Position numbers and translations under genes: made by a program
Source: Arenicola marina
Lineage: Eukaryota; Annelida; Polychaeta; Arenicolidae
Direction of reading: 5' to 3'
DNA: 64,000 nucleotides
Assembly: GCA_964019135.1 (NCBI GenBank)
Contig: OZ025264.1
Coordinates: 3,690,827-3,754,826 of the forward strand
Shown here: in pieces, positions 1 through 64,000 of the stretch
How the letters are laid out: every line of letters begins with the position of its first letter
Position numbering within the stretch: the stretch's first letter is position 1
Notes under the pieces: generated by a model
What the model saw: only the letters and a program-made list of their open reading frames with translations
Databases searched by the model: none
Told to the model about the DNA's origin: nothing

Positions 1-1210
1 AATGTGGTCCCCAGCCTAAAGGATCGTGGCCTGGTACAAGTTGGTCGAGTGTGGTCCCCAGCCTAAAGGGTCGTGGCCTGGTACAAGTTGGTCGAGTGTG
101 GTCCCCAACCTAAGAGGTCGTGGCCTGGTACAAGTTGGTCGAGTGTGGTCCCCAGCCTAAAGGATCGTGGCCTGGTACAAGTTGGTCGAGTGTGGTCCCC
201 AGCCTAAAGGGTCGTGGCCTAGTACAAGTTGGTCGAGTGTGGTCCCCAGCTTAAGGGGTCGTGGCCTGGTACAAGTTGGCCGAATGTGGTCCCCAGCCTA
301 AGGGGTCGTGGCCTGGTACAAGTTGGTCGAGTGTGGTCCCCAGCCTAAAGGGTCGTGGCCTGGTACAAGTTGGTCGAGTGTGGTCCCCAGCCTAAGGGGT
401 CGTGACCTGGTACAAGGTGGTCGAGTGTGGTCCCCAGCCTAAGGGGTCGTGGCCTGGTACAAGTTGGTCGAGTGTGGTCCCCAGCCTAAGGGGTCGTGGC
501 CTGGTACAAGTTGGTCGAGTGTGGTCCCCAGCCTAAAGGATCGTGGCCTGGTACAAGTTGGTCGAGTGTGGTCCCCAGCCTAAAGGGTCGTGGCCTAGTA
601 CAAGTTGGTCGAGTGTGGTCCCCAGCCTAAAGGGTCGTGGCCTAGTACAAGTTGGTCGAGTGTGGTCCCCAGCCTAAAGGGTCGTGGCCTAGTACAAGTT
701 GGTCGAGTGTGGTCCCCAGCCTAAAGGATCGTGGCCTGGTACAAGTTGGTCGAGTGTGGTCCCCAGCCTAAAGGGTCGTGGCCTAGTACAAGTTGGTCGA
801 GTGTGGTCCCCAGCCTAAAGGGTCGTGGCCTAGTACAAGTTGGTCGAGTGTGGTCCCCAGCTTGAGGGGTCGTGGCCTGGTACAAGTTGGCCGAGTGGGG
901 TCCCCAGCCTAAAGGGTCGTGGCCTGGTACAAGTTGGTCGAGTGTGGTCCCCAGCCTAAGGGGTCGTGGCCTAGTACAAGTTGGTCGAGTGTGGTCCCCA
1001 GCCTAAAGGGTCGTGGCCTGGTACAAGGTGGTCGAGTGTGGTCCCCAGCCTAAAGGGTCGTGGCCTGGTACAAGTTGGTCGAGTGTGGTCCCCAGCCTAA
1101 GGGGTCGTGGCCTAGTACAAGTTGGTCGAGTGTGGTCCCCAGCCTAAAGGGTCGTGGCCTAGTACAAGTTGGTCGAGTGTGGTCCCCAGCCTAAGGGGTC
1201 GTGGCCTGGT
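1..1210 (+). repeat. 47-bp minisatellite (about 26 units), left-truncated
   Basis: Units beginning at the gtggtccccagcctaa core recur every 47 bp (for example at 4 and 51), with scattered point variants such as aagg/agga and ggtac/agtac. The array runs off the left edge and stops at about 1210. It lies in a MEGF8 intron. No coding sense. Confidence 0.95.
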
Positions 1211-1329
1211 TCTAGCCCAACTTGTGAAAATGTTTTGTAGCACCCATGTCTGTCTACTTAAAGAGTAACGGATTACTGTGTTAAGTGCCTCACCCTCCTT
1301 GCAGTGCTTGAGAGCATCGTCCTCCATGC

Positions 1330-2568
1330 TGTGTTCTAAGTGCCTTTTCCTCCTCGCAGTGTTCTAAGTGCCTCGTAATCCTTGCAGAGCTCTAAGTGCC
1401 TTGGCCTTCTTGCCCTTTTCTACGTGCCCTGTCCTCGCAGAGCTCTAAGTGCCTCGTCATCCTCGCAATGGTCTTAAGTGCCTCGTCACCCTCACAGTAT
1501 TCTAAGTGCTTCGTCACCCTCACAGTATTCTAAGTGCTTCGTCACCCTCACAGTATTCTAAGTGCCTCGTCATTATCGCAGTGCTCTAAGTGCCTCGTCA
1601 TCGTCGCAATGTTCTAAGTGCCCCGTCCTGCTCGCAGTGTTCTAAGTGCCTAGTCCTCCTGGCAATGCTCTTAACGTGCCTCGTCACCCTGGCAGTATTC
1701 TAAGTGCCTCGTCACCCTCACAGTATTCTAAGTGCCTCGTCATCCTCGCAGTGCTCTAAGTGCCTCGTCATCATCGCAGTGTTCTAAGTGCCTCGTCCTG
1801 CTCGCAGTGTTCTTATCTGCCCCGTCCTGCTCGCAGTGTTCTAAGTGCCTCGTCACCCTTGCAGTGTTCTAAGTGCCTCGTCTTCCTTGCAGTGTTCTAA
1901 GTTCCTCGTCCTCCTAGCAGTGTTCTAAGTGCCTCGTCCTCCTCGCAGTGTTCTAAGTGCCTCGTCACCCTCACAGTATTCTAAGTGCTTCGTCACCCTC
2001 ACAGTATTCTAAGTGCTTCGTCACCCTCACAGTATTCTAAGTGCCTCGTCATTATCGCAGTGCTCTAAGTGCCTCGTCATCGTCGCAATGTTCTAAGTGC
2101 CCCGTCCTGCTCGCAGTGTTCTAAGTGCCTAGTCCTCCTGGCAATGCTCTTAACGTGCCTCGTCACCCTGGCAGTATTCTAAGTGCCTCGTCACCCTCAC
2201 AGTATTCTAAGTGCCTCGTCATCCTCGCAGTGCTCTAAGTGCCTCGTCATCATCGCAGTGTTCTAAGTGCCTCGTCCTGCTCGCAGTGTTCTTAAGTGCC
2301 CCGTCCTGCTCGCAGTGTTCTAAGTGCCTCGTCACCCTTGCAGTGTTCTAAGTGCCTCGTCTTCCTTGCAGTGTTCTAAGTTCCTCGTCCTCCTAGCAGT
2401 GTTCTAAGTGCCTCGTCCTCCTCGCAGTGTTCTTAAGTGCCTCGTCCTCCTCGCAGTGTTCTAAGTGCCTCGTCCTCCTCGCAGTGTTCTAAGTGCCTCG
2501 TCCTCCTTGCAGTGTTCTAAGTGCCTCGTCCTCCTAGCAGTGTTCTAAGTGCCTCGTCCTCCTTGCAG
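1330..2568 (+). repeat. 28-bp minisatellite made of the MEGF8 3' splice site
   Basis: Each unit has the layout tgttctaagtgc + ctcgtcctcctcgcag. That is the first 12 nt of the MEGF8 exon at 2569 followed by its pyrimidine tract and CAG acceptor. About 44 units end flush with the real acceptor. A higher-order duplication is visible: the block around 1568 recurs around 2047 (offset 479). Confidence 0.93.
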
Positions 2569-2788
2569 TGCTCTAAGTGCGTGGACGGCTTCCTGGGGAC
2601 GCCGACGGGCGGCCACCAGTGCTACCGCCAGATGAACGTGGACCGTGACTACTGCCTGGACCCAGCCACCCAGATGAACTGTAACCGCCAGCCCACGCCG
2701 CTCATGGCCGGCCGCACCGTCTTCTTCGTCGTCCAGCCCAAGTACCTCAACGTCGACATCCGCATCACGCTGGACATCACGCAGGGAG
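2569..2788 (+). CDS. MEGF8: MEGF8 penultimate exon
   Basis: The acceptor cttgcag ends at 2568 and the donor gtaggt starts at 2789. The 220 nt are open in one frame from CSKCVDGF to DITQG and end in phase 1. The first 12 nt of the exon (tgctctaagtgc) are also the core of the 28-bp array just upstream, so the acceptor chosen is the last of many near-identical ones. Confidence 0.83.
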
Positions 2789-5786
2789 GTAGGTCACCGC
2801 ACCGGGGAGGTCAAGAGGTCAGAGAGGTCACCGCACCGGGGAGGTCAAGAAGTCAGAGAGGTCGCCACGCCAGTGACAGAGGCAACAGTGACCTAAAACT
2901 GAAATATCAGTTCACCACACCGGGGAGGTCAACAGTGACCTCTCAGGTCACTACACAGGGGGTGGGGCGCAACAGTGGCCTCTCAGGTCACCACACGGGG
3001 GAGGTCAACAGTGACCTCTCCGGTCACCCCACGGGGGGGGGGTCAACAGTGACCTCTCAGGTCACCACACCGGGGAGGTCAACAGTGTCCTCTTAGGTCA
3101 TCGCCACACCGGGGAGGTCAACAGTAACCTCTTAGGTCATCGCCGCATCGGGGAGGTCAACAGTGACCTCTCAGGTCGCAATACCGGGGGGTCAACAGTG
3201 ACCTCCCAGGTCGCAATACCAGGGGGTCAACAGTGACCTCTCAGGTCACCGCACCGGGGGGGGGGGTCAACAGTGACCTCTCAGGTCACCACACGAGGGG
3301 AGGTCAACAGTGACCTCCCAGGTCACCACACCGGGGAGGCCAAGAGTGACATCTCAGGTCGCCGCACCGGGAGATATCAACAGTGACCTCTCAAGTCACC
3401 ACACGGGGGGAGGACAACAGTGACCTCTCAGGTCACCACACTAGGGATGTAACCACGGTGACACCTGAAGTTACCGCACCAGGCCTCGCCGAAGTTTTAT
3501 GGGATGTGAAATCTGATTATTTGGGTCACCTATTTGGGTCACCTATTTGGGTCACCTATTTGGACCACCTATTTGGTCACGTGGGTAACAACTGCGGCCT
3601 CGCAAGGGTTGCGACATGGCGCCTCGTGGCACCAACACTTACAGCCTGCAGACAGTGCAACTCAGTGCCATATACTTCACTACCTTCCTCACGCTTGGTG
3701 TGAAATGTTAGCTCACCTTAAATATCAACAGTTACCTGATGGGTTAGAAATCGCGCTGATCACATCAAAGGAAACCTTACAAACAACCGAATCTGTGACC
3801 CAATGTGTGACGTGTGACCTCACAAGTTACATTATGTATCACCTTAAAGATGACCTGACGTGTAACCTTGTGGCCTCAGTTGTGACCTCACGTGTGACCT
3901 CGCGTGTGACCTCACTTGTGACCTCACGTGTGACCTCACGTGTGACCTAACTTATGACCTCACGTGTGACTTTACGTGTGACCTCAGTTATGACATCTCG
4001 TGTGACCTCACATTTAACCTAATGTAATATCTGGAATGTTACATGATTTTTGAGCTCAGATGATGTACCGTTCGTAAACGTCTTCTTTTCATTTCATTAT
4101 AAAGACATGACCTATTTATCGTTAAGGATCTGTTGTTTTTTTCCTAAGGCTGTTTGGGGCCGGCCCGATAGCTCAGTGGGTTAGAGCGCTCGCCTTGAGT
4201 GCTCTAGCCACCTGAGAGCCTAACGGCACGTGGATCGGTGGTTCGAGCCCTGCTGTGGCCAGGTCTGTGTGGTCGCAGGATAAAGATCCCATGTCTTTCT
4301 TCGCACAGAGTAGGGGGTTACCCCCGGAGACATGGCTCCACTCTCCCTTCCTTCTCCCATTGACGCGATATGACCAAAAGTGGTTAAAGCGTACTGAATA
4401 TTCAACCAAACCAACCAACCTAACACTGTTTGCTGTTGTTGTGCAGGTGTCGACGCCTACTTCTCCAACCTCGAGAGTACTTACATCGTGGACGTGGACA
4501 AGGAGAGCGGCATCCACAACATCTCCATCGACCTCAAGTACCTGGACGGGCTGGTCGACCCCCAGGGCTTCCTACTCAACCAGCGGCGGCGGCGGGCGGC
4601 GGCCGTGGCGGCCCTGGGCGAGGTGGCCGGCGACGGCGGCGGGGGCGACGGGGGCAGCCCGTCCTCCTCCCCCGCCCCGGGGGACGGCGGCGGCGGCGGT
4701 GGTCAGTGGGCGGCGGAACACCGCGGCGCAGACCCAAACTCCGACGACGGTTCCCATGACGACCCGCTCAGCGTCCTTGACAACGTTAGCAACGCTAACG
4801 GCAACAACGGCTCCCTGGCCGACCCGGAGAAGTACATGCTCCTGCGGTTGTCCCGGCAACAGGTCAACACGTTCGTGGTGGTGGAGTCCCCCAATACCTT
4901 GTTACTGATTGAGAACGTCCAGCACCGCCTGGTGCTAACCCTGCCCAACGGGGCCCACGACCTCAAGACGTCGCGCTTCTTCCTCGTGCTGTACGGACGC
5001 GGCAGCCCGGACACCGCCGTCAACGAGACCTTCGGCAACCTGTTCTTCAGGCAGGATCAGCCCCACATAGACCTCTTCGTCTTCTTCTCCGTCTTCTTCT
5101 CCTGCTTCTTCCTCTTCCTGGCCGTGTGTGTGCTGGTGTGGAAGGCCAAGCAGGCCTACGACTCCCGGCGCACCCGCCACCGTCGCCGCATCGAGATGCA
5201 GTCCATGGCCTCGCGGCCCTTCGCCCGCAGCCTCGTCGTCCTGGAGAGTAAGGACCCTGACGGCCGCCTCGTCGCCATGGCGATGTCGCCGCCGCACGCC
5301 GTCTCCGATCTAGCGCCGCTCATGCCGCTGCGGAAGTCCGTGGCCCGCCTATCGATGCCTCGGCTCGGGTCCCGCAGCTCGCTGGGGTCCAGCGGGCTGC
5401 ACTACCACCAGCCACCCGCCTCCACGCACCCCTTCCAGCAGCAGCAGCAACTACATCAAAATCAAAATCAGCTGAATCTGCAGCTGGCGCAGCAGTACGC
5501 CTCGGCCACCAGCGTCTTTCTGTCGACGCCGCTAGGGGGCGGCGGCACGTTGGAGCGGGACTGTGCCTTCACCGTGCAGCCCATCGCGCTGGAGCCCACC
5601 GAGGACGGGGTCGCCGCCATCGGCACCTTCTTTCTGGAGCTGCCCGTGTGTAACGAGGCCCCGGTCTGCGCCTGCCTAGGCTCGGCGCTCCTCACCATGA
5701 GACAGCTCCACCCCAACCCGCACCACTCTCACAAAGCCATCGCCAGGCGGCGCCCTAGTTACACTATGGCGGGCTGTCCGCAATAA
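2569..5786 (+). CDS. MEGF8: MEGF8-like receptor, C-terminal part (two last exons; gene continues left)
   Basis: Two exons, 2569-2788 and 4447-5786, join in phase 1 (G|GT) and give the membrane-proximal ectodomain, one transmembrane helix and the cytoplasmic tail of a multiple-EGF-domain protein. Seen: a CSKCVDGF laminin-EGF-like start; a hydrophobic segment (IDLFVFFSVFFSCFFLFLAV) at about 5065-5136 followed by the basic stop WKAKQ; MASRPFAR in the tail at about 5205; and LEPTEDGVAAIGTFFLELP near the end, followed by CLGSALLTMR. Known: vertebrate MEGF8 shares this FFSVFFSCFFLFL helix, the MASRPFA motif and the LEPTEDG...CLGSAL tail, while attractins are similar but less close. MEGF8 is a single-pass membrane protein acting with a ubiquitin ligase to tune Hedgehog receptor levels. 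Odd: a Gly/Ala/Arg-rich low-complexity insertion at about 4583-4720, and Gln/His runs in the tail. The upstream exons lie beyond the left edge. Confidence 0.88.
2789..3440 (+). repeat. ~37-bp minisatellite starting at the MEGF8 5' splice site, rich in AGGTCA
   Basis: Units containing aggtcaacagtgacct and ctcaggtcaccacaccgggg follow directly from the donor gtaggtcaccgcaccggggag. Units vary in length mainly by G-run slippage. The repeated hexamer AGGTCA and its complement TGACCT occur in almost every unit. Confidence 0.9.
3860..4020 (+). repeat. Short degenerate array of gtgacctcac units
   Basis: About a dozen decamer-like units (acctcacgtgtg) with T/C variants, in the same MEGF8 intron. They share the TGACCT hexamer with the array at 2789-3440. 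Confidence 0.75.
4158..4420 (+). mobile_element. tRNA-derived SINE, copy 1
   Basis: The head resembles a tRNA: an A-box-like tagctcagtgggttagagcg and a B-box-like ggttcgagccc about 60 bp later. It is followed by a shared body (gataaagatcccatgtc, agtagggggttaccccc, gacatggctccactctccc) and an AACC-rich tail. The same body occurs at 19086, 42213 and 58312 and in part at 52487. It ends about 26 bp before the MEGF8 acceptor. Confidence 0.85.
4447..5786 (+). CDS. MEGF8: MEGF8 last exon: membrane-proximal region, TM, cytoplasmic tail, stop
   Basis: The acceptor ttgtgcag ends at 4446. The exon enters in phase 1 (codon completed by gt, then VDAYFSNLES) and stays open to TAA at 5784-5786. It holds the transmembrane helix and the conserved tail motifs. 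The stop codon overlaps an AATAAA hexamer. Confidence 0.87.
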
Positions 5787-5845
5787 AACTTTTGTTGGGG
5801 GGGGAGGGGGGGGCGGGCGCAGTCAGAAGGGCTGTCCGCAATAAG
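5770..5845 (+). repeat. Duplicated end of the MEGF8 coding sequence
   Basis: The 16-nt string gggctgtccgcaataa at the stop codon recurs about 59 bp downstream. Both copies are followed by T-rich then G-rich runs. Confidence 0.8.
5782..5787 (+). promoter_or_regulatory. AATAAA overlapping MEGF8 stop codon
   Basis: The hexamer AATAAA contains the TAA stop. If it were the working polyadenylation signal the 3' UTR would be nearly absent. The following G/T-rich stretch fits a downstream element, but this is inference. Confidence 0.35.
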
Positions 5846-7032
5846 CTTCTCTTTTTTTTTGGGGGGGGGGGGGTCGAAACTTTATTAATTAAATGAGAAA
5901 TTACATGACGATAAGCGGCCTGGTGCGTCTGCTAGGTGCTTGGGTGGACTCGGGGTCCGGTGATTTTTACCCATGCACATGGTTATGACTGCGCGTTTCT
6001 AATTCTATTTCTGTACCCGGTGTTGTATTATTATTATGTTGATACGATCAATGCGGGTCAAACTGATCGATCTTGACCTTGCCGTCGACCTTGTGAAGGA
6101 GTTTTCCCAGCTGGCCTATCCCTCTACGAAGGTCCGATGTGGCTCTCCCGTGAAATCAAAAGATCAGCTTTATATCTTGTGTAGGACTTGTGCCAATTAT
6201 AGTCGCCACGGACACTGCCCTAACAGTGAACTTCCCTTGTGCCAGCGATAGGCATTGAAGTAAAGATTACTTTGAAAATGTCGATGTTCGGACAGTTTCC
6301 GTGGAGACTAGTTTTGAATGGCAATGCGAACACATATATACTGGAGACTTAGTATGGATCTGTACCTCCGGAACCGTGGCTTTATGCTGAAACCACAGTC
6401 AGACCGACTCTGCACGAGGGCTTAGTGTGAAGCCAATAATAGACCGGCTCGGAATGTCTGTCATTATAGTTTAATTCTTGTCACAGTCACAGTCACTATC
6501 GTGGATCCTTTTCTTGTAGCACAAACTTCGCCCTCGGCATTGACAATTGTGTGCGTATTCAAGCAACATTAATTAATTGAGACGGCGTCGCCTAGTTGTA
6601 ACTTATATGCTGCATTCATCATTCGTAAAATAATGTAAAAGTTGCTCTGGATTCTGTAGCCAAAGCCTGTTCTACATCTGATCTAGTCTCTGTCCAGTGT
6701 GAACTCTCACCTCCACCGCACTGTCCTCGGCCTCAGTCTATGTAGGGTGACACCAATGTTAGTTTATAGCAATGAATCGGATATTGAATACTACCGTAAT
6801 GATGTTATATTGTTATACCATTATGTCAAAAAATATGTATATAGGTAGACAGTATGTAACTCGATAGCCAGTGTGTATATAAATAGATAATGTGTATATA
6901 GATAGACTATATGTATATAATGGACAATATTACAGGTTCTCTTCATCTTGTGAGCGCATTTATAGAGAAGACGTCGGAACATGATATTACGGTTATCCTG
7001 CAACTTGAGTGCTAATCTCTTTGTCTTCTGAA
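5846..7032. other. Intergenic stretch without a recognisable gene
   Basis: Unique AT-leaning sequence after MEGF8. One 71-codon open frame at 6036-6251 has no recognisable motif. There are short TA-rich runs near 6830-6920. Nothing else seen. Confidence 0.5.
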
Positions 7033-8425
7033 TGTAGGTTGATGACGTCACTGCTAGCACGGTGTGGTTATACCCATGATGTCACTGCTAGCACAGTGTG
7101 GTTATACTCATGATGTCACTGCTAGCACAGTGTGGTTATGCCCATGATGTCACTGCTAGCACGGTGTGTTTATGTCCATGATGTCACTGCTAGCACAGTG
7201 TGGTTATGCCCATGATGTCACTGCTAGCACGGTGTGTTTATGCCCATGATGTCTCTGCTAGCACAGTGTGGTTATGCCCATGATGTCACTGCTAGCACAG
7301 TGTGGTTATGCCCATGATGTCACTGCTAGCACGGTGTGTTTATGTCCATGATGTCACTGCTAGCACAGTGTGGTTATGCCCATGATGTCACTGCTAGCAC
7401 GGTGTGTTTATGCCCATGATGTCTCTGCTAGCACAGTGTGGTTATGCCCATGATGTCACTGCTAGCACAGTGTGGTTATGCCAATGATGTCACTGCTAGC
7501 ACAGTGTGGTTATGCCCATGATGTCACTGCTAGCACACTGTGGTTATGCCCATGATGTCACTGCTAGCACGGTGTGTTTATGTCCATGATGTCACTGCTA
7601 GCACAGTGTGGTTATGCCCATGATGTCACTGCTAGCACAGTGTGGTTATGCCCATGATGTCACTGCTAGCACAGTGTGGTTATGCCCATGATGTCACTGC
7701 TAGCACAGTGTGGTTATGCCCATGATGTCACTGCTAGCACGGTGTGGTTATGCCCATGATGTCACTTCTAGCACAGTGTGGTTATGCCCATGATGTCACT
7801 GCTAGCACACTGTGGTTATGCCCATGATGTCACTGCTAGCACAGTGTGGTTATGCCCATGATGTCACTGCTAGCACATTGTGGTTATGCTAATGATATCG
7901 CTGCAAGCACATTGCGGATATGCTAATGCAGTCGCTACTAGCAACTTGCGCATATGCTAATGAAGTCGCTGCTAGCATATTGTGGTTATATTCATGATGT
8001 CACTTCTAGCACATTGTGGTTATGCTAATGATATCGCTGCAAGCACATTGCGGATATGCTAATGAAGTCGCTACTAGCACATTGCGGATATGTTAATGAA
8101 GTCGCTACTTGCATATTGTGGTTTTGCTAATGATATCGCTGCAAGCACATTGCGGATATGCTAATGAAGTCGCTACTAGCACATTGCTGATATGTTAATG
8201 AAGTCGCTACTAGCATATTGTGGTTATGCTAATGATATCGCTGCAAGCACATTGCGGATATGTTAATGAAGTCGCTACTAGCACATTGCTGATATGTTAA
8301 TGAAGTCGCTACTAGCATATTGTGGTTATGCTAATGATGTCGCTGCTAGCACAGTGTGGTTATATTCATGATGTCACTGCTAGCACATTGTGGTTATGCT
8401 AATATTATGCTAATGATATCGCCGC
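7033..8425 (+). repeat. 34-bp minisatellite, two subfamilies
   Basis: Left part (7033 to about 7880): units atgatgtcactgctagcaca + gtgtggttatgccc. Right part (about 7880-8425): diverged units with gatatcgctgcaagcacatt and gaagtcgctactagcac. Period 34 bp throughout, about 40 units. Confidence 0.93.
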
Positions 8426-9225
8426 ACAGTGGTTATACTAAACGAGGCCGTGGGCTGAACTAACGGATTCATAGTTGGAGGCTGTTTGTGAAATGCCAGT
8501 GAACATAGTAATAGTTCGGTGTGAAAGTAAGAGTGGATTTTAATATATATAAATATATGAAAACGAGGTTCGTAGCCTGGCATGAAAGCTGAGTAATATG
8601 TTCAGTTCCGCGCCAGACGCAAAATGAGGAAACACAACTGATTTGTGAAGTGCTGCGTTCATTGTTATAACGACATATTTATTTGATATCATGTCAAGAC
8701 CTGCTTTAGTATTATGGTATGTCAACCGAGTTTCCAACAACTCGCCATGTTGTTTTAACGCGGCTGTTGTGGTTACTTACGCCTAGTTAGAGGACCCTAC
8801 GTGTTACACGTGTCGGGGCGCATTGGGAATGCAATGAAGATGCTTGTCTGCTTGTTACTTAGCGAATCGCTTATTATCTTGCTTAACGATTTTCAGCGTA
8901 TTTCATTCTCAGAACTCTTATAAGGGGCCTGTGCATCTATATATGATAACGTTAGGGCTAAATAATTATACAATTTCGAGTAGGGAGCAAGTATACTAGG
9001 AGAAAGGTCATGTCTAGCCATACACTATGCGATGACTAAATGTTGCCCTAATTCTGAACATTTCTATAAAATAGTGTCTACATATGTAAAGGATGTGTTT
9101 GTTCTCTCTTGGTTGTGCATGCATATACGTACTTCACCATGGCATGATGCCTCATAAGCAAGTTTGGAAGATCAGATTTTTCGGTATTTCTGTGCCGAAT
9201 GCCGTAGAAAGCGTTAAGCACGCTA
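8426..9225. other. Intergenic, nothing recognised
   Basis: Unique sequence. The open frames of 60-66 codons here show no family motif. Confidence 0.4.
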
Positions 9226-9426
9226 GTAATGCCGTCGTACGTAGAACAAGCCGTGCGCAAGCATGCTAGTAGTGCCGTGGTTCGTGGAACAAGCCGTGCG
9301 CCAGCTAGAAATGCCGTGGAACGAGCCGTGCGCCAGCATGCTAGTGATGTCGTGTTTCGTGGAACGAGCCGTGCGCCAGCATGCTAGTGATGTGGTTCGT
9401 GGAACGAGCCGTGCGCAAGCATGCTA

Positions 9427-10536
9427 AAGTCAAAGTCATAAATGCCGTAGCGTGTCGTTTCGGCCCATATTTTCCACAAATTTCTCGCGATCGCTCTAAA
9501 AATCCCTGACGTGAGAAAGCAACACCGTGCAATTTTAATGATACCAAACTTACGTGTGTACTGCGACGTTATCCTAAGACGCAAAGGGCGTATTTGATTA
9601 TGCACTTCGCCTGCCCGGCGTGATTTTTTTGCGCATGCGCTTTTAAAGTTCCATGTGTCTGATATTCAAACGTGAAATCCGCGTTGTCCGACAGCAACAT
9701 GGCAGACGAAGGAGTTATGTGGATGTCATTTCACTAAGATCTCGAACTTTTGCTCGTAAAATTAAAAAAAAAATGAATTGCCTGTCCGAAGAGGAACGAA
9801 AAATGTTGAATTTATCATAAATATATGGCAAACATGTTTTTGAATAATATTGCTAGAAAATAAATTGCATGAAGTTATTGGGGTATAATATTAGTAATAT
9901 TCATAATATTAGTATGATGCTTATTTTCGTTGCCCGTAAAATTACGATCTCTCGTTAAATTAGCATGTAAAAGATACGGTTGTGAGTTTGTAATTGCAAG
10001 TGAAACGATTCAATTGCAATGGGCAGTTCCTTTGACGCCATGTTGGAAAACCTTGTGCCCCTGCTCGAAACCGAGAGCACGCGGCGCGGTGAAATTGATC
10101 ACGTGACGCAACGCTCGGGGCACGATTTTCACTGTTTGATTTACAAGACGTCGTGATCGAGGTACTCCGCGCGCATAATCAAATACGCCCAAGCAATATT
10201 TCTCCATGCTGACACTCCATTGGCAGCAAACGCAGTTCCGCAAATATACTAAAGCACACGTCATAAGATGACGTAGTTGCCATGGCGCCGAACGTGCTCT
10301 GAACAATAGATGCTCTATATTTGTACCAGCCACGCGCGCCATGGCAACTATAGAGCATTTCATTGTCTGTGATTTAGTCTATTTGCGACAAAGTGTCTTG
10401 GCAATGGAGTGTCAGCATAGAGAAATATTGTTTGTGTCTTAAAAAAGGATAACCTCGCAGTACACACGCAAGTTTGGTATCATTAAAATTGCACGGTGTT
10501 GCTTTCTCACGTCAGTAATTTTTGTGACTTTGACTT
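9427..10536. mobile_element. Non-autonomous TIR DNA transposon with TA target duplication
   Basis: The left end aagtcaaagtca and about 170 bp inward are mirrored by the right end (reverse complement from 10536). The inverted arms share strings such as ccgtgcaattttaatgatac. The flanks are ta at 9425-9426 and ta at 10537-10538, and the host array reads continuously if one TA is removed. A TA duplication is typical of Tc1/mariner-type elements. No transposase frame is seen. A second palindromic element interrupts the right arm (10193-10435). Confidence 0.8.
10193..10435. mobile_element. Nested palindromic (foldback) MITE, ~243 bp
   Basis: Two ~95-bp arms pair with each other: caatatttctccatgctgac at the left matches the reverse complement of the right end, and the arms meet around gccatggcgc / gcgccatggc near 10280-10340. 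It interrupts the right arm of the outer transposon between gggcg and gtcttaa, which are contiguous in the left arm near 9575-9590. Confidence 0.75.
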
Positions 10537-10854
10537 TAGTGATGTCGTTGTTCGTGGAACGAGCCGTGCGCCAGCACGCTAGTGATATAAAATCTAATTA
10601 AACACAGATAGATATATAAATATCTGTGTCATTGGCTTTTAGAAAGAATCCATACGCGAAAGGTGAAGAATGCGTACATAATAAATAAATAAACCATTGT
10701 CTGATCTTAAATTATATGATATAAAAGCTGCGAAAGTCTGGACCCCAAAAAAAACTTTTTACATCTATTGTAGTCTTGAAGCATACAGTGCGTTCTCGAC
10801 GGGTTCCCGGCACTCAAACGTTGACTAGAATGAGCGCGTCACGCAACTGTAAGG

Positions 10855-13800
10855 AACGAGCGTGATGCGCTTAACGCAACTGTGGCAAGGCACCAGGGTA
10901 ATGCGCATCACGCAGCTGTAACAAGGCACCAGGGTAATGCGCATCACGCAGCTGTAACAAGGCACCAGGGTAATGCACATCACGCAGCTGTAACAAGGCA
11001 CCAGGGTAATGCGCATCACGCAGCTGTAACAAGGCACCAGGGTAATGCACATCACGCAGCTGTAACAAGGCTCCAGGGTAATGCACATCACGCAGCTGTA
11101 ACAAGGCACCAGGGTAATGCGCATCACGCAGCTGTAACAAGGCACCAGGGTAATGCGCATCACGCAACTGTAACAAGGCACCAGGGTAGTGCGCATCACG
11201 CAGCTGTAACAAGGCACCAGGGTAATGCGCATCACGCAGCTGTAACAAGGCACCAGGGTAATGCGCATCACGCAGCTGTAGCAAGGTACCAGGGTAATGC
11301 GCATCACGCAGCTGTAACAAGGCACCAGGGTAATGCGCATCACGCAGCTGTAACAAGGCACCAGGGTAATGCGCATCACGCAGCTGTAGCAAGGCACCAG
11401 GGTAATGCACATCACGCAGCTGTAGCAAGGCACCAGGGTAATGCGCATCACGCAGCTGTAACAAGGCTCCAGGGTAATGCGCATCAGACAGCTGTAGCAA
11501 GGTACCAGGGTAATGCGCATCAGACAGCTGTAACAAGGCTCCAGGGTAATGCGCATCACGCAGCTGTAACAAGGCACCAGGGTAATGCACATCACGCAGC
11601 TGTAACAAGGCACCAGGGTAATGCGCATCACGCAGCTGTAACAAGGCACCAGGGTAATGCGCATCACGCAGCTGTAGCAAGGCACCAGGGTAATGCGCAT
11701 CACGCAGCTGTAACAAGGCACCAGGGTAATGCGCATCACGCAGCTGTAACAAGGCACCAGGGTAATGCGCATCACGCAGCTGTAACAAGGCTCCAGGGTA
11801 ATGCACATCACGCAGCTGTAACAAGGCACCAGGGTAATGCGCATCACGCAGCTGTAACAAGGCACCAGGGTAATGCGCATCACGCAGCTGTAACAAGGCA
11901 CCAGGGTAATGCGCATCAGACAGCTGTAGCAAGGCACCAGGGTAATGCGCATCACGCAGCTGTAGCAAGGTACCAGGGTAATGCGCATCACGCAGCTGTA
12001 ACAAGGCACCAGGGTAATGCGCATCACGCAGCTGTAACAAGGCTCCAGGGTAATGCGCATCACGCAGCTGTAACAAGGCACCAGGGTAATGCGCATCACG
12101 CAGCTGTAACAAGGCACCAGGGTAATGCGCATCAGACAGCTGTAGCAAGGCACCAGGGTAATGCGCATCACGCAGCTGTAGCAAGGTACCAGGGTAATGC
12201 GCATCACGCAGCTGTAACAAGGCACCAGGGTAATGCGCATCACGCAGCTGTAACAAGGCACCAGGGTAATGCGCATCACGCAGCTGTAACAAGGCACCAG
12301 GGTAATGCGCATCACGCAGCTGTAACAAGGCACCAGGGTAATGCGCATCACGCAGCTGTAACAAGGCTCAAGGGTAATGCGCATCACGCAGTTGTAACAA
12401 GGCACCAGGGTAATGCGCATCACGCAGCTGTAACAAGGCACCAGGGTAATGCGCATCACGCAGCTGTAACAAGGCTCCAGGGTAATGCGCATCACGCAGC
12501 TGTAACAAGGCACCAGGGTAATGCGCATCAGACAGCTGTAGCAAGGCACCAGGGTAATGCGCATCACGCAGCTGTAGCAAGGTACCAGGGTAATGCGCAT
12601 CACGCAGCTGTAACAAGGAACCAGGGTAATGCGCATCACGCAGCTGTAACAAGGCACCAGGGTAATGCGCATCAGACAGCTGTAGCAAGGCACCAGGGTA
12701 ATGCGCATCACGCAGCTGTAGCAAGGTACCAGGGTAATGCGCATCACGCAGCTGTAACAAGGCACCAGGGTAATGCGCATCACGCAGCTGTAGCAAGGCA
12801 CCAGGGTAATGCGCATCACGCAGCTGTAACAAGGCACCAGGGTAATGCGCATCAGACAGCTGTAGCAAGGCACCAGGGTAATGCGCATCACGCAGCTGTA
12901 GCAAGGTACCAGGGTAATGCGCATCACGCAGCTGTAACAAGGCACCAGGGTAATGCGCATCACGCAGCTGTAACAAGGCACCAGGGTAATGCGCATCAGA
13001 CAGCTGTAGCAAGGCACCAGGGTAATGCGCATCACGCAGCTGTAACAAGGCACCAGGGTAATGCGCATCACGCAGCTGTAACAAGGCTCCAGGGTAATGC
13101 GCATCACGCAGCTGTAACAAGGCACCAGGGTAATGCGCATCACGCAGCTGTAACAAGGCACCAGGGTAATGCGCATCAGACAGCTGTAGCAAGGCACCAG
13201 GGTAATGCGCATCACGCAGCTGTAGCAAGGTACCAGGGTAATGCGCATCACGCAGCTGTAACAAGGCACCAGGGTAATGCGCATCACGCAGCTGTAACAA
13301 GGCACCAGGGTAATGCGCATCACGCAGCTGTAACAAGGCACCAGGGTAATGCGCATCACGCAGCTGTAACAAGGCACCAGGGTAATGCGCATCACGCAGC
13401 TGTAACAAGGCACCAGGGTAATGCGCATCACGCAGTTGTAACAAGGCACCAGGGTAATGCGCATCACGCAGCTGTAACAAGGCACCAGGGTAATGCGCAT
13501 CACGCAGCTGTAACAAGGCTCCAGGGTAATGCGCATCACGCAGCTGTAACAAGGCACCAGGGTAATGCGCATCACGCAGCTGTAACAAGGCACCAGGGTA
13601 ATGCGCATCAGACAGCTGTAGCAAGGCACCAGGGTAATGCGCATCACGCAGCTGTAGCAAGGTACCAGGGTAATGCGCATCACGCAGCTGTAACAAGGCA
13701 CCAGGGTAATGCGCATCACGCAGCTGTAACAAGGCACCAGGGTAATGCGCATCAGACAGCTGTAGCAAGGCACCAGGGTAATGCGCATCACGCAGCTGTA

Positions 13801-16800
13801 GCAAGGTACCAGGGTAATGCGCATCACGCAGCTGTAACAAGGCACCAGGGTAATGCGCATCACGCAGCTGTAGCAAGGCACCAGGGTAATGCGCATCACG
13901 CAGCTGTAACAAGGCACCAGGGTAATGCGCATCAGACAGCTGTAGCAAGGCACCAGGGTAATGCGCATCACGCAGCTGTAGCAAGGCACCAGGGTAATGC
14001 GCATCAGACAGCTGTAGCAAGGCACCAGGGTAATGCGCATCACGCAGCTGTAGCAAGGTACCAGGGTAATGCGCATCACGCAGCTGTAACAAGGCACCAG
14101 GGTAATGCGCATCACGCAGCTGTAACAAGGCACCAGGGTAATGCGCATCACGCAGTGGTAACAAGGCACCAGGGTAATGCGCATCACGCAGCTGTAACAA
14201 GGCACCAGGGTAATGCGCATCACGCAGCTGTAACAAGGCACCAGGGTAATGCGCATCACGCAGCTGTAACGAGGCACCAGGGTAATGCGCATCACGCAGC
14301 TGTAGCAAGGCTCCAGGGTAATGCGCATCAGACAGCTGTAGCAAGGTACCAGGGTAATGCGCATCAGACAGCTGTAACAAGGCTCCAGGGTAATGCGCAT
14401 CACGCAGCTGTAGCAAGGCACCAGGGTAATGCGCATCACGCAGCTGTAACAAGGCACCAGGGTAATGCGCATCACGCAGCTGTAACAAGGCTCCAGGGTA
14501 ATGCGCATCACGCAGCTGTAACAAGGCTCCAGGGTAATGCACATCACGCAGCTGTAGCAAGGCACCAGGGTAATGCGCATCAGACAGCTGTAGCAAGGCA
14601 CCAGGGTAATGCGCATCACGCAGCTGTAGCAAGGTACCAGGGTAATGCGCATCACGCAGCTGTAACAAGGCACCAGGGTAATGCGCATCACGCAGCTGTA
14701 ACAAGGCACCAGGGTAATGCGCATCACGCAGTGGTAACAAGGCACCAGGGTAATGCGCATCACGCAGCTGTAACAAGGCACCAGGGTAATGCGCATCACG
14801 CAGCTGTAACAAGGCACCAGGGTAATGCGCATCACGCAGCTGTAACGAGGCACCAGGGTAATGCGCATCACGCAGCTGTAACAAGGCACCAGGGTAATGC
14901 ACATCACGCAGCTGTAGCAAGGCTCCAGGGTAATGCGCATCAGACAGCTGTAGCAAGGTACCAGGGTAATGCGCATCAGACAGCTGTAACAAGGTACCAG
15001 GGTAATGCGCATCACGCAGCTGTAACAAGGCACCAGGGTAATGCGCATCACGCAGCTGTAGCAAGGCTCCAGGGTAATGCGCATCAGACAGCTGTAGCAA
15101 GGTACCAGGGTAATGCGCATCAGACAGCTGTAACAAGGTACCAGGGTAATGCGCATCACGCAGCTGTAACAAGGCTCCAGGGTAATGCGCATCAGACAGC
15201 TGTAGCAAGGTACCAGGGTAATGCGCATCAGACAGCTGTAACAAGGCTCCAGGGTAATGCGCATCACGCAGCTGTAACAAGGCACCAGGGTAATGCGCAT
15301 CACGCAGCTGTAACAAGGCACCAGGGTAATGCGCATCACGCAGCTGTAACAAGGCACCAGGGTAATGCGCATCAGACAGCTGTAGCAAGGCACCAGGGTA
15401 ATGCGCATCACGCAGCTGTAGCAAGGTACCAGGGTAATGCGCATCACGCAGCTGTAACAAGGCACCAGGGTAATGCGCATCACGCAGCTGTAACAAGGCA
15501 CCAGGGTAATGCGCATCACGCAGCTGTAACAAGGCACCAGGGTAATGCGCATCACGCAGCTGTAACAAGGCACCAGGGTAATGCGCATCACGCAGCTGTA
15601 ACAAGGCACCAGGGTAATGCGCATCACGCAGTTGTAACAAGGCACCAGGGTAATGCGCATCACGCAGCTGTAACAAGGCACCAGGGTAATGCGCATCACG
15701 CAGCTGTAACAAGGCTCCAGGGTAATGCGCATCACGCAGCTGTAACAAGGCACCAGGGTAATGCGCATCACGCAGCTGTAACAAGGCACCAGGGTAATGC
15801 GCATCAGACAGCTGTAGCAAGGCACCAGGGTAATGCGCATCACGCAGCTGTAGCAAGGTACCAGGGTAATGCGCATCACGCAGCTGTAACAAGGCACCAG
15901 GGTAATGCGCATCACGCAGCTGTAACAAGGCACCAGGGTAATGCGCATCAGACAGCTGTAGCAAGGCACCAGGGTAATGCGCATCACGCAGCTGTAGCAA
16001 GGTACCAGGGTAATGCGCATCACGCAGCTGTAACAAGGCACCAGGGTAATGCGCATCACGCAGCTGTAGCAAGGCACCAGGGTAATGCGCATCACGCAGC
16101 TGTAACAAGGCACCAGGGTAATGCGCATCAGACAGCTGTAGCAAGGCACCAGGGTAATGCGCATCACGCAGCTGTAGCAAGGCACCAGGGTAATGCGCAT
16201 CAGACAGCTGTAGCAAGGCACCAGGGTAATGCGCATCACGCAGCTGTAGCAAGGTACCAGGGTAATGCGCATCACGCAGCTGTAACAAGGCACCAGGGTA
16301 ATGCGCATCACGCAGCTGTAACAAGGCACCAGGGTAATGCGCATCACGCAGTGGTAACAAGGCACCAGGGTAATGCGCATCACGCAGCTGTAACAAGGCA
16401 CCAGGGTAATGCGCATCACGCAGCTGTAACAAGGCACCAGGGTAATGCGCATCACGCAGCTGTAACGAGGCACCAGGGTAATGCGCATCACGCAGCTGTA
16501 GCAAGGCTCCAGGGTAATGCGCATCAGACAGCTGTAGCAAGGTACCAGGGTAATGCGCATCAGACAGCTGTAACAAGGCTCCAGGGTAATGCGCATCACG
16601 CAGCTGTAGCAAGGCACCAGGGTAATGCGCATCACGCAGCTGTAACAAGGCACCAGGGTAATGCGCATCACGCAGCTGTAACAAGGCTCCAGGGTAATGC
16701 GCATCACGCAGCTGTAACAAGGCTCCAGGGTAATGCACATCACGCAGCTGTAGCAAGGCACCAGGGTAATGCGCATCAGACAGCTGTAGCAAGGCACCAG

Positions 16801-18765
16801 GGTAATGCGCATCACGCAGCTGTAGCAAGGTACCAGGGTAATGCGCATCACGCAGCTGTAACAAGGCACCAGGGTAATGCGCATCACGCAGCTGTAACAA
16901 GGCACCAGGGTAATGCGCATCACGCAGTGGTAACAAGGCACCAGGGTAATGCGCATCACGCAGCTGTAACAAGGCACCAGGGTAATGCGCATCACGCAGC
17001 TGTAACAAGGCACCAGGGTAATGCGCATCACGCAGCTGTAACGAGGCACCAGGGTAATGCGCATCACGCAGCTGTAACAAGGCACCAGGGTAATGCACAT
17101 CACGCAGCTGTAGCAAGGCTCCAGGGTAATGCGCATCAGACAGCTGTAGCAAGGTACCAGGGTAATGCGCATCAGACAGCTGTAACAAGGTACCAGGGTA
17201 ATGCGCATCACGCAGCTGTAACAAGGCACCAGGGTAATGCGCATCACGCAGCTGTAGCAAGGCTCCAGGGTAATGCGCATCAGACAGCTGTAGCAAGGTA
17301 CCAGGGTAATGCGCATCAGACAGCTGTAACAAGGTACCAGGGTAATGCGCATCACGCAGCTGTAACAAGGCTCCAGGGTAATGCGCATCAGACAGCTGTA
17401 GCAAGGTACCAGGGTAATGCGCATCAGACAGCTGTAACAAGGCTCCAGGGTAATGCGCATCACGCAGCTGTAACAAGGCACCAGGGTAATGCGCATCACG
17501 CAGCTGTAACAAGGCACCAGGGTAATGCGCATCACGCAGCTGTAGCAAGGTACCAGGGTAATGCGCATCACGCAGCTGTAACAAGGCACCAGGGTAATGC
17601 GCATCACGCAGCTGTAACAAGGCACCAGGGTAATGCGCATCACGCAGCTGTAGCAAGGCACCAGGGTAATGCGCATCACGCAGCTGTAGCAAGGCACCAG
17701 GGTAATGCGCATCACGCAGCTGTAACAAGGCTCCAGGGTAATGCGCATCACGCAGATGTAACAAGGCACCAGGGTAATGCGCATCACGCAGCTGTAACAA
17801 GGCTCCAGGGTAATGCGCATCAGACAGCTGTAGCAAGGTACCAGGGTAATGCGCATCAGACAGCTGTAACAAGGCTCCAGGGTAATGCGCATCAGACAGC
17901 TGTAACAAGGCTCCAGGGTAATGCGCATCAGACAGCTGTAACAAGGCTCCAGGGTAATGCGCATCAGACAGCTGTAACAAGGCTCCAGGGTAATGCGCAT
18001 CAGACAGCTGTAGCAAGGCACCAGGGTAATGCGCATCACGCAGCTGTAACAAGGCACCAGGGTAATGCGCATCACGCAGCTGTAACAAGGCACCAGGGTA
18101 ATGCGCATCACGCAGCTGTAACAAGGCTCCAGGGTAATGCGCATCACGCAGCTGTAACAAGGCACCAGGGTAATGCGCATCACGCAGCTGTAACAAGGCA
18201 CCAGGGTAATGCGCATCAGACAGCTGTAGCAAGGTACCAGGGTAATGCGCATCAGACAGCTGTAACAAGGCTCCAGGGTAATGCGCATCAGACAGCTGTA
18301 GCAAGGCTCCAGGGTAATGCGCATCAGACAGCTGTAACAAGGCTCCAGGGTAATGCGCATCAGACAGCTGTAACAAGGCTCCAGGGTAATGCGCATCAGA
18401 CAGCTGTAACAAGGCTCCAGGGTAATGCGCATCAGACAGCTGTAACAAGGCTCCAGGGTAATGCGCATCACGCAGCTGTAACAAGGCTCCAGGGTAATGC
18501 GCATCAGACAGCTGTAGCAAGGTACCAGGGTAATGCGCATCAGACAGCTGTAACAAGGCTCCAGGGTAATGCGCATCAGACAGCTGTAACAAGGCTCCAG
18601 GGTAATGCGCATCAGACAGCTGTAGCAAGGCTCCAGGGTAATGCGCATCACGCAGCTGTAACAAGGCTCCAGGGTAATGCGCATCAGACAGCTGTAACAA
18701 GGCTCCAGGGTAATGCGCATCAGGCAGCTGTAGCAAGGCACCAAGTGTGATGCGCTTCACGCAGC
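10855..18765 (+). repeat. 36-bp satellite, about 218 units
   Basis: Unit: caccagggtaatgcgcatca + cgcagctgtaacaagg, period exactly 36 bp, with a few common variants (cacgcag/cagacag, taacaagg/tagcaagg, cacc/tacc/ctcc). Every unit carries the palindrome CAGCTG. A ~2196-bp higher-order block (61 units) is repeated in tandem (about 13.1-15.3 and 15.3-17.5 kb). Because 36 is a multiple of 3 and the units lack stops in several frames, three frames of more than 2,000 codons exist on the two strands; these are not genes. Confidence 0.97.
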
Positions 18766-18769
18766 ATTG

Positions 18770-19085
18770 AAAGAACAAAGCAAATATCGACAGTTATACA
18801 TGGGGAATGTCAGGCACAGACTAATTGCGTCATCGTGTGCGCACGACATAGTTGCCATAGTGAGGTGCTCAAGACCTAAAGTATCTGACGAGGGACAATT
18901 CTATATCATTTAAATCGCATATGCTACACGTTGCAACCTGCGAACTAATATTCGACCAGCGTTTGGTGTGTATGCTGAGTACCTGCTGGTCTCCCTATAC
19001 CTTGATACACTTCTAGATACCGGACACAGCATGAACATTAACATGACGCGTACGTGAACTATAGCACGGTTGGCTGTTTAATTCA
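18770..19085. other. Short unique spacer
   Basis: Unique sequence between the 36-bp satellite and the SINE at 19086. No feature recognised. Confidence 0.4.
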
Positions 19086-19448
19086 GGACGCTTTAACCAC
19101 TTCTGATCGTCAATGGGAGAACAAAGGGGGAGTGGAGCCATGTCCCCAGGGGTAACCCCCTACTCTCAGCAAAGAAGGACATGCGACCCCACAGACATGG
19201 CCAGAGGCGCAGCCAGCCGTACGCACCTGCGTACACATTGCGCTGTCCAAGCACGTGAAATCCGCGTTTCTTCAGGAGTAATTTCTTTATTTCATCTGTA
19301 GCCGGTGCGTACACTTGCTTAAATCCCTGCCTACGCCCCTGGTGGCCACAGCGGGGCTCGAACCATCGATCCACGTGCCGTTAGGCTCTCAGGTGGCCAG
19401 AGCACTCAAGCTGAGCGCTCTAAACCACTGAGCTATCGGGCCGGCCCC
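19086..19448 (-). mobile_element. tRNA-derived SINE, copy 2, interrupted
   Basis: Reverse-strand copy of the SINE at 4158: tail near 19086, tRNA-like head ending ggccggcccc near 19448 with gagctatcgggccgg. About 140 bp (19205-19347) of unrelated sequence separates catggcca from tggccacagcgg, which are adjacent in the other copies. Confidence 0.83.
19205..19347. mobile_element. Small element inserted in SINE copy 2
   Basis: The ends (agaggcgcagcc left, gcctacgcccctgg right) look like a short imperfect inverted pair. Flanking tggcca/tggcca is a likely target duplication. The family is unknown to me. Confidence 0.5.
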
Positions 19449-19449
19449 G

Positions 19450-19990
19450 AACTATATCACGGACACGATAAGAGACGTAAATGTGTTGTCGGTTATCTGG
19501 GGCTCAAAAAGCTCAACCCTATCAACAATTACCCCACCACTCCAACCGCCCAATATATCCCGGCTCCACCACCCCTCTCCCTCATACACTGCACCCCCCC
19601 CCCCCACGCCACCCCCTCCCCCCCACGCCCCGGCACTATTAACACCTGTTTGCATTAATGAATTTCACACAATTACATGCATACAACGACTAATTTCTTT
19701 TCTTTCTTTCTTGCACGAGCATATAAGCACCGCTTCTGCGCAGTTCGTGATGGAAAATGTAATGTACATGTTTTTTCAACATAAACCTATTATTTTGTTT
19801 AAAAAAATCTTTACACTAGACCACCTTCCTAACTGTTTTCTTCGTTGCGTTTGGTGTATACACCCCTCAGTCACCCCACCCCACTCAAAATCTCCCCTTA
19901 TACCTCCATCCCCTATCCCACCCCGTCACCACACCCCACTCTATACCTCTCTACATACTATCCAACCACCCCGTCAGTCAACCCACCCCA
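19450..19990. other. Transition into the 56-bp satellite
   Basis: C-rich low-complexity DNA (poly-C near 19590-19625), then unique sequence. Degenerate units of the 56-bp array appear from about 19855. Confidence 0.45.
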
Positions 19991-22900
19991 CTTCACACCT
20001 CTCTCACATGTCTCCTTATGCCTCCATCCACTATCCCACCCTCAGTCACCCCACTCCACTCTACACCTCCCTATATACTATCATCCACCCACCCACCTCA
20101 GTCACCCCACCCCACTCTACACCTCCCTATATACTATCATCCACCCTCCCACCTCAGTCACCCCACCCCACTCTACACCTCTCTATATACTATCATCCAC
20201 CCTCCCACCTCAGTCACCCCACCCCACTCTACACCTCTCTATATACTATCATCCACCCTCCCACCTCAGTCACCCCACCCCACTCTACACCTCCCTATAT
20301 ACTATCATCCACCCTCCCACCTCAGTCACCCCACCCCACTCTACACCTTCCTATCTACTGTGATGCATCCTCCCACCTCAGTCACGCCACCCCACTCTAC
20401 ACCTCCCTATATACTATCATCCACCCTCCCACCTCAGTCACCCCACCTCACTCTACACCTCCCTATATACTATCATCCACCCTCCCACCTCAGTCACCCC
20501 ACCCCACTCTACACCTCTCTATATACTATCATCCACCCTCTCACCTCAATCACCCCACCCCACTCTACACCTCCCTATATACTATCATCCACCCTCCCAC
20601 CTCAGTCACCCCACCCCACTCTACACCTCCCTATATACTATCATCCACCCTCCCACCTCAATCACCCCACCCCACTCTACACCTCCCTATATACTATCAT
20701 CCACTCTCCCACCTCAGTCACCCCACCCCACTCTACACCTCCCTATATACTATCATCCACCCTCCCACCTCAGTCACCCCACCCCACTCTACACCTCCCT
20801 ATATACTATCATCCACCCTCCCACCTCAGTCACCCCACCCCACTCTACACCTCCCTATATACTATCATCCAACCTCCCACCTCAATCACCCCACCCCACT
20901 CTACACCTCCCACTCTACTATCATCCACCCTCCCACCTCAATCACCCCACCCCACTCTACACCTCCCTATATACTATCATCCACCCTCCCACCTCAATCA
21001 CCCCACCCCACTCTACACCTCCCTATATAATATCATACACCCTCCCACCTCAATCACCCCACCCCACTCTACACCTCCCTATATAATATCATCCACCCTC
21101 CCACCTCAATCACCCCACCCCACTCTACACCTCCCTATATAATATCATCCACCCTCCCACCTCAGTCACCCCACCCCACTCTACACCTCCCTATATACTA
21201 TCATCCACCCTCCCACCTCAATCACCCCACCCCACTCTACACCTCCCTATATACTATCATCCACCCTCCCACCTCAGTCACCCCACCCCACTCTACACCT
21301 CCCTATATACTATCATCCACCCTCCCACCTCAGTCACCCCACCCCACTCTACACCTCCCTATATACTATCATCCACCCTCCCACCTCAGTCACCCCACCC
21401 CACTCTACACCTCCCTATATACTATCATCCACCCTCCCACCTCAATCACCCCACCCCACTCTACACCTCCCACTCTACTATCATCCACCCTCCCACCTCA
21501 ATCACCCCACCCCACTCTACACCTCCCTATATACTATCATCCACCCTCCCACCTCAATCACCCCACCCCACTCTACACCTCCCTATATACTATCATCCAC
21601 CCTCCCACCTCAATCACCCCACCCCACTCTACACCTCCCTATGTACTATCATCCACCCTCCCACCTCAGTCACGCCACCCCACTCTACACCTCCCTATCT
21701 ACTATCATCCACCCTCCCACCTCAGTCACCCCACCCCACTCTACACCTCCCACTCTACTATCATCCACCCTCCCACCTCAGTCACCCCACCCCACTCTAC
21801 ACCTCCCTATCTACTATCATCCACCCTCCCACCTCAATCACCCCACCCCACTCTACACCTCCCTATATACTATCATCCACCCTCCCACCTCAATCACCCC
21901 ACCCCACTCTACTATCATCCACCCTCCCACCTCAATCACCCCACCCCACTCTACACCTCCCTATATACTATCATCCACCCTCCCACCTCAATCACCCCAC
22001 CCCACTCTACACCTCCCTATATACTATCATCTACCCTCCCACCTCAGTCACCCCACCCCACTCTACACCTCCCTATCTACTGTGATGCATCCTCCCACCT
22101 CAGTCACGCCACCCTACTCTACACCTCCCTATATACTATCATCCACCCTCCCACCTCAATCACCCCACCCCACTCTACACCTCCCTATATACTATCATCC
22201 ACCCTCCCACCTCAATCACCCCACCCCACTCTACACCTCCCTATATACTATCATCCACCCTCCCACCTCAATCACCTCACCCCACTCTACACCTCCCTAT
22301 GTACTATCATCCACCCTCCCACCTCAGTCACGCCACCCCACTCTACACCTCCCTATCTACTATCATCCACCCTCCCACCTCAGTCACCCCACCCCACTCT
22401 ACACCTCCCACTCTACTATCATCCACCCTCCCACCTCAGTCACCCCACCCCACTCTACACCTCCCTATCTACTATCATCCACCCTCCCACCTCAATCACC
22501 CCACCCCACTCTACACCTCCCTATATACTATCATCCACCCTCCCACCTCAATCACCCTACCCCACTCTACACCTCTCTATATACTATCATCCACCCTCCC
22601 ACCTCAGTCACCCCACCCCATTCTACACCTCCCTATATACTATCATCCACCCTCCCACCTCAGTCACGCCACCCCACTCTACACCTCCCTATATACTATC
22701 ATCCACCCTCCCACCTCAGTCACCCCACCCTACTCTACACCTCCCTATATACTATCATCCACCCTCCCACCTCAATCACCCCAACCCACTCTACACCTCC
22801 CTATATACTATCATCCACCCTCCCACCTCAATCACCCCACCCCACTCTACACCTCCCTATATACTATCATCCACGTTCCCACCTCAGTCACCCCACCCTA

Positions 22901-25900
22901 CTCTACACCTCCCTATATACTATCATCCACCCTCCCACCTCAATCACCCCACCCCACTCTACACCTCCCTATATAATATCATCCACCCTCCCACCTCAGT
23001 CACCCCACCCCACTCTATACCTCCCTATCTACTATCATCCACCCTCCCACCTCAATCACCCCACCCCACTCTACACCTCCCTATATACTATCATCCACCC
23101 TCCCACCTCAATCACCCCACCCCACTCTACACCTCTCTATATACTATCATCCACCCTCCCACCTCAGTCACCCCACCCCATTCTACACCTCCCTATATAC
23201 TATCATCCACCCTCCCACCTCAGTCACGCCACCCCACTCTACACCTCCCTATATACTATCATCCACCCTCCCACCTCAGTCACCCCACCCTACTCTACAC
23301 CTTCCTATATACTATCATCCACCCTCCCACCTCAATCACCCCACCCCACTCTACACCTCCCTATATACTATCATCCACCCTCCCACCTCAATCACCCCAC
23401 CCCACTCTACACCTCCCTATATACTATCATCCACCCTCCCACCTCAGTCACCCCACCCTACTATACACCTCCCTATATACTATCATCCACCCTCCCACCT
23501 CAATCACCCCACCCCACTCTACACCTCCCTATATAATATCATCCACCCTCCCACCTCAATCACCCCACCCCACTCTACACCTCCCTATCTACTGTCATCC
23601 ACCCTCCCACCTCAGTCACCGCACCCCACTCTACACCTCCCTATGTACTATCATCCACCCTCCCACCTCCATCACCCCACCTGACTCTACACCTCCCTAT
23701 ATACTATCATCCACCCTCCCACCTCAGTCACGCCACCCCACTCTACACCTCCCTATATACTATCATCCACCCTCCCACCTCAGTCACGCCACCCCACTCT
23801 ACACCTCCCTATATACTATCATCCACCCTCCCACCTCAGTCACCCCACCCCACTCTACACCTCCCTATATAATATCATCCACCCTCCCACCTCAATCACC
23901 CCACCCCACTCTACACCTTCCTATATACTATCATCCACCCTCCCACCTCAATCACCCCACCCCACTCTACACCTCCCTATATACTATCATCCACCCTCCC
24001 ACCTCAGTCACCCCACCCCACTCTACACCTCCCTATATACTATCATCCACCCTCCCACCTCAGTCACCCCACCCCACTCTACACCTCCCTATGTACTATC
24101 ATCCACCCTCCCACCTCCATCACCCCACCCCACTCTACACCTCCCTATATACTATCATCCACCTACCCACCTCAGTCACCCCACCCCACTCTACACCTCC
24201 CTATATACTATCATCCACCCTCTCACCTCAGTCACCCCACCCCACTCTACTATCATCCACCCTCCCACCTCAGTCACCCCACCCCACTCTACACCTCCCT
24301 ATATACTATCATCCACCCTCTCACCTCAGTCACCCCACCCCACTCTACACCTCCCTATATACTATCATCCACCCTCCCACCTCAGTCACCCCACCTCACT
24401 CTACACCTCCCTATATACTATCATCCACCCTCCCACCTCAGTCACCCCACCCCACTCTACTATCATCCACCCTCCCACCTCAGTCACCCCACCCCACTCT
24501 ACACCTCCCTATATACTATCATCCACCCTCCCACCTCAGTCACCCCACCCCACTCTACACCTCCCTATATACTATCATCCACCCTCCCACCTCAATCACC
24601 CCACCCCACTCTACACCTCCCTATATACTATCATCCACCCTCCCACCTCAATCACCCCACCCCACTCTACACCTCCCTATATACTATCATCCACCCTCCC
24701 ACCTCAGTCACCCCACCCCACTCTACACCTCCCTATCTACTGTGATGCATCCTCCCACCTCAGTCACGCCACCCTACTCTACACCTCCCTATATACTATC
24801 ATCCACCCTCCCACCTCAATCACCCCACCCCACTCTACACCTCCCTACATACTATCATCCACCCTCCCACCTCAATCACCCCACCCCACTCTACACCTCC
24901 CTATATACTATCATCCACCCTCCCACCTCAATCACCCCACCCCACTCTACATCTCCCTATGTACTATCATCCACCCTCCCACCTCAGTCACGCCACCCCA
25001 CTCTACACCTCCCTATCTACTATCATCCACCCTCCCACCTCAGTCACCCCACCCCACTCTACACCTCCCACTCTACTATCATCCACCCTCCCACCTCAGT
25101 CACCCCACCCCACTCTACACCTCCCTATCTACTATCATCCACCCTCCCACCTCAATCACCCCACCCCACTCTACACCTCCCTATATACTATCATCCACCC
25201 TCCCACCTCAATCACCCTACCCCACTCTACACCTCTCTATATACTATCATCCACCCTCCCACCTCAGTCACCCCACCCCATTCTACACCTCCCTATATAC
25301 TATCATCCACCCTCCCACCTCAGTCACGCCACCCCACTCTACACCTCCCTATATACTATCATCCACCCTCCCACCTCAGTCACCCCACCCTACTCTACAC
25401 CTCCCTATATACTATCATCCACCCTCCCACCTCAATCACCCCAACCCACTCTACACCTCCCTATATACTATCATCCACCCTCCCACCTCAATCACCCCAC
25501 CCCACTCTACACCTCCCTATATACTATCATCCACGTTCCCACCTCAGTCACCCCACCCTACTCTACACCTCCCTATATACTATCATCCACCCTCCCACCT
25601 CAATCACCCCACCCCACTCTACACCTCCCTATATAATATCATCCACCCTCCCACCTCAGTCACCCCACCCCACTCTATACCTCCCTATCTACTATCATCC
25701 ACCCTCCCACCTCAATCACCCCACCCCACTCTACACCTCCCTATATACTATCATCCACCCTCCCACCTCAATCACCCCACCCCACTCTACACCTCTCTAT
25801 ATACTATCATCCACCCTCCCACCTCAGTCACCCCACCCCATTCTACACCTCCCTATATACTATCATCCACCCTCCCACCTCAGTCACGCCACCCCACTCT

Positions 25901-28060
25901 ACACCTCCCTATATACTATCATCCACCCTCCCACCTCAGTCACCCCACCCTACTCTACACCTCCCTATATACTATCATCCACCCTCCCACCTCAATCACC
26001 CCACCCCACTCTACACCTCCCTATATACTATCATCCACCCTCCCACCTCAATCACCCCACCCCACTCTACACCTCCTTATATACTATCATCCACCCTCCC
26101 ACCTCAGTCACCCCACCCTACTATACACCTCCCTATATACTATCATCCACCCTCCCACCTCAATCACCCCACCCCACTCTACACCTCCCTATATAATATC
26201 ATCCACCCTCCCACCTCAATCACCCCACCCCACTCTACACCTCCCTATCTACTATCATCCACCCTCCCACCTCAGTCACCGCACCCCACTCTACACCTCC
26301 CTATGTACTATCATCCACCCTCCCACCTCCATCACCCCACCCCACTCTACACCTCCCTATATACTATCATCCACCCTCCCACCTCAGTCACGCCACCCCA
26401 CTCTACACCTCCCCATATACTATCATCCACCCTCCCACCTCAGTCACGCCACCCCACTCTACACCTCCCTATATACTATCATCCACCCTCCCACCTCAGT
26501 CACCCCACCCCACTCTACACCTTCCTATATAATATCATCCACCCTCCCACCTCAATCACCCCACCCCACTCTACACCTTCCTATATACTATCATCCACCC
26601 TCCCACCTCAATCACCCCACCCCACTCTACACCTCCCTATATACTATCATCCACCCTCCCACCTCAGTCACCCCACCCCACTCTACACCTCCCTATATAC
26701 TATCATCCACCCTCCCACCTCAGTCACCCCACCCCACTCTACACCTCCCTATGTACTATCATCCACCCTCCCACCTCCATCACCCCACCCCACTCTACAC
26801 CTCCCTATATACTATCATCCACCTACCCACCTCAGTCACCCCACCCCACTCTACACCTCCCTATATACTATCATCCACCCTCTCACCTCAGTCACCCCAC
26901 CCCACTCTACTATCATCCACCCTCCCACCTCAGTCACCCCACCCCACTCTACACCTCCCTATATACTATCATCCACCCTCCCACCTCAGTCACCCCACCC
27001 CACTCTACACCTCCCTATATACTATCATCCACCCTCCCACCTCAGTCACCCCACCTCACTCTACACCTCCCTATATACTATCATCCACCCTCCCACCTCA
27101 GTCACCCCACCCCACTCTACTATCATCCACCCTCCCACCTCAGTCACCCCACCCCACTCTACACCTCCCTATATACTATCATCCACCCTCCCACCTCAGT
27201 CACCCCACCCCACTCTACACCTCCCTATATACTATCATCCACCCTCCCACCTCAATCACCCCACCCCACTCTACACCTCCCTATATACTATCATCCACCC
27301 TCCCACCTCAGTCACCCCACCCCACTCTACACCTCCCTATCTACTATCATCCACCCTCCCACCTCAGTCACCCCACCCCACTCTACTATCATCCACCCTC
27401 CCACCTCAGTCACCCCACCCCACTCTACTATCATCCACCCTCCCACCTCAGTCACCCCACCCCACTCTACACCTCCCTATATACTATCATCCACCCTCCC
27501 ACCTCAGTCACCCCACCCCACTCTACACCTCCCTATATACTATCATCCACCCTCCCACCTCAGTCACCCCACCCCACTCTACACCTCCCTATATACTATC
27601 ATCCACCCTCCCACCTCAGTCACCCCACCCCACTCTACACCTCCCTATATACTATCATCCACCCTCCCACCTCAGTCACCCCACCCCACTCTACACCACC
27701 CTATATACTATCATCCACCCTCCCACCTCAGTCACCGCACCCCACTCTACACCCTCCTATATACTATCATCCACCCTCCCACCTCAGTCACCCCACCTCA
27801 CTCTACACCTCCCTATATACTATCATCCACCCTCCCACCTCAGTCACCCCACCCCACTCTACACCTCCCTATCTACTATCATCCACCCTCCCACCTCAGT
27901 CACCCCACCCCACTCTACACCTCTCTATATACTATCATCCACCCTCCCACCTCAGTCACCCCACCTCACTCTACACCTCCCTATATACTATCATCCACCC
28001 TCCCACCTCAGTCACCCCCCCCCCCACTCTACACCTCCCTATATACTATCATCCACTATC
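19990..28060 (+). repeat. 56-bp satellite, about 145 units, ending ~150 bp before SMPD1 copy 1
   Basis: Unit: ctatatactatcatccaccc + tcccacctcagtcaccccac + cccactctacacctcc, period 56 bp (for example 20708 and 20764), with shortened units lacking the acacctccctatatac part. Higher-order structure: diagnostic units recur at an offset of 2660 bp (22081/24741; 22299/24959; 24091/26751). The period is not a multiple of 3, so long frames read all three phases in turn; their Pro/His/Thr/Ser-rich translations are artefacts. Confidence 0.97.
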
Positions 28061-28209
28061 CCCCACTCCTAATTATCCCCCTCCTTCAACCCCCCCCCCC
28101 CCCCGGTCCGGCTAGTAAAACACGCCCGATGGGCGGTCGCCTAAGATATGAGCAGGGCCCAAGCTCGCGGCCTCACTGTCGGCTATCAGAGCCAGGTAAC
28201 CAGCCCAGC

Positions 28210-28521
28210 ATGACACTGACCCCTAGAATAGGCGTATTTTACGCACTTTATGTCACTGTCTGCGTGAGTTGTGTCGCTTTGTCTGATGCCTACTCGTACG
28301 GTAACGTCGACGCCGACGTCGACGCCAAGTATGACTGCGCCATGGCAGAGGGGACGAGTCGGATACTGACGCAAGCGGGCCGCCAGGCAGGCGCCATCAT
28401 CACTCAGATCCTGACGGAGTCTACCATCGATGAGGAGACTCGTATGGCCGTGACGGTAGAGACCCTGGACCAACTCCGAGATGTCCCCGCCAACGTGTCC
28501 GAGGGATGCCGCGGGTGTCTG
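28210..28521 (+). CDS. SMPD1: SMPD1 copy 1 exon 1 (signal peptide, start of saposin-B)
   Basis: Starts MTLTPRIG with a hydrophobic signal segment ending near LSDA and closes with NVSEGCRGCL. It ends phase 0 at donor gtcagt (28522), the same sequence and phase as copy 2 exon 1. This is the first of about 100 copies of that donor; use of a later one would lengthen the exon. Confidence 0.87.
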
Positions 28522-31500
28522 GTCAGTACTCTGTCTCCTTACTCCCGATCACTGTGCTGTATAACTGTACTTACTGTGGCCTATGTCCCCGCCAACGTGT
28601 CCGAGAGATGCCGCGGGTGTCTGGTCAGTACTATGTCTCCTTACTCCCGATCACTGTGCTGTATAACTGTACTTACTGTGGCCTATGTCCCCGCCAACGT
28701 GTCCGAGAGATGCCGCGGGTGTCTGGTCAGTACGCTGTCTCCTTACTCCCGATCACTGTGCTGTATAACTGTACTTACTGTGTCCTATGTCCCCGCCAAC
28801 GTGTCCGTGAGATGCCGCGGGTGTCTGGTCAGTACTCTGTCTCCTTACTCCCGATCACTGCTGTATAACTGTACTTACTGTGTCCTATGTCCTCGCCAAC
28901 GTGTCCGAGAGATGCCGCGGGTGTCTGGTCAGTACTCTGTCTCCTTACTCCCGATCACTGTGCTGTATAACTGTACTTACTGTGCCCTATGTCCCCGCCA
29001 ACGTGTCCGAAAGATGCCGCGGGTGTCTGGTCAGTACGCTGTCTCCTTACTCCCGATCACTGTGCTGCATAACTGTACTTACTGTGTCCTATGTCCCCGC
29101 CAACGTGTCCGAGGGATGCCGCGGGTGTCTGGTCAGTACTCTGTCTCCTTACTCCCGATCACTGTGCTGTATAACTGTACTTACTGTGTCCTATGTCCCC
29201 GCCAACGTGTCCGAGGGATGCCGTGGGTGTCTGGTCAGTACTCTGTCTCCTTACTCCCGATCACTGTGCTGTATAACTGTACTTACTGTGTCCTATGTCC
29301 CCGCCAACGTGTCCGAGGGATGCCGCGGGTGTCTGGTCAGTACTCTGTCTCCTTACTCCCGATCACTGTGCTGTATAACTGTACTTACTGTGTCCTATGT
29401 CCCCGCCAACGTGTCCGAGAGATGCCGCGGGTGTCTGGTCAGTACTATGTCTCCTTACTCCCGATCACTGTGCTGTATAACTGTACTTACTGTGCCCTAT
29501 GTCCCCGCCAACGTGTCCGAGAGATGCCGCGGGTGTCTGGTCAGTACGCTGTCTCCTTACTCCCGATCACTGTGCTGTATAACTGTACTTACTGTGTCCT
29601 ATGTCCCCGCCAACGTGTCCGAGAGATGCCGCGGGTGTCTGGTCAGTACGCTGTCTCCTTACTCCCGATCACTGTGCTGTATAACTGTACTTACTGTGTC
29701 CTATGTCCCCGCCAACGTGTCCGAGGGATGCCGTGGGTGTCTGGTCAGTACGCTGTCTCCTTACTCCCGATCACTGTGCTGTATAACTGTACTTACTGTG
29801 TCCTATGTCCCCGCCAACGTGTCCGAGGGATGCCGCGGGTGTCTGGTCAGTACTATGTCTCCTTACTCCCGATCACTGTGCTGTATAACTGTACTTACTG
29901 TGTCCTATGTCCCCGCCAACGTGTCCGAGGGATGCCGTGGGTGTCTGGTCAGTACGCTGTCTCCTTACTCCCGATCACTGTGCTGTATAACTGTACTTAC
30001 TGTGTCCTATGTCCCCGCCAACGTGTCCGAGGGATGCCGTGGGTGTCTGGTCAGTACGCTGTCTCCTTACTCCCGATCACTGTGCTGTATAACTGTACTT
30101 ACTGTGTCCTATGTCCCCGCCAACGTGTCCGAGGGATGCCGCGGGTGTCTGGTCAGTACTCTGTCTCCTTACTCCCGATCACTGTGCTGTATAACTGTAC
30201 TTACTGTGTCCTATGTCCCCGCCAACGTGTCCGAGGGATGCCGTGGGTGTCTGGTCAGTACGCTGTCTCCTTACTCCCGATCACTGTGCTGTATAACTGT
30301 ACTTACTGTGTCCTATGTCCCCGCCAACGTGTCCGAGGGATGCCGCGGGTGTCTGGTCAGTACTCTGTCTCCTTACTCCCGATCACTGTGCTGTATAACT
30401 GTACTTACTGTGTCCTATGTCCCCGCCAACGTGTCCGAGGGATGCCGTGGGTGTCTGGTCAGTACGCTGTCTCCTTACTCCCGATCACTGTGCTGTATAA
30501 CTGTACTTACTGTGTCCTATGTCCCCGCCAACGTGTCCGAGGGATGCCGCGGGTGTCTGGTCAGTACTCTGTCTCCTTACTCCCGATCACTGTGCTGTAT
30601 AACTGTACTTACTGTGTCCTATGTCCCCGCCAACGTGTCCGAGGGATGCCGCGGGTGTCTGGTCAGTACGCTGTCTCCTTACTCCCGATCACTGTGCTGT
30701 ATAACTGTACTTACTGTGTCCTATGTCCCCGCCAACGTGTCCGAGGGATGCCGTGGGTGTCTGGTCAGTACGCTGTCTCCTTACTCCCGATCACTGTGCT
30801 GTATAACTGTACTTACTGTGTCCTATGTCCCCGCCAACGTGTCCGAGGGATGCCGTGGGTGTCTGGTCAGTACGCTGTCTCCTTACTCCCGATCACTGTG
30901 CTGTATAACTGTACTTACTGTGGCCTATGTCCCCGCCAACGTGTCCGAGGGATGCCGCGGGTGTCTGGTCAGTACTCTGTCTCCTTACTCCCGATCACTG
31001 TGCTGTATAACTGTACTTACTGTGTCCTATGTCCCCGCCAACGTGTCCGAGGGATGCCGTGGGTGTCTGGTCAGTACGCTGTCTCCTTACTCCCGATCAC
31101 TGTGCTGTATAACTGTACTTACTGTGTCCTATGTCCCCGCCAACGTGTCCGAGAGATGCCGCGGGTGTCTGGTCAGTACGCTGTCTCCTTACTCCCGATC
31201 ACTGCTGTATAACTGTACCTACTGTGTCCTATGTCCCCGCCAACGTGTCCGAGAGATGCCGCGGGTGTCTGGTCAGTACTCTGTCTCCTTACTCCCGATC
31301 ACTGTGCTGTATAACTGTACTTACTGTGTCCTATGTCCCCGCCAACGTGTCCGTGAGATGCCGCGGGTGTCTGGTCAGTACTCTGTCTCCTTAATCCCGA
31401 TCACTGTGCTGTATAACTGTACTTACTGTGGCCTATGTCCCCGCCAACGTGTCCGAGAGATGCCGCGGGTGTCTGGTCAGTACGCTGTCTCCTTACTCCC

Positions 31501-34500
31501 GATCACTGTGCTGTATAACTGTACTTACTGTGTCCTATGTCCCCGCCAACGTGTCCGAGAGATGCCGTGGGTGTCTGGTCGGTACTCTGTCTCCTTACTC
31601 CCGATCACTGTGCTGTATAACTGTACTTACTGTGTCCTATGTCCCCGCCAACGTGTCCGAGAGATGCCGCGGGTGTCTGGTCAGTACGCTGTCTCCTTAC
31701 TCCCGATCACTGTGCTGTATAACTGTACTTACTGTGTCCTATGTCCCCGCCAACGTGTCCGAGAGATGCCGTGGGTGTCTGGTCAGTACGCTGTCTCCTT
31801 ACTCCCGATCACTGTGCTGTATAACTGTACTTACTGTGTCCTATGTCCCCGCCAACGTGTCCGAGGGATGCCGCGGGTGTCTGGTCAGTACTCTGTCTCC
31901 TTACTCCCGATCACTGCTGTATAACTGTACTTACTGTGTCCTATGTCCCCGCCAACGTGTCCGAGGGATGCCGTGGGTGTCTGGTCAGTACTCTGTCTCC
32001 TTACTCCCGATCACTGTGCTGTATAACTGTACTTACTGTGTCCTATGTCCCCGCCAACGTGTCCGAGAGATGCCGTGGGTGTCTGGTCAGTACGCTGTCT
32101 CCTTACTCCCGATCACTGTGCTGTATAACTGTACTTACTGTGGCCTATGTCCCCGCCAACGTGTCCGAGAGATGCCGCGGGTGTCTGGTCAGTACGCTGT
32201 CTCCTTACTCCCGATCACTGTGCTGTATAACTGTACTTACTGTGTCCTATGTCCCCGCCAACGTGTCCGAGAGATGCCGTGGGTGTCTGGTCGGTACTCT
32301 GTCTCCTTACTCCCGATCACTGTGCTGTATAACTGTACTTACTGTGTCCTATGTCCCCGCCAACGTGTCCGAGAGATGCCGCGGGTGTCTGGTCAGTACG
32401 CTGTCTCCTTACTCCCGATCACTGTGCTGTATAACTGTACTTACTGTGTCCTATGTCCCCGCCAACGTGTCCGAGAGATGCCGTGGGTGTCTGGTCAGTA
32501 CGCTGTCTCCTTACTCCCGATCACTGTGCTGTATAACTGTACTTACTGTGTCCTATGTCCCCGCCAACGTGTCCGAGAGATGCCGCGGGTGTCTGGTCAG
32601 TACGCTGTCTCCTTACTCCCGATCACTGTGCTGTATAACTGTACTTACTGTGTCCTATGTCCCCGCCAACGTGTCCGAGGGATGCCGTGGGTGTCTGGTC
32701 AGTACTCTGTCTCCTTACTCCCGATCACTGTGCTGTATAACTGTACTTACTGTGTCCTATGTCCCCGCCAACGTGTCCGAGGGATGCCGCGGGTGTCTGG
32801 TCAGTACTCTGTCTCCTTACTCCCGATCACTGTGCTGTATAACTGTACTTACTGTGTCCTATGTCCCCGCCAACGTGTCCGAGGGATGCCGCGGGTGTCT
32901 GGTCAGTACTCTGTCTCCTTACTCCCGATCACTGTGCTGTATAACTGTACTTACTGTGTCCTATGTCCCCGCCAACGTGTCCGAGGGATGCCGCGGGTGT
33001 CTGGTCAGTACTCTGTCTCCTTACTCCCGATCACTGTGCTGTATAACTGTACTTACTGTGTCCTATGTCCCCGCCAACGTGTCCGAGGGATGCCGTGGGT
33101 GTCTGGTCAGTACTCTGTCTCCTTACTCCCGATCACTGTGCTGTATAACTGTACTTACTGTGTCCTATGTCCCCGCCAACGTGTCCGAGGGATGCCGCGG
33201 GTGTCTGGTCAGTACTCTGTCTCCTTACTCCCGATCACTGTGCTGTATAACTGTACTTACTGTGTCCTATGTCCCCGCCAACGTGTCCGAGGGATGCCGT
33301 GGGTGTCTGGTCAGTACTCTGTCTCCTTACTCCCGATCACTGTGCTGTATAACTGTACTTACTGTGGCCTATGTCCCCGCCAACGTGTCCGAGAGATGCC
33401 GCGGGTGTCTGGTCAGTACTCTGTCTCCTTACTCCCGATCACTGTGCTGTATAACTGTACTTACTGTGTCCTATGTCCCCGCCAACGTGTCCGAGGGATG
33501 CCGTGGGTGTCTGGTCAGTACTCTGTCTCCTTACTCCCGATCACTGTGCTGTATAACTGTACTTACTGTGTCCTATGTCCCCGCCAACGTGTCCGAGAGA
33601 TGCCGCGGGTGTCTGGTCAGTACTCTGTCTCCTTACTCCCGATCACTGCTGTATAACTGTACTTACTGTGTCCTATGTCCCCGCCAACGTGTCCGAGGGA
33701 TGCCGTGGGTGTCTGGTCAGTACTCTGTCTCCTTACTCCCGATCACTGTGCTGTATAACTGTACTTACTGTGTCCTATGTCCCCGCCAACGTGTCCGAGG
33801 GATGCCGTGGGTGTCTGGTCAGTACTCTGTCTCCTTACTCCCGATCACTGTGCTGTATAACTGTACTTACTGTGTCCTATGTCCCCGCCAACGTGTCCGA
33901 GGGATGCCGTGGGTGTCTGGTCAGTACTCTGTCTCCTTACTCCCGATCACTGTGCTGTATAACTGTACTTACTGTGGCCTATGTCCCCGCCAACGTGTCC
34001 GAGGGATGCCGTGGGTGTCTGGTCAGTACTCTGTCTCCTTACTCCCGATCACTGTGCTGTATAACTGTACTTACTGTGTCCTATGTCCCCGCCAACGTGT
34101 CCGAGGGATGCCGTGGGTGTCTGGTCAGTACGCTGTCTCCTTACTCCCGATCACTGTGCTGTATAACTGTACTTACTGTCTCCTATGTCCCCGCCAACGT
34201 GTCCGTGAGATGCCGCGGGTGTCTGGTCAGTACTCTGTCTCCTTACTCCCGATCACTGTGCTGTATAACTGTACTTACTGTGTCCTATGTCCCCGCCAAC
34301 GTGTCCGAGGGATGCCGCGGGTGTCTGGTCAGTACTCAGTCCCCTTACTCCCGATCACTGTGCTGTATAACTGTACTTACTGTGTCCTATGTCCCCGCCA
34401 ACGTGTCCGAGGGATGCCGCGGGTGTCTGGTCAGTACTATGTCTCCTTACTCCCGATCACTGCTGTATAACTGTACTTACTGTGGCCTATGTCCCCGCCA

Positions 34501-37500
34501 ACGTGTCCGAGAGATGCCGCGGGTGTCTGGTCAGTACTCAGTCCCCTTACTCCCGATCACTGTGCTGTATAACTGTACTTACTGTGTCCTATGTCCCCGC
34601 CAACGTGTCCGAGGGATGCCGCGGGTGTCTGGTCAGTACTATGTCTCCTTACTCCCGATCACTGCTGTATAACTGTACTTACTGTGGCCTATGCCCCCGC
34701 CAACGTGTCCGTGAGATGCCGTGGGTGTCTGGTCAGTACTCTGTCTCCTTACTCCCGATCACTGTGCTGTATAACTGTACTTACTGTGGCCTATGTCCCC
34801 GCCAACGTGTCCGAGGGATGCCGCGGGTGTCTGGTCAGTACTCTGTCTCCTTACTCCCGATCACTGTGCTGTATAACTGTACTTACTGTGTCCTATGTCC
34901 CCGGCAACGTGTCCGAGGGATGCCGCGGGTGTCTGGTCAGTACTCTGTCTCCTTACTCCCGATCACTGTGCTGTATAACTGTACTTACTGTGGCCTATGT
35001 CCCCGCCAACGTGTCCGAGGGATGCCGCGGGTGTCTGGTCAGTACTCTGTCTCCTTAATCCCGATCACTGTGCTGTATAACTGTACTTACTGTGGCCTAT
35101 GTCCCCGCCAACGTGTCCGTGAGATGCCGCGGGTGTCTGGTCAGTACTCTGTCTCCTTACTCCCGACCACTGCTGTATAACTGTACTTACTGTGGCCTAT
35201 GTCCCCGCCAACGTGTCCGAGGGATGCCGCGGGTGTCTGGTCAGTACTCTTGTCTCCTTAATCCCGATCACTGTGCTGTATAACTGTACTTACTGTGTCC
35301 TATGTCCCCGCCAACGTGTCCGAGGGATGCCGTGGGTGTCTGGTCAGTACTCTGTCTCCTTACTCCCGATCACTGTGCTGTATAACTGTACTTACTGTGT
35401 CCTATGTCCCCGCCAACGTGTCCGAGGGATGCCGCGGGTGTCTGGTCAGTACTCTGTCTCCTTACTCCCGATCACTGTGCTGTATAACTGTACTTACTGT
35501 GTCCTATGTCCCCGCCAACGTGTCCGAGGGATGCCGTGGGTGTCTGGTCAGTACTCTGTCTCCTTACTCCCGATCACTGTGCTGTATAACTGTACTTACT
35601 GTGTCCTATGTCCCCGCCAACGTGTCCGAGGGATGCCGCGGGTGTCTGGTCAGTACTCTGTCTCCTTACTCCCGATCACTGTGCTGTATAACTGTACTTA
35701 CTGTGTCCTATGTCCCCGCCAACGTGTCCGTGAGATGCCGCGGGTGTCTGGTCAGTACTCTGTCTCCTTACTCCCGATCACTGTGCTGTATAACTGTACT
35801 TACTGTGTCCTATGTCCCCGCCAACGTGTCCGAGAGATGCCGCGGGTGTCTGGTCAGTACTCTGTCTCCTTACTCCCGATCACTGCTGTATAACTGTACT
35901 TACTGTGTCCTATGTCCCCGCCAACGTGTCCGAGAGATGCCGCGGGTGTCTGGTCAGTACGCTGTCTCCTTACTCCCGATCACTGTGCTGTATAACTGTA
36001 CTTACTGTGTCCTATGTCCCCGCCAACGTGTCCGAGAGATGCCGTGGGTGTCTGGTCAGTACGCTGTCTCCTTACTCCCGATCACTGTGCTGTATAACTG
36101 TACTTACTGTGTCCTATGTCCCCGCCAACGTGTCCGTGAGATGCCGCGGGTGTCTGGTCAGTACTCTGTCTCCTTACTCCCGATCACTGTGCTGTATAAC
36201 TGTACTTACTGTGTCCTATGTCCCCGCCAACGTGTCCGAGAGATGCCGCGGGTGTCTGGTCAGTACGCTGTCTCCTTACTCCCGATCACTGTGCTGTATA
36301 ACTGTACTTACTGTGGCCTATGTCCCCGCCAACGTGTCCGAGGGATGCCGTGGGTGTCTGGTCAGTACGCTGTCTCCTTACTCCCGATCACTGTGCTGTA
36401 TAACTGTACTTACTGTGTCCTATGTCCCCGCCAACGTGTCCGAGGGATGCCGTGGGTGTCTGGTCAGTACTCTGTCTCCTTACTCCCGATCACTGTGCTG
36501 TATAACTGTACTTACTGTGTCCTATGTCCCCGCCAACGTGTCCGAGGGATGCCGCGGGTGTCTGGTCAGTACTCTGTCTCCTTACTCCCGATCACTGTGC
36601 TGTATAACTGTACTTACTGTGTCCTATGTCCCCGCCAACGTGTCCGTGAGATGCCGCGGGTGTCTGGTCAGTACTCTGTCTCCTTACTCCCGATCACTGT
36701 GCTGTATAACTGTACTTACTGTGTCCTATGTCCCCGCCAACGTGTCCGAGAGATGCCGCGGGTGTCTGGTCAGTACTCTGTCTCCTTACTCCCGATCACT
36801 GCTGTATAACTGTACTTACTGTGTCCTATGTCCCCGCCAACGTGTCCGAGAGATGCCGCGGGTGTCTGGTCAGTACGCTGTCTCCTTACTCCCGATCACT
36901 GTGCTGTATAACTGTACTTACTGTGTCCTATGTCCCCGCCAACGTGTCCGAGAGATGCCGTGGGTGTCTGGTCAGTACGCTGTCTCCTTACTCCCGATCA
37001 CTGTGCTGTATAACTGTACTTACTGTGTCCTATGTCCCCGCCAACGTGTCCGTGAGATGCCGCGGGTGTCTGGTCAGTACTCTGTCTCCTTACTCCCGAT
37101 CACTGTGCTGTATAACTGTACTTACTGTGTCCTATGTCCCCGCCAACGTGTCCGAGAGATGCCGCGGGTGTCTGGTCAGTACGCTGTCTCCTTACTCCCG
37201 ATCACTGTGCTGTATAACTGTACTTACTGTGGCCTATGTCCCCGCCAACGTGTCCGAGGGATGCCGTGGGTGTCTGGTCAGTACGCTGTCTCCTTACTCC
37301 CGATCAGTGTGCTGTATAACTGTACTTACTGTGACCTATGTCCCCGCCAACGTGTCCGAGGGATGCCGCGGGTGTCTGGTCAGTACTCTGTCTCCTTACT
37401 CCCGATCACTGTGCTGTATAACTGTACTTACTGTGGCCTATGTCCCCGCCAACGTGTCCGTGAGATGCCGCGGGTGTCTGGTCAGTACTCTGTCTCCTTA

Positions 37501-40500
37501 CTCCCGATCACTGTGCTGTATAACTGTACTTACTGTGTCCTATGTCCCCGCCAACGTGTCCGAGAGATGCCGCGGGTGTCTGGTCAGTACGCTGTCTCCT
37601 TACTCCCGATCACTGTGCTGTATAACTGTACTTACTGTGTCCTATGTCCCCGCCAACGTGTCCGAGGGATGCCGTGGGTGTCTGGTCAGTACTCTGTCTC
37701 CTTACTCCCGATCACTGCTGTATAACTGTACTTACTGTGTCCTATGTCCCCGCCAACGTGTCCGAGAGATGCCGCGGGTGTCTGGTCAGTACGCTGTCTC
37801 CTTACTCCCGATCACTGCTGTATAACTGTACTTACTGTGTCCTATGTCCCCGCCAACGTGTCCGAGAGATGCCGCGGGTGTCTGGTCAGTACGCTGTCTC
37901 CTTACTCCCGATCACTGTGCTGTATAACTGTACTTACTGTGTCCTATGTCCCCGCCAACGTGTCCGAGAGATGCCGTGGGTGTCTGGTCAGTACGCTGTC
38001 TCCTTACTCCCGATCACTGTGCTGTATAACTGTACTTACTGTGTCCTATGTCCCCGCCAACGTGTCCGTGAGATGCCGCGGGTGTCTGGTCAGTACTCTG
38101 TCTCCTTACTCCCGATCACTGTGCTGTATAACTGTACTTACTGTGTCCTATGTCCCCGCCAACGTGTCCGAGAGATGCCGCGGGTGTCTGGTCAGTACGC
38201 TGTCTCCTTACTCCCGATCACTGTGCTGTATAACTGTACTTACTGTGGCCTATGTCCCCGCCAACGTGTCCGAGGGATGCCGTGGGTGTCTGGTCAGTAC
38301 GCTGTCTCCTTACTCCCGATCAGTGTGCTGTATAACTGTACTTACTGTGACCTATGTCCCCGCCAACGTGTCCGAGGGATGCCGCGGGTGTCTGGTCAGT
38401 ACTCTGTCTCCTTACTCCCGATCACTGTGCTGTATAACTGTACTTACTGTGGCCTATGTCCCCGCCAACGTGTCCGTGAGATGCCGCGGGTGTCTGGTCA
38501 GTACTCTGTCTCCTTACTCCCGATCACTGTGCTGTATAACTGTACTTACTGTGTCCTATGTCCCCGCCAACGTGTCCGAGAGATGCCGCGGGTGTCTGGT
38601 CAGTACGCTGTCTCCTTACTCCCGATCACTGTGCTGTATAACTGTACTTACTGTGTCCTATGTCCCCGCCAACGTGTCCGAGGGATGCCGTGGGTGTCTG
38701 GTCAGTACTCTATCTTGACATTCATAATTGTTCATTTTCGCCGCTATAAGTTGTTCATTAAAGGCGAAGACACTTCAGTATTATTACGTACTATGCCTGA
38801 CAGTCCGTTTGTCAGCGCGTATTGATGAGTTATATTGGCATCAATTACAGGGCGGATCGCCGGGGGAAGGTCCCCCCACCCTTTCTTTCTTGAGGAAGAA
38901 ATACCGTTTTTCAATGCAAAATTTGGGCCATCTGATTAGCATGGACCTACCCCCCCCCCCCCCTCACCTCCCGGTCTTCAAATTGGTGGATCGCCCGATC
39001 GCAATTTTGTTCAGCGCCCCCCTTTCCCCTGTGGCAGGTTTGGAGCTCCCACCCGTTTTCAAATTTCTGGATCTGCCCCTGCATTAGGTAGTCATCGGCG
39101 GCCTCCAGGCCTTCATCGACCAGAACCTGACGTATGAGGATGTGGAGCCCCTGGCCGTCAACATCTGCTACCCGGTGGCGCTGGCCGAGGGATGGAGGCC
39201 GAACATCGTGTGCGAGTCGGTCATCAGCAACTTCGGACCCCACGTCGGTGTTTAATGAATAACATTGTGTGTTAGCATGTTACGGATATGTCACTCATTT
39301 TCATACAATACGATAGACTCACACAACTGATTAATACCCATATATATATCTCACTCATTCTCCTACAATACGATAGACTCACACAGCTGATCAATACCCA
39401 TATATATATCTCACTCATTCTCCTACAATACGATAGACTCACACAGCTGATCAATACCCATATATATATCTCACTCATTCTCCTACAATACGATAGACTC
39501 ACACAGCTGATCAATACCCATATATATATCTCACTCATTCTGCTACAATACGATAGACTCACACAACTGATCATTACCCATATATATATCTCACTCATTC
39601 TCATACAATACGATAGACTCACACAACTGATCATTACCCATATATATATCTCACTCATTCTGCTACAATACGATAGACTCACACAACTGATCATTACCCA
39701 TATATATATCTCACTCATTCTCCTACAATACGATAGACTCACACAACTGATCATTACCCATATATATATCTCACTCATTCTCATACAATACGATAGACTC
39801 ACACAACTGATCATTACCCATATATATATCTCACTCATTCTCATACAATACGATAGACTCACACAACTGATCGTTACCCATATATATATCTCACTCATTC
39901 TCCTACAATACGATAGACTCACACAACTGATCATTACCCATATATATATCTCACTCATTCTGCTACAATACGATAGACTCACACAACTGATCATTACCCA
40001 TATATATATCTCACTCATTCTCCTACAACACGATAGACTCACACAACTGATCATTACCCATATATATATTTCGCTCATTCTCCTACAATACGATAGACTC
40101 ACACAACTGATCAATACCCATATATATATCTCACTCATTCTCCTACAATACGATAGACTCACACAACTGATCATTACCCATATAAATATCTCACTCATTC
40201 TCCTACAATACGATAGACTCACACAACTGATCATTACCCATATATATATCTCATTCATTCTGCTACAATACGATAGACTCACACAACTGATCATTACCCA
40301 TATATATATCTCACTCATTCTCCTACAATACGATAGACCCACACAACTGATCATTACCCATATATATATCTCACTCATTCTCCTACAATACGATAGACTC
40401 ACACAACTGATCATTACCCATATATATATCTCACTCATTCTCCTACAATACGATAGACTCACACAACTGATCAATACCCATATATATATCTCACTCATTC

Positions 40501-43500
40501 TCATACAATACGATAAGGTCACACAACTTAATTATCAATATCTTATCTGACACATTATCTTACAATAAAATAACCCTAAACAACTTAATACAATCCAACT
40601 TGATCCAACGAAATGCAATGTTCGTATGATTCGGTTCATTTATTATAGTCACACATACAAGCCTTCTCATGGAAATAAACGAACAAATAAACACTGTATT
40701 CAACCCTTAGGGTTTACAAGTGATTTGAAGGCAACGTGTAAATCGTGGCAACGTATGAAAACAGGCAACCGTTACTACCTAATGGGCTCAGTTAAACCTC
40801 CCTAAATAAATAATCTTTTCGTTTTTATCAGAGCGACAGATACAAACTAAAAACCAGTATTCCATTCCCGATTCAGTATGATCCGGAACTTTTTCCTTTA
40901 TATTCATCACTTCAAAACCTTTATCAGGGTTTGGCTTCAAAATTATCCTTAACTTTCTTGCAAGTCCTACGCGTGGGATGTTGTAAATGTTTAGCGCCCA
41001 TTGCGATATCATTAAACACTATTTATTATGGTAAATGTTTTGCGCCTCAAAAAGAACTGCTATTTATTTCATGTATAGACACCAATTATCTATTGGAATG
41101 CCATGGCACCCTAAGTACACCCGCTCCGTAAAGCTCTTATCATCCATGCCTGCTAATCTGTTCAAGAAACTCAACATATAAATGGACCGTCTGGACTTGA
41201 GAGATAACCATCCCATTTGTCCTTGCACTGCATCAGTCAGAGCACACCGAGACAATAACTCATAACTATATGCAGCATTTGATCTAGCTTGCGATATTTA
41301 CCTAACCCCCAAATCTATGAATATCTATGAAAATCCAGATCAAGGCAGTGCCTGTACTGAAATGTCCTTACAGAGAGCACGTTTATGGGTTGTATCCAAC
41401 TAGGCTGGTCTGATTTATAAATTAAACAGCTGTACTACGTGCTGGGGGCCACTACGTTAGACGCCCAGGGAGTCTGTTGGAAGTGGAACCGCTGCGACTC
41501 GGAGGAGGTGGATCCCCCTGTCGGTGAACTCAGAACCTTCTCCCAGCCCAAAGTCAGCGCATGGAAGGCCCCCACGCGGCAATACGACAGAGCTATACCG
41601 CTAGATGACGCTATAAAAGTGGTACATCTGACTGATATACACGTTGACAAGGATTACTTCACGGCAAGTACCTGCATATCCTCCGATTAAAGCTTACAAA
41701 AAAAAATTAATTTTAGGAAAGCTGTTGATATATATATGTCATTCCTGATTTGTTTATGGCCATGGATTGACAGAGTGACGTGAGCAGATTTTGACACAGT
41801 CGCATGAACAACGATTGGCACGGTGGCGTGACCATTGAGTGATGCGGTGACCCGACGATTCACACAGTACATTACCATAGATGGACTGGACGATATCATC
41901 ATAGATTGGCACAATGAACTGGTCATAGATTGGCACAATGAACTGGTCATAGATTGGCACAATGAACTGGTCATAGATTGGCACAATGAACTGGTCATAG
42001 ATTGGCACAATGAACTGTTCATAGATTCGCACAATGAACTCGTCATAGATTGGCACACTGAACTGGTCATAGATTGGCACAATGAGCCGGTCACAATGTC
42101 GGGACAGTATATTGAATGGGCGACATGACCATAGATTGGCCTATTGCCGTCACCGTAAATGGCCCGGTCACAGATTGACTCGGTGACACCCCCTTTCCTT
42201 CAAAATATGTCAGGGCCACTCCGATTGCTTAGTGGGTTAGAGCGCTCGCATTTAGCGCTGTGGCCATCTGAGAGCCTAACGGCACGTGGATCGATGGTTT
42301 GAGCCCCGCTGTGGCCATGTCTGTGTAGTCGCAAGATAAAGATCCCATGTCCTTCTTCGCAAAGAGTAGGGGGTTACCCCCCGGGGACATGGCTCCACTC
42401 TTCCCTTCCCTCTCTTATTGACGTGATATGAACATTCGTTGTGTATGGTCCAACATATCTATTCCTATTCCTATTGACAGGGAGCTGCCACGGACTGCCA
42501 CCTACCGGTGTGTTGCCACGAAGAATGGAACGGCACTGTAAGTCATAAACTAACACGTATATAAAGCTATTGCATGCTTGTTCGTAAGTGATTTGATTGT
42601 GGCTTAACGCCACCTTAAGCCTGTGCAAGGCTATGTGGTACTTTGTATATATAAAGCGACGAGCTAAAACGAACCAGTGGCTCTATATATATAACGTGTA
42701 CACGGTCACGATGATTTACCAGTGTCTATATAATGATCTTACTGTCGTTATACCATGTTGAAATAGTGATCATATTTAGACCACTGTTCGGCGCCACATA
42801 TTCAAACTATGCATGAGTCCCGGCCAACCCCAATATTCATCCGTTGCAGGGTATAGCCGGAGAGTGGGGTGACTATAAATGTAACGTCCCCCCACGAACC
42901 GTGGAGCTCTACCTGCAATTTATGAACGCCATGGCGCCTGATTATATTATGTACACGGGTAAGTAAGATATAACACTGGCTGGAACACGGTGCATAGTTA
43001 AGGTATAAGACTCGTTAACACTACATACACAGGTACAGGGAGCATAACGCCGATTACATTATGTAGACAGGTAAGGTAGAACACTGGCTGCAGAATGTGA
43101 ATAGAATGCAACTTTTAATTTATGACACAAATAGTCCGATGGAATAAATCATAATTTTTGTCAATTGAGCATTGTTCACAAAAGATTAAATTAAGCCATG
43201 GTAATTTTGTTGGCCAATGATGTTAGTAATTTTTGTTTAAGCGAAATTTTCAAGCTGTATATTAAATAAAAGTAGAGCCAAACAAATGGTCTTCAGCCAT
43301 GCAGCTTCAACTTTGAATAATTCAACTCAATACACTCCATCCACGACCAATCCTGTATGCTGTATTGTATTGTTGTTTTCCAAGTGGAAATAAATTATTC
43401 TCTCTCTCCTCTTATCGCTACCATTACTATGCCCCCACCCCCCCTACACACACACACATGTCCACCCGACCAATCACATGCTAATAAGAAGCCCATTCAA

Positions 43501-46500
43501 TCGCTCAATCTCAGTATTTTCTGAATTTATATCGTTTCCAGGCGACACCCCCCCTCACTTGACTTGGATGGAGACACAACAAGGTCAGCTGAACGCCACG
43601 ATCTACGTGGCTGACGCCATCGGACGCAACATGCCAGGTGTCCCCGCCTTCCCCACGATGGGCAACCACGGTATGTGTACGAAACTAATTACATACGAAC
43701 CTAAAAGTGGATGCGATGCAGTTTGTGCGAAAATGACCTTGCAGTTTTACCAAAACCAAAGGACATCGAATGTTTGGTTCTGTTATGGTCTGTTCCTGAT
43801 ATGATATGTAATGCCTACATTATCGGCCAAAGTTGTTTCATCAGATCGTATTGTGTTATGTATCACGCACACGCATTGAGCCTGATCAGAGCTGTACACA
43901 TATCTTGGCTCCAGATGCCCGTTGTGTAGACCTCGACAAGGACACCGAACCATTGAACATATCTAAGAGGAAAATAGCTTTGTATAATTTATCCGTATCA
44001 ATGAATATGCAAATAAACTGAATTTCAGAGACCTATCCGACCAACCTGTATTACTTACCCAGGCCTGATATACAGGTAAGTTGGCTCGTTGTATGTCTCC
44101 ATGGGATTCACAGCCTAATATCTGGGTGAGTCCTCCCCGGTACATCTCTATGAGATGCTCACCTGAAAACTATGCCAGGTACGTTTATCTTCTCACTATT
44201 CTACTTTCTCGTCTGGAGTCTCGCACTTAAACCAATCCCATTTGAATGTATATCACCAGTCTGCCATAGACCCTTCACTTGCATGATAATGCACAAAGCA
44301 AAAAGCACATGCACATGTGAACTGCCACACTGTCAACTTCTCGTTGGTCTACAAAAGAAATATTCCAAATATTTCGGATATGAGAATAACCGCTTGTAAT
44401 GTTAAGATTAGTGATACGATATTACCATGCAAAAAAAAATCTCAAGAAATGGGGAAAATGTGCAACCAACCTTTCTAATAGATGTGGCTCCATTGAAGAT
44501 ATTTGTCATATGATTTATAACTGTTATTTTACCAAGGAAATTTGGAAGCAAATATCGATTATTCTTAATATGATATATATGCATGACAGAAATAATTGAT
44601 GGTGTTGAAAGCGCCGCTGTGAATTGTGCCATAACCGTAACAGAATTTATCCCATATAAAGACATTGCATGCCCGAGACTGTGCTAACCGTCGAGACGTA
44701 ACTTCCTTGTTATTTTCGCGGAACGAACTAATAACCAATGCCACTCTCACAATTTTTTTAAAAGTGGAACTATATTAGTGACACACTACGCCGTAGATAC
44801 TCAGTTATTTCTTAGGTACGATTTGACTATATCTCTCTTTAGACAACAGTCGCTTAATGAGCGCATTCCTGTGTATCTTTAAATTAATGTGTTTACGAAT
44901 GTATCCCACGATTTGTGAAATACAACAAAAAAATCACGAAACAAACGCATATATTCGGCGCCCAATTATAGAGTAATAGAAAAGTCCTGTGATTACAGAA
45001 ACAGACATGTTGGAATGTAAATTAATTATTGAGAAGCCTCATAAATATTATTGCATTATTTTTAAAAACAAAGTAATCTATAATTTGAAATCGATTACTG
45101 CCGCTGCCGGATTCACGGTTTGAAGTCTTCGTAAAATCATCGAAATTTTATTTCTTTTTTATTTAAACTGGATCAGCTTATGGCAGTCGATGAATAATTA
45201 ACAATACTGGTATTAACATGACACAACCATATATATATATATGAAGTGCTGTTTAACTTGTACCACGATACGTGTCTTGTTATCATTCTAACATATCGTA
45301 TTGCAGCAATTAAACAGAGTTTACTTCGACGTCTTCCAACCTATTGCGGGCTTCGGACCGGAGCAGGAATCCACTATACTGGATGGAGGTTACTTCAGCC
45401 AAAGGCTCCAGCCTGGACTGGTGGTCCTCTCCTATAACAGCAATTACGGGTAGATATTATGCTGACTAAATTATCACGAGAATAACGCTCTATATTAACC
45501 CCATATACACGTATCATAATACATGCTGTTAATAACAAAATTAGTAAAAATTCAGACCGCATTTCATTATGGGCGTGTTCGATTCACCCGAAACCGACTG
45601 GAAACCGAAGCATAAATATGACGTCTGTTGCATTTTCTACCCGCGATTGGACTTTCCGTAAATGAATTGGTATCATTTATGATTAACTACGGTGTATGTG
45701 TTCATTGAACTGACAGTTCCGCGGAACCGAAACCGTCAAACCAGCTCTCTCGACAGTTTCACGGTTTGAAGCAAACCGGTTTCGGTTCTTCTCCTGTCGA
45801 ACAGTTAGTTCGACAAACCGGTTTTGGTTTCATGTAAATTGACCACGCCCTAAGTTTGAATCACGTATAGTTTTTTTTAAACATCAATATATAGCCTACG
45901 CCTAACGCTAACTTCAATATGTATGTCATTATAGGTCCACAGAGAATTGGTATAATTTGCTGAGTGAGGACGGACCGGACTACGCCAGGATGAGACAGCA
46001 CATGGAGGACACTCTGAGTACGGCCAGGGACAGCGGGGACAAGGTACAGGGGTGGACAGATATAGGGAAGGTAGGGGTACAACTTGGTGAGTGAGGACGG
46101 ACCGGACTACGCCAGGATGGGACAACACATGAAGGACACTCTGTCTGGGGTGGGCACATAATCTTACGGTCGGGTGGTTAGAAAGATGACTGTTGGTAGC
46201 AGTGCGAGGTGCGGAAGTGGCAGGGACACCTTGGGAAAGACATGGTACAGGATGGGACCGAAGGGGCGGCAGAACTATGTGCAAAGGGGGTATAGCGTGT
46301 TAACTCACAGATCGATAGAGGGTACAATGATTACTTACACGTACCATTCGCTGAGACTGAAGTGAACGAAAAGCGGCTTGTCGAGCTTTTCCCGCCAAAT
46401 CTAAGCCCAGGCGACATATATATCACAATTTACAGAAAACTTGATTGTTTCATTCTATAAACGCAGAAACCTAATAAACATCGCCGTTTCGGCTGTGATA

Positions 46501-49500
46501 TGGCAATCGTGTATATCCCGGGACACTGCGGAGCTCTGTCGCAGCACAACCGAAGCATCGCGAAGAGCAAAAACTGATGACGTTTGTTAGGGCCCAAAAC
46601 GTCATAGTGACGAAAACGTCAGATCACATGGTCTGAGCCATCTAGGAGCAAATGTACAGTTTCACACTGTGCCTCGATCGCAGTGTCTGTTGACGGGGGC
46701 TATGAATATATGAGGCAGTAACTCTTCAGTTTCAGGTATATTTAAGGGCTTTCATAAATGGTGGAATATCGGTATCGCCCCCCCCCCCTCCCTCCGGGTC
46801 CATCCCTTGGAACCTTCTATTCCAAGAAACCTTAGATTTCCTTATTTTCCTGTGCCTTAATTCGCAAATTTCGGCCTGCAAGAGGTCTCTAATTGTCAAT
46901 CAATCAATCCTTTAGCCCCGAGTGGCCCCGCCCTGTCTCCTTCAAAAACGCCACGCAGGGTTGTGTGAGCGATAACCGGGATGGTTGAAATTAAACTTTA
47001 AACTGTATATTTTATTCTACCAAGGTATGACGTTTTGGTCACTATGACGTTTTGGGTTCTAACAGACGTTTACCACTAAGTTGAAAACCTGTGGTTAATT
47101 GATATCACGGGCAAGGCTAAGAGACTCCATTTGGCAGTCTAGCATGCATGGAAGTAGGTCCACTAGTTAAAGAACGATCTGGAGTGCATTCGCCAAAATA
47201 AAGCTTCCAGTGGTTTATTTGGGGAATGCACGACAGCGAGTTCTTTAACCGTACTTATAAAATTGTTATAACAAGGCATTAAATTTGCGCATGTTTCGAA
47301 ACGGGAAATTGACTATTGTGTCAACTGCACTGCCCGAGTGACACGTGAGCGAGCATTATGGAAACAACGGTTCGTCATTGTGAAGCCCCAGGGGGAAGGG
47401 TAGGGTTGGGAGGACGTGGAGGAAGTAGACGTTTTGGAAGTCTTGTTTTCTAAATCACCGCACAAGGATCAAGTCATTACGTCTAACTTTCCTAAAAACA
47501 TCGCCCCCTGAATAGCGATATCGTGGATAAATAAATAGATCATCCATAAATGTCTTTTGTAATATTTATCCTGCACCATTAAACACATATGTGGCATCTG
47601 CTATATCAATGACATGACATGACAATGTCAAACAGTTCCCCCCTGAAATGTATGCAATCGATAGCTTTCTGATCTAACCCCAGCCCCCTTGGAGCTTAAC
47701 AGTGACTTATGCAGTCCATTGTTTGTCTTGAAATTGTTCTGACAACATCAGCCAGCTCGCCTCCGCTCAGTTCAGCTCGACTCGGCTGATTACACCGTGA
47801 CACTTAGCGGAGTCAGTATTAACAACAACTGTTCATTATCAAGATAATGCACAGTTGTTCCGTTCATTATTAAAATAAAGCACTGTTTTGTCGTTCTTTA
47901 TTTAAATAACGCACACTTACGTTAATAAAACACGGCTACGTCTGTTTTCCGATGCATTCTTCTAGATAATGAACACTTGACAAAGGCGAGACATCACAAC
48001 ACAATTTATGATTCACGGACTGATTCTTATTTGTATTTTGGCCTCTTTAGTTTTGGCGGGAAAGAGCTCGATAAGTAACTTTAAGGGATGTGCATCTACA
48101 GACCTTCATATCGACCTGTGAAATTGCATGTCGCGCCAGTGTCACTACCACGAGGCACACGGGTGCCACCCCCACCCCCCACCCTCAACCTGTGGTTGCC
48201 TTGCAGGTGATCCTTCTGGGGCACCACCCCTCTGGTAGCGGAGGACGCTTCAAGAGCTACAACGCCTTCATCAACGACATCCTGGGCAGATATGGTGACG
48301 TCATCATTCTTCACCTCCAAGGTCACGGTCACACGGATGCCTGGGAAATTGTAATTTTCATATTCATAGTTTCTATTTTTATATGAAAACCTGCACTGAA
48401 CGTTCTGAACATTGCATCATTCTATCATAGAATTGTATTTGTCCATACTTAATTACTTGTATTATATACGGAATTGCATGCGGGGGGTTTGACATTTGTT
48501 TCCTGCATCCTACATTTCTATAGCGTAAAACGTTATGCGTTTTTGTCTAACCATCTGAATCACGAAGCATTTTAACTTTGCCCAAAGACTTCCAATGCTG
48601 AGACTGGAGAGGCCTACAACGTACAAATCTCCAGTCCCTCAGTTACCTCTACCAGCAATATCAACCCGTCGGGTAGGATATTTTATTTACATCCGGATAC
48701 ATTTGAACCCTTGGACATGGACACGTTTTATCTGGACCTGCAGAACGCTACGGGTAAGATCCTTTCTGTTCACTACAGACTATTGAATATAATTTCGTAC
48801 GCCAACGTATTTTGGTATTTGTCAGCGGTAAGCTCCAGTCATTGTTTGCTCCTTGTTATGATCCCCGGAGTAAAATAATGTCCATCTTGTCTGTGTGTAG
48901 TTTATTGCTTAGTCTTCCTTTTTAAAGTACAGTGTTTTCCTCGTTATGGGGCAATATATCAGACGCTGTTCCGGTGTTCCATGCGCCAATGCCCTCTCAT
49001 GCGGAGACCCCCCCCCCCCCACCCCTCTGGATCTATCATAATGGCACCGTATGAACACATGGAGCGGAGAGGGTCTCAATATCATGTATTTTATATACCG
49101 GGGGCATCTCCGCTGGGGGTGGGGGGTGGGGGTCCGCCTGTGACACCCGTACCAGACACCAGGCTACCGGCTGAGATAGACGTCAATGTCTGCACATGGG
49201 GTGCCAAGCCTCCGATGCCTCTTCCAATGAGAAGGGGGGCAATGATTAGTCGCGAGGTTTGGCTGCACATGACATTAAAGCTGTTTGTTTAGCTTTCCTC
49301 GCCAAATCTAAGCCCAGGCGACATATAGCCTATCACAATTTGCAGAAAACTCGATTGTTTCATTCTATAAATTCAGAAACCTAATAAACATCGACGTTTC
49401 GGCTGTAATATGGCAAATGTGTCCATCCCGGGACATCGCGAAACAAAGCATCGCGAAGCGCAAACACTGATGACGTTTACCACTAAGGTGAAAATCTGTG

Positions 49501-52105
49501 GTTAATTCATATCACGGGCAAGGCTAAGAGACTATTTGGCACTCTGGCATGCGTGGAATATAGACAAATTTTGAATGATTGATTCTTATTTGTATTGTGA
49601 CGGCTTGAGTTTGGGCGGGAAAGAGGTCGATAAGTAAATGTCAACAATGATCGACGATGGACCCCTGACTCCACTCCCATTCCGCCCCGACCCCCACCAC
49701 CCTCCCTTCTAATGCAACACGGCTTCATTGACGACGCGATGCGTCACTGACCTGTAGAAACAATGCCTAATCCGCCATCGTCATCCCTTACAGGTTCAAA
49801 CTGGTACTCGATTAAATCATCAGCTGGTGTAAATTCAGTGTTTACTTCAACTTCTTCGTCCGACTCGCCAAAAGTTTGTTCTTGCTTCGATATTATAGCT
49901 TCCGGTGGTAGTAGTCGTCTAAACCTACTGGTCGCTTCATCGCCGGTGACGTTATCACCAGTGCACTGAGGCGGGTGCCGGTGGAAAGTTGGGTGGACGT
50001 TTCCTTTCTCAGCGTCGCATTGCATGGCTATTGTGAGTTGTATGTAATATGTTGCGTTTGACTTCAGACTCTGGAGTGGATCCCCAAATCCAGCTGACTT
50101 ACCGTGCGACTGAGGAATACGGAATGCCAGACCTCCTGCCCGAGTCATTCATGGACCTCATCAACAGGTTAGGGGCGGGTGCGGCCCGGGGGGGGGGGAG
50201 GGGGGGAATGCCGGACCTCCTGCCCGCGTCATTCATGGACCTCATCAACAGGTTAGGGGCGGGTGCGGCCCGGGGAGGGGGGGAATGTCGGACCTCCTGC
50301 CCGCGTCATTCATGGACATCTTCAACAGGTTAGGGGCGGATGCGGCCCGGGGGGGGGGTGGGGAAAAGGGTGGACGCCGGACCTCATCAACAGGTTAGGG
50401 GCGGGTGCGGCCCGGGGGGGGCGGGTGAATGCCGGACCTTCTGCCCGCCTCATTCATAGTCCTCATCAACAGGTTAGGGGCGGGTGCGGCCCGGGGGTGG
50501 GGGGAGGAGGGGGGGGGTGAATGCCGGACCTCCTGCCCGCGTCATTCATGGTCCTCATCAACAGGTTAGGGGCGGATGCGGCCAGGGGGGGGGGAGGGGA
50601 GGGGGGGGGAGGAAGGGTTCAGGTTGGTGAAGTGGGTTATATGTTATATTGATAAATACGAGATATGTTTGTTTCTTGTTATAAGACACGTCTAACGCGC
50701 CCTTAGTTCGTGTATGGCTTTTGTTTATATTATTTCCCTTCTCCGGCACACGCGGCTTTATCCTATGAAGAAATCGATAAATAAAGATCTACTGACGCTA
50801 GTTTAGTAGAGTTTTGGTGCCTGCATCTGGGCCTACCTGGAACATGAGGGCAGTGCAATATGAACCTAACAGTGTTAAGAGCATATGAGATCATATTGTT
50901 AGAGGATATATATGATCGTATCTGTATAAACAAAAATTTCACAACGGCATGTTACACATAATAGCACAACAATTATAGAAAATGAGAGGCCCCATTATGT
51001 TTCGCCAAAACGCTGAAACTGCTTAAGGCAGTACGGGGTCCACATTTCTAGGGGTTTGGAAGGAGTAACTGGCGCCACGCGACACAGGCATGTTTTAAAA
51101 ATCGACACTGACCCCCAAATTCCGAATGAAGATCTGAAAAAGCGACATCGACACAGAATTTAGAAAAAAAGACACTGAACTTAGCATAGAGCGACACGGA
51201 ACGTCGTGAAAAATCGACATTGAAGACTGAGAATTTGGAAAAATCGACACTTGACCCCCCCTTCGAGACCCCTATTTCTACACATCCGATAACCGTGAAA
51301 TGTTTCACTAACCTTGTAAATGTTATTCACATACCAGAACGCGTTCCGTTTTCGAAGAACAAATGTTCGTATGCAAAAGTGCCCAAAATGATCCCACAGA
51401 TTGGGGTCTGCACAAATATTGACGGTCATTAATGATATATGAAACAGTTGAAGAATACTTCTTATATAACCAGCTCTGTTGACCGATCATTTAAGCAGTT
51501 TAAAAGCTATGTGAGCGAGATCACGTGACAAGGATCAGATAGGTCAGGTAGATCTCCCGGCACAGGCCGTTCCGCTTACGCTATACTCCCTATGCCCCAC
51601 ATCAAATTTAACCATCAAAATGGTTTTTCATACGCGACCTTGAAAATGAAGATGTATTCAAAGTCTAGCATCCAATACACCACTTTGTTTGTCATTACTG
51701 TGCTACTTGCACCGTACCGAACGAATTCATTTGATTTTGATTAATTATGAGCCCAATTAGTTGCTTATGTTTTTGAGTTCGATCTGTGTCATATTATACA
51801 CTAACGCGTTAATGGAATAAACTAGTTCTTCAATGACAAGTAGAACGCCAATCTCATAATGTAGCAATTCACCAGCGTGCTACTGCAGACATGTATTTGC
51901 CTTGTCTGTGTTAAGGTGAATTTACTACTATACTACTATAATATATATCTCTCTTAGAATGGAAAACGACCCTGACCTGTTCGCCAAGTATCGCGCCAAC
52001 TATGAAACAAGGACTGGCTTCGAGGGTCCCTGTGATGACGCGTGTCGCCACCGTGAGCTCTGTCACATGAGGCACACTGACGTCGTGGCGGAGGGGCAGT
52101 GTTAG
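28210..52105 (+). CDS. SMPD1: Acid sphingomyelinase (SMPD1-like), copy 1, complete 13-exon gene, 617 aa
   Basis: Hydrolyses sphingomyelin to ceramide and phosphocholine in lysosomes or outside the cell (family knowledge). Exons: 28210-28521, 39088-39243, 41430-41663, 42481-42537, 42850-42958, 43542-43670, 44029-44075, 45307-45449, 45935-46043, 48207-48350, 48588-48753, 50068-50167, 51958-52105; they sum to 1854 nt, all phases agree. Domains: signal peptide ~1-27; saposin-B domain ~95-160 (CRGCL...VNIC...VCESVISNFG); metallophosphatase with metal ligands D225 and H227 (LTDIH), D291 (TGD), N331 (GNHE), H438 (GHH), H472 and H474 (GHGH), and catalytic-type H295 and H332. The last residue is Cys, as in human ASM. 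Human is about 630 aa, close to this. The saposin domain favours SMPD1 over SMPDL3. The start at 28210 gives a clean signal peptide; the in-frame ATG at 28129 does not. A tandem paralogue starts at 55292. Odd: arrays at splice junctions and a GC donor after exon 3. Confidence 0.93.
28470..38710 (+). repeat. 102-bp minisatellite spanning the SMPD1 exon 1/intron 1 junction, about 100 units
   Basis: Each unit consists of ~41 nt of exon 1 end (atgtccccgccaacgtgtcc ... tgccgcgggtgtctg), the donor gtcagtac, and ~60 nt of intron. Most units are 102 bp; some are 100 bp because of a missing gt before gctgtataac. The unit is identical in layout to the real junction at 28481-28530. Higher-order repetition of 0.92-1.02 kb is visible in 35.8-38.7 kb. 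The last unit ends at about 38710. Confidence 0.97.
38848..39081. mobile_element. Short TIR element (MITE-like) abutting the exon 2 acceptor
   Basis: The ends are imperfect inverted repeats: cagggcggatcgcc at the left, and at the right ggatctgcccctg, which reverse-complements to caggggcagatcc. The inside is C-rich with related internal copies (ttcaaattggtggatcgccc / ttcaaatttctggatctgcc). The right end lies 6 bp before exon 2. Such CAGGGGCGGATCC ends resemble hAT-type MITEs, but the flanking target duplication is not convincing. Confidence 0.5.
39088..39243 (+). CDS. SMPD1: SMPD1 copy 1 exon 2 (saposin-B)
   Basis: Acceptor gcattag; 156 nt, phase 0-0, encoding VVIGGLQAFIDQNL through ISNFGPH. 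Donor gtcggt at 39244, aligned with gtcagt in copy 2. Confidence 0.85.
39286..40515 (+). repeat. 60-bp minisatellite, about 20.5 units, intron 2
   Basis: Exact 60-bp period: tcactcattctcctacaata + cgatagactcacacaactga + tcattacccatatatatatc. Units differ at a few positions (tcctac/tgctac/tcatac, cagctga/caactga). The period is a multiple of 3, so open frames of about 420 codons occur on both strands; not genes. It starts 42 bp after the exon 2 donor and carries no exon sequence. Confidence 0.96.
40516..41429. other. Intron 2 remainder, nothing recognised
   Basis: AT-rich unique sequence. No splice-supported exon or repeat family seen. Confidence 0.4.
41430..41663 (+). CDS. SMPD1: SMPD1 copy 1 exon 3 (linker, first metal ligands)
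   Basis: 234 nt, phase 0-0, from LYYVLGATT to HLTDIHVDKDYFT, with the first metal-binding D and H. The intron begins gcaagt: a GC donor in the position of gtacgt in copy 2. Confidence 0.87.
41890..42095 (+). repeat. 24-bp minisatellite, ~8 units, intron 3
   Basis: Unit agattggcacaatgaactgg + tcat, nearly perfect between about 41910 and 42095. Confidence 0.92.
42213..42431 (+). mobile_element. tRNA-derived SINE, copy 3
   Basis: Same head and body as the copy at 4158, with a decayed A box (gattgcttagtgggttagag) and B box (ggtttgagccc). It ends about 50 bp before the exon 4 acceptor. Confidence 0.83.
42481..42537 (+). CDS. SMPD1: SMPD1 copy 1 exon 4 (57-nt microexon-like)
   Basis: 19 codons, GAATDCHLPVCCHEEWNGT, phase 0-0, acceptor ttgacag, donor gtaagt. 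Nearly identical to copy 2 exon 4 at the nucleotide level. Confidence 0.87.
42850..42958 (+). CDS. SMPD1: SMPD1 copy 1 exon 5
   Basis: 109 nt, phase 0 to 1: GIAGEWGDYKCN through DYIMYTG. Acceptor gttgcag, donor gtaagt. Confidence 0.87.
42925..43085 (+). repeat. Duplicated exon 5 end plus donor
   Basis: The stretch gattatattatgtacacggg | taagta...aacactggctg recurs about 105 bp downstream as gattacattatgtagacagg | taaggta-gaacactggctg (from about 43050). The second copy has an in-frame tag in the exon-like part. Confidence 0.75.
43542..43670 (+). CDS. SMPD1: SMPD1 copy 1 exon 6 (catalytic core)
   Basis: 129 nt, phase 1 to 1: completes TGD, then TPPHLTWMETQQ through MGNH. Contains metal-ligand D, catalytic-type H (TGDxPPH) and the N-H of GNHE. 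Donor gtatgt. Confidence 0.89.
44029..44075 (+). CDS. SMPD1: SMPD1 copy 1 exon 7 (47 nt)
   Basis: Phase 1 to 0: ETYPTNLYYLPRPDIQ, completing the GNHE motif across the junction. Acceptor atttcag, donor gtaagt. Confidence 0.85.
44058..44165 (+). repeat. Duplicated exon 7 end plus donor
   Basis: The junction caggcctgatatacag|gtaagt...gtatgtctccatgggat recurs about 51 bp downstream as cagcctaatatctgg|gtgagt...gtacatctctatgagat. The copy is diverged but collinear across exon and intron. Confidence 0.6.
44390..44600 (+). mobile_element. LINE remnant, C-terminal zinc-binding region
   Basis: An open frame at 44399-44599 reads KKWGKCATNLSNRCGSIEDI then CHMIYNCYFTKEIWKQI. The spacing C...EDICH..YNC.FTKEIW matches the zinc-binding tail that follows reverse transcriptase in many non-LTR elements. 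Only this scrap is seen, in intron 7. Confidence 0.5.
44601..45306. other. Intron 7 remainder, nothing recognised
   Basis: AT-rich unique sequence. Confidence 0.35.
45307..45449 (+). CDS. SMPD1: SMPD1 copy 1 exon 8
   Basis: 143 nt, phase 0 to 2: QLNRVYFDVFQPIAGFG through VVLSYNSNYG. Acceptor attgcag, donor gtagat (weaker than gtaagt in copy 2). Confidence 0.86.
45571..45850. mobile_element. TIR MITE, PIF/Harbinger-like ends
   Basis: The left end gggcgtgttcgattcac and the right end gtaaattgaccacgccc are inverted repeats. The interior holds further copies of aaccggtttcggtt in both orientations. The flanks are tat / taa, near the TWA duplication expected for Harbinger. About 280 bp, no coding capacity. 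Confidence 0.65.
45935..46043 (+). CDS. SMPD1: SMPD1 copy 1 exon 9
   Basis: 109 nt, phase 2 to 0: STENWYNLLSEDGPDYARMR through DSGDK. Acceptor attatag, donor gtacag. Confidence 0.86.
45955..46260 (+). repeat. Partial tandem copy of exon 9 and its donor in intron 9
   Basis: The exon 9 text tgagtgaggacggaccggac through catggaggacactctg recurs at 46087-46143 with few changes. The exon end and donor region (ggccagggacagcggggaca ... gtacagg) has a looser counterpart near 46220-46255 (ggcagggacaccttgggaaa ... gtacagg). Confidence 0.78.
46384..47153. mobile_element. Dispersed repeat copy A, interrupted by a MITE
   Basis: Sequence 46384-46585 plus 47072-47153 matches 49291-49558 (shared cgccaaatctaagcccaggc, tcaccaag-like joins, atcacgggcaaggctaagag). 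Copy B is uninterrupted, so A was split by the insertion at 46586-47063. Family unknown. Confidence 0.75.
46586..47063. mobile_element. TIR MITE, 478 bp, ~8-bp target duplication
   Basis: The left end gttagggcccaaaacgtcat and the right end atgacgttttgggttctaac are inverted repeats of ~36 bp with few mismatches. The flanks tgacgttt / agacgttt look like an 8-bp duplication with one change. The empty site is seen in the paralogous repeat near 49463-49485. An 8-bp duplication fits hAT- or P-like families; no transposase is present. Confidence 0.8.
47154..48206. other. Intron 9 remainder
   Basis: Unique sequence. 48010-48085 (ctgattcttatttgtatttt ... gcgggaaagagctcgataag) matches 49575-49640, so it may be a further part of the dispersed repeat. 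Confidence 0.45.
48207..48350 (+). CDS. SMPD1: SMPD1 copy 1 exon 10 (histidine ligands)
   Basis: 144 nt, phase 0-0: VILLGHHPSGSGG through LHLQGHGHTDAWEI, carrying the GHH and GHGH metal ligands. Acceptor ttgcag, donor gtaatt. Confidence 0.88.
48588..48753 (+). CDS. SMPD1: SMPD1 copy 1 exon 11
   Basis: 166 nt, phase 0 to 1: TSNAETGEAYNVQISSPSVT through FYLDLQNAT. Acceptor gcccaaag (weak, AAG), donor gtaaga. Content fits the region after the GHxH motif in acid sphingomyelinases. Confidence 0.8.
49001..49114. mobile_element. Small MITE, copy 1
   Basis: The ends gcggagaccccc and gggggcatctccgc are inverted. The middle (tcataatggcaccgtatgaa ... caatatcatgtatttt) matches 61519-61640. Confidence 0.65.
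49291..49558. mobile_element. Dispersed repeat copy B (uninterrupted)
   Basis: Matches copy A at 46384-47153 and shows its pre-insertion structure across ctgatgacgtttaccactaa. Confidence 0.75.
49628..50012 (-). mobile_element. Dispersed repeat, inverted relative to 53333-53700
   Basis: Read on the minus strand it shares ccgcctcagtgcactg, gacgtcaccggcgatg-like text, gtttagacgactactaccac and gtggcattagaaggg with 53333-53700. The minus frame (50148-49744) is acidic (ESDEEVEVNTE) and unrecognised. It ends about 55 bp before exon 12. Confidence 0.6.
50068..50167 (+). CDS. SMPD1: SMPD1 copy 1 exon 12
   Basis: 100 nt, phase 1 to 2: DSGVDPQIQLTYRATEEYGM through SFMDLINR. Acceptor cttcag, donor gttagg. 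Matches the LYRARETYGLP...WHNLVYRM region of human ASM. Confidence 0.86.
50124..50600 (+). repeat. Array of exon 12 end plus donor, six copies
   Basis: The exon 12 end (aatgccagacctcctgcccg ... catggacctcatcaacag) plus donor gttaggggcgggtgcggccc and a G-run is repeated. Donors lie at 50168, 50252, 50329, 50394, 50473 and 50564. The fourth copy is shortened. The exon-like parts of copies 2 and 3 still read MPDLLPASFMD-like sequence. Confidence 0.93.
50610..51957. other. Intron 12
   Basis: Mostly unique. 51090-51255 holds several degenerate copies of an aaaaatcgacactgaa motif. No gene seen. Confidence 0.4.
51958..52105 (+). CDS. SMPD1: SMPD1 copy 1 exon 13 (C-terminus)
   Basis: Enters in phase 2 (AG|A), then MENDPDLFAKYRANYETR, a Cys-rich CDDACRHRELCHMRH and final Cys before TAG at 52103-52105. 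It corresponds to the GTPCRLATLC tail of human ASM. Confidence 0.87.
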
Positions 52106-52200
52106 TGGCGCCACCTAGCGAATGCACCGTGAGCTCTGTCACACCGACGTCGTGGCAGAGGGGCAGTGTTAGCGGCGCCACCTAGCGAATGCCTCCGCTG
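52049..52200 (+). repeat. Duplicated stop-codon region of SMPD1 copy 1
   Basis: caccgtgagctctgtcaca ... gaggggcagtgttag ... ggcgccacctagcgaatg occurs at 52049-52126, again at 52125-52193 and partly at 52199-52240. Only the first is in frame with the gene. Confidence 0.85.
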
Positions 52201-52345
52201 TGAGCTCTGTCACCAACATCGCGCGGAGGAACAGTGGCAGTATCGCAATCTGGAGACTGTTATTGAAAGCAATTAATTAATGTTATTGAAACCAATTAAT
52301 TAATGTTAATGAAACCAATTGTTAGGGGATGATCTGTTTTGTTGT

Positions 52346-52351
52346 AATAAA
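52346..52351 (+). promoter_or_regulatory. Polyadenylation signal AATAAA, SMPD1 copy 1
   Basis: First AATAAA after the stop, 241 nt downstream, followed by T-rich sequence. Confidence 0.6.
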
Positions 52352-52486
52352 CCTGTCTCAGCATGCGTCACTTTTTTCCGTCGATTACTCACGATGTTAG
52401 TTTTTTATTGTGCGTGTGTGTTTTCTTAGAAAACAAAACAGGATATACGAACATTTATAGTTCCTACGTTTAATTGGTTTATTAAA

Positions 52487-52557
52487 GTAGGACGCTTTAA
52501 CCTATGCAGGTCATATGGTGTCAATAAGAAGGGTCAACGTAGAGAGGAGCCATGTCT
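52487..52557 (-). mobile_element. tRNA-derived SINE, 3' fragment
   Basis: Matches only the tail of the SINE family (ggacgctttaacc ... gaggagccatgtct); diverged. Confidence 0.55.
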
Positions 52558-52559
52558 CA

Positions 52560-53330
52560 GAAAATAATAGCCAATTTTGGACAGTTTTACATTTTTTCAA
52601 CAGACGAAGTGCTTTCAATTGTCATTACCTTCGAATTATACCGAAATACTACAATACATGAAGAGTGGAGCTTCCTATTGAACTTCCTAAGTCGAGTCGT
52701 TCCGACTGAATGGGTATTCCACCCTAACCCACAAAGGAGATAGATATATCCAGAGTTCTTGGCCGTAAGTGAAAAATGCATCAAATACGTTTGCGTCAGG
52801 CGACATAAATACATTGTAGTTACTACGTCCTTACTATCTAGATCTCATAGCTGACGCCTAGATCAAGAGACATGCAGTAATTACTGAAGAGCATAACCTT
52901 TACATTACTAGAGACGTAATAGGAATTTCGTGACTCGAGGTATTTACTGAAACAAAGTCTTTAATTCTGACGGGATCTGAGGGTTAATTGCATTACCCGG
53001 ATGGTCGGCTTTCAGAGCCGGGCCATCCAATTCGGCATACTTATCAGTAACAAACGACTTGCCCTGAAACGAGTGTTTACATTGGTAAACTTAACATCAC
53101 TCTTCATCAACAATTCGGGACATCAATGTCATCGAGATTCCAGTAGGTGACATAAGACATTTAGATCCTCCGCATAACCAAATGGTGAAAATATGCCTGA
53201 GGAAGCATCCTAATTTTAAAGGGAAATGCCGGGCCCATGCCATTTACATTTCCAGTTAAATTATAGGGAATTAAGTAAACATTACACAATTTTTTTCTTA
53301 AATCATACATTAGTGAAGTTCCAAGCACTT
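52560..53330. other. Intergenic, nothing recognised
   Basis: Unique sequence between SMPD1 copy 1 and the repeat at 53333. Confidence 0.35.
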
Positions 53331-53332
53331 TC

Positions 53333-53700
53333 GAACGACCACCCAACTTGCGATGGGCACTCGCCTCAGTGCACTGATGATGACGTCACCGGCGATGGAC
53401 CAGTACGTTTAGACGACTACTACCACCGGAATCTATAATATCCAGGCGGTTTATTTACCTTAGAGTTTTTACGCGGATGGTACTTCCGGACGACCTGGCC
53501 CCCCCTGTTAGGGCCGACATTTATCCCATTTAACATATGAAAACCAAGATGCTAGGCTATTACTCAAGACCGGCCCCCCTTTTCCAGCATATCAGGACCC
53601 GACCCTGCATTGCGTTATCAGTGAAGCCATGTGGCATTAGAAGGGGGGGGGAGGGGGGTGGAGTTAGGGGTCTATCGTCATCGTTGGTAGGGTGCCCAAC
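53333..53700 (+). mobile_element. Dispersed repeat, inverted partner of 49628-50012
   Basis: The left part (53335-53440) and right part (53597-53690) match the inverted copy. The middle is diverged or replaced. It lies next to a THAP-finger fragment and may belong to the same transposon family. Confidence 0.6.
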
Positions 53701-53869
53701 TTTGACAGGACTCGTAGAGTGGTGGGCCATGGTTCGGGAAGCGGCAGTCCATGGTGTTGTCTTGATACAGCTGCTGTCTTAGCAACTCACTGTCACTGAA
53801 GGGTGTATGGACAGGGCGGCCATACTACAGAACGGCCGCATGGTTTATGGTGGGTGGAGTGACGGGCTT

Positions 53870-54271
53870 TAAGGGTGGTGGGGAGGGGCCGAGGGAGGAG
53901 AGGTGCGTGAAGCTAGCAGCCGGGTCGACTGGTAGGCCATGTGCATACTGTACAGCAGGGGGGCGTAGGCAGGAGGTGGCGATGGGAAAATATGGATGGA
54001 ATCGCTTCCGGCTTCTGCCTCAGCTTTATAGGTTCGTTTGGTCCTCTGCCTTGGTACAAACTTGCAGATCGTCCTCAAGGCATTTTTTCTCAAAGTGGGC
54101 GGAACATACTATTGAATGTTTGGTGGGCTTAAAATTCACACGAGCAATCTTGTGTAGCCATTGCCGCAAAAGCTGCTGGTCGCCTAGTGGATAGCGGTAG
54201 AAGGATATCCTCTGTTTGCTGTCCTTTTTAGCACTGGAATTGTAACAACCAACAGCTGAACAGTAAGCCAT
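53870..54271 (-). pseudogene. THAP-type zinc-finger fragment
   Basis: The minus-strand frame from 54271 to 54026 (81 codons) begins MAYCSAVGCYNSS and has the C2CH pattern C4, C9, C56, H59 (VCSAHF), plus P28, W38 and F60, as in THAP DNA-binding domains. Downstream in a shifted frame, GSDSIHIFPSPPP resembles the AVPTIF-type end of the domain. THAP fingers occur in host transcription factors and in P-like transposases. With no further exons visible and a dispersed repeat beside it, a transposon-derived remnant is more likely than a host gene. Confidence 0.6.
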
Positions 54272-54599
54272 TTTGGTCTAATGCATTGATGTTTCAAATT
54301 CGCTTGTCACTATTCATGAGTGGTGTTAGGCCGAGAATTTGTTCCGAAGACGCAGTTTCTTCCATGTAAACACATTTTTGGTTCAGTAGAAGGTCATAGC
54401 CGGTGACGTCAAGGCATTGGCGTGTGATTGGCCAACTCTGGTCACGTGTTCAGAACATGTCGACACTGCCCGGTTGGCGAAAATCAGTATTTTATATTGT
54501 TGGTGTGCGATTATCTCGATGGTGATTTCTTGTTAAACAAAACTATTAACGGCAAATAAATTTTATACCAACAGAGTTTTACTTTTATATCGCATTGCA

Positions 54600-54775
54600 G
54601 CCCCCCGATAGTTTCTTTTAAGCGTGTGAAAAGCTAGTCAAAATAAATATTGAAAAGCACAGGGGAGAGAAGCCAACCCTGTTAAAATCCGTTTGATATC
54701 ACAAAGTAGTCGAATGCAACTCCAACTGTGACAGTCTTCAGCTGGGTGTACATCCTTAGCAAATGTCTTGCACGA
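54600..54775 (-). mobile_element. LINE reverse-transcriptase scrap
   Basis: The minus strand reads MYTQLKTVTVGVAFDYFVIS, then NGF, a stop, then QGWLLSPVLFNIYFD in the same frame. This is the (NG)xxQGxLLSPxLFNIYxD motif of non-LTR reverse transcriptase (YADD lies further downstream in the family and is not seen). A longer minus frame to 55230 is its upstream part, weakly similar at best. Confidence 0.6.
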
Positions 54776-55291
54776 AAGAACATACATAACCCTCGTCTGA
54801 CAAGTCGTCTTGTCACTTTTGAGACGATGCGCAAGCATTCCGCACTTTGAGAACATTGACAGAGTGACAGAGGTCGCATTGTTTGTCTGACGCTGATCAC
54901 TGGTGCTGCGATATAATTCTGACGCAGTATATTTAGAAAAACCCCCTTAACTTCGAATAGCTGCACCATGGTGGCACAAAGTATAATACACAACACGATA
55001 TTTAACACATTGTATATTTGTACATCGTCAATCACCCATTGATAGCACCCCAAAGATATGGAGATGCGCTGACAAAATGATGATTGCGTATTGATATGCT
55101 TGTGAACGTCAGGATGGGAAAAAAACTGTGGCAGTTTATCGTTGTTCAGTATAATTGTTTTTTTAAGCGTCGATGATACACCAAGCGGATGACCGTGTAA
55201 CAGACCCAGCTGGCACATTGTACCTATCACCCAGTGTCACTCCTGGTCAGGCCCGTGACTCGAGAGTATACAGCGACACTCCAAAGACATC

Positions 55292-55555
55292 ATGAAGTGG
55301 ACCCACGTTGCCGTCGTGATCTTGGCCTGTGTCGCTTCGTCGACGTCGCTTAGCGTCGACAGTCATGAGTGGGAGGAAGGCATGTCTAGGATTTACAGCC
55401 AGGTGGGGGAGCAGTCCCGCTGGCTGTCCGCCTACGTCATCGCGGCTGCCCCGATGGATTCAGACGCAAAGCTGTCTCTTCTGGATAGAGCGTTTGACTG
55501 GATACCCAGCAGTAACGTCACCAGCAACCTGTCGTCAGAATGCCAAGGATGCCTG
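55292..55555 (+). CDS. SMPD1: SMPD1 copy 2 exon 1
   Basis: Signal peptide then EWEEGMSRIYSQVGEQ, ending SSECQGCL, phase 0, donor gtcagt at 55556. There is a single donor here, in contrast to the array in copy 1. Confidence 0.87.
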
Positions 55556-58500
55556 GTCAGTATATTGTCAACGTGACACCTGTCTTATATCTGTAATTAT
55601 ATATATGATTATCGCTGCATTTATACTGCCCCGGGGGTCACCCGTGTATCGAATTAATCAATAAATCCGACATTTCGTAGGCAAAGCTGCCTAATATGGC
55701 ATTTTGTTATAAAAGCCAAAATACAGTCAATTAAGGGTATTTAGGGCGAGGTTTGACCTGCTTTCATGAAATATGTATCACATGCTTTGTGATAAACTAT
55801 TACCGATAGTCTTTAAGCGATCGCATTGCCGTCTAAGTACATGATTCTATGACTGGGTAAAGGGTCCCAAGGCAGTCTAGTGTAATCCAATTATCAATAA
55901 TTGTTCCGGGTGGGGGGCACTACATTAGTACAGTGGGGGGGGCGCCCCCCGGGGGTGGGGGGTACTATATTAGTACCGTGGTGTGGGTGTGCCGCCCCCC
56001 GGGGGTGGGGGGCACTACATTAGTACAGTGGTGTGGGTGTGCCGCCCCCGGGGGGGGGGGGGGGCACTACATTAGTACAGTGGTGTGGGTGTGCCGCCCC
56101 CGGGGCGGGGGGGGGCACTACATTAGTACAGTGGTGTGGGTGTGCCGCCCCCGGGGGGGGCACTACATTAGTACAGTGGTGTGGGTGTGCCGCCCCCGGG
56201 GGGGGGGGCACTACATTAGTACAGTGGTGTGGGTGTGCCGCCCCCGGGGGGGGCACTACATTAGTACAGTGGTGTGGGTGTGCCGCCCCCGGGGGGGGGG
56301 CACTACATTAGTACAGTGGTGTGGGTGTGCCGCCCCCGGGGGGGGGCTACATTAGTACAGTGGTGTGGGTGTGCCGCCCCCGGGGGGGGGGGGCACTACA
56401 TTAGTACAGTGGTGTGGGTGTGCCGCCCCCGGGGGGGGGGGGCACTACATTAGTACAGTGGTGTGGGTGTGCCGCCCCCGGGGGTGGGGGCACTACATTA
56501 GTACAGTGGTGTGGGTGTGCCGCCCCCCGGGGAGGGGGGCCTACATTAGTACAGTGGTGTGGGTGTGCCGCCCCCCGGGGGGGGGGGGGCACTACATTAG
56601 TGCAGTGGTGGGGGTGTGCCGCCCCCCGGGGGGGGGGCACTACATTAGTGCAGTGGTGTAGGTGTGCCGCCCCCCGGGGGGGGGGGGCACTACATTAGTA
56701 CAGTGGTGTGGGTGTGCCCCCCACCCGGGGGGGGGGGCTACATTAGTACAGTGGTGTGGGTGTGCCGCCCCCCGGGGGGGGGGCACTACATTAGTGCAGT
56801 GGTGGGGGTGTGCCGCCCCCCGGGGGGGGCACTACATTAGTGCAGTGGTGTAGGTGTGCCGCCCCCCGGGGGGGGGGGCACTACATTAGTACAGTGGTGT
56901 GGGTGTGCCGCCCCCCGGGGGGGGGCTACATTAGTACAGTGGTGTGGGTGTGCTGCCCAGGCCATAGAGAGCATATGGAGAGCGAGAGAGTAAAGTGCGA
57001 GATGTTGTGGCCATTGAGACAGAAATATTAGTTAAAGAAGGCATCCCAAATATACACTGACAGTCATGGCAAAGTATATGGAGGTTAATTAATTGAACAT
57101 TTTCTATGTCAACTGAAATATATATAGTCAAGAGCTGTAATTTTATTTGAACACTTTCGATATCTACCTAATATGTAGTCAAGAGCTGTAATTTTATTTG
57201 AACACTTTCGATATCAACTTAATATGTAGTCAAGAGCTGAAATTTTGATAAAACGTTAGTGTAAGATCGGCATATCGAGAGAAATTGTAGACTTCTGCTC
57301 CGAGGATTGAGAGAAAAAAGGCGAAAAAAGGGGTCATTTGGGCGGCACATATGTATATATCTAACAACATGTAGTGCCGCCCCCCCTCCCGGTAATTTCT
57401 ATCCAAAATCTGTCTGCTTTGGACAGCCGCTGACTTAATTCCCCAGCTGATCTACCTAGGTGTGATTCATCTTCATTGTATTACCATCGGTGTCCCATGC
57501 CAGGAAAAGATGATCCGGTTTACTGTAATATAACAGGAGTTCATTTATTCACCATTTATGATGCTGTTTATTGTACAAATAACTATCGGTCGCTCGATAC
57601 TGCAGGATCCAACTCTTTATTTCCGTCCTTTTTTTTGTAGACGTTTATCGGTCTGCTTCAAGGCATGATACGCGAGGGCGTCACTTTTGACGAAATCCGT
57701 GACATTGCCGTTGACCTCTGCTACCCGGTCGTCCTCTCGGAGGGCTGGCGGCCCAGGATTGTGTGCGAGGATGCTATTGACAACTTCGGACCTCACGTCA
57801 GTGCCACCGGAAACAGTGCTCTCGGCACCGACTGCTTATCTGATAATTATGCTATTATTCTTATCACCGAAAATAATATAATATAGATGTATTATTTGAA
57901 GCATGCTGACCATACGCATCAACGTGATCAAGGCATGTCTATATTCAGAAGAGCATGTATCAATATTCACTAAAAAAAAGTGTGGACCCCCTGGACCCCC
58001 TCTGGACCCCCTCTGGACCCCCCCCCCCCCCCCCCACTTGCAATATGTATCGTATCCCTCCACAGCTGTACTACGTACTCAACGTGACTGATTACGACGC
58101 CGAAGGTATATGTTGGAAGTGGAACAGCTGTGACTCAGAGGAGGTGGAGCCCCCTGGTGAGGAACCCTTCCCACTCGAAACCCCTGACGTCAGCGCTTGG
58201 CGCGCCCCCACGCGGCAGTACGAGAAGGACATTTCGCTGGAAGGGGCGATCAAAGTTATCCATCTGACAGATATACACGTGGACAAGGACTATTATACGG
58301 TACGTAGGTCAAAAGTGGTTGCTTGGTTAGTTGTATATTCAGGGCGTTTTAACCACTTTTGGTGACACATATCGCGTCAATGAGAGAAGGCAGGGAGAGT
58401 GGAGCCATGTCGAACGACCGATCCACGTGCCGTAAGGCTCTCAGGTGGCCAGAGCCCTCAATGCGAGCGCTCTATCCCATTGAGCTACCGGGCGCCCCCC

Positions 58501-61500
58501 CCCCCACCCCATGGGGTCATGAAGTTGATAATAAAAATCCGAAGAAGGAAACGTCATCAATACCTTTTTCTGAGAAGATTTGTAAAATAATCGGTGGAAT
58601 TTACCATTTACATATTCTGAAGGGTACAATTTAATCCAATGACATCGTCTATGGTTACGAGTGTTGTTCTTTATGCAGGGGTCTGCCACGGACTGCCACC
58701 TACCGGTGTGTTGTCACGAAGAATGGAACGGAACAGTGAGTACAATAATAGATAGTCCATATGGAGTGGAAGCGAAACCAATAAGGATACTTGAGAAACA
58801 AAACTTTACTCGTAGGTGTCTTATACGGTTTTCAATGTTCTTCTTTTATTTTGTTCGTGCCTGTTTTATGCAAATAATCAATCAAATATTTATATGGATA
58901 TAATTATTCATTCCACCAAGGGTTACGCGGGCCAGTGGGGAGATTATGAGTGCAACATCCCGCCTCGTACTTTGGAACTGTACCTCAACTTTCTCGCCGA
59001 ATTCCAACCGGATTTTCTCATGTATACAGGTAATCAACATTCTGGTAATAAGTCACACTGTCATATTGCAATACAGGTTACGGCGAAGACAACCAACGGA
59101 TCCTATTTTACATGTACGATCAGACAATAAGACACGCTGTCACAGTGCAATAGATGTTACGGTTAAAACAATAAGCGGAACAATGTTTTATAAGTACGAT
59201 CATCCAATAAGACATTCTGTCACAGTGCAATAAAGTTTATCGCTGCGACAATAAGCGGCACAAACATTTACAGGTACGATCAGATGGTACACTGCCATAG
59301 TGATAGGCCAACGACAGCAATGGCAACACACTTTTAAAAGTAGGATCTATTACAATTATACATGTTATGGCAGAAAGAAGACAACATTATAAATGCGACC
59401 CGATGAGATATACTAGTGTTATAGGTGATAATGCTATCCAGTGGTATGGAATGGGCACCCCCCCCCCTCCCCCCTCCTCATCTCCCAATAAAAAAAAACA
59501 CTGTCATGAGAACTAGCGAGGTAGGGTGGGGTTGGTATCTAATAGACCGTTCCAAATACCCCTGGCAACAGCTATCGTCAAATATAAACACTGCGTGTTT
59601 CGGGTTAGAAAAGGTGTGCAAAAAATGCGTGTGCAGTTTGTCCAGATGCCCGACTTTGACGTGTTTTGTGTCAGATCTACAGGTTGGCTCTATGGCATTT
59701 TTATTCACAGAACACACAGAGAATGTGTCTCTATGCCGCCCCTCCGCCCCCCCCCCACCCAAAAAAAATTACAATTCCCAGTTCACGAAGAATTATTTTC
59801 CTCATTCCCATTCCCTGATCCGCTGTGCTCACAACGTAACATAATGCGCTTGCCTCGGGACATTCGTAAATGGGGCATTTGGATTTTGTGTTTGCTGCAG
59901 GCGACAACCCGCCCCACACGACATGGATGGAGACACAACAAGGTCAGCTGAACGCCACGATCTACGTGGCTGACGCCATTGGACGTAACATGCCAGGTGT
60001 CCCCGCCTTCCCCAGCATGGGCAACCACGGTATGTGTACGAAACACCAAAGCGCGATAGTTAATTATGTGTATGAATAAATATTTTGGACGTCAATCAAT
60101 CAAGTTGCATAAATGTTAATGTTGTGCATGTTAGGTAAACAACTTGTGCACCCTCTGTTTTATTTGTGGACTAAACACGTGGATATCATTTCAGAAACAT
60201 ATCCAACCAACCTGTATTACACTGAGAGACCCGATATTCAGGTAGGTAGGTCATAGGTATACCTTCTCGAATAGCTGAGATTTTAAACTCCAATGAAGGT
60301 TTTTTTACGGAGACAATCATCGCAAGACGTATGTCTATTTGTCTGGATGTTATTTTCCATGAAACACTAAGATCATGTCTACTGCGCGGGTTGGAACTGC
60401 CGCAATTCATCAGTAAATCGCGGCCCTGATCTCTCGTTTCACGCGTTTCCCCTTAAGGGTATGTCCGCTCTGAAGAGTTCCGTCCGCGAGATAACTTCCA
60501 GTTATAACGTAAGACGGCGCCACATTAAGGGTCACCATATACGTCACTTCCTCCGGCAAAATAACACGGTGCTCAACATTGATGGGGGCTGGTTGCCTTA
60601 ATTGTTTTCTCCTTACCAGTCGGCCGAAACGAAGCGTTAACCCTCGCCAATTTAATTTTTAGGTGTAAACTTTCGTTGGATATCGCGAATAGATTACGTT
60701 GGACACCCGCTTTAAATAAAATCACTTAAATTGACGAACAGATTGTTATAGATGTAAATATAGATGGCCCGAAATAATCAAGCCATTATTGGGGACCCTC
60801 TGGACCCCCCCCCCCCCCCACTGGATCCACTATTGGCATCCATTTAAAGCTTGGTGTGTATATTGCAGGAGTTGAACAGTGTGTACTTCGAGTCCTGGCA
60901 ACCGTTGTCCGGCTTCGGACCAGATCAGGAAGCCACTATCATGGACGGGGGTTACTTCAGCCAGCAGCTCGCCCCCGGTCTCCGAGTACTGTCCTACAAC
61001 AGTAACTACGGGTAAGTAGGCAATTCATTGTAACAATATCATGTTTTGTTTTATTTTCTATTGGAAAAGGTCAAGAAAGGAGTAGTTGTGATCAAGGATT
61101 TTCAGTAATCGTGAACTGAGAATTTCAATATTAAATAACAGTGAATTGGGAAAGCGCCAATTTATATCATGGATATAACATATCATGTCTCCCCTTCCAT
61201 TGTCTGCGGGGAGTTCTCCATTGAATTCTTCGTGACCTGGGAATAAAGAAATTTATTCTTCGTGATTTGGGAACACGACCCCGCCCTCTTGCCACCCCCC
61301 CCCCCGCCCCTATGTTGACCCGCCGCAAGGGTGATGGTTTGGTATGGAATGCTGTCATATATTTAGATACACCGACATCTCGCAGTCATGTTACTCCTCT
61401 CTAAACAAAGCTAACAGGTGGCCATTTAAAATGTAGTATTGCCTTGCGGAAGGTACTAGCAAATATATTATTCAAGTTCAGCGGACCGGCCGGTGTCCCA

Positions 61501-63646
61501 AGGGGAAATGCCCCCCATACGGAGATGCCCCCACCCCCCCCCCCCCCCCCTGTATCAGTCATAATGGCACCGTACGAACACATTGGGCGGAGAGGGGCCC
61601 AATATCATGTATTTTGAATAAAGGGGGCTTCTCCGCATTTCCGGTCTTGTAACCATTGGCGCTTCCATTCACCATGTTTACGGTTACCAGGTCTCGATCG
61701 AGGTGGCGAGACCACTCATCCTGTGACTGCGAACCCCTGCCTATTACGTTGACTTCATTCTCGCATTGTAAACGCGCATTACGCCGCACTTTTGTTCGTC
61801 TTAAGACAGTAAGGCGCGTATCGAGGCCTATTATGTGGCTGACCAAGAGAAGAATCTGTGTGTGCATGTTAGCTAATGATCCACTGGGGTGGCCCCGACC
61901 TCCGTATCATACCTTGGGGCAGACCGATAAACTCCTACACCCACATGTCGGTGTGTCCTCGCCTCCCCTCAGGAAGTCACTTCAGGACGAAGCTACGCAT
62001 GTCAAGAAACCGCTGGTAAACATATATCCCTCGTGCATTACGCTCGATCGGCAGGGCGACAGAGAATTGGTACAACCTGCTGAACGAGGGAGGTCCGGAC
62101 TACGCCAGGATGAGACAGTTTATGGAAGACACCCTCAGATTGGCCAGAGACAACACGGAAAAGGTAGTTCATGTCAACCCACAAAATGAGGGCTATCATA
62201 ATCAAGCAAAATTAAGATTCATCGTCTTCAGTTAATGATATTTATGTCTCACGCTACGAAAAGGTGATATAGCTGGCTCGCTAGCATAATACAAAAGGTT
62301 TTGTAAGGTTGCATAGGGCAACTTTATTGCCGAGAATACAAAGATTAGCAGTGGCGGAAAAACCACATCGCCATGGATAAACATGTGGCGGAAAAACACA
62401 TCGCCACTAATAAAGATATGGCGGAAAAAACATTGCCACTAATAAGCATGCGGCTGAAGAACACATCGCCACTAATAAACATGTGGCTGAAAACACATCG
62501 CCACTAATAAACATGTGGCTGAAAAACACATCGCCACTAATAAACATGTGGCTGAAAACACATCGGAAATGGGAAAAAAATATTTGGTGGAAAACATATC
62601 GCCAAGCAAAATGGTGAGGCGAAAACACATCGCTAATGACAAATGTGGTGGCAAACACATTGCCACTGAGAATGAAATGTAATACACATCTGTGGCAATC
62701 AGATGTTAGACAGGCAAATATTAATAGATACTTATTGATATACATGTATATATATCTAGATAAACCACATTATGCAGTCCACTATGGATATTTATGAAAG
62801 GCTATGTGAAAATAGATGTTGCTTTCCTACTTAGCAGGGAAGGTGAGAGGATATGCGCCACGTACAGATATGGAAATCATTGATCTACTGATCATCATAG
62901 TTTACTAACGCCCCCAATGGTGGAAGGGAACACTTTTCCACTTGTTTTTGCACCTACCAATTTAAATTCTGGGAGCGAGGAAAGTGACGTCAAAAGGGAA
63001 TACAAACGCATGTGCTTTTACATTGAGACTCAGATTCTCTCTGCTCATAGGCTTGAACTCAACGAAAAGCACGCAACCACGAGAACAATACACGCCTTTA
63101 AGAACAGATGCCAACGCACTGCGTCAAAGCTCATCTGTCAATCTTGTGACATCATTGGGGAATTTCTAAATAACGCTCAGATGCAATGCCCCCAGAAATC
63201 AACCCACCGGACCTCACTTTTGCTACTTTGACGAACGCGTTGATGGTGATATCGTAGAATAATAACTGCAAACTAATTCTTATTTGTTTGTCTTCCCTAA
63301 ACAAAGTTAACTCTGAGCTAAACAAAATCATTGCACGAACATTTTAACATAATAACTTAGTTCAGTAGATATTTCTAAAATTATCCAAATACATATGCTG
63401 AAATACAAATTACAATAAGACGCGATATAAACATCAATATTTACAAGATTTAAATGGTTTCTAAAATACATTATTATTCACCGGACCATGACCTGATTTC
63501 AGATTATTCTACTGGGGCACCATCAGTCCGGTTCAAACGGACGCTACAAGAGTTACAATGCCTTCATCAACGATATCCTGGCCAGATACGGTGACGTCAT
63601 CATCCTTCACCTTCAAGGACACAGCCATAGCGACAGCTGGAAAATA
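55292..63646 (+). CDS. SMPD1: Acid sphingomyelinase (SMPD1-like), copy 2, exons 1-10, truncated by window edge
   Basis: Tandem paralogue of the gene at 28210, same strand. Exons: 55292-55555, 57641-57796, 58066-58299, 58679-58735, 58921-59029, 59901-60029, 60195-60241, 60869-61011, 62055-62163, 63503-63646; 1392 nt = 464 codons with all phases agreeing. Exon lengths 2-10 equal those of copy 1. It has a signal peptide (MKWTHVAVVILACVASSTSL), a saposin-B domain (CQGCL...VDLC...VCEDAIDNFG), metal ligands D209 and H211, D275, N315, H422, H456 and H458, and catalytic-type H279 and H316. The remaining exons (copy 1 exons 11-13) should lie to the right. Predicted to be an active secreted or lysosomal enzyme; nothing broken is seen in the visible part. 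Confidence 0.92.
55905..56955 (+). repeat. ~47-50-bp GC-rich minisatellite, ~21 units, intron 1 of copy 2
   Basis: Unit cactacattagtacagtggt + gtgggtgtgccgcccccggg + a variable G-run. Unit length varies mainly through the G-run. Each unit holds the palindrome CCCCCGGGGG. Confidence 0.95.
57115..57245 (+). repeat. ~52-bp direct repeat, ~2.5 copies
   Basis: tagtcaagagctgtaatttt + atttgaacactttcgatatc recurs at about 57126, 57176 and (partly) 57227. Confidence 0.85.
57246..57640. other. Intron 1 remainder, nothing recognised
   Basis: Unique sequence with a T-rich acceptor tract ending ttttttgtag at 57640. Confidence 0.4.
57641..57796 (+). CDS. SMPD1: SMPD1 copy 2 exon 2 (saposin-B)
   Basis: 156 nt, phase 0-0: TFIGLLQGMIREGVTF through IDNFGPH, donor gtcagt. 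Confidence 0.87.
58066..58299 (+). CDS. SMPD1: SMPD1 copy 2 exon 3
   Basis: 234 nt, phase 0-0: LYYVLNVTDYDAEGICWKW through HLTDIHVDKDYYT; acceptor ccacag, donor gtacgt. Confidence 0.89.
58312..58497 (-). mobile_element. tRNA-derived SINE, copy 4, internally deleted
   Basis: Reverse-strand copy; the tail near 58312 starts 13 bp after the exon 3 donor and the tRNA-like head ends near 58497 (gagctaccgggcgcc). The central body between gagccatgt and gatccacgtgccg is mostly missing. Confidence 0.8.
58679..58735 (+). CDS. SMPD1: SMPD1 copy 2 exon 4
   Basis: 57 nt: GSATDCHLPVCCHEEWNGT; acceptor atgcag, donor gtgagt. Confidence 0.87.
58921..59029 (+). CDS. SMPD1: SMPD1 copy 2 exon 5
   Basis: 109 nt, phase 0 to 1: GYAGQWGDYECN through DFLMYTG; weak acceptor caccaag, donor gtaatc. 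Confidence 0.85.
59015..59300 (+). repeat. ~80-85-bp degenerate array from the exon 5 donor
   Basis: catgtatacag|gtaatcaac ... aataagtcacactgtca recurs as catgtacgatcagacaataa ... gacacgctgtcacagtgcaa (59110), gtacgatcatccaataagac (59193) and acaggtacgatcagatgg (59270). Diverged, roughly four units. Confidence 0.65.
59901..60029 (+). CDS. SMPD1: SMPD1 copy 2 exon 6 (catalytic core)
   Basis: 129 nt, phase 1 to 1: completes TGD, then NPPHTTWMETQQ through MGNH; acceptor ctgcag, donor gtatgt. Confidence 0.89.
60195..60241 (+). CDS. SMPD1: SMPD1 copy 2 exon 7
   Basis: 47 nt, phase 1 to 0: ETYPTNLYYTERPDIQ; acceptor tttcag, donor gtaggt. Confidence 0.86.
60242..60868. other. Intron 7 of copy 2, nothing recognised
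   Basis: Unique sequence with a poly-C run near 60807. Confidence 0.35.
60869..61011 (+). CDS. SMPD1: SMPD1 copy 2 exon 8
   Basis: 143 nt, phase 0 to 2: ELNSVYFESWQPLSGFG through VLSYNSNYG; acceptor attgcag, donor gtaagt. Confidence 0.88.
61012..61508. other. Intron 8 of copy 2, left part, nothing recognised
   Basis: Unique sequence with poly-C runs near 61298; no repeat family identified. Confidence 0.35.
61519..61640. mobile_element. Small MITE, copy 2
   Basis: Inverted ends cggagatgccccc / gggggcttctccg; interior matches the copy at 49001-49114. Confidence 0.65.
61641..62054. other. Intron 8 of copy 2, right part, nothing recognised
   Basis: Unique sequence up to the acceptor cggcag at 62054. 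Confidence 0.35.
62055..62163 (+). CDS. SMPD1: SMPD1 copy 2 exon 9
   Basis: 109 nt, phase 2 to 0: ATENWYNLLNEGGPDYARMR through DNTEK; acceptor cggcag, donor gtagtt. Confidence 0.86.
62350..62660 (+). repeat. ~32-bp minisatellite, ~10 units, intron 9
   Basis: Unit taaacatgtggctgaaaaca + catcgccactaa; cleaner in the middle, degenerate at both ends (ggcggaaaaacc left, gaggcgaaaacac right). Confidence 0.9.
62660..63502. other. Intron 9 remainder, nothing recognised
   Basis: AT-rich unique sequence. A 104-codon frame at 62917-63231 has no recognisable motif. Confidence 0.35.
63503..63646 (+). CDS. SMPD1: SMPD1 copy 2 exon 10 (histidine ligands)
   Basis: 144 nt, phase 0-0: IILLGHHQSGSNG through LHLQGHSHSDSWKI; acceptor tttcag, donor gtacgt. 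Last exon visible in the window. Confidence 0.88.
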
Positions 63647-63651
63647 GTACG

Positions 63652-64000
63652 TGGGGGGTATGGTGAGAGATATGGACGGCGAGGGGTGTGTTGAGAGATA
63701 TGGACGGCAGGGGGTGTGGTGAGAGATATGGACGGCTGGGGGGTGTGGTGAGAGATATGGACGGCGAGAGGTGTGTTGAGAGATATGGACGGCAGGGGGT
63801 GTGGTGAGAGATATGGACGGCGGGGGGTGTGGCGAGAGATATGGACGGCGGGGGTGTGGTGAGAGATATGGACGGCGGGGGGTATGGTGAGAGATATGGA
63901 CGGCGGAGGGGGGGGGGGGTGTTGAGAGATATGGACGGCGAGGAGTGTGTTGAGAGATATGGACGGCAGGGGGTGTGGTGAGAGATATGGACGGCGGGGG
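63652..64000 (+). repeat. 28-bp G-rich minisatellite starting next to the exon 10 donor
   Basis: Unit gagagatatggacggcgggg + ggtatggt, about 12 units, starting ~5 bp after the donor gtacgt and running off the right edge. Units differ in G-run length and ggt/gtt. Confidence 0.93.

Follow-up and report, generated by a model that had tools for sequence, protein, structure and literature searches.

A minisatellite with multiple splice donors was reportedly described in the IFI6 (6-16) gene by Turri et al. in 1995; the repeat unit of IFI6 is 12 nt. Models of splice-site choice invoke first-come capture, exon definition or nearness to the partner site, and constructs with few copies are the usual means of studying how identical splice sites compete; our search of the literature on competing identical splice sites returned nothing directly to the point. 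According to the excerpts of the IFI6 report, two downstream repeat units are used as donors, which gives three mRNA species (PMC4526556). Amphioxus 'mirages' are minisatellite-like tandem duplications that comprise an exon-intron boundary, as defined in the excerpted parts of PMC3087553. Their members include Adh3 and the globins BflGb6 and BflGb9, and similar repeats are mentioned for TnC and PGBD5; in the same excerpts many, but not all, of the repeats keep the AG/GT signals, turnover occurs within a cluster, and regular splicing is reportedly left undisturbed (PMC3087553, PMC3902484). Haplotype length instability and, at Adh3, somatic instability are also described there (PMC3087553). In human segmental duplications, minisatellite expansion at an exon-intron boundary can alter intron structure, as stated in the part of PMC2812944 cited here, and the excerpts on earthworm metallothionein describe intron-1 minisatellites and exon-4 duplications which are absent from the final transcript (PMC12783039).

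The window, i.e. the whole 64-kb stretch of DNA analysed here, contains a tandem array at the first exon-intron junction of an acid sphingomyelinase (ASM) gene, gene 1, which is followed by a tandem paralog, gene 2 (Table 1). TRF reported a period of 102, 97% matches and a score of 19040, and its limits (28481-38715) agree within about 11 bases with the span of 28470-38710 that the first-pass annotation had given for an SMPD1 array. In each 102-bp unit, the terminal 41 nt of exon 1 (28481-28521 in the first unit) are followed by the 5' splice site and then by intron sequence of about 60 nt. The search for GGGTGTCTG followed by GTCAGTA, with at most 3 mismatches tolerated, counted 101 junctions, all of which retained GT; GTCAGT was found in 99 and GTCGGT in the remaining two, which bears out the earlier statements that every unit holds an exon-intron junction and that about 100 near-identical donors compete across 10 kb. 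The spacing between the junctions (n=100) was 102 in 88 cases, 100 in 11 and 103 in one, and the length of intron 1 is 10566 nt when counted from donor 1, or 387 nt when counted from donor 101. The junction array is thus confirmed as a real observation, its copy number being that of the assembly.

Table 1. Features of the window, with positions counted from its first base
Feature	Positions	Strand	Remarks
Exon 1, ASM (SMPD1-like) gene 1	28210..28521	+	open frame, 312 nt, ATG at 28210; phase 0
Tandem array, 102-bp unit, 100.5 copies	28481..38715	+	TRF
Donor 1, GTCAGT, presumed used junction	28522..28527	+	paralog codon/phase; open frame
Donors 2-101	28624..38706	+	junction count
Intron 1 remainder after donor 101, ends TTAG; array matches reach 38715	38707..39087	+	
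Exon 2, gene 1 (VVIGGLQAF...NFGPH), saposin-B second part	39088..39243	+	follows TTAG; tblastn vs gene 2
Stretch duplicated at C19:2.882-2.894 Mb	34647..46370	+	copy inverted
Exons 3-12, gene 1 (metallophosphatase and C-terminal parts)	41427..50167	+	tblastn with gene 2 pieces; C19a comparison; ends approximate, except 50167
Second junction array of gene 1, ~77-bp units, exon 12 end and donor AACAG/GTTAGG	50121..50609	+	6/6 copies intact
Exon 1 of gene 2 (tandem paralog), single-copy junction CTG/GTCAGTA	55292..55555	+	no-array comparison

Exon 1 of gene 1 encodes a signal peptide and the first part of a saposin-B domain, ending in ...NVSEGCRGCL, and is homologous to exon 1 of gene 2 (tblastn 1.2e-8) and of the paralogs C19a and C19b. 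Exon 2 shares 57% identity with exon 2 of gene 2 (1.8e-19) and was found at seven places, namely itself, a fragment copy of 100% identity and five at 57-67%, one of which is gene 2. Pieces of six exons, joined together, matched acid sphingomyelinase (PDB 5i81, E = 1.4e-18, phmmer), and the matches to SMPDL3A/3B with the same query were weaker, which upholds the earlier naming of an SMPD1-type gene. The 5i81 match covers query residues 203-335, the phosphatase part; the saposin part was assigned by the paralog alignment together with the cysteine pattern, which we take to be saposin-type. The gene has the architecture of the ASM family, a saposin-B domain before an ASM-type metallophosphatase. 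Seven single-exon pieces gave no Pfam match above the cut-off, and PDB searches with two single exons of gene 2 gave nothing useful. A stop lies close to the beginning of the exon-7 match in gene 1 (44010-44081), and the part bearing it is presumably intron.

This array is not unique, as seven further junction arrays were found in the genome: a P450 gene holds one, and gene 1 and its paralogs hold six (five at donors and one at an acceptor). They lie at the donors of exons 12, 4, 6, 8 and 9, at the exon 3 acceptor and at the P450 donor, and the periods of all eight are 102, ~77, 79, 73, 28, 127, 34 and 40, so only the 102-bp unit is divisible by three. The outermost copy joins the rest of the exon in the other arrays too. 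At exon 4, ATGAGT is found in four of the eight copies of C3b, with GT in 4/8, and in one of the eight copies of C3a; the exon-adjacent copy is intact in both. The exon 3 arrays hold 40 acceptors in C3a and 38 in C3b, of which 10 and 4, respectively, would stay open and in frame, and the argument from open frames is weaker there. Exon 8 of C19b has 37 donors; a 29-bp array upstream of exon 8 in C19a/C19b overlapped a tblastn match, but lacks exon sequence and was not counted. Among the arrays of four ASM genes, a set made non-redundant by leaving out the near-copies C3b and C19a (periods below 20 and arrays outside the genes were likewise excluded), 7 of 17 span an exon boundary against 2.45 expected by random seeding (P = 0.0045), and 6 of 16 against 2.23 (P = 0.014) when the 102-bp array from which we started is removed; this test was devised post hoc, the family was found via one such array, and the exon ends are approximate. 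The rule for spanning was loose (at least 1 nt on either side); stricter rules lower P but would be unfair, because no more than about 4-5 intron bases are present in the exon-8 unit.

The exon 1 junction falls at the same Leu codon and in phase 0 at donor 1 of gene 1 and in gene 2, C19a and C19b. Of the 101 donors, donors 1-4 alone give an open in-frame message on joining to exon 2, adding 0, 34, 68 and 102 residues; the other 97 comprise 40 that are in frame with a stop and 57 that are frame-shifted, and in all of them translation would stop before exon 2 ends. From the codon and phase shared with the paralogs and from these limits of the open frame, we infer that donor 1 is the used splice site; only donor 1 would yield the usual protein, and donors 2-4 would likewise give an open message. 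Some transcripts could include units, since the 102-bp unit is open in two of the three reading frames. The array is probably a very large 'mirage'-type minisatellite, amplified in tandem at the DNA level and tolerated through exon-adjacent splicing.

The 97 donors that would lead to unproductive mRNA suggest another reading, in which the array, with its about 100 donors able to bind U1 and a first intron of 10.6 kb, would lower the output of the gene or set its timing, either as a U1 decoy or through unproductive splicing with decay. Such an effect on expression is unlikely, as the neighbouring gene 2 has a single junction, and the arrays at other junctions, some of which lose donors (C3b exon 4), point to passengers and not to a conserved device. 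Alternatively, the choice among donors could lengthen the saposin domain in blocks of 34 residues and so diversify the enzyme, as happens on a small scale in IFI6, where downstream repeat donors are used according to the excerpted report (PMC4526556). The first-pass annotation had proposed that the length of this domain depends on the donor chosen, by 34 residues per unit; the step of 34 is right and the proposal stands for donors 1-4, which keep the frame open, but it fails at the other 97 through stop or frameshift. No other unit among the eight arrays has a length divisible by three, and each added block brings extra cysteines into a domain of the saposin type, which is held by disulphides. 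The exonic pieces of array 1, the 102-bp array, lack a third-position bias in the variable-site count (codon positions 1/2/3 = 1/4/2), and the idea that the additional exon pieces evolve as coding sequence was rejected. In array 2, the shorter array of the same unit at a second place, the count shows a mild third-position excess on few sites (2/1/4), which speaks the other way. The proteoform idea is weak, and a functional switch of this kind is very unlikely. A special meaning of the retention of the donor is not supported: among the 94 nine-base windows of the unit, 37 match the donor in invariance, and the retention therefore requires no selection, which becomes superfluous as an explanation. 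Invariant positions in array 1 number 34 of 41 in the exonic and 47 of 61 in the intronic part.

The same junction occurs at a second place about 0.8 Mb away, in a fragment of the 102-bp-unit array with 40 copies. That copy begins inside the array, lies within another minisatellite, lacks exon 1 and has a stop in exon 3. Array 1 and the second array share three unique flanking blocks at 99% identity, but an allelic haplotig is unlikely because both outer flanks of the second array are the other minisatellite; the 101 and 40 junctions probably belong to two duplicates and not to alleles. Distinct unit sequences number 36 of 100 in array 1 and 32 of 39 in the second array, with 8 common to both, and a comparison of unit order found no exact run of at least 4 units shared by the two; a shared unit order was rejected, the order being wholly different. 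Array 1 holds two 8-unit exact repeats, against at most 4 in 300 shuffles, and the copies of these blocks are offset by 9 and 10 units. A 40-base piece of the intronic half gave 116 matches with at most 3 mismatches (89 forward, 27 reverse); among the matches listed, all fell inside the two arrays, and a dispersed element was rejected as its source. A collapsed, expanded or chimeric assembly is hardly credible, for although such exact blocks could be mis-joined reads, the flanks are continuous with no N runs in the window or in 59.8 kb around the second array, which differs from array 1 in unit order and in its outer flanks, and the paralog arrays are similar in structure.

Under mirage-type amplification, a tandem duplication of DNA across the exon 1 donor would have founded the minisatellite, which then would have expanded into the intron through ordinary turnover, i.e., block duplication and unequal exchange. 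The spliceosome would pick donor 1, the exon-adjacent and cap-proximal one, and remove the remaining copies as intron, so that the extra donors would be neutral passengers. Before amplification, a single copy probably consisted of the exon end with about 10 intron bases (~51 nt), joined directly to ATCTTGACATTC. Because the array opens with an exon part and closes with a half unit, the other half of the unit may have been inserted between two copies of this ~51-nt segment, a model chosen by parsimony only.

We tentatively suggest, as a possibility that we rate somewhat below an even chance, that minisatellites in this genome are born preferentially at splice junctions, with donors as the foremost hot spots, and that the exon-adjacent (intron-distal) site is consistently picked wherever 4 to 101 near-identical donors or acceptors compete. 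The 101 donors of gene 1 exon 1, the 40 and 38 acceptors of C3a and C3b exon 3 and the 37 donors of C19b exon 8 form a natural competition set, and the expected outcome in every such array is the exon-adjacent copy. If true, choice of this copy at both kinds of site would mean selection by exon definition or first-come capture and not by partner nearness, and such models would gain over those of the nearest partner site. A second phylum would also be added to the range of amphioxus-type mirages, with more cases in which to study the origin of the arrays and whether new introns are born from them.

As compared to the known systems, the ASM array resembles that of IFI6 in being a minisatellite which repeats a donor at an exon end; downstream donors are used there according to the excerpted report, whereas here most would destroy the frame, and only donors 2-4 of the 100 extra ones could give protein variants of the IFI6 type. 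The repeats of human segmental duplications average 30-bp units in four copies in the cited part of PMC2812944, against 102 bp in 100.5 copies here. Earthworm metallothionein belongs to the same phylum by the mitochondrial evidence and shares large intron 1 arrays and exon duplications missing from the mRNA, but a splice junction inside the repeat unit is not described in the excerpts of PMC12783039. The mitochondrial order of this genome, nad3-nad2-cox1-cox2-atp8-cox3-nad6-cob, fits the annelid gene clusters listed in PMC2667193 and speaks against amphioxus as the host; ARAGORN found no tRNA at this mitochondrial locus. A GFP search on the same question gave no match, but neither did its control, and it is not counted as evidence. 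The mirages are cephalochordate in the excerpts of PMC3087553 and PMC3902484, which concerns their range and not a defining trait, and the mitochondrial order here is of annelid type. The array is larger, with 101 copies over 10.2 kb as compared to the two haplotypes of BflGb6, with 6 and 3 units, given in these excerpts, and its unit is 102 bp against 10-72 bp in Adh3; the splicing of mirages is reported by the papers, and that of the ASM array is predicted from the DNA. On the other hand, its unit spans an exon-intron boundary and splice signals are kept in many copies, with GT in all 101 here and in half of the C3b exon 4 copies, and the ASM array falls in the kind already known from the amphioxus mirages.

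Array 1, the tandem repeat in the SMPD1-like acid sphingomyelinase (ASM) gene of the window (gene 1), is a real and very large minisatellite of the mirage type, the amphioxus term for a minisatellite comprising an exon-intron boundary. Read against the gene, its unit combines the final 41 nt of exon 1 with the GTCAGT donor and some 60 nt of intronic sequence. The junction count was 101, with GT kept in 101/101 and GTCAGT in 99/101, and the spacing from junction to junction (n = 100) was 102 in 88 cases, 100 in 11 and 103 in one. Joined pieces of six exons of gene 1 matched the acid sphingomyelinase PDB 5i81 (1.4e-18), which ranked above the SMPDL3A/3B entries; no Pfam match above cut-off was obtained for seven single-exon pieces. 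A stop lies near the start of the exon-7 match, and the part of the match holding it is tentatively taken as intron. Because the junction is shared with gene 2, the tandem paralog, and with two paralogous loci on contig 19 (C19a and C19b), where it falls at the same Leu codon with the donor GTGAGT, exon 1 and its end are well placed, and donor 1, the exon-adjacent 5' splice site, is the homologous junction. Part of exon 9 is present a second time in gene 1 (46078-46143), resembling a two-copy beginning of an array like the one at C19b exon 9.

Features of genes 1 and 2 (window positions) and junction-spanning arrays in this genome
Feature	Position	Strand	Unit	Remarks
Array 1	28481-38715	+	102 bp	100.5 copies, 97% matches
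Exon 1, gene 1	28210-28521	+
Exon 2, gene 1	39088-39243	+		preceded by TTAG
Exons 3-12, gene 1	after exon 2, to 50167	+
Gene 2 start	55292	+		junction CTG/GTCAGTA as in gene 1, single copy
Gene 1 exon 12 donor array			~77 bp	donor AACAG/GTTAGG in 6/6
C3a/C3b (ASM paralogs) exon-3 acceptor array			34 bp	40 copies (C3a), 38 (C3b)
C3a/C3b exon-4 donor array			79 bp	GT in 7/8 (C3a), 4/8 (C3b)
C3a exon-6 donor array			73 bp	four sites matched
C19a/C19b exon-8 donor array			28 bp	11 copies (C19a), 37 (C19b)
C19b exon-9 array			127 bp	most of exon 9 and its donor; 6 donors
P450 donor array			40 bp	27 sites matched

The donor is intact in the copies of array 1 because the whole unit is intact: the 100 complete units are identical at 81 of the 102 positions, and as few variants as in the donor window, or fewer, occur in 37 of the 94 nine-base windows. 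Among the exonic sites that vary, codon positions 1/2/3 account for 1/4/2 in array 1 and 2/1/4 in array 2, the second array of this unit. Selection on the extra junction copies is not needed to explain them. Two 8-unit blocks are exact repeats within array 1, whereas shuffles (n = 300) reached at most 4.

The interest of the array lies in a natural competition of near-identical splice sites and in a hint that, in this genome, such arrays are seeded at junctions. The first-pass annotation proposed that donor choice would change the length of the saposin-B domain by 34 residues per unit; the arithmetic is right, but no more than 3 of the 100 additional donors can lengthen the protein. Joined to exon 2, donors 1-4 (numbered 5' to 3') yield messages that are open and in frame, with 0, 34, 68 and 102 added residues, and donors 5-101 (n = 97) all hit a stop upstream of the exon 2 end, 40 in frame and 57 frame-shifted. 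At the exon-3 acceptors the frame argument carries less weight, since 10/40 in C3a and 4/38 in C3b would keep the message open and in frame.

Array 2, with 40 junctions (41 pattern matches were listed, one of them 2.8 kb off the array), lies about 0.8 Mb from array 1 in opposite orientation. Its fragment of about 11.6 kb corresponds to window 34647-46370, begins within the array without exon 1, carries one stop in exon 3, and is 99% identical to the window over three unique blocks. This fragment (array, exon 2 onward; C19:2.882-2.894 Mb; stretches L009, L010, L013) is inverted within GGGGACCAGCAGCCC-type minisatellite, which flanks it on both sides. No exact run of at least four units is common to the two arrays, and of their unit sequences (distinct: 36/100 in array 1, 32/39 in array 2) only 8 occur in both. 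Turnover of the array seems to outpace sequence change in its flanks.

Tandem repeats with period of at least 20 make up 54% of the window; in eight 5-kb samples from fixed places their share is 21%. Overlaps of arrays with junctions are therefore expected. When four non-redundant ASM genes were tested under a loose rule, a boundary was spanned by 7 of 17 arrays, where chance predicts 2.45 (P = 0.0045); with the index array left out the count was 6 of 16 (P = 0.014). The excess over chance is suggestive and not settled, because the test was devised after the data and the ASM family was picked through one hit. Among nine arrays around 16 P450 exon matches (14 small loci), one spans a donor. In 8/8 junction arrays the outermost copy is the one attached to the remaining exon and the extras lie on the intron side (the P450 array being viewed without its far end); the unit length is divisible by three only for the 102-bp unit (1/8). 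At the P450 locus (L060 1081-1979), the exon end with its donor ATG/GTGAGT is repeated in 40-bp units, and the printed units have CACAG about 20 nt past the donor, so that copies hold a donor and an acceptor-like end.

Further features were observed in the window and genome. A MITE-like dispersed repeat of about 490 bp (46580-47069), whose terminal inverted repeats measure about 42 nt, recurs at no fewer than 40 further places with 91-97% identity. A minisatellite at 19865-28056 (8.2 kb; 56/112/168 bp), whose + strand is nearly without G (GC skew about -0.94), stops 153 bp 5' of the gene 1 ATG. The 36-bp array at 10851-18765 (about 220 copies) has an open frame of over 2600 codons on either strand, probably owing to a unit length divisible by three. 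Kinase frames with in-frame TAG/TAA occur on the small contigs C443, C465, C504, C330, C652, C497, C684, C609 and C232, as expected from a ciliate-type code, and contamination or a symbiont is possible. The single contig C3 (about 14-57 Mb) carries scores of kinase frames, about 250-380 aa long and for the most part free of stops, which look like an expanded intronless family.

The mitochondrial contig reads nad3-nad2-cox1-cox2-atp8-cox3-nad6-cob, in which nad3, nad2-type and cox2 are based on Pfam and atp8, cox3, nad6 and cob on our own reading; the lancelet gene order served as contrast. This order agrees with three clusters given for annelids, cox1-N-cox2, cox3-Q-nad6-cob and nad3-S1-nad2 (PMC2667193), and by its mitochondrial contig the genome is not that of amphioxus. 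A literature search, mostly of papers outside subscription, found no report of annelid mirages or of mirages near 100 copies. Amphioxus mirages are described as tandem duplications across exon-intron boundaries, at both 5' and 3' boundaries, which are length-unstable and reportedly leave splicing undisturbed (PMC3087553, PMC3902484), and several donors are described as in use in the human IFI6 minisatellite (PMC4526556). Array 1 is usual in kind and extreme in size.
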